From Kutzneria chonburiensis (GTDB lineage: Bacteria; Actinomycetota; Actinomycetes; Mycobacteriales; Pseudonocardiaceae), in NCBI RefSeq assembly GCF_028622115.1, contig NZ_CP097263.1:992001-1056000 (forward strand): DNA of 64,000 nucleotides, in the 5' to 3' direction. The translations under genes and the position numbers were made by a program. How positions within the stretch are numbered: position 1 is the stretch's first letter; the number at the start of each line of letters is the position of its first letter. Positions 1-64,000 of the stretch are shown in pieces. Under the pieces are notes generated by a model. That model ran no database searches. It saw only the letters and a list, made by a program, of their open reading frames with translations, and had not been told where the DNA came from.

Positions 1-2744
1 TCTCGACCAGTCCGGAGCGGCACGTGTTCGTGTTGCTGGTGCACCACATTGCCGGGGACGGCTGGTCGCTGCCGCCGCTGAAGCGGGATCTGGACACGGC
101 CTATGCCGCTCGCCTCCGCAACGAAGCTCCACAGTGGACTCCACTGCCGGTGCAGTACGTGGACTACACGCTGTGGCAGCGGGAGGTGTTCGGGCGTGCC
201 GACGACCCGGACAGCCTGCTCGGCCAGCAGGCGGCGTTCTGGCGGGATGCCCTCGCCGGCATTCCGGACGAGCTGACATTGCCGGTCGACCGGCAACGGC
301 CGGCGAGGTCGACCAACAGCGGCGGCGTCGTTGCGTTCACGGTGCCGGTTGAGGTCCATCGCGGGCTGCGCAAGCTGGCGAACGGCAACGACACCAGCAC
401 GTTCATGGTGTTGCAAGCGGCGCTGGCGGCGCTGCTGACTCGGCTCGGGGCGGGCACGGACATCCCGTTGGGCACGCCGATCGCCGGGCGGACGGATCAT
501 GCGCTGGAGGAACTCGCCGGCTTCTTCGTGAACACGTTGGTGCTGCGCACGGACACCGGCGGCGACCCGACGTTCCGCGGGCTGCTGGACCGGGTTCGAG
601 AGGCTGATCTGGCGGCGTACGCGCACCAAGATCTGCCGTTCGAACACCTGGTGGAGCTGCTGAATCCGCCACGGTCGCTGGCCCGGCACCCGCTGTTCCA
701 GGTGATGCTGGCGGTGTATCACTCGACGGCCGGCAGCGAGGAACTGCTGGGGCTGCCGGCGTCCTATCGGGACACCGGGTTGCGGCCGGCCAAGTTCGAT
801 CTGTCCTTCGACCTGGTCGAAACCCCGGACGGAATTGATGGCGAACTGGAGTTCAGCCGAGACCTGTTCGACGAGGCCACCGCCCGCACCCTGACCGAGC
901 GCCTGGTGCGGCTGATGACGGCCGTGGTGGCCGATCCGGACCGGCCGCTGAGCCGTATCGATGTGCTGGAAAGCAAGGAGCGGCAAAGGATCCTGCACGA
1001 GTGGGGCACCGGAGAGCCGCTCACGATGACCGCGCCGACAGTGGTGGACCGGCTGGCCGCGCAGACAGCGGCCACACCAACCGCCATCGCGCTCAGCGAC
1101 GCCCGCCGCAGCCTGACGTTCGCGGAGTTCGCCGCCAGCACCGACCGGCTGGCCCGCTGGCTGACCACCCACGGCGCCGGCCCGGAAACCGTGGTGGCGC
1201 TGGTGTTGCCACGCTCGGCCGCGGTCATCGAAGCGATCTTCGGCGTGTTCAAGTCGGGCGCGGCCTACCTGCCGGTCGACCCGGACCAGCCGGCGGAACG
1301 CATCACCGCCGTGCTCGAAGGCGCGGATCTCGTGCTGACCACCCGGGAAATCCCCAAGCCGCAAGACAATGTCCTGTACGTCGAGGACATTGTGGACACT
1401 GATGCCACGCTGACCCCGCCCGCACCGGCCAACCCGGCCTATGTGCTCTACACGTCCGGCTCGACCGGCCGGCCGAAGGGCGTGGTGATCCCGCATTCCG
1501 GTCTGATCAACCTGTTCCACAGCCACCGCGAGACGCTGTACCGCCCGGCGGTCGAAGCCGCCGGCCGGCAACTGAAAGTCGGCCACGCGTGGGCGTTCTT
1601 CTTCGACGCCTCATGGCAGCCGCAGCTGTGGATGCTGGACGGCCATGAAGTGCACGTGGTGGACGACGACACCCGCCGAGACCCCGACCTGTTGGCGGCC
1701 GTGGTCCACGACCGGAAACTGGACTTCATCGAGCTCACGCCGTCCCACTTCGCACAGCTGGCCGCGGCCGGCGTGATCAAGGACGGCCGGTGCGCGCTCG
1801 GCGTCGTCGGCGTCGGCGGCGAAGCCGTGCCCCAGCAGCTGTGGGAGACGCTGCGCGAGCTGCCCGGCACCGAGGCGTACAACCTTTACGGTCCAACGGA
1901 AACCACGGTCGACGCGCTGGTCGGCCGGGTCCGCGACGGCGACCGCCCGGCGGTCGGCCGACCCGTCGCCAACGCCAACGCGTACGTGTTGGACGACGGC
2001 CTCAACCCGGTGCCGCCGGGCGTGCGCGGCGAGCTCTACATCGCCGGCGCCGGCCTGGCCCGCGGCTACCTCGGCCGCCCCGAGCTGACGGCGGAACGCT
2101 TCGTCGCCAATCCCTTCGGCCCGCCCGGCACCAGGATGTACCGCACCGGCGACCTCGCCCGGTGGCGCCAGGACGGGCAACTCGAGTACCTCGGCCGCGG
2201 CGACGACCAGGTCAAGATCCGTGGCTTCCGGATCGAGCCGGCCGAGATCGAAACCGTGCTGGCACACCACGACAACGTCGATCAAGCCCTGGTCGTCGTG
2301 CGCGAGGACCGGCCGGGGGACAAGCGCCTCGTCGCCTACACCACGCCCGGAACCACCGATCCGCAGCTGCTACGGGACCACGTCGCCCAGTCGCTCCCGG
2401 AGTACATGATCCCCGCGGCGATCGTGCCGATGGACGCGTTCCCCGTGACCCGCAACGGAAAACTCGACCGAACACTGCTGCCCGTACCCGAGCTCACAAC
2501 CGGCGGGCGCGCGCCACAGACCCCGACCGAGCACACACTCTGCGAGGTCTTCGCGGAAGTGCTGGCCGTCGACACGGTCGGGGCCGACGACGACCTGTTC
2601 ACCCTCGGCGGCCATTCCATGCTGCTGGTGGTCCTGCGCAACCGGATCGCCGCGCGGCTGGGCGCCGAGATCCCCATCGCCGAGTTCTTCCGCACCCCCA
2701 CCGCGGCCGGCCTGGCCGCACTGCTGACCCGAGATGCGAGGTAG
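1..2744 (+). CDS. Non-ribosomal peptide synthetase, C-terminal C-A-T module (5' partial)
   Basis: The frame is open to the left edge, so the N-terminus lies outside the window. The visible part opens inside a condensation domain (HHIAGDGWS, the HHxxxDG active-site motif), followed by an adenylation domain with YTSGSTGRPKG (A3), NLYGPTETT (A5), YRTGDLARW (A7), GRGDDQVKIRGFRIEPAEIE (A8) and NGKLDR (A10), then a carrier domain with the phosphopantetheine serine in LGGHSM. It stops straight after the carrier domain with no thioesterase, so release must occur by another route or protein. Hand alignment to GrsA gives a binding-pocket code of about D-A-Q-E-V-V-L-V-D-K, nearest in my memory to Gln/Glu-type codes; this is tentative. 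MbtH and iron-transport genes downstream make a siderophore assembly line likely. Confidence 0.95.
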   Translation, partial: STSPERHVFVLLVHHIAGDGWSLPPLKRDLDTAYAARLRNEAPQWTPLPVQYVDYTLWQREVFGRADDPDSLLGQQAAFWRDALAGIPDELTLPVDRQRPARSTNSGGVVAFTVPVEVHRGLRKLANGNDTSTFMVLQAALAALLTRLGAGTDIPLGTPIAGRTDHALEELAGFFVNTLVLRTDTGGDPTFRGLLDRVREADLAAYAHQDLPFEHLVELLNPPRSLARHPLFQVMLAVYHSTAGSEELLGLPASYRDTGLRPAKFDLSFDLVETPDGIDGELEFSRDLFDEATARTLTERLVRLMTAVVADPDRPLSRIDVLESKERQRILHEWGTGEPLTMTAPTVVDRLAAQTAATPTAIALSDARRSLTFAEFAASTDRLARWLTTHGAGPETVVALVLPRSAAVIEAIFGVFKSGAAYLPVDPDQPAERITAVLEGADLVLTTREIPKPQDNVLYVEDIVDTDATLTPPAPANPAYVLYTSGSTGRPKGVVIPHSGLINLFHSHRETLYRPAVEAAGRQLKVGHAWAFFFDASWQPQLWMLDGHEVHVVDDDTRRDPDLLAAVVHDRKLDFIELTPSHFAQLAAAGVIKDGRCALGVVGVGGEAVPQQLWETLRELPGTEAYNLYGPTETTVDALVGRVRDGDRPAVGRPVANANAYVLDDGLNPVPPGVRGELYIAGAGLARGYLGRPELTAERFVANPFGPPGTRMYRTGDLARWRQDGQLEYLGRGDDQVKIRGFRIEPAEIETVLAHHDNVDQALVVVREDRPGDKRLVAYTTPGTTDPQLLRDHVAQSLPEYMIPAAIVPMDAFPVTRNGKLDRTLLPVPELTTGGRAPQTPTEHTLCEVFAEVLAVDTVGADDDLFTLGGHSMLLVVLRNRIAARLGAEIPIAEFFRTPTAAGLAALLTRDAR

Positions 2745-2747
2745 TCC

Positions 2748-3182
2748 ATGCACCGCACGCTGATGAACGGCAAGATCCACCGGGCCACGGTGACCCAGGC
2801 CGACCTGCACTACGTCGGCTCGCTGACCATCGACGCCGACCTGATGGCGGCGGCCGACATCGTGGAGGGCGAGCGGGTCCAGATCGTCGACATCACCAAC
2901 GGCGCGCGCCTGGAGACCTACGCCATCACCGGCGAGCCCGGCTCCGGCGTGATCGGCGTCAACGGCGCCGCCGCGCACCTCGTGCACCCGGGCGACCTCG
3001 TGATCATCATCACCTACGCCCAGGTCGACGACGCCGAGCGGGCGCACCACAAGCCGCGGGTGGTGCACGTGGACGCGGACAACCGGCAGGTCCACCTCGG
3101 CCATGACCCGGCCGAGCCGGTGCCGGGCGACGCGACGCAGCGCACGGGCCGGGCGGTTGCCGCCGCCGCGGCCACTAACTAA
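2748..3182 (+). CDS. panD: Aspartate 1-decarboxylase (PanD family) in the siderophore cluster
   Basis: This pyruvoyl enzyme converts L-aspartate to beta-alanine. The 144-residue protein aligns along its length with PanD: Lys9, the self-cleavage site Gly24-Ser25 in [11 protein letters not shown] (Ser25 becomes the pyruvoyl group), Tyr58 in ETYAITG and Asn72 in GVNGAAAH are all present. It has a longer Ala-rich tail than the usual 120-140 residue enzyme. ATG lies 3 bases after the NRPS stop, so the genes are co-transcribed. This position suggests a dedicated beta-alanine supply for the peptide siderophore and not primary pantothenate synthesis (inference). Its stop codon lies inside the iron box of the next gene. 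Confidence 0.93.
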
Positions 3183-3198
3183 GGTATGCCTACCCTAA
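3180..3198 (+). promoter_or_regulatory. IdeR/DmdR1-type iron box
   Basis: TAAGGTATGCCTACCCTAA matches 14 of 19 positions of the actinobacterial iron box TTAGGTTAGGCTAACCTAA and keeps both outer half-sites. It overlaps the panD stop and lies 16 bases before the siderophore-binding lipoprotein gene, so that gene probably also has its own iron-repressed promoter. Confidence 0.75.
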
Positions 3199-3214
3199 GA
3201 TCCGGCGAGAGGTC

Positions 3215-4216
3215 ATGATGCTCAGCAGACGTGGATTCCTGATCGGGGCGGGCGGGATCGCGGCCACCGTCGCCCTGGCCGCCTGCGGCAACGGCGGCGC
3301 GCAGCCCGCGACTGCCGGCGGGCCGTGGTCGTTCACCGACGACCGCAACCAGAAGGTCTCCCGCGACCAGCGCCCCACCCGCGTCGTCGCCTACGCCAGC
3401 TCCGCCGCCGCGCTGTGGGACTACGGCGTGCACGCGATCGGCGTGTTCGGTCCGCAGAAGACGGCCGACGGCAAGAAGGAGATCCAGGTCGGCAACGTCG
3501 ACCTGAGCGCCGAGACCTCGATCGGCAACGCCTGGGACGACTTCAGCCTGGAGAAGTTCGCCGCGCTCAAGCCGGATCTGGTGGTCACCGGCCTGACCGG
3601 GGCCAAGCCGACCGACCTGTGGGTGATCAAGGACGATCTCGCCGCCAAGGTGCAGCAGCTGGCGCCGGTCCTCGCGCTGTCCGAGTACAAGGTCACGCTG
3701 CCCAAGGCGATCCAGCGCTACGAGCAGCTCGCGGTGGCGCTGGGCGGTGACGCCAACTCGCCGGCCATCACCAAGGCCAAGGCCGACTTCCAGCAGGCCT
3801 CCGACGACCTGAAGGCGGCGATCAAGGCCAAGCCGGGCCTGAAGGTGCTGGTCGTCTCCAGCGACAAGGACAACCTGTACGTCTGCAAGCCGGAGTTCTT
3901 CGCCGACCTGTCCTACTACCGCGACCTCGGCCTGGACATCGTCAACGGCGCCGGCCCCGACGACTACTTCGAGACGCTGAGCTGGGAGCAGGCCGGCAAG
4001 TACCCGGCCGACCTGATCCTGTCCGACAGCCGCACCTTCGCGCTGTCCAAGCAGCAGCTGGCGCAGATCCCGACCTGGGCCCAGATCCCGGCGGTCAAGG
4101 CCGGCCAGGTCGCCGACTGGTCGACCGAGCCGCGCTTCAACCCGGTGCTGGCCACGCCGGTGATCCAGAAGCTGGTCGAGGTCGTCAAGGGCGCCCGCAC
4201 CGACATCACCGCCTGA
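3215..4216 (+). CDS. Ferri-siderophore ABC transporter substrate-binding lipoprotein
   Basis: A 333-residue solute-binding protein of the FepB/FhuD (TroA-like) class that captures ferri-siderophore outside the membrane. The N-terminus carries a twin-arginine-like SRRGF followed by a lipobox, LAAC, with the lipidated Cys24, so a Tat-exported lipoprotein is likely. The mature part shows the class III binding-protein pattern: an N-lobe phrase [19 protein letters not shown], then LKPDLVVTG and KAGQVADW. The first ATG of an ATG-ATG pair has a GAGAGG ribosome site just upstream. An iron box precedes it and mbtH follows after 10 bases. No cognate permease or ATPase is in view; they may lie left of the window. 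Confidence 0.92.
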
Positions 4217-4226
4217 GGAGGCCGCT

Positions 4227-4436
4227 ATGACGAATCCGTTCGAGGATCAGGACGGCACGTATGTGGTGCTGGTGAACGCCGAGCGCCAGCACAGCCTGTG
4301 GCCGGCGGCCATCGACGTGCCGGCCGGCTGGACCGTCGCGTTCGGTCCCGACACGCGGCCGGCGTGCCTTGATCACGTAGAGGCCAACTGGACGGATATG
4401 CGGCCGAAGTCGCTGGCCGACGCGATGGATTTGTAG
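4227..4436 (+). CDS. mbtH: MbtH-like NRPS accessory protein
   Basis: A 69-residue protein with the complete MbtH signature: NPFED near the start, [14 protein letters not shown] and WTDMRPKSL. MbtH proteins bind NRPS adenylation domains and are needed for their folding or activity. AGGAGG stands just before the ATG. It is the last gene of the rightward siderophore operon and ends before a strong hairpin. It probably partners the adenylation domain of the NRPS at the left edge. Confidence 0.97.
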
Positions 4437-4449
4437 TCCGGCCGGCCGG

Positions 4450-4484
4450 ACGGCCCGCCGGGAGAATCCCTCCCGGCGGGCCGT
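4450..4484. terminator. Hairpin terminator between mbtH and the convergent ABC exporter
   Basis: A perfect 15-bp stem (4450-4464 with 4470-4484) encloses a 5-base loop, 14 bases after the mbtH stop, and is followed by a short T-run (CGCCGTTT). The convergent exporter gene ends at 4543, so it may serve both directions. Confidence 0.8.
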
Positions 4485-4542
4485 CGCCGTTTGGATGGGG
4501 GCCTTCCTGCACTCGGAGTGGAGGAAAGCCGCCTTCACGCCG

Positions 4543-6294
4543 TTAGTTCCGTTGTCCGGACCAGGCGGTCCAGAGCTTGGCGTATTGGCCGCCGCCGGCC
4601 ACCAATTCCTCGTGGGTGCCGGTTTCCACCACCGCGCCGGCATCGAGCACGACAATGCGATCGGACGCCGCGGCCTGCGTGAGCCGGTGGGCCACAACCA
4701 ATGCGGTCCGGCCGGCCAATGCCGCGGCGGCCGAAGCCTCCAGAACGCGGGAACCGGCGCTGCCGGCGTCGGCGGTGGCCTCGTCGAGAATGGCGATCGG
4801 CGGATCGGCCAACACCAGACGCGCCAAGGCCAATTGCTGGGCATGAGTCACGGTCAACTGGTGTCCGCCCTCGCCGACCACGGTGCCGAGGCCGTCGGGC
4901 AGACCGTCCACCCAGGACAGTGCGCCGACCTTGGTCAACGCCGCCCGCAGCTCGTCGTCACTCGCGGCCGGCCGGGCCAGGCGCAGGTCCTCGGCCAGCG
5001 GACCGGCGAAGACGTGCACCTCCTGGCTGATCAGCGCCACGGTGCGGCGGATGCCGTCCGAGCCGAGATCCGCCAGCGGCACGCCGCCGAGCGTGATCGA
5101 CCCGGCGGTGGGCCGGTGGATGCCGGCGATCAGCTTGGCCAGCGTGGTCTTGCCGGCCCCGCTGGCCCCGACCAGCGCCACCCGCTCGCCCGGCGCGACG
5201 GCGATGTCCACGTCCCGCAGCACCGGATGCCCGTCCACATAGGAGAATCCGGCCCCGGCGGTCTTGACCGAGGCGTCGACCGGACGGGACGGCGTGACCG
5301 GCTCGGCCGCCGGCGGCAGGTCGGCCACGCCGATCAGCCGGGACAGGCTGGCCGTGGCGGCCTGGGCGTCGTCGACCAGCGCCAGCGCGGTGGTGATCGG
5401 CCCGAACAGGCTGTGGAAGTACAGCGCGGCGGCGGTGGCCACGCCCACCGTCGCCAGGTTGGCCCCGACCAGCACGAAACCCATGGCCAGCACGGCCGAC
5501 AACCCGATGAACTCGGCCAGGTTGAGCCGGGTGTAGAACCGCGTGACCAGCCGAACCCCTTGCAGCGCAAGGCCGACCGCGCCGTCGGAGCGTTCCCGCA
5601 CCCGGTCCAGATGGCTGTCGGACAGCCGGAAGGCCCGTACGGTCCGCGCGCCGCCGATCGTGTCCAGCAGCTGTTGCTGTTGCGTGCCAACGGCTTCACG
5701 CTGCCTGGCGTACAGCGGCTTGGCCAGCGGCAGGTACCACCGCACGGTGTGCAGCTGCACCGGCACGGCGACCAGCGCGGCCAGCAGGAACCGCCAGTCC
5801 AGGACGGCCAGCGCGCCCAGCGTGAGCACGACGGTCAGCACCGACCGGCCCAGCTCCGGCAGCGCCTGCCGGACGGCGTCGGCGACGACCGAAACGTCAT
5901 TGGTGACGCGCGTCGTGAGGTCGCCGGAGCCGGCCTTTTCCAGCTGGTCCAACGGCAGGCCCAAGGCACGGGCGACGAATCGCTCGCGCAGCTCGGCCAG
6001 GATCGTCTCGCCCAGCCGCGCCACCAGCGACAGGCCCAGCGCCGTCGCCGCGGCACCGGCCACAGCGACCACGACCAGCGCCACCACCGGCGTGACCAGG
6101 GAGGTGGCCGGCTGCCGAGCGGCGACGAGGTCGACGATCCGGCCGAGCAGGGGAGCGGTGAGCAGGCCGATCGCGGTGGCGATGACCAGCATGCCGAACG
6201 CGGCCGCGGTGCGGCCCTTGGCCTGGCCCAACAACGAGCCGAGGACGGCGCGAACGCGGCGGCCGTCGGCCACGGGGAGGAGTTGACGGGTCAT
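4543..6294 (-). CDS. ABC exporter half-transporter, catalytic-site subunit (siderophore type)
   Basis: A 583-residue fused membrane-ATPase half-transporter: six-helix exporter region in about residues 1-320, nucleotide-binding domain after that. Walker A (GASGAGKTT), Walker B with the catalytic glutamate (ILDEATAD) and the H-loop (VAHRL) are intact, but the signature is degenerate (QLTVTHAQQ instead of LSGGQ). Its start overlaps the partner gene by 4 bases (ATGA), so the two are translated together. The pair resembles IrtAB/YbtPQ-type siderophore transporters. The direction of transport, siderophore export or ferri-siderophore import, cannot be told from sequence. Confidence 0.93.
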   Translation of the reverse strand: MTRQLLPVADGRRVRAVLGSLLGQAKGRTAAAFGMLVIATAIGLLTAPLLGRIVDLVAARQPATSLVTPVVALVVVAVAGAAATALGLSLVARLGETILAELRERFVARALGLPLDQLEKAGSGDLTTRVTNDVSVVADAVRQALPELGRSVLTVVLTLGALAVLDWRFLLAALVAVPVQLHTVRWYLPLAKPLYARQREAVGTQQQQLLDTIGGARTVRAFRLSDSHLDRVRERSDGAVGLALQGVRLVTRFYTRLNLAEFIGLSAVLAMGFVLVGANLATVGVATAAALYFHSLFGPITTALALVDDAQAATASLSRLIGVADLPPAAEPVTPSRPVDASVKTAGAGFSYVDGHPVLRDVDIAVAPGERVALVGASGAGKTTLAKLIAGIHRPTAGSITLGGVPLADLGSDGIRRTVALISQEVHVFAGPLAEDLRLARPAASDDELRAALTKVGALSWVDGLPDGLGTVVGEGGHQLTVTHAQQLALARLVLADPPIAILDEATADAGSAGSRVLEASAAAALAGRTALVVAHRLTQAAASDRIVVLDAGAVVETGTHEELVAGGGQYAKLWTAWSGQRN

Positions 6295-7952
6295 GCCAGC
6301 ACCGCCGCCCGGTAGTCGGCGCGCGCCGTGAGCACGGCATGGCTGCCTTGCTCGACTATCCGCCCGTCATCGAGCAGCACCACCCGATCCGTCGCGGCCA
6401 GCAACGCCGGGCTGGTGGTCACGATGATCGTCGTACGGCCGCGTCGCAGCTCGGCCAGACCGGCGGCGATCCGCGCCTCGGTGACGGTGTCGACCGCGGT
6501 GGTCGGGTCGTGCAACACCAGCACGGGGGCGTCGACGGCTAACGCGCGGGCCAGCGCGACGCGTTGGCGCTGCCCGCCGGACAGCGACCGCCCGCGCTCG
6601 GTCACCAGAGTCGCGACGCCGTCGGGCAGCGCGCTGGCCACCTCGTCGACCGCCGACGCAGTCAGCGCTTCCTCCGTAACAGGCCCTGAGACGTTCTCGG
6701 CGATCGTGCCGGCGAACAGGTCGGCGTCGTGCGAGGCGATCAGGACCACCTCCCGCACCCGGCTGGGATCCACAGTGGACAGATCGACGGCGTCGACCGA
6801 CACCGAGCCGGCAACCGGATCCACACTGCGCCCCAGGCAGTCGAGCAGGTCGGTGGCGGCGGCGGGATCGGTCGCGACCACGCCGAGCAGCTCACCCGGC
6901 CGGGCCTCGAACTCGACCTCCCGCAGCGCGCCACGGCTCAACGCCCGAACCCGCACGTGCCCGGCGGACGGTGTCGGCAGATCGCCCGACCCCGCGACGA
7001 CCGCCGGCGGCGCGGTGAGCACGTCGGCGATGCGCCCGGCCGAGGCCCGGGCCTGCGCCAGCTCGCCGTTGACCCAGGAGAAGATCGAGAACGGCGTGAT
7101 CAGGTACTGGGCCAGGCCGACCGCGGCGACCAGGTCGCCGATGCTGATCGACCCTGCCGCGGCGAGATTGCCGCCGACCAGCGCGACCACGGCGATGAAG
7201 ATCCCGGTCAGCGCGAGCAGCGCCCCGTTGTGCCAGGCCTGGGCCCGCGCGGCCCGCAGCGTCGCGCGCAGCGAATCCTGGCTGGTCCGGCGATAACGGT
7301 CGACCGCCGCCCGCTCCGCACCGACGCCCTTGAGCACGCGCAGCCCGGCGACCAGGTCCGTGGCGACGCCGGAGGCGAAGGCCGAACGCTCCTGCTCGGC
7401 CTCGCTGCGGCGTTCCAGCGGCTTCCCGATCACGTGGGCGATGTACAAGATCGGCGGCGTGCCCAGCAGCACCAGCAGCCCCAACGGAATGGACCGGGTG
7501 AGCAGCGCGATCGCCGTGACCAGCAGGCCGGCCAGACCGGCGGCGCCGAACGGCAGCACGCCGTTGAGCGCGCCGACCCGTTTGGCGTCCGAGGTCCCGA
7601 TGCTGACCAGCTCGCCGGCCAAAGCCTCGGCCCCGCCGCCCGGGTGCAACACCCGGCGCGTGATGTCCAGCCGCAGCTCATGGGCGGCCCGTTCGGCGCC
7701 ACGCTCGGCGAACCGCGCGCCCCAGCGGTAGCTGGTCGACAGCCCGGCGAACAGCAGGCCGAGGACCGCCAGGGACAACACCAGCGTCAGCACCGAGGCA
7801 CCGGCCACGGCCTGGTCGATCACCACGCCGATGACCACCGGCACCAGCGCCTCGCCGCCCTGGTGGCCCGCGGTCAGCAGCGATGCCGCGATCAGCTGTC
7901 GTCGTTGCCCGGCGATCGAACGGCGGAGTACGTCCCGTCCGGTCGTGCTCAC
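6291..7952 (-). CDS. ABC exporter half-transporter, degenerate-site subunit (siderophore type)
   Basis: A 553-residue half-transporter with six predicted membrane helices and a C-terminal nucleotide-binding domain. Here Walker A is lost (VVATDPAAATDLL where GxxGxGKS/T is expected), the residue after the Walker B Asp is Pro instead of Glu (LHDPTTAVD), and the H-loop His is missing (IVTTSP), while the signature is perfect (LSGGQRQRVALARAL). This is the mirror image of the defects in the partner, so the heterodimer should have one working and one dead ATP site. It is the first gene of the leftward operon, with an iron box 23 bases before the start. Confidence 0.92.
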   Translation of the reverse strand: MSTTGRDVLRRSIAGQRRQLIAASLLTAGHQGGEALVPVVIGVVIDQAVAGASVLTLVLSLAVLGLLFAGLSTSYRWGARFAERGAERAAHELRLDITRRVLHPGGGAEALAGELVSIGTSDAKRVGALNGVLPFGAAGLAGLLVTAIALLTRSIPLGLLVLLGTPPILYIAHVIGKPLERRSEAEQERSAFASGVATDLVAGLRVLKGVGAERAAVDRYRRTSQDSLRATLRAARAQAWHNGALLALTGIFIAVVALVGGNLAAAGSISIGDLVAAVGLAQYLITPFSIFSWVNGELAQARASAGRIADVLTAPPAVVAGSGDLPTPSAGHVRVRALSRGALREVEFEARPGELLGVVATDPAAATDLLDCLGRSVDPVAGSVSVDAVDLSTVDPSRVREVVLIASHDADLFAGTIAENVSGPVTEEALTASAVDEVASALPDGVATLVTERGRSLSGGQRQRVALARALAVDAPVLVLHDPTTAVDTVTEARIAAGLAELRRGRTTIIVTTSPALLAATDRVVLLDDGRIVEQGSHAVLTARADYRAAVLA

Positions 7953-7974
7953 CCGCGCCTCCCTTGCCCGTAGG

Positions 7975-7993
7975 TAAGGTAAGGCTAGACTAA
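7975..7993 (-). promoter_or_regulatory. IdeR/DmdR1-type iron box
   Basis: TAAGGTAAGGCTAGACTAA matches 15 of 19 positions of the iron-box consensus and stands 23 bases upstream of the ABC exporter pair. Iron-loaded IdeR/DmdR1 binding here would repress the pair, in step with the binding-protein gene. Confidence 0.8.
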
Positions 7994-8083
7994 GTACGGC
8001 GAGCGTCGGCGGGGGCGGGGATTTCGGGGGTGCAGGGGGCGGGGCCCGTCCTGCCTAGGGGACGCGAGCCCCGCAGAACAGCA

Positions 8084-8126
8084 CGGGTGAGCTGTGCCAG
8101 CGCTTTCCGCTGGCACAGCTCACCCG
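8084..8126 (-). terminator. Terminator of lsr2
   Basis: A perfect 19-bp stem (8084-8102 with 8108-8126) with loop CTTTC lies 11 bases beyond the lsr2 stop on the minus strand. It separates lsr2 from the iron-regulated ABC operon that starts further on. Confidence 0.85.
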
Positions 8127-8137
8127 TCAACTTGCTC

Positions 8138-8470
8138 TCAATGCGCGGCCTGGAATCGGGCGACCAGGTCGGCCGGGATGCGGCCGCGATCGGAGATCTG
8201 CGCGCCCTGGCTGCGCGCCCATTCCCGGATCGCCTGGTTCTGTGCCTTGTCGCCGGTGCGGCCGGTGGGCTTGCCGATCGCCCGCTGCTTGCGGCCGCCC
8301 ACCCTGCGTGCGCTGTCCACATAGACCGACAGCGAATCGCGCAGTCGTTTTGCGTTCGCCGAGGACAGATCGATGTTGTACTCGACGCCGTCCAGGCCGA
8401 ATGCGACGCTCTCCGCGGCAACACCGCCGTCCAGATCGTCGACGAGTTCGACGATGGTCTTCTGTGCCAT
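8138..8470 (-). CDS. lsr2: Lsr2-family nucleoid-associated protein
   Basis: A 110-residue Lsr2 homologue. The N-terminal dimerisation part reads MAQKTIVELVDDLDGG and contains FGLDGVEYNIDLS; the C-terminal DNA-binding part contains IREWARSQG and the AT-hook-like RGRIP. Lsr2 is the actinobacterial H-NS analogue, which bridges AT-rich DNA and silences horizontally acquired or specialised-metabolite genes. It stands alone, with its own terminator, next to the siderophore cluster. Many actinomycetes carry two Lsr2 paralogues; which one this is cannot be told here. Confidence 0.95.
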   Translation of the reverse strand: MAQKTIVELVDDLDGGVAAESVAFGLDGVEYNIDLSSANAKRLRDSLSVYVDSARRVGGRKQRAIGKPTGRTGDKAQNQAIREWARSQGAQISDRGRIPADLVARFQAAH

Positions 8471-8643
8471 GGTTGCTCCACCTGACGTACGACCTATTTA
8501 CCGGGCTCATTCCCACCGTATCGCATGGGTGGCGGTTTCGGCGGGCGGACGCGCACTGAATACCTCGGATAGGTGCATGTCCGCGTCAGTAGCAATGCGC
8601 CATTCGACGTCCGTTATTGCCGCCGCTGGGCCGCTCGTCTATG

Positions 8644-8662
8644 TTGGTATACCAGATACCAA
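8644..8662 (+). promoter_or_regulatory. GntR/FadR-type operator before the DapA-like gene
   Basis: TTGGTATACCAGATACCAA is an inverted repeat (TTGGTAT-N5-ATACCAA) that also contains the 10-bp palindrome TGGTATACCA, the classic form of FCD-type GntR operators. It lies 15 bases before the DapA-like start codon. The FadR-type regulator at 9984-10670 is the obvious candidate to bind it (inference). Confidence 0.65.
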
Positions 8663-8677
8663 CGAGAGAGGGTGGCC

Positions 8678-9586
8678 ATGCTCGAGGACGTCAAGCGGGC
8701 GCTGCGGTCCGTGGTGATGATCACCGTGACCCCGTTCGACGCGGCCGGCGATGTCGACGACGAGGCCTACCGGTCGGTGCTGCGCCGGACCTTGGACGCC
8801 GGCATTGACGTGGTCACGCCGAACGGCAACACCAGCGAGTTCTACTCGCTCACCGCCGCCGAACGGGACCACGCGCTGGCGCTGACCGTCGAGGAGGCCG
8901 GGGACCGGGCGCTCGTCGTCGCCGGGGTCGGCTACGACGTGCGGACGGCCGTCGAATCGGCTCGCACGGCCGCCGACCTGGGCGCGCGGGCGATCATGGT
9001 CCACCAGCCGGTGCACCCGTACCTTTCGGCCGAAGGCTGGGTCGACTACCACCGCGCGGTCGCCGACGCCGTGCCCGAACTCGGCGTCGTCTGCTACCTG
9101 CGCAGCCCGCACATCCCGGCCGGGGCGCTGGCCGAGCTGGCCCGCGTCACCCCCAACTTCGTCGGCGTCAAGCACGCCGTGCCCGACCCGGTGGCCTTCG
9201 GCCAGGCCGTCGCCGTCGTCGAGGACGCCGCCGGCGCCGACCGGCTGGTGTGGATCTGTGGGCTGGCCGAGACCTGGGCCCCGTTCTTCTGGCCCGTCGG
9301 CGCCGAGGGCTTCACCTCCGGCCTGGCCAACGTCACCCCCGAGCTGTCGCTGCACCTGCTCGCCGCCCTGCGCGACGGCGACCGCTCAGCCGCGATGACG
9401 TTGTGGCGCAAGCTCAAGCCGTTCGAGGACCTCCGCGCCGCCAAGGGCAGCGCCGACAACGTGACGGTCGTGAAGGAAGCCCTGGCCCAGCTCGACCTGT
9501 GCACACGCACCGTGCGCCCGCCGATCAGCGAGCTGCCGACCGCCGGCCGGGCCGAGGTCGCCGCGTGGCTGAAGTCGGTGGGCTAA
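8678..9586 (+). CDS. DapA/KDG-aldolase superfamily lyase
   Basis: A 302-residue (beta/alpha)8 class I aldolase-type protein. VTPFD near the start, the phosphate/carboxylate loop PNGNTSEFYSLT, Tyr in VVCYLRSP and the Schiff-base Lys in VGVKHAV match the superfamily, but the usual GTTGE and GIKE contexts of true dihydrodipicolinate synthase are changed. A catabolic sugar-acid lyase or dehydratase (KDG aldolase or dehydro-deoxyglucarate dehydratase type) is therefore more likely than lysine synthesis. The ATG at 8678 is chosen because GAGAGAGG precedes it; an in-frame upstream start at 8573 would read through the operator. It overlaps the next, convergent gene by 4 bases. Confidence 0.85.
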   Translation: MLEDVKRALRSVVMITVTPFDAAGDVDDEAYRSVLRRTLDAGIDVVTPNGNTSEFYSLTAAERDHALALTVEEAGDRALVVAGVGYDVRTAVESARTAADLGARAIMVHQPVHPYLSAEGWVDYHRAVADAVPELGVVCYLRSPHIPAGALAELARVTPNFVGVKHAVPDPVAFGQAVAVVEDAAGADRLVWICGLAETWAPFFWPVGAEGFTSGLANVTPELSLHLLAALRDGDRSAAMTLWRKLKPFEDLRAAKGSADNVTVVKEALAQLDLCTRTVRPPISELPTAGRAEVAAWLKSVG

Positions 9587-9951
9587 CGGCCGAAGTTGAT
9601 GTGGCCGCTGATGTCGCCGGCTTGGAGGACCGTGCCAGCGGTGCCGATCACCACGTTGTTCGGGGCCGCGTGGCGCGCGACCGGTGTCCTCGGGGCGAAC
9701 AGCACGTGCGGCCAGATCGCGTCGAGCCGCTCGGCGAACGGCTCGCTCTCCTCGTAGGCGAAGCCGAGCTCCTCGGCCAACGCCTCGCCGAGGCGGAACT
9801 TGTCCTCGCCCGTCCGGGCCGCGTCCAAGGCGTCGGCCAGCGAGGGCACGGCCCGGACCAGCTCCTCGAGATGACCGAGGGCCGGCGATTCCGGTGCCGT
9901 CCCGCGATTGATCAGCTCAGCCGCGACCGACAGCATCCACATGTCGTCCAT
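9583..9951 (-). CDS. Small protein with C-terminal RHIM-like amyloid motif
   Basis: A 122-residue protein of no named family that I recognise. Residues 1-85 look alpha-helical and acidic (LEELVRAVPSLADALDAAR, FRLGEALAEELGF). The tail changes character to NNVVIGTAGTVLQAGDISGHINFG, which matches the actinobacterial pattern VxQAGxIxGxxxF, related to the RHIM core and to bacterial amyloid signalling (BASS-type) motifs. In known cases such tails nucleate between a small effector protein and an NLR-like partner. No partner with a matching tail is visible in the window. It may sit in the same transcription unit as the GntR gene (32-base gap). Confidence 0.7.
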   Translation of the reverse strand: MDDMWMLSVAAELINRGTAPESPALGHLEELVRAVPSLADALDAARTGEDKFRLGEALAEELGFAYEESEPFAERLDAIWPHVLFAPRTPVARHAAPNNVVIGTAGTVLQAGDISGHINFGR

Positions 9952-9983
9952 GATCGAATCCCCCCGATGGTTGTGGGGTCAAT

Positions 9984-10670
9984 CTAGCTGACGACCTCGA
10001 CCGCCCGCTGTCCTGACAGCTCAATATGCTGCCGCGTAAGGCGTTGGGCCGAATCGGCGTCCCCGGCGTCGACGGCCTTGAGGATGCGCTCGTGCTCCAC
10101 GTGCTCCTCACGCCAGGTCGGCCAGTGCGGCCACAGCAGGCTCACCGCCGCCAGCGCGGCCAGATCCCGTACGCCGTCCAGGCTGGCGATGACGAACTCG
10201 TTGCCACAGCCGGCATACAGCGCCCGGTGGAAGTCCCGGTTGGCCACGCTCAGCTCGCCGTGATCCACGGTGTCCAGGTGCGCGGCCGACCGGGCCAATG
10301 CCGCCCGGGCCGGCCCGACGTCCACGCCGAGCCGGGTCGTGGCGGCCACGGCCCACGGCTCCAGCAGCAGCCGGACCTCCTGGACCTTGCGCAGGTCGGT
10401 GGCGTCCAACAGCCGCACCGAGGTGCCGCGGCTGGGCGTCAGCACGACAAGGCCGCCGGCCGCCAGCATGATCAACGCTTCCCGGACCGGCGTCTTGGAC
10501 ACGCCCAACTCGGCCGCCAGCCGTCGCTCCACCAGCGTGTCACCGGGCCGGATCCGGCCGGCCAGTATCGCCGTCCTGATCGAATCGGCCACCAGGTCGG
10601 CGCGGCTGGACACCGGGCTGAGCGGGCTCAGTCCGAGCGAGGCCAACGCCGGACGGGGTTGCTCGGACAC
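9984..10670 (-). CDS. FadR-type GntR transcriptional regulator
   Basis: A 228-residue regulator: winged helix (LVADSIRTAILAGRIRPGD, LAAELGVSKTPVREAL) followed by an FCD effector domain with the metal-ligand pattern NRDFH, HERIL and TRQHI. The GTG start, 2 bases after the gatD stop, is chosen since longer readings enter gatD in another frame. It may be co-transcribed with murT-gatD by proximity only. It probably controls the DapA-like gene through the TGGTATACCA site; FCD ligands are usually small organic acids, which fits a sugar-acid lyase. Confidence 0.88.
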   Translation of the reverse strand: MSEQPRPALASLGLSPLSPVSSRADLVADSIRTAILAGRIRPGDTLVERRLAAELGVSKTPVREALIMLAAGGLVVLTPSRGTSVRLLDATDLRKVQEVRLLLEPWAVAATTRLGVDVGPARAALARSAAHLDTVDHGELSVANRDFHRALYAGCGNEFVIASLDGVRDLAALAAVSLLWPHWPTWREEHVEHERILKAVDAGDADSAQRLTRQHIELSGQRAVEVVS

Positions 10671-10672
10671 CG

Positions 10673-11422
10673 TCAGAAGCGGAGCAGCCGCTTGCGCCGG
10701 GTGGCCAGCGCCTGCACGGCCCGCTTCCGCTCGTCCCGCAGCTTCTCGATCACCGGGATGTCCAGCGGGGCCAGCGGCTCGCCGACCGCCCAGCCCAGCA
10801 GCAGGTCCGCGAACTCGGGGTTGCGGGCCAGCACCGGGCCGTGCATGTACGTGCCGACGACGTGCCCGTTGTAGGCCCCGTCCGCGCCGTCGCCGTTGCC
10901 GGTGCCGTACACGACCTTGGACAGCGCCCGCGAGCCCGGGCCGACCTGCGTGTGGCCCTGGTGGTTCTCGAAGCCGGTCATCGACGACTGCAGCAGCGCC
11001 GGGTCCGGCGTGGTCAGCAGCTCGCCGACGGCCCGCGCGCCGGTGCCGGGCGTGGTCCGCACGTCCAGCAGGCTCAGGCCGCGGTGCGTGACGCCGTCGG
11101 TGCCGGTGAAGTCGTGGCCGAGGATCTGGAGGCCGGCGCAGATGGCCAGCACGACAGCGCCACGCGAGGCCGCCTCCTGCATGCCGGGGTTGGCGGTCAG
11201 GTGCGCGACGGCCAGCGTCTGCGCCCGGTCCTCGCCGCCGCCGAGCAGGTAGAAGTCCAGCGAGTTGGGCACGGTCTCGCCGACCGCGAGGTCCACGACC
11301 TCGGCCCGGTAGCCGCGCCACTCCAGCCGCTTGCGCAGCACGGTCGCGTTGCCGGAGTCGCCGTAGGTGCCCAGCACATCGGGCAGCACCAGGCCGATGC
11401 GGACGACAGAGTCACGAACCAT
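10673..11422 (-). CDS. gatD: Lipid II isoglutaminyl synthase, glutaminase subunit GatD
   Basis: A 249-residue class I glutamine amidotransferase of the CobB/CobQ-like type. The nucleophile Cys95 sits in LAICAGLQILGH and the catalytic His194 in TYMHGPVL; GTYGDSGNATVL at the start is typical of GatD. It supplies ammonia to MurT for amidation of D-Glu in lipid II, a step in cell-wall cross-linking. It overlaps murT by 11 bases, the usual arrangement for this pair. Confidence 0.95.
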   Translation of the reverse strand: MVRDSVVRIGLVLPDVLGTYGDSGNATVLRKRLEWRGYRAEVVDLAVGETVPNSLDFYLLGGGEDRAQTLAVAHLTANPGMQEAASRGAVVLAICAGLQILGHDFTGTDGVTHRGLSLLDVRTTPGTGARAVGELLTTPDPALLQSSMTGFENHQGHTQVGPGSRALSKVVYGTGNGDGADGAYNGHVVGTYMHGPVLARNPEFADLLLGWAVGEPLAPLDIPVIEKLRDERKRAVQALATRRKRLLRF

Positions 11423-12692
11423 TGCTGCTCAACCCCGACTTCAGGTCCCGGAACGCGGTGTAGTTGGCCACCAGCTCGACCGCGCCCGGCGCCACCGAGT
11501 CGATCGCCTGGTACGGGTCGGGCACGTGGGTGTGCCGGACGTCGGCGTAGGTCAGCCTCACGGCCAGGTCGGCCGACCGCTCGCCGGTGGCGATCACGGT
11601 CCGGCCCTGTAGCCGCTCGAACGGCACGTCCCACAGCCACGACTTGTCCCGGCCGTCGGCCTCGCGGCCGTTGATCGCGATGATCACCGGGTGCTCCGGG
11701 CTCTTGGCCAGCAGCGGCAGCGTCTCGGCCCAGCCGGCCGGGTTCTTGGCCAGCAGCAGCCGCACCACCCGGTCGTTGCGGGTCAGCGTGGTGTAGCGGC
11801 CGCCGACGCCGGTGATGGTGCGGATCCGCTCCAGCGCCGGCCGCAGCGGCACCCCGAGGTGGGTGGACGCGGCCAGGGCCAGCGTGGCGTCGGCCTCGTT
11901 GGCGCTGCCCGGCAGGCGCAGGGCCAGCTCGAAGGACTCGCCGGTCGGGCTGGTCATCTTGCCGTCGACGACCGACCAGGTCGGGTTGGGGCGGCGGAAG
12001 CCGCAGTCGCAGTACCAGTCGGTGGCGCCGCCGTGCACCCGCATGCCGCAGCGCGGGCACGAGGTCGAGTCGCCGCGCCAGTTGCCGCCGGCGCTGACCC
12101 AGATGGTGCTGGCGGCGTCGATGGCCGCCGAGGTGACCAGCACGTCGTCGCAGTTGGCCACGACGGTGGTGTTGTGCAGCCGGGAGATGGCCGTGCGCAG
12201 GTTGCGCTCGGTGTGCCGGACCTCGCCGACCCGGTCCATCTGGTCCCGGCTCAGGTTCAGCAGCACGATGACCGCGGGCTGCACCGCGTCGGAGATCTTC
12301 GGCAGGTAGTTCTCGTCGATCTCCAGCACGCCGACCGGCGCGGTCTGGTCGGTCGACAGCGCGGCGACCAGGCCGTCGGGCATGTTGGCGCCGCTGTGGT
12401 TGGTGGCAACCGGCGCGATCACGCTCATCGCCTTGGCCAGCATCATGGTCGTGGTGGTCTTGCCGTTGGTGCCGGTGACCAGGGCGACCGTGCGGTCCTT
12501 GCACAGCCGGGCCAGCGCGTGCGGGTCAAGGGCCAGCGTCACGCGGCCGCCGATGATGCCGCCGGCGCGACCGGTCGCCTTGGACAGCTTGGCCGCCAGA
12601 TTGCCGGCCGCGACCGCCGCCGCGGTGCGGGTCGGCAGCTCCCCGTTCAGGTGGCTGGACGACACGTCCAGGCCGGCGTTCGTGGAATCCAT
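11412..12692 (-). CDS. murT: Lipid II isoglutaminyl synthase, Mur-ligase subunit MurT
   Basis: A 426-residue Mur-ligase homologue: ATP-binding loop VTGTNGKTTTTMM, central domain with LNLSRDQMDR, and the MurT-specific zinc-ribbon insertion CPRCGMRVHGG...WYCDCGF (four Cys), then the C-terminal DUF1727 region. With GatD it amidates the second residue of the lipid II stem peptide. The start ATG follows the 12774-12830 palindrome on the minus strand, so transcription probably begins between that terminator-like element and the gene. Confidence 0.95.
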   Translation of the reverse strand: MDSTNAGLDVSSSHLNGELPTRTAAAVAAGNLAAKLSKATGRAGGIIGGRVTLALDPHALARLCKDRTVALVTGTNGKTTTTMMLAKAMSVIAPVATNHSGANMPDGLVAALSTDQTAPVGVLEIDENYLPKISDAVQPAVIVLLNLSRDQMDRVGEVRHTERNLRTAISRLHNTTVVANCDDVLVTSAAIDAASTIWVSAGGNWRGDSTSCPRCGMRVHGGATDWYCDCGFRRPNPTWSVVDGKMTSPTGESFELALRLPGSANEADATLALAASTHLGVPLRPALERIRTITGVGGRYTTLTRNDRVVRLLLAKNPAGWAETLPLLAKSPEHPVIIAINGREADGRDKSWLWDVPFERLQGRTVIATGERSADLAVRLTYADVRHTHVPDPYQAIDSVAPGAVELVANYTAFRDLKSGLSSNGS

Positions 12693-12773
12693 CAGCCACC
12701 CATCATCACGACTGCAAGATCTTATGTGCTTCTCAGCCTACCGAACCAGCCGCCCGCCCCCGCGCACCCCGCG

Positions 12774-12830
12774 ATGCAGGGAAGGACGCCTTACCTGCGT
12801 TGAACGCAGGTAAGGCGTCCTTCCCTGCAT
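12774..12830. repeat. 57-bp dispersed palindrome, copy 1
   Basis: Two perfect 28-base arms (12774-12801 and 12803-12830) flank a single central base; an arm begins ATGCAGGGAAGGACGCC. A near-identical copy lies at 62713-62769. This copy sits between the 3' end of the conservon GTPase gene and murT, both on the minus strand, so it can terminate the conservon operon. A decayed relative may exist at 4497-4537 (GGCCTTCCTGCACTC / GAGTGGAGGAAAGCC). Confidence 0.95.
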
Positions 12831-12854
12831 GACGGCGGGGCCGTGCCGGGTGGG

Positions 12855-13451
12855 TCACGCCCGTACGGTCATCCACTTCCGCATGGAGTGCTCGACCAGC
12901 GTGATCAGCGTCTGCTTGGTCGACTCCCGGTTACGGGCGTCACAGGTCACGATGGGCACCGACTCGTCGATGGTCAGCGCGTCCCGGACGTCGTCGATGC
13001 GGTGGTGCAGCATGCCGTCGAAGCAGTTCACCGCGACGACGTACGGCAGCTGCCGGTCGTCGAAGAAGTCGATCGAGGCGAACGCGTCGGCCAGCCGCCG
13101 GGTGTCCACCAGCACCACCGCGCCGATCGCGCCCCGCACCAGGTCGTCCCACATGAACCAGAAGCGGTGCTGGCCCGGCGTGCCGAACAGATACAGGATG
13201 AGATCGCTGTCCAACGAGACGCGGCCGAAGTCCATCGCCACGGTGGTGGTGACCTTGTTCGGCGTCGCCGACAGGTCGTCGACGCCCAGACTGGCCTCGG
13301 TCATCACCGCCTCGGTGGTCAACGGCACGATCTCCGACACCGACCCGACGAAGGTCGTCTTGCCGACACCGAACCCGCCCGCGACCACGATCTTGGCCGA
13401 CGTCGTCGCCTGCCGGGCGACCTGCGCGCCCCGGCCCTGTCCTGATTCCAC
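12855..13451 (-). CDS. Conservon-type small GTPase (CvnD-like)
   Basis: A 198-residue Ras-like GTP/ATP-binding protein: P-loop GGFGVGKTT at residues 25-33, a switch region with TTTVAMDFGR, the G3-like FGTPGQHRFW and VNCFDG in the place of NKxD. This is the CvnD class of actinobacterial conservons, which with the sensor kinase and roadblock protein forms a membrane-associated signalling complex that resembles eukaryotic G-protein modules. It is the last gene of the leftward operon. Directly upstream, where a DUF742 gene is expected, only 34 bases separate it from the roadblock gene. Confidence 0.93.
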   Translation of the reverse strand: MESGQGRGAQVARQATTSAKIVVAGGFGVGKTTFVGSVSEIVPLTTEAVMTEASLGVDDLSATPNKVTTTVAMDFGRVSLDSDLILYLFGTPGQHRFWFMWDDLVRGAIGAVVLVDTRRLADAFASIDFFDDRQLPYVVAVNCFDGMLHHRIDDVRDALTIDESVPIVTCDARNRESTKQTLITLVEHSMRKWMTVRA

Positions 13452-13485
13452 TCGGCTCCAGCCCTCTAGAACCGCCGCGCCGCGC

Positions 13486-13947
13486 TCATCGGCGCACCGC
13501 GGCCAACTGCAACTGCTCCCGCAGCTCGGGGGTGAGCTGCTGGCCGACCCGTTCCACCAGCCTGGCCATGGCGTACCCGACCAGTCCGATCTCGCAGCCG
13601 GGCGCCGCGAGCACGGCGAGGCACGACCCGTCGCTGATGGACATCAGGAAAAGATACCCGCGCTCCATTTCGACGACCGTCTGGTTCACCGTTCCGGCCT
13701 CGAAGACCCGCGCGGCGCCGGCCACCAGGCTGACCAGACCGGACGAAACCGCAGCCAGTTGGTCCGCGCGGTCGCGCGGCAGGCCCTCGGTCGCGCACAG
13801 CACCAGGCCGTCGGCGGAGACCACCACGGCGTGCGCCACGCCGGCGACCCGGTCGACGAAGTCGTCGATGAGCCAGCCGAAGTCGGTCACCTGCTGATCG
13901 GTCGGCTGGCCCTGCTGGTCGGTCTGTTGGTCGGACGGGGAACTCAC
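13486..13947 (-). CDS. Roadblock/LC7 protein of the conservon (CvnB-like)
   Basis: A 153-residue roadblock/LC7-fold protein ([59 protein letters not shown]). In conservons this protein regulates the adjacent GTPase. The GTG start overlaps the frame-corrected end of the sensor-kinase gene by 4 bases (GTGA), the standard arrangement. The N-terminal [14 protein letters not shown] is a low-complexity Gln/Asp stretch. Longer in-frame readings upstream are antisense-looking and rejected. Confidence 0.92.
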
Positions 13948-16750
13948 GACTGCTCCTTGCCTTGCTCGGGTGGCGGCCCGAAGGTCGTCGGCTGGGTGTA
14001 GCCGGCGTCGATGGCCTCGTCGGGGGCGGCCGTCGGGGCGGAGTGCCGGCCGAGGCTGACACCGTGCTGGTACGTGGACATCCGGGCGCGCAGCGCGTCG
14101 GGGAGCGGCGTGGCATGGCCGGCGGGGCGCTGGCCAGCGGCACGGCCTGCGGGCGCGGCGCGGCCGAACCCGGCACGAGCTGCGACTTCGGCACCCGCTT
14201 GGGCAGGCCGGCGTCGGTGACGGTGTCCGGCTCCCTGGCCAGCAGGGTGCTCGCCTTGGCCCAGCCGTCGTCACCGGCCGAATGCCAGCCGTTGGTCGAC
14301 GGCTCCTCGGCCGGTGCTTGCTCGACCGGGATCGGTTGGGCGGCCGGCTCCTCGCCCTCGGCCCGGGGGACCGGCACCGACTCCGTGACGTCCTGAGGCT
14401 CCTCGACCGGCGTTTCGGCGGTCTCCGGCGCCTTCTCGGCCGGGACCTGGAACCACTGGGACAGCACTTCCTGGTAGATCGGCAGCCGCTCGGTGGGCGG
14501 GTCGTCGTAGTCGAAGCGGCGCTGTGGCGTCGGCCACGGCTCGACGCTGCTGGCCGGCGTCACCTCCGGCTCGGCCGGCGGTGTCTTGCGGCGCGGCGCG
14601 AACAGGTCGACCGACTCCGTCACGGTCGGCTCGACCGGCACGTTCGTGACGAGTGGCGGCAGCTGGCCCGGGATCCACTTGGGCAGGCCGACGATGTCCT
14701 GCGGCAGGTCCGGCTCGGGCAGGGGAGTGCGCTGGGTGGCCGCCGCGGCCACGGTCGGCGGCGCGGCCGGCAGCGCCGGCGCGGTGTCGGCCCGGTCGAC
14801 CAGCGAGGCCGGGATGATCACGTGCGCGGTGACGCCGCCGTCGATGTCGGCGTTGTCCCGCAGCCGCACCTTGATGTCGTGCCGCTTGGCCAGCTGCGCC
14901 ACCACGTACAGGCCCATCTGGCGGGACGCCGTCACGTCCACCTCGCCCGGATCGGCCAGGCGCTCGTTGGCCGCCGCCAGGTCGGCCTCCTGCATGCCGA
15001 CGCCGCGGTCGTGGATCTCCACGGCCAGCTCGCCGCGGCGCATCTTGGCCGACCGCACGGTGACCTTGCTGGACGGCGGCGAGAACGCGGTGGCGTTGTC
15101 CAGCAGCTCGGCGATCAGGTGGGTGATGTCGTTGACCGCGCGGCCCTGGATGGTCAGGTCCGGCGCCGGCGCGATCTGCACCCTGGCGTACTTCTCCACC
15201 TCGGACATGGCCGCGCCGAGCACCTCGGCCACCGGCACCGGCCGGGTCACCCGGCGGGTCAGCGTGGTGCCGGCCAGCACCAGCAGGTTCTCGCTGTTGC
15301 GGCGCATCTGGGTGGCCAGGTGGTCCAGCTCGAACAGACTGGCCAGCTGGTCCGGGTCCTGCTCGTCCTGCTCCAGCCGGTCGATCACGCCGATCTGCCG
15401 CTCGACCAGCGCCTGGCTGCGGCGGGACAGGTTGACGAACATCGCGTTCACGTTGCCGCGCAGCGCGGCCTGCTCGCCGGCCAGCCGCACGGCCTCGCGC
15501 TGCACCGCGTCGAACGCCCGGGCGACCTGGCCGACCTCCTCGGTGGTGTGCACCGGCACCGGCTCGACGGCGTCGCCCTCGGCCTCGCGGTCGCGCATGA
15601 TCCGCTCGATCGCCGCCGGCAGCTTGGTACGGGCCACTTCCAGCGCGCTGCGGCGCAGTACGCGCAGCGGGACCAGCATGGAGCGGGCGACGAAAACCGT
15701 GAGCGCCAAGGCGATCAGCAGCGACAGCACGACCAGCACGCTGTCGCGGAACGCGGCGCCGCGCGCGGCCCGGGCCAGGGTGCGCAACACGGTGTCGGCC
15801 TGGCCCTGGATCTGGCCGACGACCCGCGTGAACAACGCGGCGGTGGTCGTGGACAGCGCCTGCACGTCGGCGGCTTTGACGGTGATCGTGCCGGAGCCGT
15901 CGCCGGCCTGCACGAGAGCCAGCTGCACCACACGGTTGCGCTCGTCGACATCCGGGCCGCTGATGGTGTCCTGCACCAGCTGGCGGTTGTCGGGGTCGGC
16001 CGCGTTGGTGAAGTCCTCCATGTCGGCGGCGAACCGGGCCTGCGCGGACCGCAGCAGATCGGCCAGGTCCGGCGCGAACTGCTTGTGCAGCGCGGCGGAG
16101 ACCACGATCGTGCCTTGCAGCCGCTGCTGCTCCTTGGCGTCGGTCAGCGCCTGCACCGCGGCGTCCAAAGGGGACAGTCGAGGATGACTCACGTTCGTCG
16201 CGGCGGTGCGGACGATCTGGAGCAGCGCATCGACGACCTGGGTGTACGTGGTCAGCGCGGCGACGTCCGGCAACCTGGTCGTGACGGCGCTGTTGCGCAG
16301 CGCGGCGAGCTCGTCCAGCTGCTGCAAAGCCTTGTCCACGGCATCGCGCACCGGGCCGGACGCGGTGGCCTGCTGGCCGCGCAGCGCGTCGACCGCCGTG
16401 TCCACCGGGCCGAACTTCGGCGGCTGGTCGACCCGGCCGGCGGCGATGTAGGCCACAACCGAGTCCCGCTCGGCCTGGAGCAGGTCGACCACCTGGGCCG
16501 CCTGGCCGGCGACGGCCAGCTGCTGGCGGTCGTCGCCGTACTGGCGGGCGTCGTCGAGCTGGCTGGACAGGCGCAGACCGGCCAGCGTCAGCGTGCTCAG
16601 CGCCGGCACCAGCAGGATGACCACCAGCTTGCGGCCCAGTTTCCAGTTGCGCAGCCGCCAGCTGCCGCCCGTTTTGTCCCCGACGTCCGGTTCGGTGGAC
16701 CGGACGCCGGTGCCCTCAGCCTCGTCGGCCGGACCACGCACGGTCAGCAC
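13944..16750 (-). CDS. Conservon sensor histidine kinase (CvnA-like), apparent frameshift at 14100-14103
   Basis: A nitrate/sulfate-sensor-like kinase. After a cytoplasmic start come one membrane helix ([18 protein letters not shown]), an extracellular NIT-type sensing region, a second helix ([18 protein letters not shown]), HAMP, a kinase core and an ATPase domain with [15 protein letters not shown] and [18 protein letters not shown], then a long Pro-rich tail. Near residue 880 the frame runs out of register. Adding one base to the G4 run at 14100-14103 restores the family's conserved tail ([17 protein letters not shown]) and a stop overlapping the roadblock start. Without it the frame reads 1094 residues through the roadblock gene. 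GTG at 16741 has better ribosome-site spacing than GTG at 16750. Confidence 0.88.
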
Positions 16751-17169
16751 TCCCCCACGGTCAGCTCGGTCCCCCGCCGAAGGTGGATCTTGGAGTGCGA
16801 GAGGCTCATTCCGTACCGCCGATCGGAGTACTGGGCACGACAGTCACGCGCATCGTGGTGCCTTCGGGGCAATCTGATCAAGCATTCGGGGGTCTGGACG
16901 GCGGTGGCCGCCGTTGGGGATGATCCTGCACCGTATAGGGGTGGTGACGGCTGGTAGCGGTGCCGATGTCCGGGGCGGTCAAAAATTGGCACGTACCGCA
17001 AATCTCCACTCTGTCGGGTGTCATCCGCGTCCATGATTGAATCACGCACCGTGTTCGATCGGCTACGGTGGTGCCCGTTCCGGGCCAGATCTGCCCGTGA
17101 ATGGGTCATTCCCTTCACAACCGCACCCCGAGTACCGCTCAGAACTGTTGATTAAAGGAGAGTCCGCCG
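16751..17169. other. Divergent intergenic region, no gene seen
   Basis: This 419-bp gap lies between the leftward conservon operon and the rightward ABC importer operon and must hold both promoters. It is less GC-rich than its surroundings (for example TCAAAAATTGGC near 16980). I see no riboswitch fold and no convincing -35/-10 pair; TACGGT at 17064 is only a possible -10 for the importer. Confidence 0.6.
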
Positions 17170-18150
17170 ATGGCTACCCGCGCCACTCGATGGGCCGTGA
17201 TGCTGGCCGTGACCGCTTTGTCCGTCGGAGGGTGCAGTCTGCTCAACGGCGGCAGCGCCGACACGACCGCGCCGGCGCCAGGCCACCAGAAGATCAATAT
17301 CGGCATCATCGCTACCGTCGACGACGCCCCGGTGAAGCTGGCCCAGGCCAAGGGCTACTTCACCGAGCAGGGCCTCGACGCCAACGTCAAGGTCTACCCG
17401 TCGGTGAACCAGACGATGCCGGCCCTGCAGTCCGGCGAGATCGACGTCACGCTGATGAACTACGTGTCGTTCTTCCAGGCGTCGGCGGCCAAGACGCTGG
17501 ACGCCAAGGTCGTGTCCGACGCCTACCAGGGCACCCCCGACTCCCTGGTGCTGCTGGCCAAGCCGGACTCCGGCATCCGCGCCCCGAAGGACCTGGCCGG
17601 CAAGAAGGTCTCGGTGCACGCCAAGGGCAACATCGTGGAGCTGCTGATCAGGGCCGTGCTCCAGGACAACGGCGTCGACCCCAACGCCGTCAGCTTCGTC
17701 GAGGTGAAGTTCCCTCAGATTCCCGCCGCGGTGGCCAACGGCCAGATCGACGCCGGCGGCGACCTCGAGCCGTACATCACCCAGGGTGAGCAGCAGTTCG
17801 GCGTGCAGCCCACCTTCAAGATCGTGACCGGCGCCACCGACAACATCCCGCTGTCCGGCTACATCGCGTCGTCCAAGTTCATCGGCGCCCACGCCGACAC
17901 CGTCGCCGCGTTCCAGAAAGCCATGGTCAAGGCCCAGAAGGCCGCCGCCGACCGCAGCGCCATCAGCTCCGTGCTACCCGACCTGACCGGCGTGGACAAG
18001 CAGACATCCTCGCTGCTCAAGCTCGGCGTGTTCCCGACCTCGGTCGACGCCACCCGGTTGCAGCGCGTGGTCACCCTGATGAAGACCTACGGCTATCTCC
18101 AGCAGTCGATGGACGCCAGCACGCTCGTGCTGCCCACGCCGTCCAGCTGA
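17170..18150 (+). CDS. ABC importer substrate-binding lipoprotein (NMT1/SsuA-like)
   Basis: A 326-residue type 2 periplasmic-binding protein with lipobox VGGC (Cys22). The mature part follows the NMT1/THI5/SsuA pattern: INIGIIATVDDAPVKLAQAKGYFTEQGL, then VNQTMPALQSGEIDVTLMNY. Members bind aliphatic sulfonates, taurine, nitrate or thiamine-pyrimidine precursors; the ligand here cannot be read from sequence. AAAGGAGAG precedes the ATG. It heads a tightly overlapping five-gene operon with two permeases, an ATPase and an APH-fold kinase. Confidence 0.9.
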   Translation: MATRATRWAVMLAVTALSVGGCSLLNGGSADTTAPAPGHQKINIGIIATVDDAPVKLAQAKGYFTEQGLDANVKVYPSVNQTMPALQSGEIDVTLMNYVSFFQASAAKTLDAKVVSDAYQGTPDSLVLLAKPDSGIRAPKDLAGKKVSVHAKGNIVELLIRAVLQDNGVDPNAVSFVEVKFPQIPAAVANGQIDAGGDLEPYITQGEQQFGVQPTFKIVTGATDNIPLSGYIASSKFIGAHADTVAAFQKAMVKAQKAAADRSAISSVLPDLTGVDKQTSSLLKLGVFPTSVDATRLQRVVTLMKTYGYLQQSMDASTLVLPTPSS

Positions 18151-18911
18151 TGTCGCTGGTCCGCAAACTGGCCGGGCTGGTCGGCTTCCTGCTCGTGTGG
18201 GAGGCCGCCGCCCGGCTGGGGCTCGTCGACACCCGCGTGCTGCCGCCGCCGTCGGAAGTGTTGGTGCGCTTCGCTTTGCTCGGCACCGAGCCGCGTTTCG
18301 TGGCCGGCGCCATCTCCACCGTGCTGTCGTGGTTCATCGCCCTGCTGTGCGCCACGGTCGTCGGTGTCGCGTCGGGGCTGCTGCTGGGTTCCGTGCCGCT
18401 GGTGCGGTTGATCAGCACGCCCATCGTCGAGTTCCTCCGGCCGCTGCCGGCCGTGGCGTTGATCCCGTTGGCCATCGCCCTGTTCGGCACCGACGCCCAG
18501 ACCAAGATCACCCTGGCCGCGTTCGCCGCCACCTGGCCGATTCTGCTCAACACCAGCTACGCCTTGGGCGAGGTCGATCCCCGGTTGCTGGAGACCGCCC
18601 GGTGTTTCCGGGTCAGCCGCTGGCGTCGTCTCACCGGCGTCACGCTGCCCAGCATCGGGCCGTTCGTCGTCACCGGTATTCGCATCTCCGCGTCCATCAC
18701 GCTCATCGCCATCGTCGGCACCGAGTTCCTCGCCGGCGGCAGCATCGGCCTCGGTCAGTACGCATTCCTCCAGGGCACCAGCGGCGGCCGAATGGACGTG
18801 GTGTTGGCCGCCACCGTCTTCGCCGGCCTGTTCGGCTGTGTCGTGAACGCCGGTTTCCTGGCCGTGCAAAGGCGTTGGGTGTCGTGGGGCAGTGGCGAGG
18901 TGGCCGCGTGA
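18150..18911 (+). CDS. ABC importer permease 1 (SsuC/ThiX-like)
   Basis: A 253-residue BPD-type permease with about six membrane helices and the EAA-like coupling loop LLETARCFRVSRWRRLTGVTLPSIGPF, which docks to the ATPase. Its ATG overlaps the stop of the binding-protein gene by one base (TGATG), indicating translational coupling. It shares architecture with permease 2, so the transporter probably uses a heterodimeric membrane part, unlike the single-permease SsuABC systems. Confidence 0.92.
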   Translation: MSLVRKLAGLVGFLLVWEAAARLGLVDTRVLPPPSEVLVRFALLGTEPRFVAGAISTVLSWFIALLCATVVGVASGLLLGSVPLVRLISTPIVEFLRPLPAVALIPLAIALFGTDAQTKITLAAFAATWPILLNTSYALGEVDPRLLETARCFRVSRWRRLTGVTLPSIGPFVVTGIRISASITLIAIVGTEFLAGGSIGLGQYAFLQGTSGGRMDVVLAATVFAGLFGCVVNAGFLAVQRRWVSWGSGEVAA

Positions 18912-19645
18912 ACGGGTGGATCCGGGCCGGCGTTCTCTGCTGCGCCCTGCTCGTCTGGCAATTGGTCGCCGTCGAGGTCGGCAATCCCTACTTTCCGCCA
19001 CCGTTGCGAATCGCCGAGGCAGCCGTTCGGCTGTGGCCGTCGCAGCATTTCGGGGCCGATGTGCTACCCAGTCTGCTGCGAGTGCTCGGCGGTTGGGCGG
19101 CGGCGTCGGTGTCGGGCATCGCGATCGGCGTGCTGCTGGGCCGTTCCCGGACCGTGGCCGACTACTTCGAGTTCGTGTTCACGTTCCTGCGGACCCTGCC
19201 GCCGCCGCTGCTGGTGCCGGTGTTCATGCTGATCTTCGGCATCAGCACCGAGATGGAGGTGGCGACCATCGTGTTCGGCGCGGTGTGGCCGGTGCTGCTC
19301 AACTCGGTCGACGGCGCCCGGTCGGTCGATCCCGTGATGGCCGACACCGCCCGGGTGTTCCGGCTTTCCCGGTCCCGCTGGCTGTTCGGCGTGGTGCTGC
19401 CGGCGGCCGGTCCGAAGATCTTCGCCGGGCTGCGGGTCAGCCTGTCCATCGCGTTGATCCTGATGGTCATCTCCGAAGTCGTCGGGGCCACCTCCGGAAT
19501 CGGCTACCAGCTCGGCACCGCGCAGGGGGCGTCCGACCTGCCCGGGATGTGGTCGTGGATCGCGTTGATCAGCCTGCTCGGCTATCTACTCAACAGGGGG
19601 TTGCTCGCCGTGGAGCACAGGGCGCTGGCGTGGAGCCGGCCGTGA
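18908..19645 (+). CDS. ABC importer permease 2 (SsuC/ThiX-like)
   Basis: A 245-residue BPD-type permease, about six helices, with the coupling loop VMADTARVFRLSRSRWLFGVVLPAAGPKIFAGL. The GTG start overlaps the stop of permease 1 by 4 bases (GTGA). It starts with a hydrophobic stretch (AGVLCCALLVWQLVAV) that acts as the first helix. Two consecutive SsuC-like permeases suggest duplication and divergence for an asymmetric channel. Confidence 0.92.
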   Translation: MNGWIRAGVLCCALLVWQLVAVEVGNPYFPPPLRIAEAAVRLWPSQHFGADVLPSLLRVLGGWAAASVSGIAIGVLLGRSRTVADYFEFVFTFLRTLPPPLLVPVFMLIFGISTEMEVATIVFGAVWPVLLNSVDGARSVDPVMADTARVFRLSRSRWLFGVVLPAAGPKIFAGLRVSLSIALILMVISEVVGATSGIGYQLGTAQGASDLPGMWSWIALISLLGYLLNRGLLAVEHRALAWSRP

Positions 19646-20391
19646 GCATGTTGGCGGTGGCCGGGCTCGGCCACACCTACGGTGCCGTCGATGCCGTGTC
19701 GGACGTGTCGTTCGCCATCGAGCCGGGGGAGCTGGTCTGCATCGTCGGGCCGTCCGGCTGCGGCAAGTCCACCTTGCTGCGCTGCATCGCCGGCCTGGTG
19801 CCGGCCTCTCGGGGCGACGTCTTCCTGCACGGCGACCGTGTTTCCGGCGTTCCGTCGGATCTCGCCGTCGTCTTCCAGGACTACAGCCGTTCTCTGCTGC
19901 CGTGGAAGACCGTTTCCGCCAACGTCGAGTTCCCGTTGCGCGACCGTGGTCTGTCCACTGTGGAACGCCGTTCCCGCGTCGAGGAGGCCCTCGAGTGGGT
20001 CGGCCTTTCCGCGGCTGCCGGCAAGCACCCGCACGAGCTCTCCGGCGGTATGCAGCAACGGGTTTCCATCGCCCGGGCCCTGGCCTACCGTCCGGCCCTG
20101 ATGCTCATGGACGAGCCTTTCGCCTCCGTCGACGCCCAGACCCGGGCCGACCTGGAGGACCTGGTCCTCAAGGTGCGCCGGGAGGCCGGGATGACCGTTC
20201 TCGTTGTCACCCATGACATCGACGAGAGCGTGTACCTGGCCGACCGGGTTCTGGTCCTGTCGCCGTCGCCCGCTACCGTCGTCGAGACCTTGAAGGTGGA
20301 TCTGCCTTCGCCTCGTGACCAGATCACTACTCGGGGGAGTGACTCTTTCGTGCGACTGCGCACCGAGATCGCCCGCCTCATCCGGCGGTAG
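19642..20391 (+). CDS. ABC importer ATPase (SsuB/TauB-like)
   Basis: A 249-residue nucleotide-binding subunit with Walker A GPSGCGKSTLLR, Q-loop VFQDYSRSLLPW, signature LSGGMQQRVSIARAL, Walker B LMLMDEPFASVD and H-loop VVTHDIDE, all intact. The GTG at 19642 overlaps the permease 2 stop by 4 bases; an in-frame GTG at 19630 and ATG at 19648 are alternatives. It energises uptake for the two permeases. Confidence 0.94.
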   Translation: MSMLAVAGLGHTYGAVDAVSDVSFAIEPGELVCIVGPSGCGKSTLLRCIAGLVPASRGDVFLHGDRVSGVPSDLAVVFQDYSRSLLPWKTVSANVEFPLRDRGLSTVERRSRVEEALEWVGLSAAAGKHPHELSGGMQQRVSIARALAYRPALMLMDEPFASVDAQTRADLEDLVLKVRREAGMTVLVVTHDIDESVYLADRVLVLSPSPATVVETLKVDLPSPRDQITTRGSDSFVRLRTEIARLIRR

Positions 20392-20395
20392 CCGC

Positions 20396-21208
20396 GTGGA
20401 ACTCTTCGACATCGCCGCCGAGTTGCTGCCCGGCGTCAGCCTCTCGTCGGCTTTCGTCGCCACCGACGGCAATGTCCATGACGTGCTGCTCATCCCCGGC
20501 GTCGCCGCCGTCCGTGTCAGCAAGCGCCCTTTGGCCGCTTCTCTCATGCCCCGCCGCGTCGAGGTCCTTCACCAGCTCGCTTCTTCTGGCCTCCCTTTCC
20601 AGATCCCCGAGCCCCTCACCCCCGTCACCCTTTTCGACTCCCGCGCCGCCGTTGCCGTCTCGTGGGTCGACGGCACTGCACTCCCCGAAGGTCAGGGCTC
20701 CCCGTCCCAGCTCGCCGAGGTCCTCGACGCCGTCCGCTCCGTGGAGTTGACCCCATCCCTGTTGGCCGTCCTCGACGACCGCCCCGCCGGCCCTTCGTGG
20801 TCCACCGTCATCGAGTCCGCCGTGTTGCCTCTGCTCCCTCCCCGTTGGCAGCCCGAGGTCCGCCGCCGTCTGGACGCCGCGCTCGCTCTGCCTCCCGTCC
20901 CCGACGCCTTGGTCCATGGAGACCTCGGCGGTTCCAACGTCCACTACTCGTCCGACGGCAAGCTCCTCGGCATCCTCGATTGGGACCTCGCCATGCCCGG
21001 CGACCCCGCCATCGACGCCGCCCTCATGGCGTGGCACGGTTGGGACACCGTCCGCCGCTCCGTTTCCGCCGACACCTACCAGCGGGCCCGCACGTGGGAT
21101 TCCCTCCTCGGCGTCGGCCACCTCGTCGCGTGCATGAACGGCCGGGCCATGACCAACCCCGACGGCTTCGTCCAGGCCGTAGTTCCCTGGCTGGAACAGA
21201 ACGCCTGA
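20396..21208 (+). CDS. Aminoglycoside phosphotransferase-fold small-molecule kinase
   Basis: A 270-residue APH/choline-kinase-fold protein. The Brenner-type catalytic motif VHGDLGGSNVHY (catalytic Asp, then Asn) and the metal-binding ILDWDLAMPGDPAID are intact. GTG stands 4 bases after the ATPase stop, so it belongs to the importer operon. A kinase that follows an importer often traps the imported molecule by phosphorylation. Thiamine kinase is an APH-fold enzyme and ThiXYZ-like importers carry thiamine precursors, so vitamin-precursor salvage is one possibility, but no TPP riboswitch is present. Antibiotic resistance is less likely. Confidence 0.85.
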   Translation: MELFDIAAELLPGVSLSSAFVATDGNVHDVLLIPGVAAVRVSKRPLAASLMPRRVEVLHQLASSGLPFQIPEPLTPVTLFDSRAAVAVSWVDGTALPEGQGSPSQLAEVLDAVRSVELTPSLLAVLDDRPAGPSWSTVIESAVLPLLPPRWQPEVRRRLDAALALPPVPDALVHGDLGGSNVHYSSDGKLLGILDWDLAMPGDPAIDAALMAWHGWDTVRRSVSADTYQRARTWDSLLGVGHLVACMNGRAMTNPDGFVQAVVPWLEQNA

Positions 21209-21251
21209 CGATGAGTCAACCGCGCGGCGCGGGCGCCCGACGCAACCACCG

Positions 21252-24098
21252 CTAGTCCACAGTGGACACGGGATGGTGTGCGGCCTCCCGGGCGATCTCG
21301 CTGCGGGAATGGGCGGCGAGCTTGACCAGGATGTGGGAGACGTGGGTCTGCACGGTCCGCCGGGACAAGAACAACGCGGCGGCGATGTCGGGGTTGGAGC
21401 GGCCCTGGGCGACGAGGTGGGCTACCCGGAGCTCGGTGGGGGTCAGGCTCTCCCAACCGGTGGTGGGACGGGCCCGGCGACCACGCTGACCCCGCCGGAC
21501 GCCGTAAGGACGGGTACGGGCGTCGGCCCGGCGGATGTCCCAATCGGCCCGGAGCTCGGTGTAGACCTCGATGGCCTCTGACAACGAAGCCCGAGCCCGG
21601 ACGAGGTCGTTGGCCTCGCCGAACAATACGGAAGCGTCCTCCAAGGAGTTGGCCAACTCGAGGCGCCGGCCGGCGGAGCGGTAGTGCTCGGCGGCGGTGA
21701 GCAGGCGCAACGGATCACGCTCCAACAAACCCTGGCAACGAGCGGCGGCGGCGTCCTTGACGGGCATGGGGGCCTCGTCGGCCTCGGCCTGGCACTGCTG
21801 CGTGGCCGACAGGGCGGTCTCCCGGTCGCCGGCGGCGAGGGCCAAGCGGGTCAGCTCGGGGAGACACATATATCTGACATTCATCTCCAGGCCGGTGACG
21901 GGCGACAGCAACACCGGGGCCAGCTCGGCGACGGCCTGCGCCGGCAGACCGTCCCGCTCGCACGCCAAGGCCCGGGCCAACAAGACGTAGCCGGCGTTGC
22001 GCCGGTCGTCGGCGATGGCCAACGGCTCGGTCCGCACGGCCTTGAGGTGCACGGCGGCGGTGGTGCGGTCGTCCCGATGCCCGGCGATCAACGCCAACAG
22101 GCCGTGCAGGGTCAAGAACGAATAGCGCCCCTCGCTCAGCTCGGGGATGGACTCCAGCTCGCTCAGCGCGTCGTCCCACCGGCCCTGCAAGAAGTAGTGC
22201 GCGGCCATCATCACGTGCACCTGCGTGAAACGCGCCGCCCCGGCCTGCTCGGCCAACCCGCGCACGAGGGTGATCCGCTCGTCGATGCCGGCGGTCTCGT
22301 CCAGGTTGACGTCGGCCACGATCCGGTTGCACAACAACAGCAGCCGCAGGTCCAGGTGCTCACGGTCATCCCCGAGCACGGTCAGCGCCTGGTCGATCAG
22401 CTCTCGGTTGCCGCGCTCGTCGCCGACGAAACTGCGGTCGAGGGACATCACGTGCAGCCCCATGCCCACGGCGAACCGGTCGGGCGCGGCCTGCCCGGCC
22501 TCGATGGCCTCAGCAGCCGTGACCAGAGCAGTGGCGTCCAGGTCCACGGCCTGCACGAGGGCGGTCAACGACAGCAGCCGCGCCCGCCACCCGGCGGCCA
22601 ACGGCGCGGAAAGCCCCTGCGCCAACACTTCCAGCGCCTCGGCGGAGTGCCCCGTACGCAACGAGGTGTACGCCAGGACCCAACTCATCTCGGCGACCCG
22701 GTCGGGATCGGACGTACGGCTCAGCACCTGCCGGGCCTGCTGCGAGGCATCGGCGTTACGCCCCATGCCGGCCAACGACGTGGCCAGCCAGCTGGCGAAC
22801 ACGTCACGCCGCCGGTCGTCCGAACCGACCTGGTCGATGGCCCGCCGCAACAGCTCGATCGCGGTCTGCGGGGCCCGGTGGGTCAGGATCGGGGCGGCCC
22901 CGGCCAACCAGTCGAGGAACCACTCGTCCTCGCTGCCGGCGGCCGGCAGCAGCTGCTCGGCGACCTGCGAGATCGGCGCGCCGGAATCGGCCAGCGCCCG
23001 CGCGGCCTCCCGGTGCAAAGCGGTGCGCACGGCCACCGGCGTGCCGTCGTACAAGGCCTGCCGGATCAACGGATACCGGAACGCCAGGTGCTGCCCGGCC
23101 TCGGTGATCACGCCGGCGCCGACGGCCTCGGCCAGCAGCAGCGCCAGCTCGGACGCCGGCATCCGGGCCACCACGGCCAGGTCGTGCACGGCGAACTCGG
23201 CGCCGAGCAGCGAAGCCGCCCGCAGTGCCTCGGTGGTCTCGTCGGACAGGAAGCCCAGCCGATCGGCGACGGCGGCGGCCAGCGACGCCGGCGCACTCCA
23301 GCCGACGGCCCGCCCGGCCAGCTCGGCGACCCGCCCGGTGACGCGCACGGCGTTCTCCCGCAGCAGCGCATCGACCAGCTCGGTCAGGTAGCCGGGGTTG
23401 CCGGCGGCCCGTTCGGCCAAACGAGTGAGCTCGGGCCCGACCTCACGCCCACCGGTGCGTACGGCGATCAGCTCGGCGACCTCGTCCGCGGCCAGCGGCC
23501 GCAGCGCCAGCGGCACACCGCCGCGAGCGGTGGAACTCCGGCGCAGCTGATCCAGTTCCACCCGCCGCGGCACCGGCCGGTACGCCCCGACCAGCAGTAA
23601 AGGGAGCTGCTCGGTGGCACGGGTGAGCCGGTGCCACACCTGAAGGCTGGCGGTGTCGGCCCACTGGAGGTCGTCCAGCACCATCAACACGGGCTTGGCC
23701 TCGCAGGCCCGGTCGACCAGGGCCAGCAGCTGCTCGGCCGCACCCAGCACGGCATCGCCGGTGCCGGTCACGCCGGGGGAGTGCTCCTGCCGCAGCAGCC
23801 GGATGATGTCGGCCCGCCACGGGTCCTCGGCCCGCCCGATCACGTCAAGGCAGTCCAGCACGGCGCGCAGCGGGAACGGCTGGCCGAGCTCGTCGGCGGC
23901 CGCCCAGAACACCTCGCAGCCCAGGTCACGAGCGGTGCGCAGACCGGCCGCCAGCAGCGCCGACTTGCCGATGCCGGGATCGCCCTCGACCAGCACGGAC
24001 TGGCCCCGGCCGGCGACCACCTCACGCAGCAGCCGACCGAGCAGGGCGACGTCGGCGTGCCGACCCACGAAGGTCTCCGTCGCCGCGGTTGGCCCCAT
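21252..24098 (-). CDS. LAL-type LuxR-family regulator with AAA/NTPase domain
   Basis: A 948-residue large ATP-binding LuxR regulator. FVGRHADVALLGRLL leads into Walker A (VEGDPGIGKSALL) and Walker B (VLMVLDDLQWAD); the middle is a TPR-like helical region; residues from about 880 form the LuxR helix-turn-helix (LTPTELRVAHLVAQGRSNPDIAAALFLSRRTVQTHVSHILVKL, in two helices). LALs control sugar use or antibiotic clusters. The ATG at 24098 is chosen close to the conserved VGR start; an in-frame GTG at 24143 would add 15 residues. It converges on the APH kinase gene. Its target is unknown. Confidence 0.92.
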   Translation of the reverse strand: MGPTAATETFVGRHADVALLGRLLREVVAGRGQSVLVEGDPGIGKSALLAAGLRTARDLGCEVFWAAADELGQPFPLRAVLDCLDVIGRAEDPWRADIIRLLRQEHSPGVTGTGDAVLGAAEQLLALVDRACEAKPVLMVLDDLQWADTASLQVWHRLTRATEQLPLLLVGAYRPVPRRVELDQLRRSSTARGGVPLALRPLAADEVAELIAVRTGGREVGPELTRLAERAAGNPGYLTELVDALLRENAVRVTGRVAELAGRAVGWSAPASLAAAVADRLGFLSDETTEALRAASLLGAEFAVHDLAVVARMPASELALLLAEAVGAGVITEAGQHLAFRYPLIRQALYDGTPVAVRTALHREAARALADSGAPISQVAEQLLPAAGSEDEWFLDWLAGAAPILTHRAPQTAIELLRRAIDQVGSDDRRRDVFASWLATSLAGMGRNADASQQARQVLSRTSDPDRVAEMSWVLAYTSLRTGHSAEALEVLAQGLSAPLAAGWRARLLSLTALVQAVDLDATALVTAAEAIEAGQAAPDRFAVGMGLHVMSLDRSFVGDERGNRELIDQALTVLGDDREHLDLRLLLLCNRIVADVNLDETAGIDERITLVRGLAEQAGAARFTQVHVMMAAHYFLQGRWDDALSELESIPELSEGRYSFLTLHGLLALIAGHRDDRTTAAVHLKAVRTEPLAIADDRRNAGYVLLARALACERDGLPAQAVAELAPVLLSPVTGLEMNVRYMCLPELTRLALAAGDRETALSATQQCQAEADEAPMPVKDAAAARCQGLLERDPLRLLTAAEHYRSAGRRLELANSLEDASVLFGEANDLVRARASLSEAIEVYTELRADWDIRRADARTRPYGVRRGQRGRRARPTTGWESLTPTELRVAHLVAQGRSNPDIAAALFLSRRTVQTHVSHILVKLAAHSRSEIAREAAHHPVSTVD

Positions 24099-24365
24099 GC
24101 TGTGAGGGTAGACGGATCTTGAGGCGCGTCGCTCGTCTACCACCCGTACGTCCGTGCCTCACCGGTTCGTGTGCGGAGCGTGGTGGCGAACGGTGGTGAA
24201 CCGAGTGGCGGTTGCTCTGCGTCATGACACGAGAGAGTGGCGGTCACAATTCTCCGCCGGATGGCGGATGTCCTTGACTGTCCATGCGCGGATGGTAATC
24301 GTTGTGGCGGCTGCCACACCTCAACAGAGCAGTTGAGGGGCGAACTCGGAAGGCGGTGAGCACGG

Positions 24366-24560
24366 ATGGTGCTCTCGGTACAGCACCCCGATGCCACTCC
24401 CAGCGGCGAGCGCGGTCTTGAGGCCCTGCTCGACTCGTACCACCACGTTGCCGCGGATGTGCTGAACGCGCACGTCCGGGCCGGGGAGCACTGCACGGAC
24501 TGCGGTCAGGTCTGGCCCTGCGAGCCGGTCAACTCGGCGGCATTCGCCCTCGACCTCTAG
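24366..24560 (+). CDS. Small Cys-rich hypothetical protein
   Basis: A 64-residue protein with a helical start (GERGLEALLDSYHHVAADVLNAHVRAGEHC) and a CxxC-x5-C cluster (CTDCGQVWPC), a possible single-metal or redox site. Codon use favours G/C at third positions as in neighbouring genes, and a GGCGGTGAG stretch precedes the ATG. A possible -35 (TTGACT, 24274) and two small hairpins (24303-24318 and 24319-24338) lie in its leader. Function unknown; similar short Cys-bearing proteins are common in actinomycetes. Confidence 0.6.
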   Translation: MVLSVQHPDATPSGERGLEALLDSYHHVAADVLNAHVRAGEHCTDCGQVWPCEPVNSAAFALDL

Positions 24561-24656
24561 GCCGCCACCGGCACTGGGGGAGTACGGGTCACCTTGGGAG
24601 GGGTTGGCCCGGAGGTTGCGCCGGACGGCGCAGCACAGGGGGACGCATCGGCTGTT

Positions 24657-24688
24657 GACGGCCGCGCCGGAACACCGGCGCGGCCGTC
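24657..24688 (+). terminator. Hairpin terminator after the small Cys-rich gene
   Basis: A perfect 14-bp stem (24657-24670 with 24675-24688) closes a 4-base loop (AACA), about 100 bases after the 24366-24560 gene. It isolates that gene from the GntR regulator that follows. The rest of 24561-24838 shows nothing else convincing. Confidence 0.75.
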
Positions 24689-24838
24689 GCCATACGTGGG
24701 CCCGGAGAAGCACGTCACACCCACCTGGACCATTCGTGCACACTTTCGGTACCTGGTGGTCATACGCACGCAGCCAACCAGTGGGAACATCCGGTCTTCG
24801 CTACCGCCGCACCCTGGCCTGGCCGTAGCGTCGCTGCC

Positions 24839-25918
24839 GTGGGCACGGGCATTTCGCTGCAACCGATCTGGTGGGTCGAGCAGAACGAGACCGAACTGGC
24901 GATCCAGGTGACGCACCCGGAGGGCGCGCGGTTCGCCGACCGGGCGGTCAGCGAGGTCGGCGCGGAGGTCAAGGTCGAGCTGGCGACCCTGGCCGACGCC
25001 GGCGGCTCGACCAGGATCGACGCGGCGCTGTCGACGTTACGGGTCCGGCTGCGTGAACCCATGGCCGACCGGCGGCTGGTCATGCTGGTCGACGGCGAGC
25101 CGATCACCGCGGCCCGGGTCACCCCGACCATCCAGACCCTGTCCAGCGACCCGGCCGACCCGGCCCGGCACCGCGCCGGCGAGCCGGTGCGCGCCGGCAT
25201 CCCCGAGGACGGGCGGGTGCCGCGCTACTACGCGGTCAAGACGCAACTGCTGGAGCTGACCGGCAAGCTCGGCGAGGGCGCGGTGCTGCCGTCCGAACGT
25301 GAGCTGGCCGAACGTTTCGGCGTGGCCCGGATGACGCTGCGCCAGGCCGTCTCCGAGCTGGTGCTGGAGGGCAAGCTGCAACGCCGGCACGGCAGCGGCA
25401 CCTATATCATGCCGCCCAAGCTGGTGCAGCCGTTGTCGCTGGTCAGCCTGTCCGAGGGCATCCGCCGCCAGGGCGCGACGCCCAGCCGCAAGCTGGTCAC
25501 GCTCGAGCATCTGCCGGCCGATCCCACACTGGCCGCCGATCTCAACATCGAACCCGGCGACCTGGTGCTGCACATCGAGCGCACGGTCGAGGCCACCGGC
25601 CAGCACGTCGGCCTGGAGTCGACCTACCTGGCCGCGGCCCGCTTCCCGTCGCTGCTCGACGTGTTCGACCCGGCCACCTCGCTGCACAGCTGCCTGGCCA
25701 ACCGGCTGGGCGTGGTGTTCGCCGAGGCCGAGGAGCGGGTGGAGACGGTGCTGGCCACGCCGCGCGAGGCCAAGCTGATCGGCACCAACCCGGCCCTGCC
25801 GATGCTGCTGCTGCACCGGCGCTCGCTCGACCCGGACGGGGTGCCGATCGAGCGGGTCCGGTCGCTGTTCCGCGGCGACCGGTTCAGCTTCAGCACCCGG
25901 TTGCGGCCGGAGGACTGA
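24839..25918 (+). CDS. GntR/HutC-family regulator with unusual N-terminal extension
   Basis: A 359-residue protein. Residues from about 127 form a standard HutC/DasR-type regulator: winged helix (YYAVKTQLLELTGKLGEG, LPSERELAERFGVARMTLRQAV, GSGTYI) and a UTRA effector domain. Residues 1-95 are an extra domain that I do not recognise (ISLQPIWWVEQNETELAIQV, then KVELATLADAGGSTRIDAAL), joined by a Pro/Ala-rich linker. Codon use there is as GC3-rich as in the rest, so it is truly coded. No ribosome site precedes the GTG; TAGCGT at 24826-24831 is placed for a leaderless transcript. Target unknown. Confidence 0.85.
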   Translation: MGTGISLQPIWWVEQNETELAIQVTHPEGARFADRAVSEVGAEVKVELATLADAGGSTRIDAALSTLRVRLREPMADRRLVMLVDGEPITAARVTPTIQTLSSDPADPARHRAGEPVRAGIPEDGRVPRYYAVKTQLLELTGKLGEGAVLPSERELAERFGVARMTLRQAVSELVLEGKLQRRHGSGTYIMPPKLVQPLSLVSLSEGIRRQGATPSRKLVTLEHLPADPTLAADLNIEPGDLVLHIERTVEATGQHVGLESTYLAAARFPSLLDVFDPATSLHSCLANRLGVVFAEAEERVETVLATPREAKLIGTNPALPMLLLHRRSLDPDGVPIERVRSLFRGDRFSFSTRLRPED

Positions 25919-26348
25919 TTCACGTCGCCGGCATTTCACCCTGCTGGGCGTCTCAATTCGGCATGACCGGATGACGATGTTTACGGATCGTCTCCGGCGG
26001 GTAAGGGCCGGCCGTGCCCATTACGGTGGTCGGTTGCGGCCCGGTTCGTCCTGACGGCGGTTTCCGGCTCAGGGCTGCCCGTGGATCCGACGATCGATGC
26101 GTCCGCCGACCCGATCGGGTAATTCCCGTGCGGCCGGACCGCACCGGCTGGCCCGGGCGGGGCCGGCCGTATCATCGTGGCGGCGAGGCTGTCGACGGTT
26201 GCGCCGGCAGATTGTAGAAACCGGCGGTGAATGCCGCGTGAAAGCCGGGGCACGCCCTTGTGACCGTCGGTGTGAACGTATCCGTGAACCCGCGGCCGGA
26301 CATGGTGAGGTCCTGCACGGCGGCATGTCAAGCTCGCTTGTGAAGCGA

Positions 26349-26362
26349 GTGATGTAGATCAC
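26349..26362 (+). promoter_or_regulatory. CRP/FNR-family-like binding site
   Basis: GTGA-TGTAGA-TCAC is a perfect match to the core GTGA-N6-TCAC of CRP-type operators. It lies 41 bases before the TATACT box at 26404-26409 and 127 bases before the HAD-Dit1/PvcA start, a position suited to activation. Confidence 0.5.
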
Positions 26363-26403
26363 GTAACACCCGAAAGAGGCGCTCCACGCCGACCGGTTCT
26401 CGA

Positions 26404-26409
26404 TATACT
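26404..26409 (+). promoter_or_regulatory. -10 promoter element of the HAD-Dit1/PvcA gene
   Basis: TATACT in the run CGATATACTCG, 80 bases before the start codon, is the best -10 hexamer in this GC-rich gap. No good -35 sits 17 bases upstream (GCTCCA), as expected for an activator-dependent promoter next to the CRP-like site. Confidence 0.5.
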
Positions 26410-26489
26410 CGACCCCAGTGCCGCGAATTCCGGGGACCAAGAACCGCGGCTGAATATGTGGAGAGCCACGTGTTCGTTAGGGCCCTGGT

Positions 26490-29354
26490 ATGAGCATGTT
26501 GGACGGAGCGGCCGCCCCACGGGCGGTGCCGCGCCTGGTCAGTGCCGGCTGCGAGGAACACCTCGCGCTGGCCGCCGGCTGGCGTCGGCTGGCCGAGCTG
26601 GTGCGGCACGACGCCGAGCTGCGCCTGCACCTCGCGCTGCGTCCCCCGCGCGACCTTTCCGCCGACCTGGGCGACGGCCCGCAGCCGGCCCATCCGCGCG
26701 CGTCCGACCAGGTCCGCGTGGTGCCGTTGGCCGGGCTGCTGGATCGTCGGGCCACCGACGAGCGGAGCCTGCTGGAGCAGGTCGTCGCCAATCAGCACGA
26801 GCCGATCGACGCGCTGGACTTCGTCGCCGAGCACTTCGTGCGGCCGGTCGTCGCGGTGTGGCGAGCGCTGGTCGACCGGCACGGGCTGGTGCTGCTCGAC
26901 CTGGACGCCGTCACCTTCGAGCTCACGCCGGGCGTGCGCGCCACCGGCCGGATCGTGCTGACCTCGGTCGCCGGCCTGCGCGAGACGGACGGCATCGACC
27001 CGCTGGACGTGGCGCGTGCGTCCCAGGCCCTGCACGCCACCGTGAACACCTTGGCCGCGGGCTTCCAGCAGGCCAGCTTCGACGGCCGGCAGTACAAGGG
27101 ACGCACGGTCCGCGCCACTTTCGAGTCCGTGATGGCGGCCGAGCTGCGTTATCTCGCACCGGCGACCGCTGATCTGCTGCGCGGCGACCATCCGCTGGAC
27201 CGGCACGTGCATTCCGTGCCCGAGGAGCAGGACCGCCTGCTGCGCGAGGTGTTGCGCCGGGTCGAGGAGAGCTCGGCCGCCCGCCGCCGCGACCCGGCGC
27301 TGCCGGTGCCGGCCGTGGTCATCGACCTGGACCTTTGTGGACTGGTGCCCAAGGCGCGGACCCTGTACGCCGCCCGCACGTTGGCCGGTCCGCGTGAGGG
27401 CGCGCCGCAGGGCATTCCGGAGCTCGCCCGGCCGGGCACGCTGCGGGCGCTGCCGTCCTACTCCAAGCCGGCCTGGGACCGGTTCCTCGAGGTGTCCGGT
27501 GTGGCCGGGCGCTACCCGGACGTCGAGTGGGACGACGTGCACGCCGAGTTCTGCCCGGCGTTCTACCGGCCGTGGGAGCGATTGCGTTCCGACTCGCTCG
27601 CGCCCGGCCTTGTCCGTTTCGTACGGGACGTGGAGGACGCCGGCGGCGAGGTCGTGTTCAACACCGGCCGGCGGGACCGGGTGCGCGAGCACACCACCGC
27701 CGTGCTGGCCCGGGGTGGGCTCAACCACGTGCGGCTGCTCACGCTGCCCAATGACCGGGTGCGGCCGATCGCCGAGCTGAAGGTGGAGAACCTGCGCCGG
27801 CTGGGCGAGTTGGACGTGGTCGCCGTGTTCGACGACCTCACCGAGAACCGCCAGGTGCTGCGGGATTCCTTCCCCGGCGCGATGGTCGTCGCCGTCGAGG
27901 CGCCCGGTTTCGTCAGCGACCGCGCGCCCGGCTGCCCGCCGCCCGACGGCGCGCCGCTGATCGCCACCTTCGAACGGCTGCCGCGGCTGGCCGGCAGCGG
28001 CGCGCCGGCCTTGTCCCACACGCATTCCATCGCCGAGTTGCAGGTCAGCGAGCTGTCCGTGGGGCTGCCCGCGCGGGGCCACGCCGTCAATCTCTCGGTG
28101 GCGCAAACGTTGTCGGTGATCGACCGGCTCGTCGCCGAAGCCGACGCCTCCGCCCAGCGCACGGCCGCCGCGGCGCCCGGACACCTGCGTGCCGCACTGT
28201 CCACTGTGGCCGATCCGTTGGAACGAACCGTGTTGCTGCTGCACCACGTGTTCATGCGCAAGCAGTTCCATCGCGGCTCCCGCGCGACGTACACGCCGGA
28301 GATGGCCCGCGACGACCTGATGCCGTTCCTGCGGCAGAACCAGCCGATCCAGGTCGTGGTGCCCGGGTTCCCGGTGAAGCAGAGCCAGAGCGGGCTCAAG
28401 GCCACCGGCGTGTTGCCCGACCTGGCCGAGCTCGGCGTGCTGGTCCGGCTGCGTGAGCTCCAGCAGACCGTGAAATGCCTGTACGCGCCCGGCCTTCGCA
28501 TCACCGTGCTCACCGACGGGCACCACTTCCGGCCCCGCCCCGCCGTGATCGTCGAGTCGTACCTGCGCAAGCTCAACCAGTACCTGCGGTTGGTCGGCGG
28601 TCAGGACTTCCTGGAGTTCGCCGACATCGACGACGTGGCCCGGCGTCGAATAGGGTCCTCTTTGGACAGTGAGCGGATCGTGCTCATCGAGTACTTCCAG
28701 AACGCCTTCCGCAAGGCCTTCGGCGAGCTCGACATCGCCGCCGACCCGATGGGCGTGCTGTCACGGGTGTCCGATGTGGACCCCATGGCCGAGCACACCC
28801 CTGGCGGGCTCGTCTTCCGTGACATGTTCCGCTCCATCCTGCACTCCGTCGCCCTCGACGTGCCGCCCGGCAAGGACCGCATGTCCTGGGCCCGTGCCGT
28901 CTACGCCGACCCGTACCAGCTCGCCGACCCCGCCACGCCCGCCCCCGTCGTCCGGGCCCGCCGGCAGGTCCTCCGTCAGGCGTGGAGCGACACCGTGCGC
29001 TATCTCTCCGCCGTCCTCACCGATCGGGAACTCGGCTACGACAGCCTTTTCACCCACCGGGTCCGCCTCACCGTCAGCATGCCTTCCCCCGGCCGCGTCG
29101 GCTTCGCCGCCCTCGGCGGCTCTGCTTTGTTGCCGTGGCACGGCACCGCCGCCGTCGACGAGAAGGGCACCCTCTCCACCGACTTCGCCATCTGGCTCTA
29201 CGACCAGGGTTTCGTGCCGGTCTACTCACCCGTGCTCGGCTACCGCCAGCCGTGGCTGATGGCCCCCGTGACCTCCACCGCGGTCGTCGACAGCTCCCGT
29301 GGCGCCCAGTTGATCCCCGAGCTGTTGGAGGGAATTCACTTGCGCCGCAAGTGA
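26490..29354 (+). CDS. Three-part fusion: unknown N-domain, HAD-like domain, Dit1/PvcA isonitrile-synthase-like domain
   Basis: A 954-residue protein. Residues 1-260 are a helical domain of unknown type. Residues 272-500 look HAD-like: VVIDLDLCG (Asp279/Asp281), VVFNTGRR (motif II) and VAVFDDLTEN (motif IV). Residues 580-954 match the Dit1/PvcA family: VVPGFPVKQSQSGLKATGVLPD, LYAPGLRITVLTDGHHFRP, then VESYLRKLNQYLRL. PvcA/IsnA enzymes turn tyrosine or tryptophan into isonitriles with ribulose 5-phosphate as carbon donor; Dit1 acts in yeast dityrosine synthesis. Typical members are about 330 residues, so the fusion is unusual. No PvcB-like oxygenase lies nearby. ATG at 26490 is preferred; it stands alone under a CRP-like site. 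Confidence 0.8.
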   Translation: MSMLDGAAAPRAVPRLVSAGCEEHLALAAGWRRLAELVRHDAELRLHLALRPPRDLSADLGDGPQPAHPRASDQVRVVPLAGLLDRRATDERSLLEQVVANQHEPIDALDFVAEHFVRPVVAVWRALVDRHGLVLLDLDAVTFELTPGVRATGRIVLTSVAGLRETDGIDPLDVARASQALHATVNTLAAGFQQASFDGRQYKGRTVRATFESVMAAELRYLAPATADLLRGDHPLDRHVHSVPEEQDRLLREVLRRVEESSAARRRDPALPVPAVVIDLDLCGLVPKARTLYAARTLAGPREGAPQGIPELARPGTLRALPSYSKPAWDRFLEVSGVAGRYPDVEWDDVHAEFCPAFYRPWERLRSDSLAPGLVRFVRDVEDAGGEVVFNTGRRDRVREHTTAVLARGGLNHVRLLTLPNDRVRPIAELKVENLRRLGELDVVAVFDDLTENRQVLRDSFPGAMVVAVEAPGFVSDRAPGCPPPDGAPLIATFERLPRLAGSGAPALSHTHSIAELQVSELSVGLPARGHAVNLSVAQTLSVIDRLVAEADASAQRTAAAAPGHLRAALSTVADPLERTVLLLHHVFMRKQFHRGSRATYTPEMARDDLMPFLRQNQPIQVVVPGFPVKQSQSGLKATGVLPDLAELGVLVRLRELQQTVKCLYAPGLRITVLTDGHHFRPRPAVIVESYLRKLNQYLRLVGGQDFLEFADIDDVARRRIGSSLDSERIVLIEYFQNAFRKAFGELDIAADPMGVLSRVSDVDPMAEHTPGGLVFRDMFRSILHSVALDVPPGKDRMSWARAVYADPYQLADPATPAPVVRARRQVLRQAWSDTVRYLSAVLTDRELGYDSLFTHRVRLTVSMPSPGRVGFAALGGSALLPWHGTAAVDEKGTLSTDFAIWLYDQGFVPVYSPVLGYRQPWLMAPVTSTAVVDSSRGAQLIPELLEGIHLRRK

Positions 29355-29355
29355 A

Positions 29356-30228
29356 CTAGCGGGCGCGGCGGCGGTCCCGGACCTCGGGCAGCGGCCGCAT
29401 GCCGGCCGCGGCGTAGGTGGCGACGGCGGCGATGTTGGCGCTCGTGGCGCAGACGAGCACGCTCGACGAGCCCAACTCGCGCAGCTTTGCCGCGGCGGCA
29501 AGAGTGATCGCCTTGCCGTGGCCGCGCCCGCGATGGTCCGGGTGCGCGCCCATCGGCTCGATCAACCCGGGCCGTCCCGCCCCGGCCGACCACACCGTGA
29601 CCGCGGCGACCGCGTTGTCCTGGTCGTCGAACGCGATCAGACAGCGGGCATCGGCGTACGGAATCCCGGCGGCCATCGCGTGCCAACGCTCCACCGTGAA
29701 CGTCGACACCGTGAACGCGGCCCGGTGCACGGCGACCCGTGCCTGTACCAGCGCCGGCCCGACCACCTCGACCCGCACGCCGGGGTCCGGCACCGGCTCC
29801 GAGAGATCGCGTCGCAGCGGCGTCCACGGGTCGTCGAAGCCCCAGCCGTCCTCGGACAGCACGTCGTGGATCACCGCACCGGCCGGCGCGTCGATGCCCA
29901 CCGGGCCGGTCGGCAGCACGCTGGTCATGTCCGCGACCAGCCGCCGCGCCAGCTCCTCGTCCGGCCGCGCGTCCGGCGCGATGACCAGCCGGAGCAGCGT
30001 GGGACTGTCCAGCAGGCCGAGCGCGACCATCCGCCCGTCTCGATGCCAGATCCGGACCGCGGCGGCCGTCGTCTCGGCGCTGAGCCGCCAGTACCAGCCG
30101 AGGTCGCCAGGATGCAGCTGCATCGGCGCGTCGTCGTGCTGCCACTCCCGCAGCACGCCAACGGCCTCGGCCAGCCCGTCGACCTGCGGCTGCCCCAACG
30201 TGATCGCCATCCCTCGATGACACACCAT
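29356..30228 (-). CDS. GNAT-family N-acetyltransferase
   Basis: A 290-residue protein whose C-terminal half is a GNAT domain: motif A PMGAHPDHRGRGHGKAI (acetyl-CoA pyrophosphate loop) and CATSANIAAVATYAAAGM near the end. The N-terminal 130 residues look like a second, degenerate GNAT half, giving the two-domain layout of mycothiol-synthase-like acetyltransferases. The acceptor is unknown. It converges on the HAD-Dit1/PvcA gene with one base between the stops. ATG at 30228 or ATG at 30210 may start it; neither has a well-spaced ribosome site. Confidence 0.85.
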   Translation of the reverse strand: MVCHRGMAITLGQPQVDGLAEAVGVLREWQHDDAPMQLHPGDLGWYWRLSAETTAAAVRIWHRDGRMVALGLLDSPTLLRLVIAPDARPDEELARRLVADMTSVLPTGPVGIDAPAGAVIHDVLSEDGWGFDDPWTPLRRDLSEPVPDPGVRVEVVGPALVQARVAVHRAAFTVSTFTVERWHAMAAGIPYADARCLIAFDDQDNAVAAVTVWSAGAGRPGLIEPMGAHPDHRGRGHGKAITLAAAAKLRELGSSSVLVCATSANIAAVATYAAAGMRPLPEVRDRRRAR

Positions 30229-30284
30229 CCGGGCAACCGATTTAGTCGGCGACCGGTGTGAGCGACGGCGAACGACAGCCGGCC

Positions 30285-30318
30285 GGTCGGGCGCTCAGCG
30301 GGAGAAGGGCGCCCGACC
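30285..30318 (-). terminator. Hairpin terminator after the hydroxyacyl-CoA dehydrogenase gene
   Basis: A 10-bp stem (30285-30294 with 30309-30318) with a 14-base loop lies 18 bases beyond the stop of the minus-strand dehydrogenase gene and upstream of the GNAT gene on the same strand. Confidence 0.6.
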
Positions 30319-30335
30319 CGGACGGCGGAAACAGC

Positions 30336-31199
30336 TCAGCCGGAGTAGTCGTAGAAGCCGCGGCCCGACTTCTTGCCCAGCAGGCCGGCGTCGACCATGC
30401 GCAGCAGCAGCGGCGGCGGCGAGTACAGCGGCTCCTTGAACTCCTCGTACATCGACTCGGCGATGGCCTTGGTGGTGTCGAGGCCGATCAGGTCGGTCAG
30501 CTGGAGCGGCCCCATCGGGTGCGCGCAGCCCAGCACCATGCCCTGGTCGATGTCGCCGGCGCTGGCGTAGCCCGACTCCATCATCCGGATCGCCGACAGC
30601 AGGTACGGGATGAGCAGCGAGTTCACCACGAAGCCGGCCCGGTCCTGGGCGGTGATGACCTCCTTGCGCAGCTGCCCGGCGGCGAAGCCACGCGCCCGCA
30701 GCGCGGTTTCCTGGCTGGTCAGCAGGGACGGCACCAGCTCGACCAGTTTGAGCACCGGCACCGGGTTGAAGAAGTGGATGCCGATCACGTTGGCCGGCCG
30801 CTGGGTGGCCATGCCCAGCTTCATGATCGGGATGGACGAGGTGTTGGAGGCGAAGATCGCCTCCGGGTCGGTGACCACCTTGTCCAGGGTGGTGAACACC
30901 TCGGTCTTGACCTGCTCGCTCTCGGCGACGGCCTCGACGACCAGCTCGCGGTCGGCGAAGTCGCCGAGGTCGGTGGTGAAGCGCATCCGGCCCTGCGCGG
31001 CGTCGCGGTCCTGTTCGGACAGCTTGCCGCTGCGCACGCCGCGGGCCAGCGACTTGGCGATCCGCTCCCGGCCCGCCTCCATCGCGGCCGGGCTCGCCTC
31101 GCTGACGATCACGTCCAGCCCGGCCCGCGCGCACACCTCCGCGATGCCCGAGCCCATCAGTCCGGCGCCAACCACGCCCACCCGGCGGATCTCAGCCAC
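30336..31199 (-). CDS. 3-hydroxybutyryl-CoA dehydrogenase
   Basis: A 287-residue single-domain 3-hydroxyacyl-CoA dehydrogenase (FadB2/Hbd type). The NAD-binding loop VGVVGAGLMGSGIAE is at the start, FASNTSSIPI and GIHFFNPVPVLKLVEL carry the catalytic His and the conserved NP, and the C-terminal dimerisation domain ends GKKSGRGFYDYSG. It oxidises 3-hydroxybutyryl-CoA or longer homologues with NAD(P), in beta-oxidation, butyrate or polyhydroxybutyrate metabolism. It is monocistronic by position, with a terminator behind it. Confidence 0.95.
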   Translation of the reverse strand: MAEIRRVGVVGAGLMGSGIAEVCARAGLDVIVSEASPAAMEAGRERIAKSLARGVRSGKLSEQDRDAAQGRMRFTTDLGDFADRELVVEAVAESEQVKTEVFTTLDKVVTDPEAIFASNTSSIPIMKLGMATQRPANVIGIHFFNPVPVLKLVELVPSLLTSQETALRARGFAAGQLRKEVITAQDRAGFVVNSLLIPYLLSAIRMMESGYASAGDIDQGMVLGCAHPMGPLQLTDLIGLDTTKAIAESMYEEFKEPLYSPPPLLLRMVDAGLLGKKSGRGFYDYSG

Positions 31200-31360
31200 A
31201 GGGATCCTTCCTCCTTCATCGGTTCACCGTCGCCGGACAGGATCGCTGGCCGGCGAGGCCAACTGTATCTGTTCACCGCCGGACGGCTCCTCCGAAGCAC
31301 GTGACGTCGTTTTCCGCATTGATCAGAAATGCCGCGACGCCGCGCGGGAGGTGCTTCGCA

Positions 31361-32293
31361 TTGACCGAGACCACCATGGCGCCGAGCGAGCTCGGCGTCC
31401 GATTGTTCACCCCGCCGCCCGCCGATTTCGATCCGTTCACCGCCGATCAGCGTGAACTGCTGGTGCACGGATTCCCGGCCCGTCCCGACCAGGACACCGA
31501 GCGGCCGCTCTACACGCAGTGGAAGCGCAGAGTCAGCAGAAAGTACACCAGAATCGAGCCGGTGTTCGTGCGGAACACCGACAAGGTGCACGGCCCGATG
31601 CGCGGTCCGAGTGCGGAACCCGGCCAGCTGCTCGCGGCGCACAAGGCCAACGCCACCTCGACCAACTGGTCCGGCAGCGCCGTGTTCGCCGCGGCCGGCG
31701 ACTCGTTCAAGTGGGTCGAGGGCGAGTGGACGGTGGCCGACCCGGCCGACCCCAAGGGCGGCAAGACCTCGTACTACTCCTCGTCGTGGGTCGGCATCGA
31801 CGGCTGGGGCTCGCCCGACGTGCTCCAGGCCGGCACCGAGTCCTCGCTGGTCAACGGGGTGAAGAAGGTCTACGCCTGGTGGGAGTGGTACCCGGACTTC
31901 GAGATCGCCATCTCCAACTTCCCGATCTCCGCCGGCGACACCATGTTCTGCCTGATCTGCGCCACCTCGGCCACCACCGCCTCGATCTGGCTGACCAACG
32001 ACAGCACCGACCAGTCGGTGTCGTTCGCCATCACCGCGCCCAGCGGCACCACGCTGCGGGGCAATGTCGCGGAATGGATCGTGGAGACGCCGAACGTCGG
32101 CGGCTCGCCGACCACCCTGCCCGATTACGGCGTCGTCTATTTCGACGACGCGCAGGCATTGGCCAACAGCGCCGGCTGGATCGCCGGCAACACCGGAACG
32201 CCGCTCACGATGGTCAATTCCGGTGGCACCGCGCTGTCCACCCCGACGCTGAAGGCGACGGATCTGCTGAAGCTCACGTACAACGACGTGTGA
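31361..32293 (+). CDS. G1-family (eqolisin-like) glutamic endopeptidase
   Basis: A 310-residue protein with the eqolisin fold signature: STNWSGSAVF at the start of the domain, WVGIDGWGSPDVLQAGTES with the catalytic Gln, WWEWYPD, and AEWIVETP with the catalytic Glu. G1 peptidases are acid-active and best known from fungi, with scattered bacterial members. The TTG at 31361 is chosen for its well-spaced GGGAGG; GTG at 31301 and ATG at 31376 are alternatives. No signal peptide is seen from any of these starts, although the fold is normally secreted. About 90 residues precede the domain, possibly a propeptide. Confidence 0.85.
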   Translation: MTETTMAPSELGVRLFTPPPADFDPFTADQRELLVHGFPARPDQDTERPLYTQWKRRVSRKYTRIEPVFVRNTDKVHGPMRGPSAEPGQLLAAHKANATSTNWSGSAVFAAAGDSFKWVEGEWTVADPADPKGGKTSYYSSSWVGIDGWGSPDVLQAGTESSLVNGVKKVYAWWEWYPDFEIAISNFPISAGDTMFCLICATSATTASIWLTNDSTDQSVSFAITAPSGTTLRGNVAEWIVETPNVGGSPTTLPDYGVVYFDDAQALANSAGWIAGNTGTPLTMVNSGGTALSTPTLKATDLLKLTYNDV

Positions 32294-32294
32294 T

Positions 32295-33041
32295 TCAGAT
32301 TCCGCCGGCCACCCGCAGAATGGCACCGGAGGTGTAGGACGCCTGGTCGGACATGAGCCAGGCGATCGCGTCGGCGATTTCCGCTGGGTCGCCTGGTCGG
32401 CCCAGCGGGATCCGGCCGGCGGCCTTCCAGGCCCGCTCCGGGTCGCCGGACAGGGCGTGGATCTCGGTGTCGACCATGCCCGGCGCGACCGCGTTGACGC
32501 GGATGCCCTCCTTGGCGACCTCCTTGGCCAGGCCCACGGTCATCACGTCCACCGCGCCCTTGGACGCCGAGTAGTGCACGTACTCGCCGGGCCCGCCGTG
32601 GATGGTCGACGACGAGGAGATGAGCACGATGGAGCCGCCGTTGCCGCCGCGGGCGGTGGACATCGACTGGATGGCCCGCCGCGCCGACAGCAGTGCGCCG
32701 AGCACGTTCACCTCGACCAGGTAGCGGAGCTGGCTCACCGGCTGGTCGGCCAGCGGCGCCATCGGGCTGGTCACGCCGGCGTTGGCCACCAGGCCGGTGA
32801 TCTGCCCCAACTCCTCACGGGCCGTGCGGAACAGCACCTCGGTGTCGTCCTCACGGGACACGTCGGCCCGCACCGCGATGCACCGGCCGCCGGCGTCCAC
32901 GACCTCGCGGACGATCTTCTCGGCGGCCTCGACGTTCTCACGGAACGACAGGCACACCGCGTGCCCGTCGGCGGCCAGGCGTCGCACCGCCGCCGCGCCG
33001 ATGCCGCGGCTGCCGCCGGTGACGATCGTGACTGGAGACAC
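32295..33041 (-). CDS. Short-chain dehydrogenase/reductase
   Basis: A 248-residue classical SDR: cofactor loop TGGSRGIG, NAGVTSP, catalytic Ser in VLISSSST and the YxxxK pair in YSASKGAVD, and a VAPGMVDTE proline/glycine stretch. The Arg after the glycine loop (SFREN) suggests NADP preference. GTG at 33041 is chosen because GGGGGAACGA lies directly upstream. It is divergent from the AfsR-like gene with a 46-base gap and convergent with the G1 peptidase (one base between stops). The substrate is not predictable. Confidence 0.92.
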   Translation of the reverse strand: MSPVTIVTGGSRGIGAAAVRRLAADGHAVCLSFRENVEAAEKIVREVVDAGGRCIAVRADVSREDDTEVLFRTAREELGQITGLVANAGVTSPMAPLADQPVSQLRYLVEVNVLGALLSARRAIQSMSTARGGNGGSIVLISSSSTIHGGPGEYVHYSASKGAVDVMTVGLAKEVAKEGIRVNAVAPGMVDTEIHALSGDPERAWKAAGRIPLGRPGDPAEIADAIAWLMSDQASYTSGAILRVAGGI

Positions 33042-33087
33042 TCGTTCCCCCAAGCTCGTGCTTGCCAATACGGGCATTATCTCCCGT

Positions 33088-35916
33088 GTGGGGGTGCGCT
33101 ACGGGGTGCTCGGCCCGCTCGCGGTCGAGATCGACAGCAAGCCGACAGCGCTGCCGGCGGCCAAGCACCGGGTCGTGCTGGCGGCGCTGCTGCTCAGCGC
33201 CAACCGTCCGGTATCGGTGGACGAGCTGGCCGAGCGGCTGTGGGGCGAGGAGCCGCCGGCCAGCGCGAAGGCGACGTTGCAGGGCTACGTGCTGAGGCTG
33301 CGGCGCACGCTGTCCGGTGTGGACCCGCTGCGCACGCGGCCGCCGGGATATCTGATCGAGGTGGCGCCGGGGCAGCTCGACCTGGACGTTTTCCGTGCGC
33401 TGGTCACGGAGGCCGAGGAGGCGCCGCCGGCTGTCGCGGCGGAACGGCTGCGCGAGGCGTTGGACCTGTGGCGGGGGCCGGCGTTGTCGGACGTGCCGTC
33501 GCCGTCGCTGCATGCCGTGGCCGGGCGCTGGCTGGCGGAGCTGCGGATCAACGCCCTTGAGCGGCGGATCGACGCGGACCTGCGGCTCGGCCGGCACGCC
33601 GACCTGCTGGGCGAACTCGCCGGCCTGGTAGCGGATTCGCCGCTGCACGAGCCGTTCCGAGCCCAGCTCATGCTGGCTCTGCACCGCGCCGGGCGCACCG
33701 CCGACGCCCTGGAGACGTACCGGCAGGCGCGGTCGACGATCGTCGCCGAGCTGGGCATCGAGCCGGGGGAGCGGCTGCGGGAGCTGGAACGTGGCGTGCT
33801 GGCCGGTGATCCCACGCTGGACTGGACGCCGGATCGAGTGGTGATCAGGCCGCAGTCGCTGCCGCCGGACGTGGACCTGGTCGGGCGAGCATCCCTCGCC
33901 GCCGAGCTGACGGCCCGGCTGGCCGCGCCGTCCGGGCACTGCGGCCGGCCGGTGGTGCAGGTGATCGCCGGCATGTCCGGTGTCGGCAAGTCCGCCCTTG
34001 CCGTCCACATAGGCCACCAACTCCGCAGTCATTTCCCGGACGGCCGCCTGCACGCCACGTTGAGCGACGCCACCGGCCCCGTCCATCCGGCCGAGGTGCT
34101 GGGTCGACTGCTGCGGCTGTTGGGCGTGCTCGGCACTCATCTCCCGGACAGCGTCGAGGGCCGCTCCACGCTGCTGCGCGACCGCCTGGCCGGCCGGCGG
34201 GTGCTGCTGGTGCTGGACGATGTCGTGGACGAAGCCCAGGTCAGGCCGCTGATTCCGGGTGACGAGCACTCGGCCGTGCTGATCACCAGCCGCAATCGGC
34301 TCACCGGTTTGGCCGGCGCGCGGACCGTGGACCTGACCGTGCTCGATGGGCCGGACTCGCAGCGCCTGCTGGCGACCGTGCTCGGGGCTGCCCGTGTCGC
34401 CGCCGAGCCTGAGGCGGCAGCGGATCTGGTCCGGCAGTGCGGCGGGCTGCCGCTGGCGCTGCGGATCGCCGCCGCACGCCTGGCCGCCCGGACCAGCCGT
34501 CCGCTGAGCTGGCTGGTCGCCCAGCTGGACGACGAGCAGCGGCGGCTGGACGGCCTTGAGGCCGGCGACATGCAGGTGCGAGCCAGCCTCGCAAGCGGCT
34601 ACCGGGCGCTGGACGACGAGCGGCGTCGGGCCCTGCGGCTGTTGGGGGCGCTGGACAACACGGAGTACTCGCCCACGCTGGCCGCCGCCGTCCTGGACCG
34701 GCCGGCGCACCGGGCTGAACGGCTCGTCGAGGACCTCGTCGACGCCCAGCTGCTCGACGAGGTCGCCGGTCGGTACCGGATGCACGGGCTGGTCCGGCTC
34801 TACGCCCGTGAACAGGTGGACGCCGCCGAGCGGGACGAGGCCGTGTCACGGTCCTTGGACGCCTGGCTTGCCCTGGCCGAGGAGGCGGAGTCGTTGCTGC
34901 CCAATGCCGGCTGGCTGCCGCACCGGCAGGGGCGGGGCGGCCTGGAGGCCGGCGATCCGATGGCGTGGTTCGAGTTGGAACGGCCGCAACTGGCCATCGC
35001 CATCGAGCAGGCGGCTTTCGGCCATGCGGAACACTCATGGCGATTGGCCGCGGCATGCGAAGGCTTCCTGGAGCTGCGGGGCCACTGGGACGACTGGCGG
35101 CGCTGCCACGAGCGGGCGTTGGCCGCCGCCGTGACGGCCGGCGACCGTTGGGGCGAGGCCCGGATGCGGTACGGCCTCGGCCGGCTCTGCTTCGCCCAGG
35201 ACCGGCACGTCCTGGCCTCACGGCTGCTGGAGCAGGCCGTGGAACTGTGGGCCGACGATCGGCTGTCCCATGCGCACGCGTTGATGGCGCTGGGCGACGT
35301 GCACCATCACAACGGCCGCTTCGACCTGGCCCGGCAGTGCTTCACGCAGGCCGTCGCCGGATACGAGCACGACCACCGCGGCCGCATCAACGCCGGCTTC
35401 TGCCTGGGACTGGTGGATCGCGACCAGGGGGACGTGGAGGCGGCCAAAGCCGCGCTGGCGGCGGCGCTGGTCGGGTTCCGCGGCCTCGGCGACTCGTACG
35501 GGCAGGCCCAGGTGCTGCACTTCCTCGGGTCCTCGCACTGCAAATGGGGCGACCTGGACGCCGCCGAGCGGTACCTGGTCGAGGCGACCGCGCTGTACCG
35601 GGGCTTCGGCGACCGCCTCGGCGAGCTGCGCTGCGTCCGCCAGCTCGGGCACGTGCTCGTCACGCGCGGCGACACCGCCCGCGCCGAGCGGGTGCTCAGC
35701 GGCTGCCAGCGGGCGTTCGCCGAGATCGGCGACGTGTTCGGCGAGGCCACGACCTGCTGGAGCCTGGCCGAACTGGCCCTGCGCGACGGCGACGCCGGCC
35801 TCGGCCGGCGACGGCTCACCGACGCGCTCGACCTGTTCACCCGAGCCGGTCTCGAGCCGTGGCAGCGGCGCATGCGGGCCCGGTTGACCGAACTGGGCAG
35901 GTCAACCCCGGTATGA
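33088..35916 (+). CDS. AfsR/SARP-like regulator with BTAD, NB-ARC and TPR domains
   Basis: A 942-residue STAND-type regulator. Order: OmpR-like DNA-binding domain (YGVLGPLAVEI, LAERLWGEEPPASAKATLQGYVLRLRR), bacterial transcriptional activation domain, NB-ARC ATPase (IAGMSGVGKSALAVH; VLLVLDDVVDEAQ; VLITSRNRL; CGGLPLALRIAAARL) and a C-terminal TPR array (HALMALGDVHHHNGRFDLARQCF, and similar units). It lacks the LuxR motif seen in the LAL at 21252. SARPs activate specialised-metabolite clusters. No ribosome site precedes GTG 33088; CATTAT at 33075-33080 suits a leaderless start. Target unknown. Confidence 0.93.
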   Translation: MGVRYGVLGPLAVEIDSKPTALPAAKHRVVLAALLLSANRPVSVDELAERLWGEEPPASAKATLQGYVLRLRRTLSGVDPLRTRPPGYLIEVAPGQLDLDVFRALVTEAEEAPPAVAAERLREALDLWRGPALSDVPSPSLHAVAGRWLAELRINALERRIDADLRLGRHADLLGELAGLVADSPLHEPFRAQLMLALHRAGRTADALETYRQARSTIVAELGIEPGERLRELERGVLAGDPTLDWTPDRVVIRPQSLPPDVDLVGRASLAAELTARLAAPSGHCGRPVVQVIAGMSGVGKSALAVHIGHQLRSHFPDGRLHATLSDATGPVHPAEVLGRLLRLLGVLGTHLPDSVEGRSTLLRDRLAGRRVLLVLDDVVDEAQVRPLIPGDEHSAVLITSRNRLTGLAGARTVDLTVLDGPDSQRLLATVLGAARVAAEPEAAADLVRQCGGLPLALRIAAARLAARTSRPLSWLVAQLDDEQRRLDGLEAGDMQVRASLASGYRALDDERRRALRLLGALDNTEYSPTLAAAVLDRPAHRAERLVEDLVDAQLLDEVAGRYRMHGLVRLYAREQVDAAERDEAVSRSLDAWLALAEEAESLLPNAGWLPHRQGRGGLEAGDPMAWFELERPQLAIAIEQAAFGHAEHSWRLAAACEGFLELRGHWDDWRRCHERALAAAVTAGDRWGEARMRYGLGRLCFAQDRHVLASRLLEQAVELWADDRLSHAHALMALGDVHHHNGRFDLARQCFTQAVAGYEHDHRGRINAGFCLGLVDRDQGDVEAAKAALAAALVGFRGLGDSYGQAQVLHFLGSSHCKWGDLDAAERYLVEATALYRGFGDRLGELRCVRQLGHVLVTRGDTARAERVLSGCQRAFAEIGDVFGEATTCWSLAELALRDGDAGLGRRRLTDALDLFTRAGLEPWQRRMRARLTELGRSTPV

Positions 35917-36183
35917 CCAGTGCGGCCGATCGGCGGTACCGGGACCGGCGCCCGATGGTCGGTCGCGCAGCTGCGCCGAACGGCATCGACGGTGACCCCC
36001 GGCACAAGTCGATCACGTGACGGGGATCGCAGCTGGGCGAGGAATCGGCCCGGCGGGCGCGGGCGGGGCCGGAATCGGGTTTCGGCGGCGGAAACGGGTC
36101 CAGAATCGTCCGGGTCGGGGTAACGCACAGCCACCGGGCGACAACTTCCCGGACGGAACCCCTCACGGAGGATTCAGCCAGTC

Positions 36184-36402
36184 ATGAGCGTCACTGCCGA
36201 GGCAATCAGCCAGTCCGAGGCGACCCGCACGTCCCGTCCGCTGCCGACCGCGCCGTGCAGCGTCGTATGGAGCGGTGGGCACGCGTACGTCCTGGAGGGA
36301 TCGCACGGCCGGGCCCGCTGGGTCGGCGTCGACGACCGCGGCCGCCCGCGCTTCTACACCGGTGACGAGCTCCAGCTCCGCGGCTGGTCCCGCTCCCGCT
36401 GA
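36184..36402 (+). CDS. Small conserved hypothetical protein
   Basis: A 72-residue protein with a good ribosome site (ACGGAGG) before the ATG. The second half, CSVVWSGGHAYVLEG, then RARWVGVDDRGRPRF and LRGWSRSR, looks like a small beta-barrel with a basic tail; I recall similar short proteins in many actinomycetes but no function. The 267-bp gap between the AfsR-like gene and this one shows no other gene. Confidence 0.7.
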   Translation: MSVTAEAISQSEATRTSRPLPTAPCSVVWSGGHAYVLEGSHGRARWVGVDDRGRPRFYTGDELQLRGWSRSR

Positions 36403-36461
36403 ACCCCCGCGAGTCCCGCTCTCCAGCACACCGAAATACGGTTTCCGGCACACCGCCGGAG

Positions 36462-36498
36462 TCCCGCCCGGCGACACGCACACAGCCGTCGGGCGGGA
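36462..36498 (+). terminator. Possible terminator after the small conserved gene
   Basis: A 9-bp perfect stem (36462-36470 with 36490-36498) with a 19-base loop lies 60 bases after the 36184-36402 gene and directly before the CDP-alcohol transferase promoter region. No T-run follows. Confidence 0.4.
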
Positions 36499-36525
36499 AG
36501 CTGTCGGTCACCTAGGCTTGGGCCT

Positions 36526-37116
36526 GTGGTCCAAGGCAACGCGCACGTCCGGTCCGACCGGGTGCTCACCATCCCCAACCTGCTGAGCATCCTGCGCCTG
36601 GCGGGCGTGCCGCTCTTCCTGTGGCTGCTGCTCGGCCCGCGCGAGGACGTGTGGGCCATCGTCGTGCTCGCGCTGGCCGCCATCTCGGACTGGCTGGACG
36701 GCAAGCTGGCCCGCTGGCTCAACCAGGCCAGCCGGCTCGGGGCCCTGCTCGATCCGGCCGCCGACCGGCTCTACATCCTGGCCACCGCGTTCGCCTTCGT
36801 GGTGCGGGACATCCTGCCCTGGTGGTTCTTCGGCCTGATCCTGCTGCGCGACGTCGCCGTCTCGCTCTGCCTGCCGCTGCTGCGCCGGGCCGGCTACGAC
36901 GCCCCCGACGTGATCTATCTCGGCAAAGCCGGCACCTTCTGCCTGCTGTACGCGCTGCCGATCCTGCTGCTGGCCCAGGTCGGCCCGGGCACCGCCCTGA
37001 TCGCCGGTCCGATCGGCTACGGCTTCGCCGGCTGGGGCCTGCTGATGCACGTGTGGTCCGGGGCCCTGTACGTCTTCCAGTGCGTCAACGCCGCCCGCCA
37101 TCCCGTGCGCCGCTGA
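36526..37116 (+). CDS. CDP-alcohol phosphatidyltransferase family protein
   Basis: A 196-residue integral membrane enzyme with the complete family motif DG-x2-AR-x8-G-x3-D-x3-D (SDWLDGKLARWLNQASRLGALLDPAADR) and about five to six membrane helices. It transfers a phosphatidyl group from CDP-diacylglycerol to an alcohol, as in phosphatidylglycerophosphate, cardiolipin or phosphatidylinositol-phosphate synthesis; the acceptor cannot be fixed. No ribosome site precedes the GTG, and TAGGCT at 36513-36518 is placed for a leaderless transcript. It is not linked to the genes on either side. Confidence 0.92.
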   Translation: MVQGNAHVRSDRVLTIPNLLSILRLAGVPLFLWLLLGPREDVWAIVVLALAAISDWLDGKLARWLNQASRLGALLDPAADRLYILATAFAFVVRDILPWWFFGLILLRDVAVSLCLPLLRRAGYDAPDVIYLGKAGTFCLLYALPILLLAQVGPGTALIAGPIGYGFAGWGLLMHVWSGALYVFQCVNAARHPVRR

Positions 37117-37158
37117 TCGACCCCGACCTCGGATCCGGGTCTCGTGCGGCTTGGTTCC

Positions 37159-37179
37159 GTTACACCTATTGACTGTAAC
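37159..37179 (+). promoter_or_regulatory. GTTACA-N9-TGTAAC operator before the PnbB-like gene
   Basis: A 21-bp inverted repeat, GTTACA (37159-37164), nine bases, TGTAAC (37174-37179), 49 bases before the DUF4863 gene. Its arms and spacing equal the two sites in the tetR divergent promoter at 45651 and 45687, so the same TetR protein probably binds here. Confidence 0.8.
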
Positions 37180-37228
37180 CCAACCTCGCCCTACCGTTGG
37201 TCGCATCCCCGACGGCAGGAGGCGCGAC

Positions 37229-37738
37229 GTGACCACCGCTCAGGAGCTGATCGACCGCAGCATCCCGTTCCTCGACCAGGTCAAGAACCGCACCGCCGGC
37301 GGCGAGCTGGAGACCTGGCTCAACACCACGTACGGACCGGGCAGCGAGCTGTACGAGGACCTGGCCCGCATGATCACTGACGGCGTGCGCGACGGGTGGG
37401 CGGCCAACGTCGAGGTGGACGGCCCGCACTACCGGCGCAGCCGCATCGCCGACCCGGCCGACCTGCTGAACTACTTCAGCATCACCGCGGTGTACATGGA
37501 CAGTGTCGAACCGTTCCGCGGCCAGTACCACCAGCACCCGTACGGCGAGCTCAACCTGGTCGTGCCGCTGACGCCCGGCGCGGAGCTGATGGGCCCGCGC
37601 GGCTGGCAGGGCCCGGGCTGGACCGCGCCGGGGCCGGGCAGCCATCACTACCCGGAGGTCCGCGGCGGTGCGCTGATCGCGCTGTTCTACCTGCCGGCCG
37701 GGCGGATCTCCTACGACATCACGCCGCCGGCCGCCTGA
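37229..37738 (+). CDS. DUF4863 / 4-hydroxylaminobenzoate lyase-like protein (PnbB family)
   Basis: A 169-residue protein that I assign to the DUF4863/PnbB family from the N-terminal LIDRSIPFLDQVKNRTAGGELETWLNTTYG and the cupin-like metal patch QYHQHPYGELNLVVPL, then GSHHYPEV. PnbB converts 4-hydroxylaminobenzoate to protocatechuate with ammonia release in nitrobenzoate breakdown. Family assignment is from memory and the reaction may differ here. GTG at 37229 has AGGAGG upstream. The TetR-type operator in front links it to the UbiX/UbiD block at 45.7-50.1 kb. Confidence 0.75.
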   Translation: MTTAQELIDRSIPFLDQVKNRTAGGELETWLNTTYGPGSELYEDLARMITDGVRDGWAANVEVDGPHYRRSRIADPADLLNYFSITAVYMDSVEPFRGQYHQHPYGELNLVVPLTPGAELMGPRGWQGPGWTAPGPGSHHYPEVRGGALIALFYLPAGRISYDITPPAA

Positions 37739-37750
37739 CACTCACCTTTT

Positions 37751-37805
37751 TGTCACATGCGGTCCGGATGTGCCTCAGGAAGGCAAGTATGACGCTCATG
37801 TGACA
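37751..37805 (+). promoter_or_regulatory. Widely spaced inverted repeat before the nitroreductase-araC operon
   Basis: TGTCACATG (37751-37759) and CATGTGACA (37797-37805) are perfect 9-base inverted repeats 37 bases apart, just before the nitroreductase start at 37833. Two well-separated half-sites suit an AraC-type regulator; the AraC gene is the second gene of this operon, so autoregulation is likely (inference). Confidence 0.55.
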
Positions 37806-37832
37806 TTCGAGGCGGGGTGGCGGGAGTCCACA

Positions 37833-38522
37833 ATGGATGTTGTCGAGGCGTTGTCGCGCCGGCGCAGCTGCCGCGGCTACGTGGCGAGGCCGGTGCCGCC
37901 GGAGACGGTGGAACGGTTGCTGGCATTGGCCTCCCGGTCGGCGAGCAACGCCAACTCGCAGCCGTGGCAGGTCCACGTCGTCACCGGGGCGGCCAAGCGA
38001 CGCCTGACCGCCGACCTGCTGGCCGCCTTCGACGCCGACGACCGTGGCCGTGACTACGACTACCAGCCGACCGACTGGCCGGAGCCGTTCCGCGCCCGGC
38101 GGCGGGAGTTCGGCGACCGGCTCTACGGCGAGGCGCTGGGCATCGGCCGGCACGACGCGGCCCGGCGACTGGCCCACCATCGTCGCAACTACGACTTCTT
38201 CGGCGCGCCGGTCGGCATGATCCTCACGGTCAGCCGGTCGCCGCGGCAGGGCGCGCTGGTCGACGCCGGCCTGTTCCTCCAGGCGTTCATGCTGGCCGCG
38301 GGCGCGCTGGGCCTGGACACGTGCGCGCAGGCGTCGCTGATCGACTTCTCGGCCGTGCTGCGCCGGAATCTGCGGATACCCGACGAGCAACTGATCGTGT
38401 GCGGACTGTCGCTCGGTTACGGCGACGGCGACCATTTGTCTACACGTTGCCGCACCGCGCGACTACCGGTGTCGTCCTTCACCACGTTTCACCACGACGA
38501 GGATGAATACTGCGAGGCATGA
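37833..38522 (+). CDS. Nitroreductase-family flavoprotein 1
   Basis: A 229-residue FMN-dependent nitroreductase-fold protein: RRSCRGYVARPVP at the FMN phosphate, ASRSASNANSQPWQVHVV, and FLQAFMLAAGALGLDTCAQASL near the second flavin contact. Enzymes of this fold reduce nitroaromatics, quinones or enones with NAD(P)H. The ATG at 37833 is chosen over an upstream in-frame start. It overlaps the AraC gene by 4 bases (ATGA), so the two form an operon. Next to a PnbB-like lyase, a nitrobenzoate-reductase (PnbA-like) role is conceivable. Confidence 0.9.
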   Translation: MDVVEALSRRRSCRGYVARPVPPETVERLLALASRSASNANSQPWQVHVVTGAAKRRLTADLLAAFDADDRGRDYDYQPTDWPEPFRARRREFGDRLYGEALGIGRHDAARRLAHHRRNYDFFGAPVGMILTVSRSPRQGALVDAGLFLQAFMLAAGALGLDTCAQASLIDFSAVLRRNLRIPDEQLIVCGLSLGYGDGDHLSTRCRTARLPVSSFTTFHHDEDEYCEA

Positions 38523-39373
38523 CCGCGGAGAATGTCCGTCGAAGACGGGACGACTGGCCCGAGGTGGGCTGGACCTCGCTGCGGCTGACGCAGTTCGACA
38601 ACGCCGAGCGGGCCGAGCTGCACCTGCCGCCGAGCGACCACCAGTCCATCGTGCTGGTCAACGCCGGCCGGCAGACCGTCGAATCACGTCACGGTTCCCG
38701 TTGGCACGCTGCGCACTACGGCCCCGGCACGGTCGGCCTGACCGCCCCGGGACAGTCGACCGACATCCGCTGGTGCGGCACGGAACGCACTCTCACCACG
38801 CATGTCGAGCTGCCAAGTGCCCTGATCGACCGCACCTGCGTCGAGCTGTGGGGCCGTGACGCCACCCGGCTGGGCCGGCCGGACGCGCTCGCGGTCGAGG
38901 ATCCCGTGTTGTCCTCGGTCGTCGATGCCTTGTGCGTGGCCGCCCGCAACGGAGTCGACGAGTTCTACGCCGAGTCGGCGGCGACCTTCCTGGCCGCGCA
39001 CCTGCTCACCGTGCACGCCGCCGCGCCCGCGCCGCGCGAGCTCGGGCGGGAGGACCAGCGGGTGCGGCGGGCGGCGCGCTTCATCCGTGACAACCACCAG
39101 CAGCCGTTGACGCTGGCCGAGATGGCGGCGGTGGCCGACCTGAGCCCGTTCCACTTCCTGCGGGTGTTCAAGGCGGCGACCGGGCAGACGCCGTACCGGT
39201 TCCTGACCAAGGTCCGGGTCGACCGGGCCCAGCGATACCTGGCCCGATCCGAACTGTCCATCACGGAAATCGCGCACCTGTGCGGATTCGCGTCCCCGTC
39301 CCGGCTGACCGCCGCCTTCCGCAGCGAAACCGGCATGTCACCCTCCGGTTATCGAGCGGCTGGATCGCAATAA
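38519..39373 (+). CDS. AraC-family transcriptional regulator
   Basis: A 284-residue AraC regulator: N-terminal cupin-like sensing part, C-terminal double helix-turn-helix (LTLAEMAAVADLSPFHFLRVFKAATGQTPYRFL and the second motif SITEIAHLCGFASPSRLTAAFRSETGMSPSGYR, each given in part). It is translated from ATGA overlapping the nitroreductase stop. It probably controls its own operon through the TGTCACATG repeats, and may also act on the molybdenum hydroxylase operon 60 bases downstream. Confidence 0.93.
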   Translation: MTAENVRRRRDDWPEVGWTSLRLTQFDNAERAELHLPPSDHQSIVLVNAGRQTVESRHGSRWHAAHYGPGTVGLTAPGQSTDIRWCGTERTLTTHVELPSALIDRTCVELWGRDATRLGRPDALAVEDPVLSSVVDALCVAARNGVDEFYAESAATFLAAHLLTVHAAAPAPRELGREDQRVRRAARFIRDNHQQPLTLAEMAAVADLSPFHFLRVFKAATGQTPYRFLTKVRVDRAQRYLARSELSITEIAHLCGFASPSRLTAAFRSETGMSPSGYRAAGSQ

Positions 39374-39435
39374 TCGCCCGTCGGGTACGCAATCTCCGGA
39401 ATGCGCGGCCGGGGGCGGCGACCTAACGTGACGGC

Positions 39436-39930
39436 GTGTCCACGAACGACTTGCCCGCCGCCATGGTCGAAGTGAGCTGCACGGTCAACGACGAGCCGGT
39501 CCGGCTGCGGCTGGATCCCCGGGAGTCGCTGCTGGACGTGCTGCGCGAACGGCTGGCCCTCACCGGCACCAAGAAGGGCTGCGACCAGGGCCACTGCGGC
39601 GCCTGCACGGTGCACCTGGACGGCCGCCGAGTGGTGTCCTGCCTGACGCCGGCCGTGCAGGCCGACGGCCTCGCGGTGCACACCATCGAGAGCGTCGGCG
39701 GCCCCGACGGCGAGCTGCATCCGTTGCAGCAGGCCTTCGTCGACAACGACGCGCTCCAGTGCGGCTACTGCACGCCCGGGCAGATCATGTCCGGCCTGGC
39801 CTGCATCGCCGAGGGGCACACCGCCCACGACGAGCAGATCCGGGAGTACATGAGCGGGAACGTCTGCCGCTGCGGCGCGTACGTCGGCATCGTGGCCGCC
39901 GTGCGCCAGGCCGCCGGGAAGGTGCAGTGA
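39436..39930 (+). CDS. Molybdenum hydroxylase 2Fe-2S subunit (PaoA/YagT-like)
   Basis: A 164-residue xanthine-dehydrogenase-family iron-sulfur subunit. The plant-ferredoxin-type cluster uses Cys49, Cys54, Cys57 and Cys69 (GCDQGHCGACTVHLDG...VSC); the second cluster uses Cys109, Cys112, Cys144 and Cys146 (CGYCTPGQ, CRCGAY). Unlike E. coli PaoA it lacks a Tat signal, so the enzyme should be cytoplasmic. Its stop overlaps the next gene by one base (TGATG). The three-gene operon encodes an aldehyde or aromatic-heterocycle oxidoreductase. Confidence 0.94.
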   Translation: MSTNDLPAAMVEVSCTVNDEPVRLRLDPRESLLDVLRERLALTGTKKGCDQGHCGACTVHLDGRRVVSCLTPAVQADGLAVHTIESVGGPDGELHPLQQAFVDNDALQCGYCTPGQIMSGLACIAEGHTAHDEQIREYMSGNVCRCGAYVGIVAAVRQAAGKVQ

Positions 39931-40928
39931 TGAAGCCCTTCGCCTATGCCGCGCCTTCGAGCGTGGACGCCGTGGTCGAGGCGCTGCGGGTGGCCGAGCC
40001 GGGGACCAGGATCCTGGCCGGCGGCACCACGTTGTACGACCTGATGAAGATCGGCGTCGAGTCGCCGCCCGCGGTGATCGACGTGCACCGGCTGCCCGAG
40101 CTGACCGGCATCACCGTGACGGACTCGGAGATCGTCTTCGGCGCCGGGGTGCGGATGGCCGACGTGTCGGCCCATCCCTTCGTGAGTGCCTCGTATCCGG
40201 CGCTGGCCGAGTCGATCTGGCGCGCGGCCACCCAGCAGCTGCGGAACATGGCCACGCTGGGCGGGAACCTGTTGCAGCGCACGCGATGCGGCTACTTCCG
40301 TGACGCGGACATGGCCTGCAACAAGCGGAATCCCGGCAGCGGCTGTGCGGCAATGGAGGGCATTGACCGTCCACATGCGTTGCTGGGCGCGAGTTCTTCT
40401 TGCAGCGCAACGTATGCCGGCGACTTCGGCATCGCGCTGCGGGCTTTCGACGCCGTGATTGATGTGATCGGGCCGCGCGGTGAACGCTCGCTGGCGTTGG
40501 CCGATCTGCACGTCGAGCCGGGGGAGGACCCGAGCCGGGAACACGTGTTGGAGGCCGACGAGCTGATCCTGCGTATCCGGGTGCCGCAGACCGAGGCCGG
40601 CCGGGGTTCCACCTATCTGAAGATTCGCGACCGCGAGTCCTACGCCTTCGCGTTGGCTTCGGCGGCCGTCGGGCTGGTGATCGACGGCGACGGCGTCGTC
40701 ACCGAAAGCCGGATCGCGTTGGGTGGCGTGGCCACGCGGCCGTGGCGGGCGGTCGAGGCCGAGCGGTCGTTGCTCGGTGGCCCGCTGACGCCGGACGCCA
40801 TGGCCCGCGCCGGCGAGCTCGCCTTCGCGGACGCGCGTCCCGGGCGTATGAACGGATTCCGAGTCGAGTTGGGCATGCGCACGGTGGCCGATGCCGTCCG
40901 CACCGCCGGGGAGCGAGCCGTCCGATGA
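39930..40928 (+). CDS. Molybdenum hydroxylase FAD subunit with 4Fe-4S insertion (PaoB/YagS-like)
   Basis: A 332-residue FAD-binding subunit of the xanthine dehydrogenase family (ILAGGTTLYDLMK flavin loop; TLGGNLLQRTRC). An insertion carries four Cys (120, 130, 139, 158; in RTRCGYF, MACNKRN, GSGCAAM, SSCSAT) that match the extra 4Fe-4S site of PaoB and of 4-hydroxybenzoyl-CoA-reductase-like enzymes. The ATG overlaps the previous stop by one base and its own stop overlaps the large-subunit start by 4 bases. Confidence 0.94.
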   Translation: MKPFAYAAPSSVDAVVEALRVAEPGTRILAGGTTLYDLMKIGVESPPAVIDVHRLPELTGITVTDSEIVFGAGVRMADVSAHPFVSASYPALAESIWRAATQQLRNMATLGGNLLQRTRCGYFRDADMACNKRNPGSGCAAMEGIDRPHALLGASSSCSATYAGDFGIALRAFDAVIDVIGPRGERSLALADLHVEPGEDPSREHVLEADELILRIRVPQTEAGRGSTYLKIRDRESYAFALASAAVGLVIDGDGVVTESRIALGGVATRPWRAVEAERSLLGGPLTPDAMARAGELAFADARPGRMNGFRVELGMRTVADAVRTAGERAVR

Positions 40929-43075
40929 GGGTCGACGCGTACGAGAAGGTCACCGGGAAGGCTTTGTACGGGGCCGACCGCGTGTTGCCGAACATGGCCT
41001 ACGCCGCCTTGGCCCTGGCCAAGATCGGCCGTGGCACGGTGTCCGATGTGGACACTTCGGCCGCGTTGGCCGTGCCGGGCGTGCTGCTCGTGGAGACCCG
41101 GTTCGAGTTGGCCAGTCCCGGCTTCATCATGGGCGGGCAGTTCGGGTTCCAGAGCCTGCAACCCATGACCGGCGACCACATCGCCTATCGCGGCCAGCCG
41201 ATCGCCATCGTCGTGGCGGAAACCCCGGTCGCCGCCACCGAAGCCGCCGAGGCGATCACCGCGACGTACCAGGAGGAGCCCTTCGCGCTGCACCTCGACT
41301 CCGAGGGCGCCACCACGCTCGTCCAGGAAGAGGCGATCCCGCTGCCGTTCCTGGCCGACATCAAGCTCGGCGATGCCGATGCCGTGATCGACAGCAGCGC
41401 GGTGCAGATCGACGCGACGTACGTGCACCCGCCGCAGCACGCCGTGCCGATGGAGCTCAACGGCGGCGTTGTCGAATGGCAGGGCGGTACGCTGATCGTG
41501 CACGAGGGCACCCAGAACGCCAACGCCGTCCGGTTCGGGCTGGCCCAGCAACTCGGCATCGACGCGGCCAAGATCGAGGTGCGATCTCCCTACGTAGGCG
41601 GCGGTTTCGGGCAGAAGAACTCGCTGTTGGTCCACATCGGACCGTTGGCCCTGGTGTCACAGCGGTTGGGACGTCCGGTGAAGCTCGTGCTGACCCGTAC
41701 CCAGACCTTCCACAACGGCAGCTTCCGTCCGGTCAGCAAGCAGCGGATCCGGCTCGGCGCGGACGAATCCGGCAAGATCAACGCCGTGGTGCACGAGGTC
41801 GACCAGCAGACGTCCCGGCACGACCTGTTCATCGCCATGCACAACGAGACTTCCAGCCGGCTCTACGGCTACTCCGCATTCCGCGGCCGGCAGCGCCTGG
41901 TGCAGACCGACGTGCAGACCCCGGGTTACATGCGGGCGCCGTTCGAGAGTCCGTCGATGTTCGCCATCGAGCAGGCGGTCGACGAGTTGGCCTACCGGGT
42001 CGGCCGTGATCCGGTGGAACTGCGGCTGGCCAACGACACCGAGAACGACCCGATCACCGGGCTGCCGTTCTCCAGTCGGCACATCGGCGACTGCCTGCGC
42101 CGCGGGGCCGAGCTTTTCGGCTGGTCCGAGCGTAGTCCGGAGCCGCGGTCGATGCGGGCCGAGGACGGGTCGCTGGTCGGTTGGGGCGTGGCCATCGGCA
42201 ACTATCCCGCCAGCATCGTGGCCGCCCACGCGAGTCTTGCCGCCGGCGAGGACGGCAAGGTGACCGTGGCCGTCGACGGACACGAGATGGGGCAAGGGAT
42301 TCGCTCCACCATCGCGTTGCTGGTCGCCCGCGATCTCGGGATCCCGGTGGGCGACGTGATCGTGCGGGTCGGCGACACCAGGTACGGTCCCCAGCACCTC
42401 ACCGCCGGCTCGTGGGGCACCGCCAGCGCGCTGCCGGCCGTCCACTCCGGACTCCAGGAGCTCCGCAAGCTGCTCAACGTTGCTGGCACCGGCGATGTCG
42501 ACGTCGCCGCCGCCGTGGCCGATATCGGTCACGCCGTCGAGGTGTCCGCTCACGGGCTGGGCCCCGGCCAGTCCGCCGATGCCTTGGGCCAGACCGAAAC
42601 CGGCCACATGGCCATCGCCGGCCCGGTGTTTCCCGGTTTCGTCACCTTCAGCTGGATCGCGCATTTCGTCGAGGTGCACGTCGAGCCGACCACCTGCCGC
42701 GTTCGGGTGCCCCGGGTCGTCAGCGTCGCCGACTGCGGCCGCGTCGCCAGTCCCGTCACCGCCGCCAGCCAGGTCCGTGGTGGCGTGATCTGGGGCATCG
42801 GCGCCGCGCTGCGGGAGGAATCCTTGGTGGACGACCGTTTCGGCGGCTTCCTGAACTCCACTTTGGAGGAATATCCGGTGATGGTCAACGCCGATGTGGG
42901 CAGCATCGACGTCGACTTCGTCGACAAGCCCGACTACCAGTTCAACCCGGTCGGCGTGAAGGGCCTCGGCGAGGTCTCCATGGTCGGCGCGGCCGCGGCC
43001 GTCGCCAACGCCGTGCACCACGCCACCGGTCGTCGCCACCACAGACTGCCGATTCGCATTGAGCACATCATCTGA
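40925..43075 (+). CDS. Molybdenum hydroxylase molybdopterin subunit (PaoC/YagR-like)
   Basis: A 716-residue large subunit that holds the molybdenum cofactor. RVDAYEKVTGKALYGAD at the start, YVGGGFGQKN, DGHEMGQGIRSTIALLVA and the catalytic Glu683 in GVKGLGE near the C-terminus are the family landmarks. PaoABC oxidises a broad range of aromatic aldehydes to acids, which would fit an aryl-acid catabolic block, but the substrate here is not proven. The last 17 bases overlap the proposed TTG start of the membrane protein that follows. Confidence 0.94.
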   Translation: MRVDAYEKVTGKALYGADRVLPNMAYAALALAKIGRGTVSDVDTSAALAVPGVLLVETRFELASPGFIMGGQFGFQSLQPMTGDHIAYRGQPIAIVVAETPVAATEAAEAITATYQEEPFALHLDSEGATTLVQEEAIPLPFLADIKLGDADAVIDSSAVQIDATYVHPPQHAVPMELNGGVVEWQGGTLIVHEGTQNANAVRFGLAQQLGIDAAKIEVRSPYVGGGFGQKNSLLVHIGPLALVSQRLGRPVKLVLTRTQTFHNGSFRPVSKQRIRLGADESGKINAVVHEVDQQTSRHDLFIAMHNETSSRLYGYSAFRGRQRLVQTDVQTPGYMRAPFESPSMFAIEQAVDELAYRVGRDPVELRLANDTENDPITGLPFSSRHIGDCLRRGAELFGWSERSPEPRSMRAEDGSLVGWGVAIGNYPASIVAAHASLAAGEDGKVTVAVDGHEMGQGIRSTIALLVARDLGIPVGDVIVRVGDTRYGPQHLTAGSWGTASALPAVHSGLQELRKLLNVAGTGDVDVAAAVADIGHAVEVSAHGLGPGQSADALGQTETGHMAIAGPVFPGFVTFSWIAHFVEVHVEPTTCRVRVPRVVSVADCGRVASPVTAASQVRGGVIWGIGAALREESLVDDRFGGFLNSTLEEYPVMVNADVGSIDVDFVDKPDYQFNPVGVKGLGEVSMVGAAAAVANAVHHATGRRHHRLPIRIEHII

Positions 43076-43270
43076 CCCCGGCGGCGGATCGAGCCCCGCC
43101 GGCGGGGCCGGTGTCGACGGCGGGTCGGCCGCTGATGCTCGTTCCTTGGTCAGCGCTGCTGATGCCTTGAGCACGTCATCTGACCCGGGCGTCAGTCCCG
43201 TTGCCGGGGCGGGTGTCGACGGTGTGCCGGCAGCCGACGCTCGTCCCGCGGTCAGCGCCCCCGATGCCTT
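43059..43270 (+). repeat. Degenerate tandem repeat at the paoC-like/membrane-protein junction
   Basis: Two coding repeats, 43059-43166 (108 bp) and 43167-43268 (102 bp), then the start of a third at 43269. Both begin TTGAGCAC(A/G)TCATCTGACCC, the sequence that ends the molybdenum-subunit gene, and code for STSSDPG...AGVDG..AADAR..VSA.DAL. The repeat seems to have grown from the 3' end of that gene into the N-terminus of the next. Confidence 0.75.
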
Positions 43271-44279
43271 GAGCCCGGCGGCGCTGGCCGAGGCGCGAGC
43301 CGCCCAGCCCCGACGTGCGTTGTTGGGCTTGCTGTTCGTCATCCCCGCATCGGTGTTGTTGGCCGTAGGGTGGGGCGGGCCGGTGCATTCGCTGACCGTG
43401 CTCGGCCCGCTCTTGACCTTCGCGCTGCCCATCGTCGCCGTGATCGCCTTCTGGTGGCAGGACTGGCCGGGTTCGCTGCTGACCGGCGGTTGGTCCGGCC
43501 TCGGCGACACCGTCATCGTCGCCCTGGGCGGCGTCGTCCTGACGGTCCTCGGCCAGGGTTTGCTCTCCGGCGTTGACCTGCAAGGCATTTTCGCCCCAGA
43601 CCCCGGTCATCCCTCTGTGTCCGAGACCGTGCCGCTGGCGGTCGGCATCTTCGGCCTCATCCTCCAACTCACCTTGGTCGGCGAGTGCTGGCCGCTACGT
43701 TCGCTGGCCCGAATCCCTTCCGGCATCGCCGCCCTCGTCCTGTGCTGGGCCGTCGGCTACATCCTCTACAGTGGACTCGTCAGCACCGGTCTGGTCGCCG
43801 GCGAGGCTTACGCCAGCTGGTTCGCCGCTTTGGGCATGTGGCAGATGGTCTGGTACGTCGCCTTGCGCGGTTGGCCTTTCGCCCGCATCCGCCACCACGC
43901 CACCCGACTCATCACCGGCCACCTCTCCGTCATCGCCTGCGGCGCCGTCACCTACCTCTTCGCCACGTCCGTCCTCGATTGGACGCCCGGCCGCATCGCC
44001 GAGGTCTCCGGCTCCGCCATCGCCGCCATCCTCGTCGTAGCCATGCTCTTCGAGGCGTGGCCCGCCATCCGCCTTACCGAGGTCCCCGGCCGCTCCCTCG
44101 CCCTCGTGCTCGTCGTGGCCCTGACCTTCGCGCTCGCCACGTTCCTACCGGTCGTCGCCGCCTGGCTCGGCGTGCCCGACCGCCAGGCCTTGAGCTGGTC
44201 CACCCACGCCACCCTGAACGCCTTGAGCCTCGCCGTCATCCTCCACGTCGCCGTCTGGCGCCGCTGGCTGGCTGACTGA
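43059..44279 (+). CDS. Multi-pass membrane protein with repetitive N-terminus
   Basis: A protein of up to 406 residues that I cannot name. The first 75 residues are Ala/Gly/Ser/Asp-rich tandem repeats; the rest holds about nine hydrophobic segments (LLGLLFVIPASVLLAVGW, LTFALPIVAVIAFWW and others), with Trp-rich loops. The start is uncertain: the TTG at 43059 overlaps the molybdenum subunit gene and has no ribosome site; GTG codons near 43111 or 43209 are alternatives. It may be a transporter for the substrate of the oxidoreductase, or an unrelated neighbour. Confidence 0.75.
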   Translation: MSTSSDPGGGSSPAGGAGVDGGSAADARSLVSAADALSTSSDPGVSPVAGAGVDGVPAADARPAVSAPDALSPAALAEARAAQPRRALLGLLFVIPASVLLAVGWGGPVHSLTVLGPLLTFALPIVAVIAFWWQDWPGSLLTGGWSGLGDTVIVALGGVVLTVLGQGLLSGVDLQGIFAPDPGHPSVSETVPLAVGIFGLILQLTLVGECWPLRSLARIPSGIAALVLCWAVGYILYSGLVSTGLVAGEAYASWFAALGMWQMVWYVALRGWPFARIRHHATRLITGHLSVIACGAVTYLFATSVLDWTPGRIAEVSGSAIAAILVVAMLFEAWPAIRLTEVPGRSLALVLVVALTFALATFLPVVAAWLGVPDRQALSWSTHATLNALSLAVILHVAVWRRWLAD

Positions 44280-44332
44280 GAAAGCCACTACGTCACAACG
44301 GCATCGCTCGGCATCAACGTCGTATCGGTGAC

Positions 44333-44998
44333 CTACCGGTTGGCGGGCCCCCACAGCGGCTCGGGGATTTCCGGTGTGTACGGGCGATCCCAATGGTTGC
44401 GGCTGCTCACCTCGTGCACGGGACGGCGGTTGGCGGCGACGCCCCAACGGCCCAGCGGATAGCCGAGCGCGAGCATGGCGGTCATCTGCCAACCCTCGTC
44501 GGTCGGCACGCCCAACAGCTCATGCACCTGCTCGGCCTGGTACCGCAGCATGGTCGTGATGATCCCGCCGACGCCCTCGGCCCGCGCGGCGAGCAAGGCG
44601 CTCCAGATCGCGGGGTAGATGTTGGCCCCGCCGTGGTCGTCGATGGCGAACACGAACAGCGGCAACGGAGTCTGTTCGAAGTGGTCGGCGAAGTACGTGC
44701 CGGAGCGGTTGATCCGCTGGAGGTTTTCCGCGTGTGCCACGGGATCATGGATGGTTCGGGCCAGAGTGCCGGCGGAGATCTCGGCGTACTCCATGGCCCG
44801 GGCAGCCCGGTAGAGGACGGCGAGCTCGGCCTTCACGGCGGGATCGTCCACGGCGATGAAGTGCCAACGCTGGGCATTGGCCCCGCTGGGGGCACGGATC
44901 GCGGCGTCAAGGATGCGGCTCTGGACGTCGACCGGAATCGGGTCCGGGCGCATGCGGCGCATCATGCGGGTGGTGTACAGCGCCTCGTGCACGTCCAT
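44333..44998 (-). CDS. Nitroreductase-family flavoprotein 2
   Basis: A 221-residue nitroreductase-fold protein: TRMMRRMRPDPIP at the FMN phosphate site, RAPSGANAQRWHFIAV, then AEGVGGIITTMLRYQAEQVHELLGVP and LALGYPLGRWG. This sub-type is close to the coenzyme-F420/FMN nitroreductase-like proteins of actinomycetes. The ATG lies 2 bases after the tetR stop, so both genes form a leftward operon and share the operator region. A role in reduction of a nitroaromatic or of a quinone-like intermediate is inferred from context. Confidence 0.9.
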   Translation of the reverse strand: MDVHEALYTTRMMRRMRPDPIPVDVQSRILDAAIRAPSGANAQRWHFIAVDDPAVKAELAVLYRAARAMEYAEISAGTLARTIHDPVAHAENLQRINRSGTYFADHFEQTPLPLFVFAIDDHGGANIYPAIWSALLAARAEGVGGIITTMLRYQAEQVHELLGVPTDEGWQMTAMLALGYPLGRWGVAANRRPVHEVSSRNHWDRPYTPEIPEPLWGPANR

Positions 44999-45000
44999 GA

Positions 45001-45630
45001 TCACTCCGAGGCGGCGATGGCCGGCCACAACACGGCCACCACACGGTCGGCGAGGTCCTTGGTCGGCTCGCCACGGTAGAAGGCGGCGAAGTAGCTGCCG
45101 AAGCACATGATCGCGATGGTGTGCGGGTCGATGCCGTCACGAACCGCGCCGCGCTCCCGCAACTGCCCCAGCACCTCTTCCAACATCGACACCCGCGGCT
45201 CGACGGCGTGCGTGCGCAGGATGTCGAGCAGCTCGGGGGTGCGGATGGCCTCGCCGGCGAAGTTGCCCATCAGCACCATGGCGTCCGGGTTGAAGTACGC
45301 CGGGTCGAGCCGCCGGACCGCCTCGACCAGGGCCTCGCGCGGCTCGAGCCCGGACAGGTCGACGGTGTACATGTCGCGCTGCCGGCGGAAGCCGTAGTCG
45401 AGCGCGTCCACGACCAGGTCGAACTTGGTGGCCCAGCGGCGGTACAGCGTCGGCCGGGTGACGCCGGCGTCGGTCGCGATGTCGCCGATGGTCATCCGCG
45501 AGTAGCCGTCCCGCACGAGCCGTTCCCGGGTGGCCAGGATGATGGCCTCGTCGATGGCCGCGTCCCGCGGCCGGCCGCCGAGGTTGCGCTCGCTGTGGTC
45601 CGCGCCGAGCTCGCTGTCGTCCTTCGCCAT
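45001..45630 (-). CDS. TetR-family regulator of the GTTACA-N9-TGTAAC regulon
   Basis: A 209-residue TetR regulator with the N-terminal helix-turn-helix YSRMTIGDIATDAGVTRPTLYRRW, then an all-helical ligand domain. It starts 20 bases from the first of two 21-bp palindromes in the divergent promoter, consistent with autorepression and repression of the rightward UbiX/UbiD operon. A third identical-type site 8 kb away, before the PnbB-like gene, extends its likely regulon. The inducer is probably an aromatic acid (inference). Confidence 0.93.
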   Translation of the reverse strand: MAKDDSELGADHSERNLGGRPRDAAIDEAIILATRERLVRDGYSRMTIGDIATDAGVTRPTLYRRWATKFDLVVDALDYGFRRQRDMYTVDLSGLEPREALVEAVRRLDPAYFNPDAMVLMGNFAGEAIRTPELLDILRTHAVEPRVSMLEEVLGQLRERGAVRDGIDPHTIAIMCFGSYFAAFYRGEPTKDLADRVVAVLWPAIAASE

Positions 45631-45650
45631 GACCCCACCCTAGCGGATCC

Positions 45651-45671
45651 GTTACAGCTGATGGTTGTAAC
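45651..45671. promoter_or_regulatory. GTTACA-N9-TGTAAC operator 1 of the tetR divergent promoter
   Basis: GTTACA (45651-45656), nine bases, TGTAAC (45666-45671), 20 bases from the tetR start codon. Same arms and spacing as the sites at 45687 and 37159. Confidence 0.85.
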
Positions 45672-45686
45672 TCTGCGTCTGGTTCG

Positions 45687-45707
45687 GTTACAGTCGCATC
45701 TTGTAAC
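45687..45707. promoter_or_regulatory. GTTACA-N9-TGTAAC operator 2 of the tetR divergent promoter
   Basis: GTTACA (45687-45692), nine bases, TGTAAC (45702-45707), 18 bases before the DsbA-family gene. Its start is 36 bases from that of operator 1. Confidence 0.85.
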
Positions 45708-45725
45708 GAAACCTGGGGAGGCGAC

Positions 45726-46307
45726 GTGATGGTCAGGCACTGGTTCGACTTCATGTGCCCGTTCTGCTACGTCGCCCAGCACCGCAACGACATCCTGGCG
45801 CGGCGCGGGATCGAGGTCGTGCACCTGCCGTACCAGATCCATCCCGAGATCCCGGAGGACGGCCTCGACGCCGGCCTGCGGATCGGGCCGATGTACGAGC
45901 ACCTCGACCGGGAGGCGGCCGCTGCCGGGCTGGTGCTGAACTGGCCGGCGCGGCTCTCCAACACCCGGAGAGCGCTCTCCGTGGCCGAGTGGATCAGGCG
46001 AACTGCGCCGGACAAGGCCGACGACTTCACCAAACGCCTGTTCCACGCCTACTTCGTCGACGGCGAGAACCTTGGCGACCCAGCCGTGGTCGAGCGGCAT
46101 GCCACTGCGGTTGACATCGATGTCGACGAGCTTCGGGGAGCGCTCTCCGACGGCACCGCCGCTACCTGGCTGGTCGAGTCCGAGCTGGCCGGCGCCGAAG
46201 CCGGCGTGCGGGCCACCCCCAGCTGGGAGATCAACGGACAGCTGATCTCCGGGCTGCTGCCCGCGTCCGAGTTCGAGCGCCTGACCGCCGCGCGCCGTCC
46301 GGCCTGA
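45726..46307 (+). CDS. DsbA/FrnE-family thioredoxin-fold protein
   Basis: A 193-residue thioredoxin-fold protein with a CPFC active site close to the N-terminus (HWFDFMCPFCYVAQHRND), a helical insertion and a cis-Pro loop (GVRATPSWEINGQLISG). The family includes FrnE, DsbA-like oxidoreductases and 2-hydroxychromene-2-carboxylate isomerase, a glutathione-type enzyme of naphthalene breakdown. A cytoplasmic role in the operon is likely since no signal peptide is seen. GGGGAGG precedes the GTG; an ATG follows directly at 45729. Confidence 0.88.
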   Translation: MMVRHWFDFMCPFCYVAQHRNDILARRGIEVVHLPYQIHPEIPEDGLDAGLRIGPMYEHLDREAAAAGLVLNWPARLSNTRRALSVAEWIRRTAPDKADDFTKRLFHAYFVDGENLGDPAVVERHATAVDIDVDELRGALSDGTAATWLVESELAGAEAGVRATPSWEINGQLISGLLPASEFERLTAARRPA

Positions 46308-46378
46308 GCCGACGCGACCGAACGATCCGACAGCGCCGCCGCATGCCCGGCTGCGCCGAGAAAATATGAGGTCTGCTC

Positions 46379-46954
46379 ATGCGACTGGTTGTCGCCATCA
46401 CCGGCGCCACCGGCACGGTGCTGGGGGTACGCCTGCTGGAGGTCCTGCGGAAGCTCGACGTGGAGACGCACCTGGTGCTCAGCGACTGGGCCCGGGCCAC
46501 GCTCAGCCTGGAGACCGACTACACGGTCAACGACGTGCGAGCGCTGGCCACGTACACCCACAGCGCCAAGGACCTCGCCGCCGCCATCTCCAGCGGCTCG
46601 TTCCTCACTGACGGCATGGTCGTCTGCCCGTGCAGCATGAAGACGTTGGCCGCCATCCGCATGGGCTACGGCGACAACCTCATCACCCGGGCCGCCGACG
46701 TCACCCTCAAGGAACGCCGCCGCCTGGTGCTGGTGGCCCGCGAGGCGCCGCTGAGCGAGATCCACCTGGAGAACATGCACTACCTGGCCCGGGCCGGCGC
46801 GGTCATCTTCCCGCCGACCATCGCCTACTACACCAAGCCGAACTCGGTCGACGACGTCACCGACCAGATCGCCGGCCGCGTCCTCGACCAGCTCGACATC
46901 CAGCACTCGACGATCGACCGCTGGAAGTCGCCCCTCACGGAGGAGAAGCAGTGA
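46379..46954 (+). CDS. ubiX: UbiX-like flavin prenyltransferase
   Basis: A 191-residue flavoprotein of the UbiX/Pad1 family: VVAITGATGTVLGVRLLEVL (FMN loop), SGSFLTDGMVVCPCSMKTLAAIRMGYGDNLITRAADV and KERRRLVLVAREAPLSEIHLENM. UbiX prenylates FMN to make the cofactor that UbiD decarboxylases need. It overlaps the UbiD gene by 4 bases (GTGA), the usual pairing. Gly-Ala-Thr-Gly-Thr replaces the common GASG loop, a minor variation. Confidence 0.95.
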   Translation: MRLVVAITGATGTVLGVRLLEVLRKLDVETHLVLSDWARATLSLETDYTVNDVRALATYTHSAKDLAAAISSGSFLTDGMVVCPCSMKTLAAIRMGYGDNLITRAADVTLKERRRLVLVAREAPLSEIHLENMHYLARAGAVIFPPTIAYYTKPNSVDDVTDQIAGRVLDQLDIQHSTIDRWKSPLTEEKQ

Positions 46955-48531
46955 GCACCAGCACCACCAGTGCCCCGGCCGCCACCTCGCGGACCGGTCC
47001 CGACCTGCGCAGCTGGCTGTCCACCCTGGAGCAGGCCGGCCAGCTGGCCCGTATCGGCGCCGAGGTCGACTGGAACGAGGAGATCGGCGCGATCACCCGG
47101 GCCAACCTCGCGCTGGAGGGCCCCGGCCTGCTGTTCGAGAACATCACCGGCCACCAGGACACCGTCTGCACCAAGTTCCTGACCTCGGCGCTGGGCAACC
47201 GCCGGCAGGTCCAGCTGATGCTCGGCCTACCCGAGGGAACCTCGGATTCGGCCATCGTCCGGCACCTGCGCGAGCGGTTCCAGCACCCCGTGCCGCCCCG
47301 TGTCGTCGAGCGCGGTCCGGTGCAGGACAACGTGATCGAGGGCGACGACATCGACCTGGAGCAGTTCCCCGTGCCCCGCTGGCACGCCGCCGACGGCGGC
47401 CGCTACATCGACACCTTCTGCGGCGTCGTGACCCAGGACAGGTACACCGGCCGCGACAACATCGGCCTGTACCGCGGGCAGATCGTGGACCGCGACAAGA
47501 TCGCCAAGCTGCTGGTCCCCAGCCAGGGCTGGGGCGTGCACGCCGAGGAGTACAAGCCCGAGCCGATGCCGGTGGCCATCGTGTACGGCTGGCACGACGT
47601 GCTGCCGTTCTGCGCGGGCAGCCCGTTCCCACGCAACGTCTGCGAGTGGGACATGATGGGCGCGCTGCTCGGCCAGCCGGTCGACCTGGTGGCGTGCGAG
47701 ACCGTGCCGCTGCACGTGCCGGCCACCGCCGAGATCGTGGTCGAGGGCTACATCGACCCCGACCCGGCCACCTTCATGATGGAGGGGCCGTTCGCCGAGT
47801 ACCCGGGCTTCGTCGGCGACGCTGCGCCGGCTCCGGTCGTGCGGGTCACGCGCATCATGCACCGCACCGACCCGGTGCTGCGCGGCACGCTGGAGGGCAT
47901 CCGGCCCGGGCTGCTCAACGAGGACAGCATCACCAACTTCGCCCGCTCGGCCATCACCTGGAACACCCTCGAGGACCTCGGCATCGGCGGCATCACCGAC
48001 CTGTGGATGACCGAGGTGTCCAACGGCCAGAACACCATCGTGCAGATCCAGAAGCGCTACCGCGGCCACGCCCAGCAGATCGCCTCGGCGCTGTGGGGCA
48101 CCGGCGGCTCGGTGTGGTTCCACAAGAACGTCACCGTGGTCGAGCAGGACATCGACATCCACGACCCGGTCGCGCTGGACTGGGCGCTGTCCTACCGGGT
48201 CAACGTGGGCCTCGGCGACGTCGCGTTCTTCGGCCCCGGCATCGGCTCGGCCCTGGACCCGTCGACGCCGCCGGAGCTGAACAACGGCGCCAAGTACGGC
48301 ACCGGGCAGTGGACCCGGATGCTCGTCGACGCCACCCGCAACTGGGAGATCGACCCGCGGCCGGAGTGGGGCGGCCGCCGCTTCCCGCCGACCGACCGGC
48401 TGGAGCCGGAGCTGGAGGCGCGGGTGGCCGATCGCTGGGCGGAGTACGGCATCGGCGTGCCCTACCTCGACGACGCCGGCCGCGAACGGCTCACCCTGGC
48501 CGAGCTCAGCAAGCGTCTGCCCGAAGTGTGA
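46951..48531 (+). CDS. ubiD: UbiD-family prenyl-FMN-dependent decarboxylase
   Basis: A 526-residue UbiD-type enzyme. FPVPRWHAADGGRYIDTFCGVVTQD, NIGLYRGQI (with the catalytic Arg region), EGPFAEYPGFVGD (catalytic Glu region) and the C-terminal ATRNWEIDPRPEWGGRRFPP are typical. Family members decarboxylate (or carboxylate) aromatic and alpha,beta-unsaturated acids such as 4-hydroxybenzoate, vanillate, protocatechuate or cinnamates. GGAGGA precedes the GTG. Together with the PnbB-like protein (whose product class is protocatechuate) this suggests removal of an aryl carboxyl group, but the substrate is unproven. Confidence 0.94.
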   Translation: MSTSTTSAPAATSRTGPDLRSWLSTLEQAGQLARIGAEVDWNEEIGAITRANLALEGPGLLFENITGHQDTVCTKFLTSALGNRRQVQLMLGLPEGTSDSAIVRHLRERFQHPVPPRVVERGPVQDNVIEGDDIDLEQFPVPRWHAADGGRYIDTFCGVVTQDRYTGRDNIGLYRGQIVDRDKIAKLLVPSQGWGVHAEEYKPEPMPVAIVYGWHDVLPFCAGSPFPRNVCEWDMMGALLGQPVDLVACETVPLHVPATAEIVVEGYIDPDPATFMMEGPFAEYPGFVGDAAPAPVVRVTRIMHRTDPVLRGTLEGIRPGLLNEDSITNFARSAITWNTLEDLGIGGITDLWMTEVSNGQNTIVQIQKRYRGHAQQIASALWGTGGSVWFHKNVTVVEQDIDIHDPVALDWALSYRVNVGLGDVAFFGPGIGSALDPSTPPELNNGAKYGTGQWTRMLVDATRNWEIDPRPEWGGRRFPPTDRLEPELEARVADRWAEYGIGVPYLDDAGRERLTLAELSKRLPEV

Positions 48532-49529
48532 TGGGCATCCACGTCAGCGTGGCGCTGCCGGCGTCGGCCGAGTCGACCGCTCACATCGTGACGGCCGAGC
48601 GGCTGGGCTACCGCTGCGCCTACGTCTACGACACGCCGTTCGAGGGCAGCGACGTCTGGCTGGCGCTGCACGAGGCCGCCGAGGCGACGGCGAGCATCGC
48701 GCTCGGCCCGGCCGTGCTGATCCCGACGCTGCGCCACCCGCTGGTCAACGCGGCACAGACCTTTTCCTTGCACCGCAAGGCGCCCGGTCGTGTCGTGACC
48801 GCGTTCGGCACCGGCTTCTCCAGTCGTGCCGCGGCCGGACAGCCGCCGGTTCCGTGGTCCTATGTCGAGAAGTACGTCCGCGCGCACACTTCCCTGCTGG
48901 CCGGCGAGGCAGCCGAGTGGGACGGCGCGCCGATCCAGCTGATGCCGACCTCGACGCAGCACGAGACGTTGCCGCTCAAGATCCCGCTGCTGATCGCGGC
49001 CGTAGGGCCGAAGGGCGCGGAGGTGGCCCGCCGGCTCGGCGCCGACGGAATCATGTCGATGTTCCAGCCCATCCCGCAGCAGCGGGACTTCAGCCGGGCG
49101 GTGGTCTCGGCCGTCGGCACCGTGCTTGATGATGGCGAGGAGCTGAACAGCGAGCGGGTGCGGCTGGCTGCCGGCCCGCCGTGGGCCGGCGTCTTCCACT
49201 TCACGTACACCGCGCAGGGGGCCGACGCGGTGCGCGCGCTGCCCGGCGGACCGGCTTGGCTGGAGGTCATCGAGCGGTACCCGGAAGCCGAGCGGCACCT
49301 GCACATCCACCGTGGCCACATGGTGGAGATGAACGAGGCCGACCTGGCCGCGTGGCACGCCGGCGGGTACGTCACGCTGACCTCGGGCACGTTGACCGGG
49401 CCTGCTGAGGTGGTGCGTCAGCGCGTGGCCGACCTGGCCGCGGCCGGCGCCACCGAGATCATGATCGAGCCGTCCGGCCCGGACATCGAACGCGAGCTCA
49501 CCGCGTTCATCGCCGCCGTGTGCGGCTGA
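48531..49529 (+). CDS. LLM-class (F420-dependent type) oxidoreductase
   Basis: A 332-residue luciferase-like TIM-barrel protein: HIVTAERLGYRCAYVYDTPFEGSDVWLAL, ALGPAVLIPTLRHPLVNAAQTF, and LLIAAVGPKGAEVARRLGADGIM. Actinobacterial members often use F420, some FMNH2. They reduce or oxygenate aromatic and alcohol substrates. The ATG overlaps the UbiD stop by one base (GTGATG), so it is the fourth gene of the TetR-controlled operon. Confidence 0.9.
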   Translation: MGIHVSVALPASAESTAHIVTAERLGYRCAYVYDTPFEGSDVWLALHEAAEATASIALGPAVLIPTLRHPLVNAAQTFSLHRKAPGRVVTAFGTGFSSRAAAGQPPVPWSYVEKYVRAHTSLLAGEAAEWDGAPIQLMPTSTQHETLPLKIPLLIAAVGPKGAEVARRLGADGIMSMFQPIPQQRDFSRAVVSAVGTVLDDGEELNSERVRLAAGPPWAGVFHFTYTAQGADAVRALPGGPAWLEVIERYPEAERHLHIHRGHMVEMNEADLAAWHAGGYVTLTSGTLTGPAEVVRQRVADLAAAGATEIMIEPSGPDIERELTAFIAAVCG

Positions 49530-49575
49530 CCGGGCACGATTCCGTAGCCACGGGGCGCGCGGGCCCGATGGGATC

Positions 49576-50097
49576 ATGGCGTGGGTGGACATCGCACGTG
49601 CGCTCAAGCCCGGCGACGGGCACTCCGTGATGATCTCCGGCTTCGGGGCGACCCTCAAGCTGGACAGCAGGGACAGCGGCACCGTCGGCATCGTGGAGCA
49701 CTCGTTCGCCGTCGGCACGATCACCGTGCCGCACCGGCACAGCCGCGAGGACGAGCACTCGTTCGTGCTCGACGGGGAGATCGGCTTCCGCTCCGACGAC
49801 ACCGAGGTCGTGCTCGGCCCCGGCGGCTTCGTCTCGAAGCCCCGGGGCCGGCTGCACGCCATGTGGAACGCCGGCGGCCGGCCCGGCCGGATACTGGAGG
49901 TCATCGCGCCCGGCGGGTTCGAGCACTACTTCCGTGAGCTGGCCGAGCTGCTCGGGTCGGTGACGCCGGCCGGCACCGCGCTCCACGACACGTCCGAGTT
50001 CGTCGAGCTGGCCGCCCGCTATGGCCTCAGCTACGGCAATCCCGAGTGGCTGGACGACGTCGTGGCCCGCTACGGCCTCACGCCGCCGCGGCGCTGA
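49576..50097 (+). CDS. Cupin-domain protein of the UbiX/UbiD operon
   Basis: A 173-residue single cupin with the metal motif HRHSREDEHSFVLDGEIG (two His, Glu, then His) and a second half GGFVSKPRGRLHAMWNAG with the fourth ligand. It lacks catalytic hints beyond the metal site; ring-cleavage dioxygenases and isomerases share this fold. It lies 46 bases after the LLM gene and is probably the last gene of the operon. Its stop directly abuts the stop of the convergent methyltransferase. Confidence 0.88.
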   Translation: MAWVDIARALKPGDGHSVMISGFGATLKLDSRDSGTVGIVEHSFAVGTITVPHRHSREDEHSFVLDGEIGFRSDDTEVVLGPGGFVSKPRGRLHAMWNAGGRPGRILEVIAPGGFEHYFRELAELLGSVTPAGTALHDTSEFVELAARYGLSYGNPEWLDDVVARYGLTPPRR

Positions 50098-51090
50098 TCA
50101 CTTGGTCACCACGACCATGCGCCCGAAATCCGTGCCGGCAATGCGGTCCAGCGTGAAACCGACGGCCACGGCCTCCTCGGCCAGCTCCTCCGCGCTCGGC
50201 CCGAACCGCGCCTGCTGGCCGTGCGCGATCAGCCGGCGGACCGTCCACGCCGGCCGGTCCTGCTCGGTCGGCACGGCCTCCAGCTCCTGGATGAACAGTT
50301 TGCCGCCGGGTTTGAGCGCGCGCCGGATCATGGCCAGCGTGGCCGGTCGGATCGCCGCCGGGAAGAACGGCTGGGCCCAGAACGCCCCGACGAACTCGTC
50401 GCGTTCCGGCACGTCACGGGCATCCATCTGACGGATCTCCACCCGGTCGGCCACGCCGAAGGCCTCGGCCCGACGCTTCGCCTCGGCCGCCACGGCCGGC
50501 ACCAGTTCGACCGCGACGCCGTGCATCTCCGGGACCGTGGTGGCCAAGGTGAGGGTTGCGCAGGCGACGCCGCAGCCCACGTCCAGCCAGCGGCCGGCGC
50601 GGACCTGCGCGGCCAGGTCGGGAAGTTGGGCCAGGAGCTGCGCGTACACCGCGCGGGTCACGTCGGTGACGTGGCCGCCGACGGCATTGGCCACCACCAG
50701 CGCGTCGGCCTCGGTCAGGGCCAGCGGTGTCGAGTCCTCGACCAGGGCGCGGACCTGGCGGACCTCCATCTCGATCTGCGCCAGCTTGTCGCCCAGCGGG
50801 ATCCAGGCGTCGTCGGCCGCGACCGTGGCGAACGGCACGGTGAGGCGGACCTTGCCGTCCTCCTGCTCGACGATGCCGTTGGCCTGCAACGCTTCGAGCA
50901 CGTCCTGCACGCGTTCGGCCGGCAGCCTGGCGAAGCCGGCCAGCTCCTCGACCGTGCGGGGCTCGAGGAGGAACTCCGTCCAGCCCTTCTCGTGCACCGC
51001 CGTCAGCAGGCTGAGCAGCTGCGCCTCGGCGCGCATGCCCTCCAGCCGCTGCCGGGCCTGCATGGCCAGTGCCACCGATTCCTGTTTCAC
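50098..51090 (-). CDS. Class I SAM-dependent methyltransferase with winged-helix N-terminus
   Basis: A 330-residue protein: a helical/winged-helix-like N-terminal dimerisation part (LLSLLTAVHEKGWTEFLLEPRTVEEL) and a Rossmann methyltransferase domain with SAM loop GRWLDVGCGVACATLTLA, the acidic VEIRQMDARDVPE and post-motif RRALKPGGKLFIQELE. The layout is like O-methyltransferases of small aromatic molecules. GTG at 51090 is chosen for its GGAAGG at good spacing; GTG at 51123 would add 11 residues. It shares a divergent promoter with the S1 protease. Confidence 0.88.
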   Translation of the reverse strand: MKQESVALAMQARQRLEGMRAEAQLLSLLTAVHEKGWTEFLLEPRTVEELAGFARLPAERVQDVLEALQANGIVEQEDGKVRLTVPFATVAADDAWIPLGDKLAQIEMEVRQVRALVEDSTPLALTEADALVVANAVGGHVTDVTRAVYAQLLAQLPDLAAQVRAGRWLDVGCGVACATLTLATTVPEMHGVAVELVPAVAAEAKRRAEAFGVADRVEIRQMDARDVPERDEFVGAFWAQPFFPAAIRPATLAMIRRALKPGGKLFIQELEAVPTEQDRPAWTVRRLIAHGQQARFGPSAEELAEEAVAVGFTLDRIAGTDFGRMVVVTK

Positions 51091-51133
51091 CGCACGCCTT
51101 CCGCCCGAGGACCGTTCGTCCACAATGTACAGA

Positions 51134-51159
51134 CTGAAGCGTTATTCAGGTTGCTTCAG
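51134..51159. promoter_or_regulatory. Inverted repeat in the methyltransferase/protease divergent promoter
   Basis: CTGAAGC (51134-51140) and GCTTCAG (51153-51159) form a 7-base inverted repeat with a 12-base spacer; a shorter palindrome, CTGAA-N6-TTCAG, is nested in it (51134-51149). It may be an operator for either gene. Confidence 0.4.
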
Positions 51160-51216
51160 GATCCGTTCAGCCTCTTTTCGGCATGATTCCCGCAGCACTC
51201 GCAGAAGGGAAGCGCG

Positions 51217-51993
51217 ATGAGGAAACGAAGCCTCGGTTCTGCCTCGTTGGTCGGCGGCGCGGCGCTGATGGTCGCCGCGGCCGCCCCGGCGGCGGCCATC
51301 GTCGGCGGCACGGACGCCACCCAGCCCTACAGTTTCATGGCCTCCATGCAGTTCGCCTCCGGCGACCCGCTGTGCGGGGCCACGCTGATCGCGCCGCAGT
51401 GGCTGGTCACCGCCGGACACTGCGTGACCGATCCGGCCACGCTCGGCGTTGCGGATCCCGCGAAGTACCAGTTCCGGATCGCCTCTGTGGACCCGGCCCA
51501 GGGCGGCGAGCTGGTCAAGGCCGACAAGTTCATCCGACATGAGGGCTGGGACGACCAGCTGCACAACGACATCGCCCTGGTGCACCTGACAAAACAGGTG
51601 CGTGCCCGCCCCATCGCCATCGGCACGGCCCCGCCGCCGGGCGCGACGGTCCGTCAGCTGGGCTGGGGGAGCACCTGCCCGCACCATGGTTGCCCCGGCG
51701 CGGCGACCCTTCAGCAGCTCGACACCGCCATTGCCGATCCATCGGGATGCACCGTGCCCGACTTCAACTCCGCCCGCCAGCTGTGCATGGACAACAAGGG
51801 CGGTACCGCCAGCGCCTGTTACGGCGACTCCGGCGGACCGGCCGTGGTGGCGGGATATGGCCGGTGGCTGCTCGTCGGCGTGACCAGCCACGGTCAGACG
51901 TCGCCGTGCGTCGACCTGCCCGGCGTCGACACCAACGTGGCCTTCTACGCCGACTGGATCGCGGCTGACACCAGGCCCGGTGGCGCCGGGTAG
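51217..51993 (+). CDS. Secreted S1-family serine protease
   Basis: A 258-residue chymotrypsin-fold protease. A Sec signal peptide ends at APAAA, so the mature enzyme begins directly at the canonical IVGGTDA with Ile28 and seems to lack a propeptide. The triad is His68 (TAGHC), Asp118 (HNDIALV) and Ser205 (CYGDSGGP). The residue at the trypsin Asp189 position is Ser (TASACYGDSGG), so the S1 pocket is chymotrypsin-like and not trypsin-like. Six Cys allow three disulfides. A GAAGGGA ribosome site precedes the ATG. A hairpin terminator follows. Confidence 0.94.
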   Translation: MRKRSLGSASLVGGAALMVAAAAPAAAIVGGTDATQPYSFMASMQFASGDPLCGATLIAPQWLVTAGHCVTDPATLGVADPAKYQFRIASVDPAQGGELVKADKFIRHEGWDDQLHNDIALVHLTKQVRARPIAIGTAPPPGATVRQLGWGSTCPHHGCPGAATLQQLDTAIADPSGCTVPDFNSARQLCMDNKGGTASACYGDSGGPAVVAGYGRWLLVGVTSHGQTSPCVDLPGVDTNVAFYADWIAADTRPGGAG

Positions 51994-52007
51994 GACGCCA
52001 CCGGGCC
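51974..52007. terminator. Hairpin terminator shared by the S1 protease and the beta-helix gene
   Basis: A 12-bp perfect stem (51974-51985 with 51996-52007) encloses the protease stop region (10-base loop). The convergent beta-helix gene ends at 52014, so both transcripts can use it. Confidence 0.65.
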
Positions 52008-52013
52008 GCCGAC

Positions 52014-54581
52014 TCACGGATAGTCGGTGACCGTGGAGGGGACGGTGGCCGTGCCGACCGTCGGCTGGCCGACGTCGTTGATCACGTGGTTGAACTCGCC
52101 GTCGCCGGCCAGTGACACCACGGTCAGATCGTGCATGCGGACGCCGGCCGTGATCGGCACCTCGAAGCCGTGGTCCTGTCGGATGGATTTGTCGGAGGTG
52201 TAATTGCAGTAGCTGCCTAGGCCCCAGGCCTCATGGCTGGTCACCGAGTTCTCCACCTTGTAGGCGGCGAAGCCCAGCGTCGACCCGTTCTGCACGGCGG
52301 CCTGGTTCGGGGCGTCGTAGGCCTTCTCGTTCTGGAAGAAGATGGTCCGGCCGCCGTTGCCGAACCAGTCCACGTCGTACTTCTTGAAGTGCTCGCTGAA
52401 CAGTCCGGTGGCCAGCACGTTGGTGCCGCGCACCACCAGGCCGTAGTCGGCCGGGTTGTCGTTCCAGCCGACACCGTCGCCGTGGTCGGCCCGCCACAGC
52501 CAGGTGTGGTCGATGACCGTGTCGTTGCTGTCGACCTCCATCGCCGTCCCGGCGGCGGCCCGGCCGGCGCCGCCGACGCGTACGTAGACGTCCTGGACGA
52601 CGGTCGGATCGGCGGCGTGGCTCGTGGTCGAGCCGGGGGAGCCGAGCTGGATCAGCTGCGGCGAGGACACCGGGCCGGCGTCGAGCAGCAGGCCGGCGAC
52701 ACGGACACCGTCGACGTCGGCGACCTTGAGCGGAACGACGCCGTTGTCCGGCACCACCGTGGCCTCGCCCAGGCCCAGCACCACGGTGTCCGGCCGGGTG
52801 ACGTTGATCGTCTGGTCGACGTGGTAGATGCCCGGCGTGAACAGCAGGTTCAGGCCTTGGGTCAGCGCGGCGTTGATCGCCGCGGCGGTCGCGCCCGCCT
52901 TGACGACGTAGAACCGGCTCAGTGGAAGGGAGGTACCGGGCGTGTGGCCGTTGGCCCAGGACACGCCGCGCACGTTCGTCCGCTTCGACGGCACGAACAC
53001 CGCGTAGCCACCGCTGCCGTCCAGGTAGAGGTACGGCTTCTCCACCGACACCGGTGTGGTGTCGAGCGTGGTGTAGGTCGGGTTCGGGAAGCCTTGTGCC
53101 GGAGCGCCCTGCACGCCGGAGAACACCTGGTTCCACACGCCGTTGCTCCAGCCGCCGATCGCGCTGTCCCTGGTGTAGAACTGCTGCTGGGCGTAGTTGC
53201 CGACCTGGCCGGAGATCCGGCTGTCGGCGATGTAGCCGCCGCTGGCCCAGCCGTAGCTGGCCGAGTCCAGGTTCAGGCCGCCGTGCACGTCCATCCGCCG
53301 GAACGGGGCCGCTTGCGCCACCGCCCACCGATCGGTGCCGCTGACCGGATTCAGCGCCATGTTTTCCGCCGAGCGCCAAAAGTTCAGGGTCGCGTTGCCC
53401 GCGTTCCAGCCGGCGTCCACGGTGATGTCGCCGTTGATCGTGACGTCGTCCGGGTCCTGGCCGAGGCCGGAGATCGAGGTGTAGAAGCCGATCTGGGCGT
53501 TGATGCCGTTGTAGGTGCCCGGCTTGAGCAGGATCTGGTAGCGGCCGGCGCCGAACTGGGCCTTCTCCTGCTGCTGGAAGATCGCGTCGAGCCGGCCCTG
53601 GAGGTTGGGCGTCGACGGGTCGAAGACCAGCACGTTCGGGCCGAGGTCGCCGCCGCCTTGCGGGGGCGTCGTTCCGCCGCTGGTGTGCACCTGGAGTTCC
53701 CAGAGCGAGTAGCCGTACCCGGTGCCGCGCTGCGTCCCCGTCAGCCGCACGTACCGGGCATTCCCGCTCACCGCCAGCGTTTCCGTCCCACCCGCTCCGG
53801 TTGTCGTCGAGTACGCGGTCGTCCAGTTAGCGCCGTCGTTGGACAGCGCTATCTGATACGCCTTCCCGTACGCCGTTTCCCATTGCAGCACCACCTGGCA
53901 CACGGTCACCGCCGCGCCCAGATCGACCTGCAACCACTGCGGATCCGCCGCCGCGCTCGACCAGCGCGTGGCTGCGTCCCCGTCCACCGCCGCCGACGCC
54001 GGCGTGCCCCCGTTCTCTTGGCTCGACGCCGTCGCCGCCTTGCCTTTCGCCGCGTTGTCCGTGCCGCAGTTCGGTCCCGTGCCGCCCGTCTCCCCGTACA
54101 CCTGGAATTCGTAGACCGAGTACCCGTACCCCGTCGCCCTTTGCGTTCCCGTCAGCCTTACGTACCGGGCATTCCCCGACACCGCCAGCGTTTCCGTCCC
54201 GCCCGCGCCGTTCGTCGTCGAGTACGCCGTCGTCCAGTTCACGCCGTCGTTCGACAGCGCCACCTCATACGCCTTCGCGTACGCCGTCTCCCACCTGACC
54301 ACCACTTGGCCGACCGCGCTCACCGCCCCCAGATCCACTTGCAGCCACTGCGGATCCGCCGCCGCGCTCGACCAGCGCGTGGCTGCGTCCCCGTCCACCG
54401 CCGCCGACGCCGGCGTCCCTCCGTTCTCTTGGCTCGACGCCGTCGCTGCCTTCCCTTGCGACAGCAGGCCCTGCGCTCCTCTCGCCGGTCCCGCCGCCGT
54501 CACCAGCGTCAGTCCGACCAGCAGCGACAACATCAGTGCGGCAATCCCGCCGCGCGGTCCCGACCGCGCTGACCCAGGCAT
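52014..54581 (-). CDS. Secreted beta-helix protein with two F5/8-type carbohydrate-binding domains
   Basis: An 855-residue exported protein. Signal peptide (LMLSLLVGLTLVTAAGPARGA), two F5/8C discoidin domains (about residues 40-165 and 177-305; both start KAATASSQENGGTPASAAVDGD in part) that share a 72-bp identical DNA segment, a Gly/Pro linker, and a right-handed beta-helix from about residue 315 (GIYHVDQTINV; DHTWLWRADHGDG; EHFKKYDVDWFGNGGRTIFFQNE). Similar proteins are polysaccharide lyases or glucanases (GH55/GH87-like); the family is not certain. ATG at 54581 has AAGGAG upstream. LacI-type operators precede it, so it is probably sugar-induced. Confidence 0.88.
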   Translation of the reverse strand: MPGSARSGPRGGIAALMLSLLVGLTLVTAAGPARGAQGLLSQGKAATASSQENGGTPASAAVDGDAATRWSSAAADPQWLQVDLGAVSAVGQVVVRWETAYAKAYEVALSNDGVNWTTAYSTTNGAGGTETLAVSGNARYVRLTGTQRATGYGYSVYEFQVYGETGGTGPNCGTDNAAKGKAATASSQENGGTPASAAVDGDAATRWSSAAADPQWLQVDLGAAVTVCQVVLQWETAYGKAYQIALSNDGANWTTAYSTTTGAGGTETLAVSGNARYVRLTGTQRGTGYGYSLWELQVHTSGGTTPPQGGGDLGPNVLVFDPSTPNLQGRLDAIFQQQEKAQFGAGRYQILLKPGTYNGINAQIGFYTSISGLGQDPDDVTINGDITVDAGWNAGNATLNFWRSAENMALNPVSGTDRWAVAQAAPFRRMDVHGGLNLDSASYGWASGGYIADSRISGQVGNYAQQQFYTRDSAIGGWSNGVWNQVFSGVQGAPAQGFPNPTYTTLDTTPVSVEKPYLYLDGSGGYAVFVPSKRTNVRGVSWANGHTPGTSLPLSRFYVVKAGATAAAINAALTQGLNLLFTPGIYHVDQTINVTRPDTVVLGLGEATVVPDNGVVPLKVADVDGVRVAGLLLDAGPVSSPQLIQLGSPGSTTSHAADPTVVQDVYVRVGGAGRAAAGTAMEVDSNDTVIDHTWLWRADHGDGVGWNDNPADYGLVVRGTNVLATGLFSEHFKKYDVDWFGNGGRTIFFQNEKAYDAPNQAAVQNGSTLGFAAYKVENSVTSHEAWGLGSYCNYTSDKSIRQDHGFEVPITAGVRMHDLTVVSLAGDGEFNHVINDVGQPTVGTATVPSTVTDYP
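53934..54005 (-). repeat. 72-bp direct repeat, copy in F5/8 domain 2
   Basis: Base-for-base identical to 54345-54416 as far as I can read. The copies are 411 bp (137 codons) apart, equal to one F5/8 domain plus linker, showing recent duplication or gene conversion. Confidence 0.9.
54345..54416 (-). repeat. 72-bp direct repeat, copy in F5/8 domain 1
   Basis: Partner of 53934-54005. Flanking parts of the two domains have diverged to about four-fifths identity by eye, while this block has not. Confidence 0.9.
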
Positions 54582-54689
54582 GGGCGCTCCTTCATTCGGG
54601 CAGGGCTCGGCCGCGGGACCCTTCACACGGCCCCGCCGACCTGAGCGGACACAGAACTGAGCCGGAGCGCCCGGCGGTTTCCGAGCCTC

Positions 54690-54703
54690 GGAGAGCGCTC
54701 TCC
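54690..54703. promoter_or_regulatory. LacI-type operator 1
   Basis: GGAGAGCGCTCTCC, a perfect 14-bp palindrome with the central CG typical of LacI-family operators (compare the CebR operator TGGGAGCGCTCCCA). It lies 109 bases before the beta-helix start. Confidence 0.7.
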
Positions 54704-54790
54704 CAACGCATGCTCCCGGCAAGCTCCAGCCCTGTCAATGCCCCTCCATTCCACCCCACAAGCCGGCATTCCCGCCAAAACCGGCGAACA

Positions 54791-54806
54791 GGGAGAGCGC
54801 TCTCCC
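54791..54806. promoter_or_regulatory. LacI-type operator 2
   Basis: GGGAGAGCGCTCTCCC, a perfect 16-bp palindrome, 101 bases upstream of operator 1 relative to the beta-helix gene. Two sites spaced this way could support looping. Confidence 0.7.
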
Positions 54807-55460
54807 GCCGGCTTGTCGCCCCACCCCGCCCTCGGCCGGCCGCGCCCCGCTCAACCCACTGTTTCGCCGGTGAGGTGGTCGGGTCGGGGTGACTGCGCCG
54901 CGCGCAAGGCGCCGTCCTGTTCGGCTTGGGTGTTCGAGCCGGGCTTTCTGTGGGGCGGGATGTTCGATGACCGCGTGCGGTGCCGGGCTCGGTGGGAGGT
55001 GGCTGGGTCGGGTGCCCGCGCCGCGCGCTTGGCAATTCCCTGATCGCCATCCCTTGTGGCTTCGAGGCGGGCGTGCGGGCGCGAGAGTCGCGAAGATTGC
55101 CCAGGGTGATGACCAGATGTGCCGTGTAAACCAGTGGTAGGCGGCATGAAGCTGACCGCGCGGCGCAGGCTCCCGCCTTGACCACGTGGGTGTGCACCGC
55201 TCTGCGACCGGCGCCGGCCGCAGAGCCCGCCCCGCCGGCTCCAGTCGCGCCGGTCGCCCGCCCCGCTCCGGTCGCCCCGGTCGCGCACTCACTCGCCGCC
55301 CGCTCCGCTTGCGCACCCGCTGACTTTGGTCGCCTGTCCGCACGTCTTGATTGCCGCATTTTTCCGCGCCGGCCCCTCCCGGTGAGTCCGCTTCTCTGAG
55401 CGGCGCTTCCTTTCTCACGCCCACAGCTGACACAGACCGTGGGGTGGGAGAACCGTGGTG

Positions 55461-55474
55461 GGAGAGCGCTCTCC
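55461..55474. promoter_or_regulatory. LacI-type operator 3
   Basis: A third GGAGAGCGCTCTCC, 197 bases before the gcvH-like gene and far from the beta-helix gene. Whether it belongs to the same regulatory unit is unclear. Confidence 0.5.
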
Positions 55475-55670
55475 GGATCGGGTCTCACGACCTGGGACGG
55501 GACTGCTCCGAACGGGTCGGGCGGCAACACTCTCGGTGGTGTTCCTTCGCCTCCGTTTGATCACGATCCAGGTACGGTGGGCACCCACGGCGGCGGTCCG
55601 GCGGCGGCGGGTGACATCCTCGTCGGTGCGGCCGACGCGGCGATGACCAGGAAGAAGGAAGGCTCGTTAG

Positions 55671-55949
55671 GTGGTTCCACAGGACCTCAGGCACACCCGT
55701 GAGCGCGAGTGGGCGCAGGTGACGGCACCGGGCACGGTGCGCGTCCGCCCTCGGCTCGACAACAGGGTGCTCGTCCGACTGCCCGTTCTCGGCGCGCGGG
55801 TCGGCGCCGGTCGGACGGTGGGCGAGGTGGAGTCCACCCCGTACGGCGGCACAAGGCAACTGATCAACTCTGACGCCCGCCGGGGCGGGGCCCTGGCGTA
55901 CGCGAAGCGGGCGGCGTCGGACCACACGGAACACACGGAGCAGGGCTGA
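55671..55949 (+). CDS. Shortened GcvH-like protein lacking the lipoyl-lysine region
   Basis: A 92-residue protein at the place where relatives carry gcvH. It aligns with glycine cleavage H protein in three blocks: VPQDLRHTREREWAQVT...GTVRV, VLVRLPVLGARVGAGRTVGEVEST, and RQLINSDARRGGAL. Between them about 6 and about 22 residues are missing. The second gap removes the KSVSDLYAPVSG stretch with the lipoyl-carrying lysine, so it cannot act as an aminomethyl carrier. The frame is clean, GGAAGG precedes the GTG, and the stop overlaps the garA start (TGATG), so it appears expressed. Decay product or repurposed protein; I cannot tell. Confidence 0.75.
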   Translation: MVPQDLRHTREREWAQVTAPGTVRVRPRLDNRVLVRLPVLGARVGAGRTVGEVESTPYGGTRQLINSDARRGGALAYAKRAASDHTEHTEQG

Positions 55950-56526
55950 TGTCGATCTTCCAGAGGCTCTTCGGCTGGTTGGGGAGCCGCCAGGGGCGCG
56001 GTCAGTCCAGCACGGTAGGTTTGAGCGGTCCCGAAGGATCCACCAGCAGGAGGCGAGCTCAGGTGAGCACGAACGACGGGCCCGGTGTTCCGCCGGAGCA
56101 GTCCCCGGAGCGGACCACCGTCTTCCGGGCAGACTTCCTCACCGACGCCGAAGGCGTCGAGGCCCCTGTCCAGGAGCCCCAGGTCGCCGGGGTCGACGCA
56201 CTGCCGGCCGGGTCGGCCCTGCTGGTCGTCAAGCGCGGCCCCAACGCCGGCTCGCGCTTCCTGCTCGACCAGGACACCACGAGCGCGGGCCGTCACCCCG
56301 ACAGCGACATCTTCCTCGACGACGTCACGGTCTCCCGCCGCCACGCCGAGTTCCGGCGCGAGGGCGGCGAGTTCGTGGTGATCGACGTGGGCAGCCTCAA
56401 CGGCACCTACGTCAACCGCGAGCCGGTCGACCAGGCGGTGCTGGCCAACGGTGACGAGGTCCAGATCGGCAAGTTCCGCCTGGTGTTCCTCACCTCCGCG
56501 GGATCCGGGGGCCAGGGGGCCTGTGA
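55949..56526 (+). CDS. garA: FHA-domain regulator GarA/OdhI, apparent frameshift near the C-terminus
   Basis: A GarA/OdhI homologue. The phosphothreonine switch motif [11 protein letters not shown] and the FHA domain ([79 protein letters not shown], each in part) are nearly identical to mycobacterial GarA, which restrains 2-oxoglutarate dehydrogenase and is controlled by PknG/PknB. The N-terminus has about 40 extra residues before a GTG-S-T-N start region. As given, the frame misses its stop; one base added in the G5 runs at 56507-56511 or 56515-56519 gives a TGA at 56524 that overlaps the ftsR start. Confidence 0.9.
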
Positions 56527-57229
56527 CGTCGGCCGGGCGGCCACAGCGCGACGGGCTGAGCATCGGGGCGGTGCTGGCGCAGCTGCGCCCGGAATTCCCG
56601 GACGTCACCATCTCCAAGATCCGGTTCCTCGAGTCCGAGGGGCTGCTGCGCCCGGCACGCACACCGTCGGGCTACCGGCAGTTCACGCAGTCGGACGTCG
56701 ACCGGCTCCGCTACGTGCTGGCCGCCCAGCGCGATCACTACCTGCCGCTCAAGGTGATCAAAGAGCAGCTCGACGCGGCATCCGACCCCGACCAGCCGGT
56801 TCGCGCGCTGGTCGGGGTCGAGCGCTACCCACGCCTGAGGACTTCGCCGCCGGCCACGAGGTGCGAATGACCCGTGAGGAGCTGTTCGCCGAGACCGGCA
56901 TCGACCAGCGTCTGCTGGCCGAACTGGAGAACTACGGCCTTGTCCGGTCGGGCGCGGCCGGCTTCTACGACTCCGACGCCATGCTGGTCGCCCGCATCGT
57001 GGTGGCCATGGGGGAATTCGGCATCGAACCCCGCCACCTGCGCGCCTTCAAGGTGTCCGCGGACCGCGAGGTGGGGCTGCTGCACCAGATCGTCGGCCCG
57101 ATGTACCGGCAGCGCGATCCCGACGCACGGGAGCGGGCCGACGAGATCGTCCGCGAGCTGGCGTCGCTCTCGGTTGCGCTCCATACACTTCTGGTCAAGA
57201 CGGGCCTGCGCGGTGTCGCCGGTGGGTGA
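56523..57229 (+). CDS. ftsR: MerR-family cell-division regulator FtsR, apparent frameshift near 56828
   Basis: Homologue of Rv1828/FtsR. The MerR helix-turn-helix ([31 protein letters not shown] and [21 protein letters not shown], in part) is coded from GTG 56523 in one frame. The C-terminal half ([49 protein letters not shown]) is in the next. One C added to the CCC run at 56828-56830 joins them as ERYPTPEDF. Order and overlap with garA upstream and DUF151 downstream match mycobacteria. As read literally the frame ends at 56870 and the protein would lose its effector half. Confidence 0.88.
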
Positions 57230-57353
57230 TCTTGACAACGTGCCCGCCCGCAAGCGTCGTGCCCGCATGGCGGGTAGCGTTGAGAGAGTCCGTGGGGGAT
57301 CCTCGTAGGTGCGGGGACGCCGAGGTTCAGCCCGCTGAGGGAGGCGATACCCG

Positions 57354-57827
57354 ATGAGCGAGATGCGCGTCGTCGGAGTCCGGGTCGAGCTGCCCGCGAA
57401 CAGCCCGATCCTGTTGCTGCGCGAGACCGATGGGGACCGCTACCTGCCGATCTGGATCGGGAACGCGGAAGCGACCGCCATCGCCATCGAGCAGCAGGGC
57501 GTGCGGCCGGCCCGGCCGCTGACCCATGACCTGCTCAAAGAGGTGATCGCCGCCCTCGGCCGTGAGCTGACCCAGGTCCGCATCACCGACCTGCAGGAAG
57601 GCACCTACTTCGCCGAGCTCGTGTTCGACGGCGGCATCAAGGTGTCCGCCCGCCCGAGCGACTCGGTCGCCCTCGCGCTGCGCGCGGGTGTGCCCATCCA
57701 CGCCGAGGAATCCGTGCTGGCCGAGGCCGGCCTCGTCATCCCCGACGAGCAGGAGGACGAGGTCGAGAAGTTCCGCGAGTTCCTGGATTCCGTGTCCCCC
57801 GAGGACTTCCGTGGGGCGGAACAGTAA
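57354..57827 (+). CDS. DUF151 bifunctional-nuclease-family protein
   Basis: A 157-residue protein of the DUF151/BFN family (Rv1829 homologue): RVVGVRVELPANSPILLLRE, YLPIWIGNAEATAIAIEQQG, RPLTHDLLKEVI and VSARPSDSVALALRAGVPI. Plant members show DNase/RNase activity; the bacterial role is unclear. Its conserved position after ftsR supports the assignment. A strong terminator follows. Confidence 0.94.
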   Translation: MSEMRVVGVRVELPANSPILLLRETDGDRYLPIWIGNAEATAIAIEQQGVRPARPLTHDLLKEVIAALGRELTQVRITDLQEGTYFAELVFDGGIKVSARPSDSVALALRAGVPIHAEESVLAEAGLVIPDEQEDEVEKFREFLDSVSPEDFRGAEQ

Positions 57828-57840
57828 ACATGACTTGGTG

Positions 57841-57871
57841 AAGGGCCGTTCCGTGTGACGGAACGGCCCTT
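57841..57871 (+). terminator. Rho-independent-type terminator after the DUF151 gene
   Basis: A 14-bp perfect stem (57841-57854 with 57858-57871) with loop GTG and a short T-run, 13 bases after the stop. It closes the garA-ftsR-DUF151 transcription unit. Confidence 0.88.
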
Positions 57872-57945
57872 TGCCTTGTGGCCGTTCGGCCACCACCGAC
57901 TTTCGTAGGCGGCGGGGTCACGGGCCAGCCTCTAGGGTCTCGGGG

Positions 57946-58652
57946 ATGATCTCCAGTCGGGTCTTCGCGATCGCCGCGTCCGCCGCCGTGCTGTGCCTGT
58001 CCGGGATCGTCTCGGCCAGCGCCGCCCCCAAGTCAACACCCTCGACGTGCCGGCCAAGCCCAAGGCGCCGGCCGTCGCCCAAGCCGCCGATCCGGCCTGC
58101 GTCTACACCAAGGCGGTGCCGGCCGACAGATTCAAGGGCCTGCCCACCTTCGACCCGGCCAAGGCGGCCCAGCCGTACACCGCCCGGCTGGTCACCGACC
58201 AGGGCCTGATCACCTTCCAGGCGCTGACCGACAAGGCGCCCTGCACGACCAACTCGTTCCGGTTCCTGTCCGAGCACCACTACTACGATCTGACGCACTG
58301 TCACCGGCTCGTCACGCAGCGCATCTTCGTGCTCCAGTGCGGCGACCCGACGGGCACCGGCAGCGGCGGCCCGGGCTACTCGTTCCCGGACGAGAACCTC
58401 ACCGGCGCCACCTACCCGGCCGGCACGGTCGCCATGGCCAACGCCGGCCCGAGCACCAACGGCTCCCAGTTCTTCTTCTGCACCGAGGACACCAAGCTGT
58501 CGCCGAACTACACCCCGTTCGGGCGAGTCACGGGCGGTCAGGACGTGCTGCGCAAGATCGCGGCCGGCGGCGAGGACGACCAGAACAACACCGGCGACGG
58601 GTTCCCGAATCTGCCCGTCGACATCCTGCACGTGCAGATCTCACCCAGGTAG
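57946..58652 (+). CDS. Secreted cyclophilin-type peptidyl-prolyl isomerase, apparent frameshift at 58025-58029
   Basis: ATG at 57946 codes a Sec signal peptide (VFAIAASAAVLCLSGIVSASAA). The cyclophilin domain (YTARLVTDQGLITFQALTD; YYDLTHCHRLVTQRIFVLQCGD; TVAMANAGPSTNGSQFFFCTED; TPFGRVTGGQDVL, each in part) is in another frame that has no start of its own. One C added to the C5 run at 58025-58029 fuses them as SASAAPQVNTLDVPAKPKAP. The product then has about 235 residues, close to secreted actinobacterial PpiB. It assists folding outside the membrane. It is not a normal part of the garA unit. Confidence 0.88.
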
Positions 58653-58692
58653 CCACCCACTGTCAACGCTGTCATCGGTTCAGTGACACGCA

Positions 58693-58709
58693 GTCGTCAC
58701 CGTGACGAC
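58693..58709. promoter_or_regulatory. 17-bp palindrome before the MerR-family gene
   Basis: GTCGTCAC-C-GTGACGAC is a perfect inverted repeat, 39 bases upstream of the -35 box at 58748. It may be an upstream regulator site or the hairpin that ends the cyclophilin transcript. Confidence 0.45.
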
Positions 58710-58747
58710 CACCTCCACATGACGGTTTCGCCGCCCCGCGCGTCGCG

Positions 58748-58776
58748 TTGACCCGTCCCATGGGCGGACTTACCGT
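58748..58776 (+). promoter_or_regulatory. Sigma-70-type promoter of the MerR-family gene
   Basis: TTGACC (58748-58753), a 17-base spacer and TACCGT (58771-58776) form a good vegetative promoter for the regulator that starts at 58900. Confidence 0.6.
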
Positions 58777-58899
58777 CAGAGGGGAGTTGGTCGTGACGGT
58801 GTGAACCCCCATCGTTGCGACCTTGTGACCGGCGGTTCCCCGGACGGAGGACCGTCGGTTCCGGTCGCCGGTCGTCAGGCCGGTCGAGGGGAGGCTGTC

Positions 58900-59466
58900 G
58901 TGGTCGAGGGTGCGCCCGCCAGGTCCGGCGCCGGTGAACAGGGTGCCCTGTTCCCGGACGCGTCGGTGCCGGACGAGCTCGTCGGCTACCGCGGGCCGGC
59001 CGCGTGCCAGATCGCCGGCATCACCTACCGGCAGCTGGACTACTGGGCCCGCACGGAGCTGGTCGCGCCGTCGATCCGCAGCGCGCACGGGTCCGGCAGC
59101 CAGCGGCTGTACTCGTTCAAGGACCTGCTGGTGCTCAAGGTGGTAAAACGCCTGCTGGACACCGGTGTCTCGCTGCAGAACATCCGGGTCGCGGTGGACC
59201 ACCTGCGCCGTCGCGGCGTGGCCGACCTGGCCAAGATCACGCTGTTCAGCGACGGCACCACGGTCTACGAGTGCACTTCGCCGGAAGAGGTCGTCGACCT
59301 GCTGCAAGGCGGCCAGGGCGTGTTCGGCATCGCGGTCAGCGGGGCGATGCGGGAGATCAGCGGCACCATCCACGAGTTCCAGGCCGAGCGGGCCGACGGA
59401 CTGGTGCTGGAGCCGCAGGAGGACGACGAGCTGACCAGCCGCAGGCGGGCCCGCCGCACCGGCTGA
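58900..59466 (+). CDS. MerR-family regulator (Rv1830-like)
   Basis: A 188-residue MerR-family regulator. The DNA-binding part, ELVGYRGPAACQIAGITYRQLDYW, then LVAPSIRSAHGSGSQRLYSFKDLLVLKVVKRLLDTGVSLQNIR (in part), is followed by a short C-terminal domain (ITLFSDGTTVYECTSPEEVVDLL). GTG at 58900 is chosen since AGGGGAGG stands 5 bases before it; an in-frame GTG at 58801 would add 33 residues of low quality. In mycobacteria the equivalent gene sits between DUF151 and gcvP, as here. Confidence 0.92.
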   Translation: MVEGAPARSGAGEQGALFPDASVPDELVGYRGPAACQIAGITYRQLDYWARTELVAPSIRSAHGSGSQRLYSFKDLLVLKVVKRLLDTGVSLQNIRVAVDHLRRRGVADLAKITLFSDGTTVYECTSPEEVVDLLQGGQGVFGIAVSGAMREISGTIHEFQAERADGLVLEPQEDDELTSRRRARRTG

Positions 59467-59558
59467 GCCGGCACCGGACGTGATCGAGATGACACGCCGT
59501 GCTCAGCTCTGGGGCTCGTAACCCGGCCGGGGTAAACTCACGCCCGTAGTCGCACATC

Positions 59559-59768
59559 CCGTGCGGGAGAGTCCGGGCCGCGAGGTCCGGCGCCGAAGGA
59601 GCAAATCCTCCCCGGAACCTCTCAGGCCCAAGGACCGTACGGGACAGACGCCTCTGGAAAGTGGGCGCGCAAGCGCCCCGCCGACGGTGCAAGCCCGCGC
59701 CGCGTCCACAAGACGCAGCATGGGTGAAGCTCTCAGGTGCCCGTCACGGGCGGGGACAGAGGGGAGGG
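59559..59768 (+). promoter_or_regulatory. Tandem glycine riboswitch upstream of gcvP
   Basis: Two glycine aptamers in a row. The first (about 59559-59656) has the GCGGGAGAGTC start, CGCCGAAGGAGCAA, CCTCTCAGGC and GGGACAGACG. The second (about 59657-59768) has CGGTGCAAGC, GGGTGAAGCTCTCAGGT and GGGGACAGAGGGG. Glycine binding normally turns on the cleavage system. TAAACT at 59533-59538 is a likely -10 for the leader. The riboswitch ends about 40 bases before the gcvP start. Confidence 0.93.
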
Positions 59769-59806
59769 CAACGGCCCGCGCCCGCTTGCCCCCGGAGGCT
59801 CGACGC

Positions 59807-62698
<2,892 letters not shown>

Positions 62699-62712
62699 AA
62701 GATGTGACGATT

Positions 62713-62769
62713 GTGCAGGGAAGGACGCCTTACCTGCGTTGGACGCAGGTAAGGCGTCCTTCCCTGCAT
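62713..62769. repeat. 57-bp dispersed palindrome, copy 2
   Basis: A perfect 26-bp stem (62714-62739 with 62743-62768) with a 3-base loop, sharing the whole core with 12774-12830 except one central base and the outermost bases. It begins 15 bases after the gcvP stop and precedes the cupin gene, so it can act as the gcvP terminator. Confidence 0.95.
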
Positions 62770-62788
62770 CACACAGAGGGGGAGCGGC

Positions 62789-63268
62789 GTGTCCTATCCG
62801 GAGATTCGCTATGACGGGGAGGGCGGCGAGGTCACGGCCTGGCTGCGTCCCGCCGACACTCCGGCCGAGCTGGTCGGCAATTCCGGCACCAGTTTTTCGT
62901 ACCTGGCCAAGGGATCGCAGACCGGCGGCGACTTCGGGCTGTACCGGCTGGACATGCCGCCCCGGACCAAGGGCGCGTCCGACCACTTCCACCGCACCAT
63001 CTCCGAGTCCTTCTTCGTGCTGTCCGGCACGGTGAAGCTGTTCAACGGCGGGGAGTGGGTCGACGGGCGGGAAGGCGACTTCCTGCACGTCCCGCCGGGC
63101 GGCCGGCACGGTTTCAGCAACGAGTCCGACGACCCGGTGTCGATGCTGCTGCTGTTCACGCCGGGCGCGCCGCGCGAGGGTTACTTCGAGGGCCTCAAGA
63201 CCGTGTCCGACCTGTCCGATCCGGAGCGGCTGGAGTTCTTCCTGAAGCACGACAACATCTTTCCCTAG
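62789..63268 (+). CDS. Cupin-domain protein
   Basis: A 159-residue single cupin: metal motif DHFHRTISESFFVLSGTVKLFNGGEW (His-x-His, Glu) and the second motif DFLHVPPGGRHGFSNES with the last His. The C-terminus has a short helical extension (GLKTVSDLSDPERLEFFLKHD). Its function is not predictable. GAGGGGGAG precedes the GTG. It is separated from gcvP by the palindrome and followed by a hairpin terminator, so it is monocistronic. Confidence 0.88.
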   Translation: MSYPEIRYDGEGGEVTAWLRPADTPAELVGNSGTSFSYLAKGSQTGGDFGLYRLDMPPRTKGASDHFHRTISESFFVLSGTVKLFNGGEWVDGREGDFLHVPPGGRHGFSNESDDPVSMLLLFTPGAPREGYFEGLKTVSDLSDPERLEFFLKHDNIFP

Positions 63269-63279
63269 CAAGGAAAAGC

Positions 63280-63307
63280 GGCGGCGAACTCCCTCGGGTT
63301 CGCCGCC
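63280..63307. terminator. Hairpin terminator between the cupin and DUF6295-like genes
   Basis: A 10-bp stem (63280-63289 with 63298-63307) with an 8-base loop between two convergent genes (stops at 63268 and 63316); probably bidirectional. Confidence 0.7.
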
Positions 63308-63315
63308 ACCGGTCC

Positions 63316-63591
63316 TCAGGGCTGGTTCTCCGACGCGATCCCGGCCGGCGCGTGGTCCAACGCCGCCGTGATCGCCGCGGCCAACGCCCGCGCTGCCTCC
63401 TCCGTGAGCTCCACGGCCACCCGCGCGCCGGGGCCGTCGGCCGGATTGAGGAAGTCGATGTTCAGCGTGTGCGTGTACCGGGCGTGCGTGGGGTGGTCCA
63501 CGTAGACCGAGCCGTCGGTCAGCTTGAACCAGCCGGTCGCGCCCTTGCCGGCGCCGTCGAGCAGGATCTTCTCAGTGAGATAGGTGCACAT
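63316..63591 (-). CDS. DUF6295-like small protein
   Basis: A 91-residue protein beginning MCTYLTEKILLDGAGKGATGWF, with VYVDHPTHARYTHTLNIDFLN and an Ala-rich C-terminal helix (TEEAARALAAAITAAL). I recall it as a small family widespread in actinomycetes (DUF6295) with no known function. The stop of the dienelactone hydrolase lies upstream on the same strand with a 10-base gap, so they form an operon. Confidence 0.85.
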   Translation of the reverse strand: MCTYLTEKILLDGAGKGATGWFKLTDGSVYVDHPTHARYTHTLNIDFLNPADGPGARVAVELTEEAARALAAAITAALDHAPAGIASENQP

Positions 63592-63601
63592 GGGGCCCCC
63601 T

Positions 63602-64000
63602 TCAGGACGCGAGGTGGCGGCCGTAGAAGTTGAAGATCTTCTGCCAGCCGTCGGCGGCGGCCTCGGCGCGGTAGCTCGGCCGCTCCACGGAGAAGAAGGC
63701 GTGGTTGGCGCCCTCGTAGGTGTGGAACTCGGTGGTCTTGCCGTGCTCCTTCAGTACGGCTTCGAGCTCGGCGGTCTCCTCCGGCGTCGGGAACTTGTCG
63801 TCGGCGCCGAACAGGCCCAGCAGCGGCGACGACAGGTTGGGCGCGATGTCCAGCAGCGGCCCCATGGTGGTGATGCCCATGGCCGGGTCGGGGCCGCGGG
63901 TGACGAACGCGCCGTAGCAGTCGACGGCCGCGTCGACCTGGAGCGAGCAGGCGACGAGGAAGGTGTGCCGGCCGCCGGAGCAGTAGCCGATCACGCCGAC
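63602..64000 (-). CDS. Dienelactone hydrolase family protein (5' partial)
   Basis: The C-terminal 132 residues of an alpha/beta hydrolase; the gene continues past the right edge. The nucleophile elbow GYCSGG has the Cys typical of dienelactone hydrolases; FGADDKF supplies the Asp and EGANHAFF the His of the triad. Dienelactone hydrolases open lactones in chloro-aromatic breakdown, but the family is broad in actinomycetes. It is upstream of and close to the DUF6295-like gene. Confidence 0.92.
   Translation of the reverse strand, partial: VGVIGYCSGGRHTFLVACSLQVDAAVDCYGAFVTRGPDPAMGITTMGPLLDIAPNLSSPLLGLFGADDKFPTPEETAELEAVLKEHGKTTEFHTYEGANHAFFSVERPSYRAEAAADGWQKIFNFYGRHLAS

What the first reader, a model, noticed from the sequence alone, without database searches (positions are those of the whole stretch)
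37159..45707. Three identical-type GTTACA-N9-TGTAAC operators define a TetR regulon that joins a PnbB-like lyase with a UbiX/UbiD operon
The 21-bp palindromes at 37159, 45651 and 45687 have the same arms and the same 9-base spacer. Two lie between tetR (with nitroreductase 2) and the DsbA-ubiX-ubiD-LLM-cupin operon; the third is 49 bases before the DUF4863/PnbB-like gene 8 kb away. The chance of three such 12-base patterns in GC-rich DNA, all in promoters, is small. One inducible pathway over both loci is therefore likely.
Basis: partly seen in the sequence, partly recalled or inferred. Interest (0 to 1): 0.75.

Follow-up and report, generated by a model that had tools for sequence, protein, structure and literature searches.

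The report
TetR operators controlling nitroaromatic-acid breakdown genes
Three matching DNA switches in a soil actinobacterium mark one repressor's likely control over genes that appear to break down nitro-substituted aromatic acids, and the same switch recurs in front of the key enzyme gene in many other actinobacteria.

Summary
GTTACA-N9-TGTAAC occurs three times in the 10.41-Mb Kutzneria genome, all in this window, all in promoters. Spacers share length, not sequence. Of 200 family genomes 10 have the perfect motif; all 10 carry this TetR's ortholog, and none of the 186 without a detected ortholog has it. Of 46 actinobacterial pnbB loci, 37 have the operator (0-1 mismatch) before pnbB; of 39 proteobacterial ones none does, and 38 have a LysR gene near pnbB. 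In 28 of 42 operators a fixed place reads TTGACT (-35), and in 24 of 42 a TAnnnT follows 17-18 bases on: repression by blocking RNA polymerase.

The recurring core is tetR, pnbB and nitroreductases. TetR binding and the substrate (probably 4-nitrobenzoate-like) are untested.

The parts
37159..37179 (+). operator O1 (GTTACACCTATTGACTGTAAC), in front of pnbB
37169..37197 (+). predicted pnbB promoter: -35 TTGACT (37169-37174, inside O1), 17 nt, -10 TACCGT (37192-37197)
   Evidence: TAnnnT at spacing 17 in 22 of 42 actinobacterial loci; coordinates
37229..37738 (+). pnbB-like gene (PF16155, 4-hydroxylaminobenzoate lyase family); a relative is annotated DUF4863 in a public record
   Evidence: E 4e-65, 218.9 bits, cut-off 26.9; for the DUF4863 name
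37833..38522 (+). nitroreductase 1 (PF00881), PnbA-like by position
   Evidence: start by conservation with sister species
38519..39373 (+). AraC-family regulator
39436..39930 (+). 2Fe-2S subunit, PaoA/XdhC-like
   Evidence: below the equivalog cut-offs
39930..40928 (+). FAD subunit of the molybdenum hydroxylase (by position and conservation; no family search was run on it)
   Evidence: conserved in four sister loci, 82-86%
40925..43075 (+). molybdenum-binding subunit, nearest PaoC (aldehyde oxidoreductase), below cut-off
43059..44279 (+). predicted membrane protein, no Pfam match; start uncertain
   Evidence: conserved in sister loci
44333..44998 (-). nitroreductase 2 (PF00881), downstream of tetR
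45001..45630 (-). TetR-family regulator, the predicted binder of O1-O3
   Evidence: PF00440, PF16859; all-helical model, pLDDT 82.9
45651..45671 (.). operator O2; its right arm holds the predicted -35 (TTGTAA) of the dsbA promoter; 8 bp from the predicted tetR -10 (TAGGGT, 45642-45637 minus)
45687..45707 (.). operator O3; its left arm holds the predicted -10 (TACAGT, 45689-45694) of the dsbA promoter
45726..46307 (+). DsbA/FrnE-like thioredoxin-fold protein with a CPFC motif
46379..46954 (+). ubiX-like flavin prenyltransferase
   Evidence: TIGR00421 265.2 bits, cut-off 108.9; VdcB 280, cut-off 290
46951..48531 (+). ubiD-family decarboxylase
   Evidence: TIGR00148 257.9 bits, cut-off 244.85
48528..49529 (+). 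LLM-class (luciferase-like) flavin oxidoreductase
49576..50097 (+). small cupin protein

Best explanation
The TetR protein encoded at 45001-45630 is a substrate-inducible repressor of a nitroaromatic-acid breakdown regulon. It binds the three GTTACA-N9-TGTAAC sites. At O1 it covers the -35 box of the pnbB promoter and silences the operon pnbB-nitroreductase 1-araC-molybdenum hydroxylase-membrane protein. At the paired sites O2 and O3, 36 bp apart, it covers the -35 and -10 boxes of the dsbA operon and the promoter of its own gene. A nitroaromatic acid or an early intermediate releases it. The enzymes then most likely work as: aldehyde to acid (molybdenum hydroxylase), nitro to hydroxylamino (nitroreductase), hydroxylamino acid to a catechol-type acid plus ammonia (PnbB). 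In this genome a UbiX/UbiD pair, added later to the dsbA operon, may decarboxylate the product. Shown by sequence: the sites, their rarity, co-occurrence with this TetR, recurring position before pnbB, overlap with promoter-like elements. Inferred: TetR binding, direction of control, the inducer, every enzyme activity, operon structure.
For: Three sites genome-wide, all in promoters. Family scan: perfect motif in 10 of 200 genomes (21 sites; reversed-pattern control 4 sites in 4 genomes), TetR ortholog (E <= 1e-55) in 14 of 200, the motif genomes all among the 14, Fisher p 4e-14; the other 4 TetR genomes have 1- or 2-mismatch palindromes beside tetR or pnbB. 20 of the 21 perfect sites lie in the tetR/pnbB loci. 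In 46 actinobacterial pnbB loci the best operator within 200 bases upstream of pnbB has 0 mismatches in 24, 1 in 13, 2 in 5, and is absent in 4; shuffles give <=1 mismatch in 1 of 9200 trials. -35 hexamer TTGACT at one fixed place in the operator in 28 of 42; TAnnnT at spacing 17 in 22 and 18 in 2 of 42, at spacings 8-16 and 19-35 in none, at 6-7 in five. Other genes behind the operator in relatives fit the chemistry: an MFS transporter nearest to aromatic-acid/H+ symporters (below cut-off), arylamine N-acetyltransferase, nitroreductases.
Against: No binding, expression or enzyme data. Loci without TetR within the stretch still have the operator at <=1 mismatch in 3 of 8 cases, so the local link TetR-operator is strong, not perfect (Fisher p 0.004); tetR may lie elsewhere in those genomes, which was not checked. 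One locus (L085) has TetR but no operator at pnbB, and three more have it only at 2 mismatches. One perfect site (G126, L040) is in a stretch without tetR. The TetR scan scored at most 15 candidates per genome, so an ortholog could be missed. 15 bp between half-site centres is long for one TetR dimer, so binding as a pair of dimers, or contacts inside the spacer, would be needed (recalled, not tested). O2/O3 promoter boxes are weak matches (TTGTAA, TACAGT), and a sigma-70 consensus scan found no promoter in 37000-51200, the pnbB one included.
Confidence: 0.82

Rival explanations
1. The palindromes are bound by another conserved regulator, for example the AraC protein encoded inside the pnbB operon, and tetR is a bystander.
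For: AraC lies within the pnbB operon in the window and in four sister Kutzneria loci.
Against: In the 40 loci L050-L089 AraC is found beside pnbB only in the three Kutzneria ones (plus a distant 34% hit in L077), while the operator recurs; TetR is present in 38 of 46 loci; the perfect motif does not occur in the 186 family genomes without a detected TetR ortholog.
Confidence: 0.06
2. The TetR regulates pnbB and the nitroreductases, but ubiX-ubiD-LLM is only a passenger in the dsbA operon and serves another pathway. (Compatible with the main explanation.)
For: ubiXD-LLM is absent at this place in sister loci, and UbiD from the sister genomes above 36% identity; no operator of its own; a 71-base gap separates dsbA and ubiX; UbiD is far below the VdcC decarboxylase cut-off (246.1 bits, cut-off 650).
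Confidence: 0.4
3. The regulon is a detoxification response to nitro compounds or arylhydroxylamines (for example from competitors' antibiotics) and not a growth pathway. (Compatible with the main explanation.)
For: Nitroreductases, DsbA/FrnE-like redox protein, arylamine N-acetyltransferase behind an operator in L037; pnbAB is placed downstream of chloramphenicol in Nocardia testacea CS1 (PMC13400229, passages).
Against: A transporter nearest to aromatic-acid/H+ symporters behind an operator in L034, and a fusion of iron-type dehydrogenase and catechol-type dioxygenase divergent from pnbB in L074, point to use as a carbon source.
Confidence: 0.3

Closest known systems
pnbA/pnbB (4-nitrobenzoate reductase and 4-hydroxylaminobenzoate lyase) of Proteobacteria, with pnbR
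   Same: PnbB family (59-68% identity in the 39 proteobacterial loci), a nitroreductase relative (36-45%) in the stretch in 36 of 39; route nitro to hydroxylamino to protocatechuate described in PMC9590159 (passages)
   Different: Proteobacterial loci carry a LysR-family gene within 4 kb of pnbB in 38 of 39 and no GTTACA-N9-TGTAAC; actinobacteria carry TetR and the operator, 0 of 41 with that LysR
TetR-family repressors
   Same: HTH PF00440, nine-helix all-alpha model, palindromic operator at own promoter
   Different: No close solved relative (best phmmer E 8e-11, 2id3); no equivalog cut-off reached
UbiX/UbiD hydroxyarylic acid decarboxylases (VdcBC, AroY)
   Same: UbiX just below the VdcB cut-off (280 of 290); UbiD family model passed
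   Different: UbiD far below the VdcC cut-off; nearest solved chain 7pda, chains named 3,4-dihydroxybenzoate/protocatechuate decarboxylase much weaker
Chloramphenicol catabolic cluster of Nocardia testacea CS1 (chd genes plus pnbAB; PMC13400229, passages seen)
   Same: actinobacterial pnbAB induced with a nitroaromatic pathway
   Different: its proposed regulator is an IclR protein, ChdR; 'TetR' has 0 occurrences in the main text

Membership tests
TetR family | N-terminal TetR helix-turn-helix (PF00440) | tested here: met
   38.9 bits, cut-off 24
TetR family | all-helical fold matching solved TetR structures | tested here: met
   9 helices, pLDDT 82.9; Foldseek probability 1.00 for the 50 listed chains, TetR-family proteins by their titles in most
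TetR family | palindromic operator at own promoter | tested here: met
   O2, O3; binding itself not tested
TetR family | ligand-released DNA binding | not testable with these tools
   needs EMSA or expression
4-hydroxylaminobenzoate lyase (PnbB, PF16155) | passes the family's gathering score | tested here: met
   218.9 bits, cut-off 26.9; only copy in the genome
4-hydroxylaminobenzoate lyase (PnbB, PF16155) | lyase activity on 4-hydroxylaminobenzoate | not testable with these tools
   no solved relative found; structure model poor (pLDDT 39.6)
proteobacterial pnb system | nitroreductase gene adjacent to pnbB | tested here: met
   37833-38522
proteobacterial pnb system | LysR-family regulator near pnbB | tested here: not met
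   38 of 39 proteobacterial, 0 of 41 actinobacterial loci; window has TetR and AraC
UbiD family decarboxylase | UbiD model over cut-off with a UbiX partner | tested here: met
   TIGR00148 257.9 of 244.85; TIGR00421 265.2 of 108.9
hydroxyarylic acid decarboxylase VdcBC | VdcC subunit model over cut-off | tested here: not met
   246.1 bits, cut-off 650

The most novel reading that the evidence does not exclude
Actinobacteria and Proteobacteria run the same pnbAB enzymes under unrelated regulators: in Actinobacteria a TetR repressor whose operator is fused to the -35 box, in place of a LysR protein. This Kutzneria then placed a prenylated-flavin decarboxylase (UbiX/UbiD) and an LLM oxidoreductase under the same switch. 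That would be a new branch: nitroaromatic acid to hydroxylamine to dihydroxybenzoate-type acid to decarboxylated catechol-type product.
Probability: 0.25. Interest if true: 0.6.

Novelty: new member of a known kind. Interest (0 to 1): 0.5.

Why it matters
It predicts, with an operator sequence that can be tested at once, who controls nitroaromatic-acid breakdown in many actinobacteria, where a pnbB relative is still annotated DUF4863. It ties genes of unclear role (DsbA-like, cupin, second nitroreductase, transporters, arylamine N-acetyltransferase) to that chemistry. It also shows the same enzymes under two unrelated regulators, and it could serve as a nitroaromatic-acid sensor. The listings of the full-text searches showed no paper whose title or abstract start names this TetR or operator; beyond listings I saw passages of four papers, and the library lacks most subscription journals.

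Tried and rejected
AraC as the binder of the palindromes: rejected because AraC is missing beside pnbB in the operator-bearing loci outside Kutzneria. Chance: rejected. A large hidden regulon of weaker sites in this genome: not supported; of the 50 sites listed (52 in all) about 29, counted by eye, are copies of a dispersed repeat with core GTTTCACGCATTCGGTGTGAC, a different element. PnbB structure: the model was too poor to use, so no fold claim is made; a cupin-like fold is stated for pfam16155 in PMC6449761 (passage). Plasmid origin of ubiD: no plasmid match at 1e-100. DUF4863 in papers: none. The original pnb paper was not held.

Rows dropped and limits of counts: the 46 loci are L050-L089, the window, L035, L037, L038, L045 and L137. 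L099 was left out (pnbB start missing). L034, L036, L039, L041, L043, L046, L047, L048 and L049 were left out as the same genomes as named loci (equal contig lengths). L040, L042, L044 and L138 have no pnbB. L072 and L075 are from one strain, L037 and L038 from one genome. One search kept the best 80 of 125 loci. In one search, 10 of the operator-neighbour genes without a window relative were scanned with Pfam, not all. In one search LysR hits were counted at E <= 1e-25 within 4 kb of pnbB; L034/L086 has another gene that looks LysR-like to me beside the MFS gene (sequence, no family search). UbiD scans scored at most 3 candidates per genome. Absence of UbiX and LLM in sister species was tested in the fetched 20-kb stretches only; absence of UbiD in whole genomes.
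Full report
Check of the observation. The three palindromes are present at the stated places with identical 6-base arms and 9-base spacers that differ in sequence. The genome of 10.41 Mb holds these three perfect copies and no others; with two mismatches there are 52 against 32 for the reversed control, one of them with a single mismatch.

Genes. Site O1 lies 49 bases before a gene that matches PF16155 (PnbB, 4-hydroxylaminobenzoate lyase) at 218.9 bits. Behind it on the same strand follow a nitroreductase, an AraC regulator, a three-part molybdenum hydroxylase nearest to the aldehyde oxidoreductase PaoABC (below cut-offs; the FAD part was not searched), and a membrane protein. O2 and O3 lie between tetR-nitroreductase 2 and the genes dsbA-ubiX-ubiD-LLM-cupin.

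Who binds. In 200 genomes of the family the perfect motif is in 10 (21 sites; reversed control 4 sites in 4 genomes) and the TetR ortholog in 14; all 10 are among the 14 (Fisher p 4e-14). The remaining four (G042, G098, G151, G141) have palindromes with one or two mismatches next to tetR or pnbB. Of the 21 perfect sites, 20 lie in the tetR/pnbB loci; the exception is one site in G126 before a zinc-type dehydrogenase gene. Two genomes (G147, G175) have TetR and operators without pnbB, there with a DsbA (42%, 39%) and a cupin gene. PnbB is in 13 of the 200 genomes, 8 of them among the 10 with the perfect motif.

Recurrence before pnbB. A scan of one genome per species with a PnbB alignment gave 80 loci (best 80 of 125), 41 from Actinomycetota and 39 from Proteobacteria by the organism names in their titles, phylum recalled. 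With four more chromosomal loci, one plasmid locus and the window, less L099, 46 actinobacterial pnbB loci were scored: best operator within 200 bases at 0 mismatches in 24, 1 in 13, 2 in 5, none in 4. With TetR in the stretch 34 of 38 have it at <=1 mismatch, without TetR 3 of 8 (p 0.004). None of 39 proteobacterial loci has it at <=2 mismatches within 400 bases. Those loci have a LysR-family gene within 4 kb in 38 of 39, while 0 of 41 actinobacterial loci have that gene (LysR confirmed by Pfam for two of them).

How it works. In the operator before pnbB the sequence TTGACT occupies one fixed place in 28 of 42 sites, and TAnnnT follows at 17 bases in 22 and 18 bases in 2; spacings 8-16 and 19-35 give none, and spacings 6 and 7 give five in all. 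In the window this reads TTGACT-17-TACCGT. The repressor site thus contains the likely -35 box, the simplest layout for blocking RNA polymerase. At the divergent promoter the arms of O2 and O3 coincide with TTGTAA-18-TACAGT before dsbA, with 17 bases in three sister species by reading the alignment (in CA-103260 the gene that follows is cupin). A TAnnnT six bases before the tetR ATG suggests a leaderless tetR message. These boxes at the divergent promoter are weak and remain inference; a strict sigma-70 scan reports no promoter anywhere in 37000-51200.

What the regulon is for. In relatives the operator also precedes an MFS transporter nearest to the aromatic-acid/H+ symport and PcaK models (below cut-offs), nitroreductases, cupin, DsbA, an arylamine N-acetyltransferase and other transporters. 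This agrees with breakdown of a nitro- or hydroxylamino-aromatic acid. The route nitrobenzoate to hydroxylaminobenzoate to protocatechuate by PnbA and PnbB is described in PMC9590159 (passages), and pnbAB downstream of chloramphenicol in a Nocardia in PMC13400229 (passages).

UbiX/UbiD. In G087 and Kutzneria sp. 744 dsbA and cupin are adjacent; in CA-103260 cupin follows the operator directly; none has a ubiX, ubiD or LLM relative in the stretch. A UbiD below E 1e-130 was found in 3 of 394 genomes of the class and in the same 3 of a phylum sample of 396: this genome, G265 and G281. Of six other genomes marked same genus, G087 has UbiD relatives of 33-35% elsewhere and five have none at 1e-40. 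In G265 a cluster holds nitroreductase 2, a short-chain dehydrogenase, UbiX, UbiD, a hydrolase, DsbA and LLM with a divergent IclR-type gene, and neither this TetR nor the operator in the 20-kb stretch; G265 has no PnbB match. G281 has UbiX and UbiD between transposase genes. So these enzymes occur together elsewhere, and in this genome ubiX-ubiD-LLM appears to have been added to the TetR-controlled operon. Gain here seems likelier than repeated loss, but no tree was made.

Verdict. The three operators and the regulon are well supported by comparison. The strongest part is the recurring TetR-operator-pnbB link in actinobacteria, with the likely -35 box inside the operator, against a LysR gene in proteobacteria. 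The UbiX/UbiD join is real in this genome by position but is a local part of it.

Noticed in passing
own genome, e.g. G000:C1:4070112-4070154 (L140): A dispersed long hairpin element (about 90 bases, ends CCCCCGCGAGTCCCG / CGGGACTCGCGGGG, core GTTTCACGCATTCGGTGTGAC) with 34 core matches at up to 2 mismatches; none in the window at up to 3.
   Followed up: partly
37751-37759 and 37797-37805: Perfect inverted repeat TGTCACATG / CATGTGACA in the stretch between pnbB and nitroreductase 1; three sister Kutzneria loci lack this stretch in the alignment. Possibly a site of the AraC protein.
   Followed up: partly
   Followed up: partly
L134 (G281) 4391-11975: A second UbiX/UbiD pair of this rare type (75% and 74%) flanked by transposase genes, which would fit horizontal movement.
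   Followed up: no
L074 7822-9885: Fusion of an iron-containing dehydrogenase (maleylacetate reductase type, recalled) and a catechol-type dioxygenase, divergent from pnbB with a 1-mismatch operator between.
   Followed up: no
L037 9287-10102: Arylamine N-acetyltransferase gene directly behind an operator that also faces tetR.
   Followed up: no
L037 and L038 (G113): One genome carries two pnbB-tetR loci, each with operator-like sites (0 mismatches in one, 1 in the other).
   Followed up: no
L052 16957-17826: In Kutzneria buriramensis the place of the dsbA operon behind the operator is taken by an aminoglycoside/hydroxyurea phosphotransferase-family gene.
   Followed up: no
L069, L071, L076: Actinobacterial pnbB loci with neither this TetR nor the operator nor the proteobacterial LysR in the stretch; another regulator is expected.
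   Followed up: no
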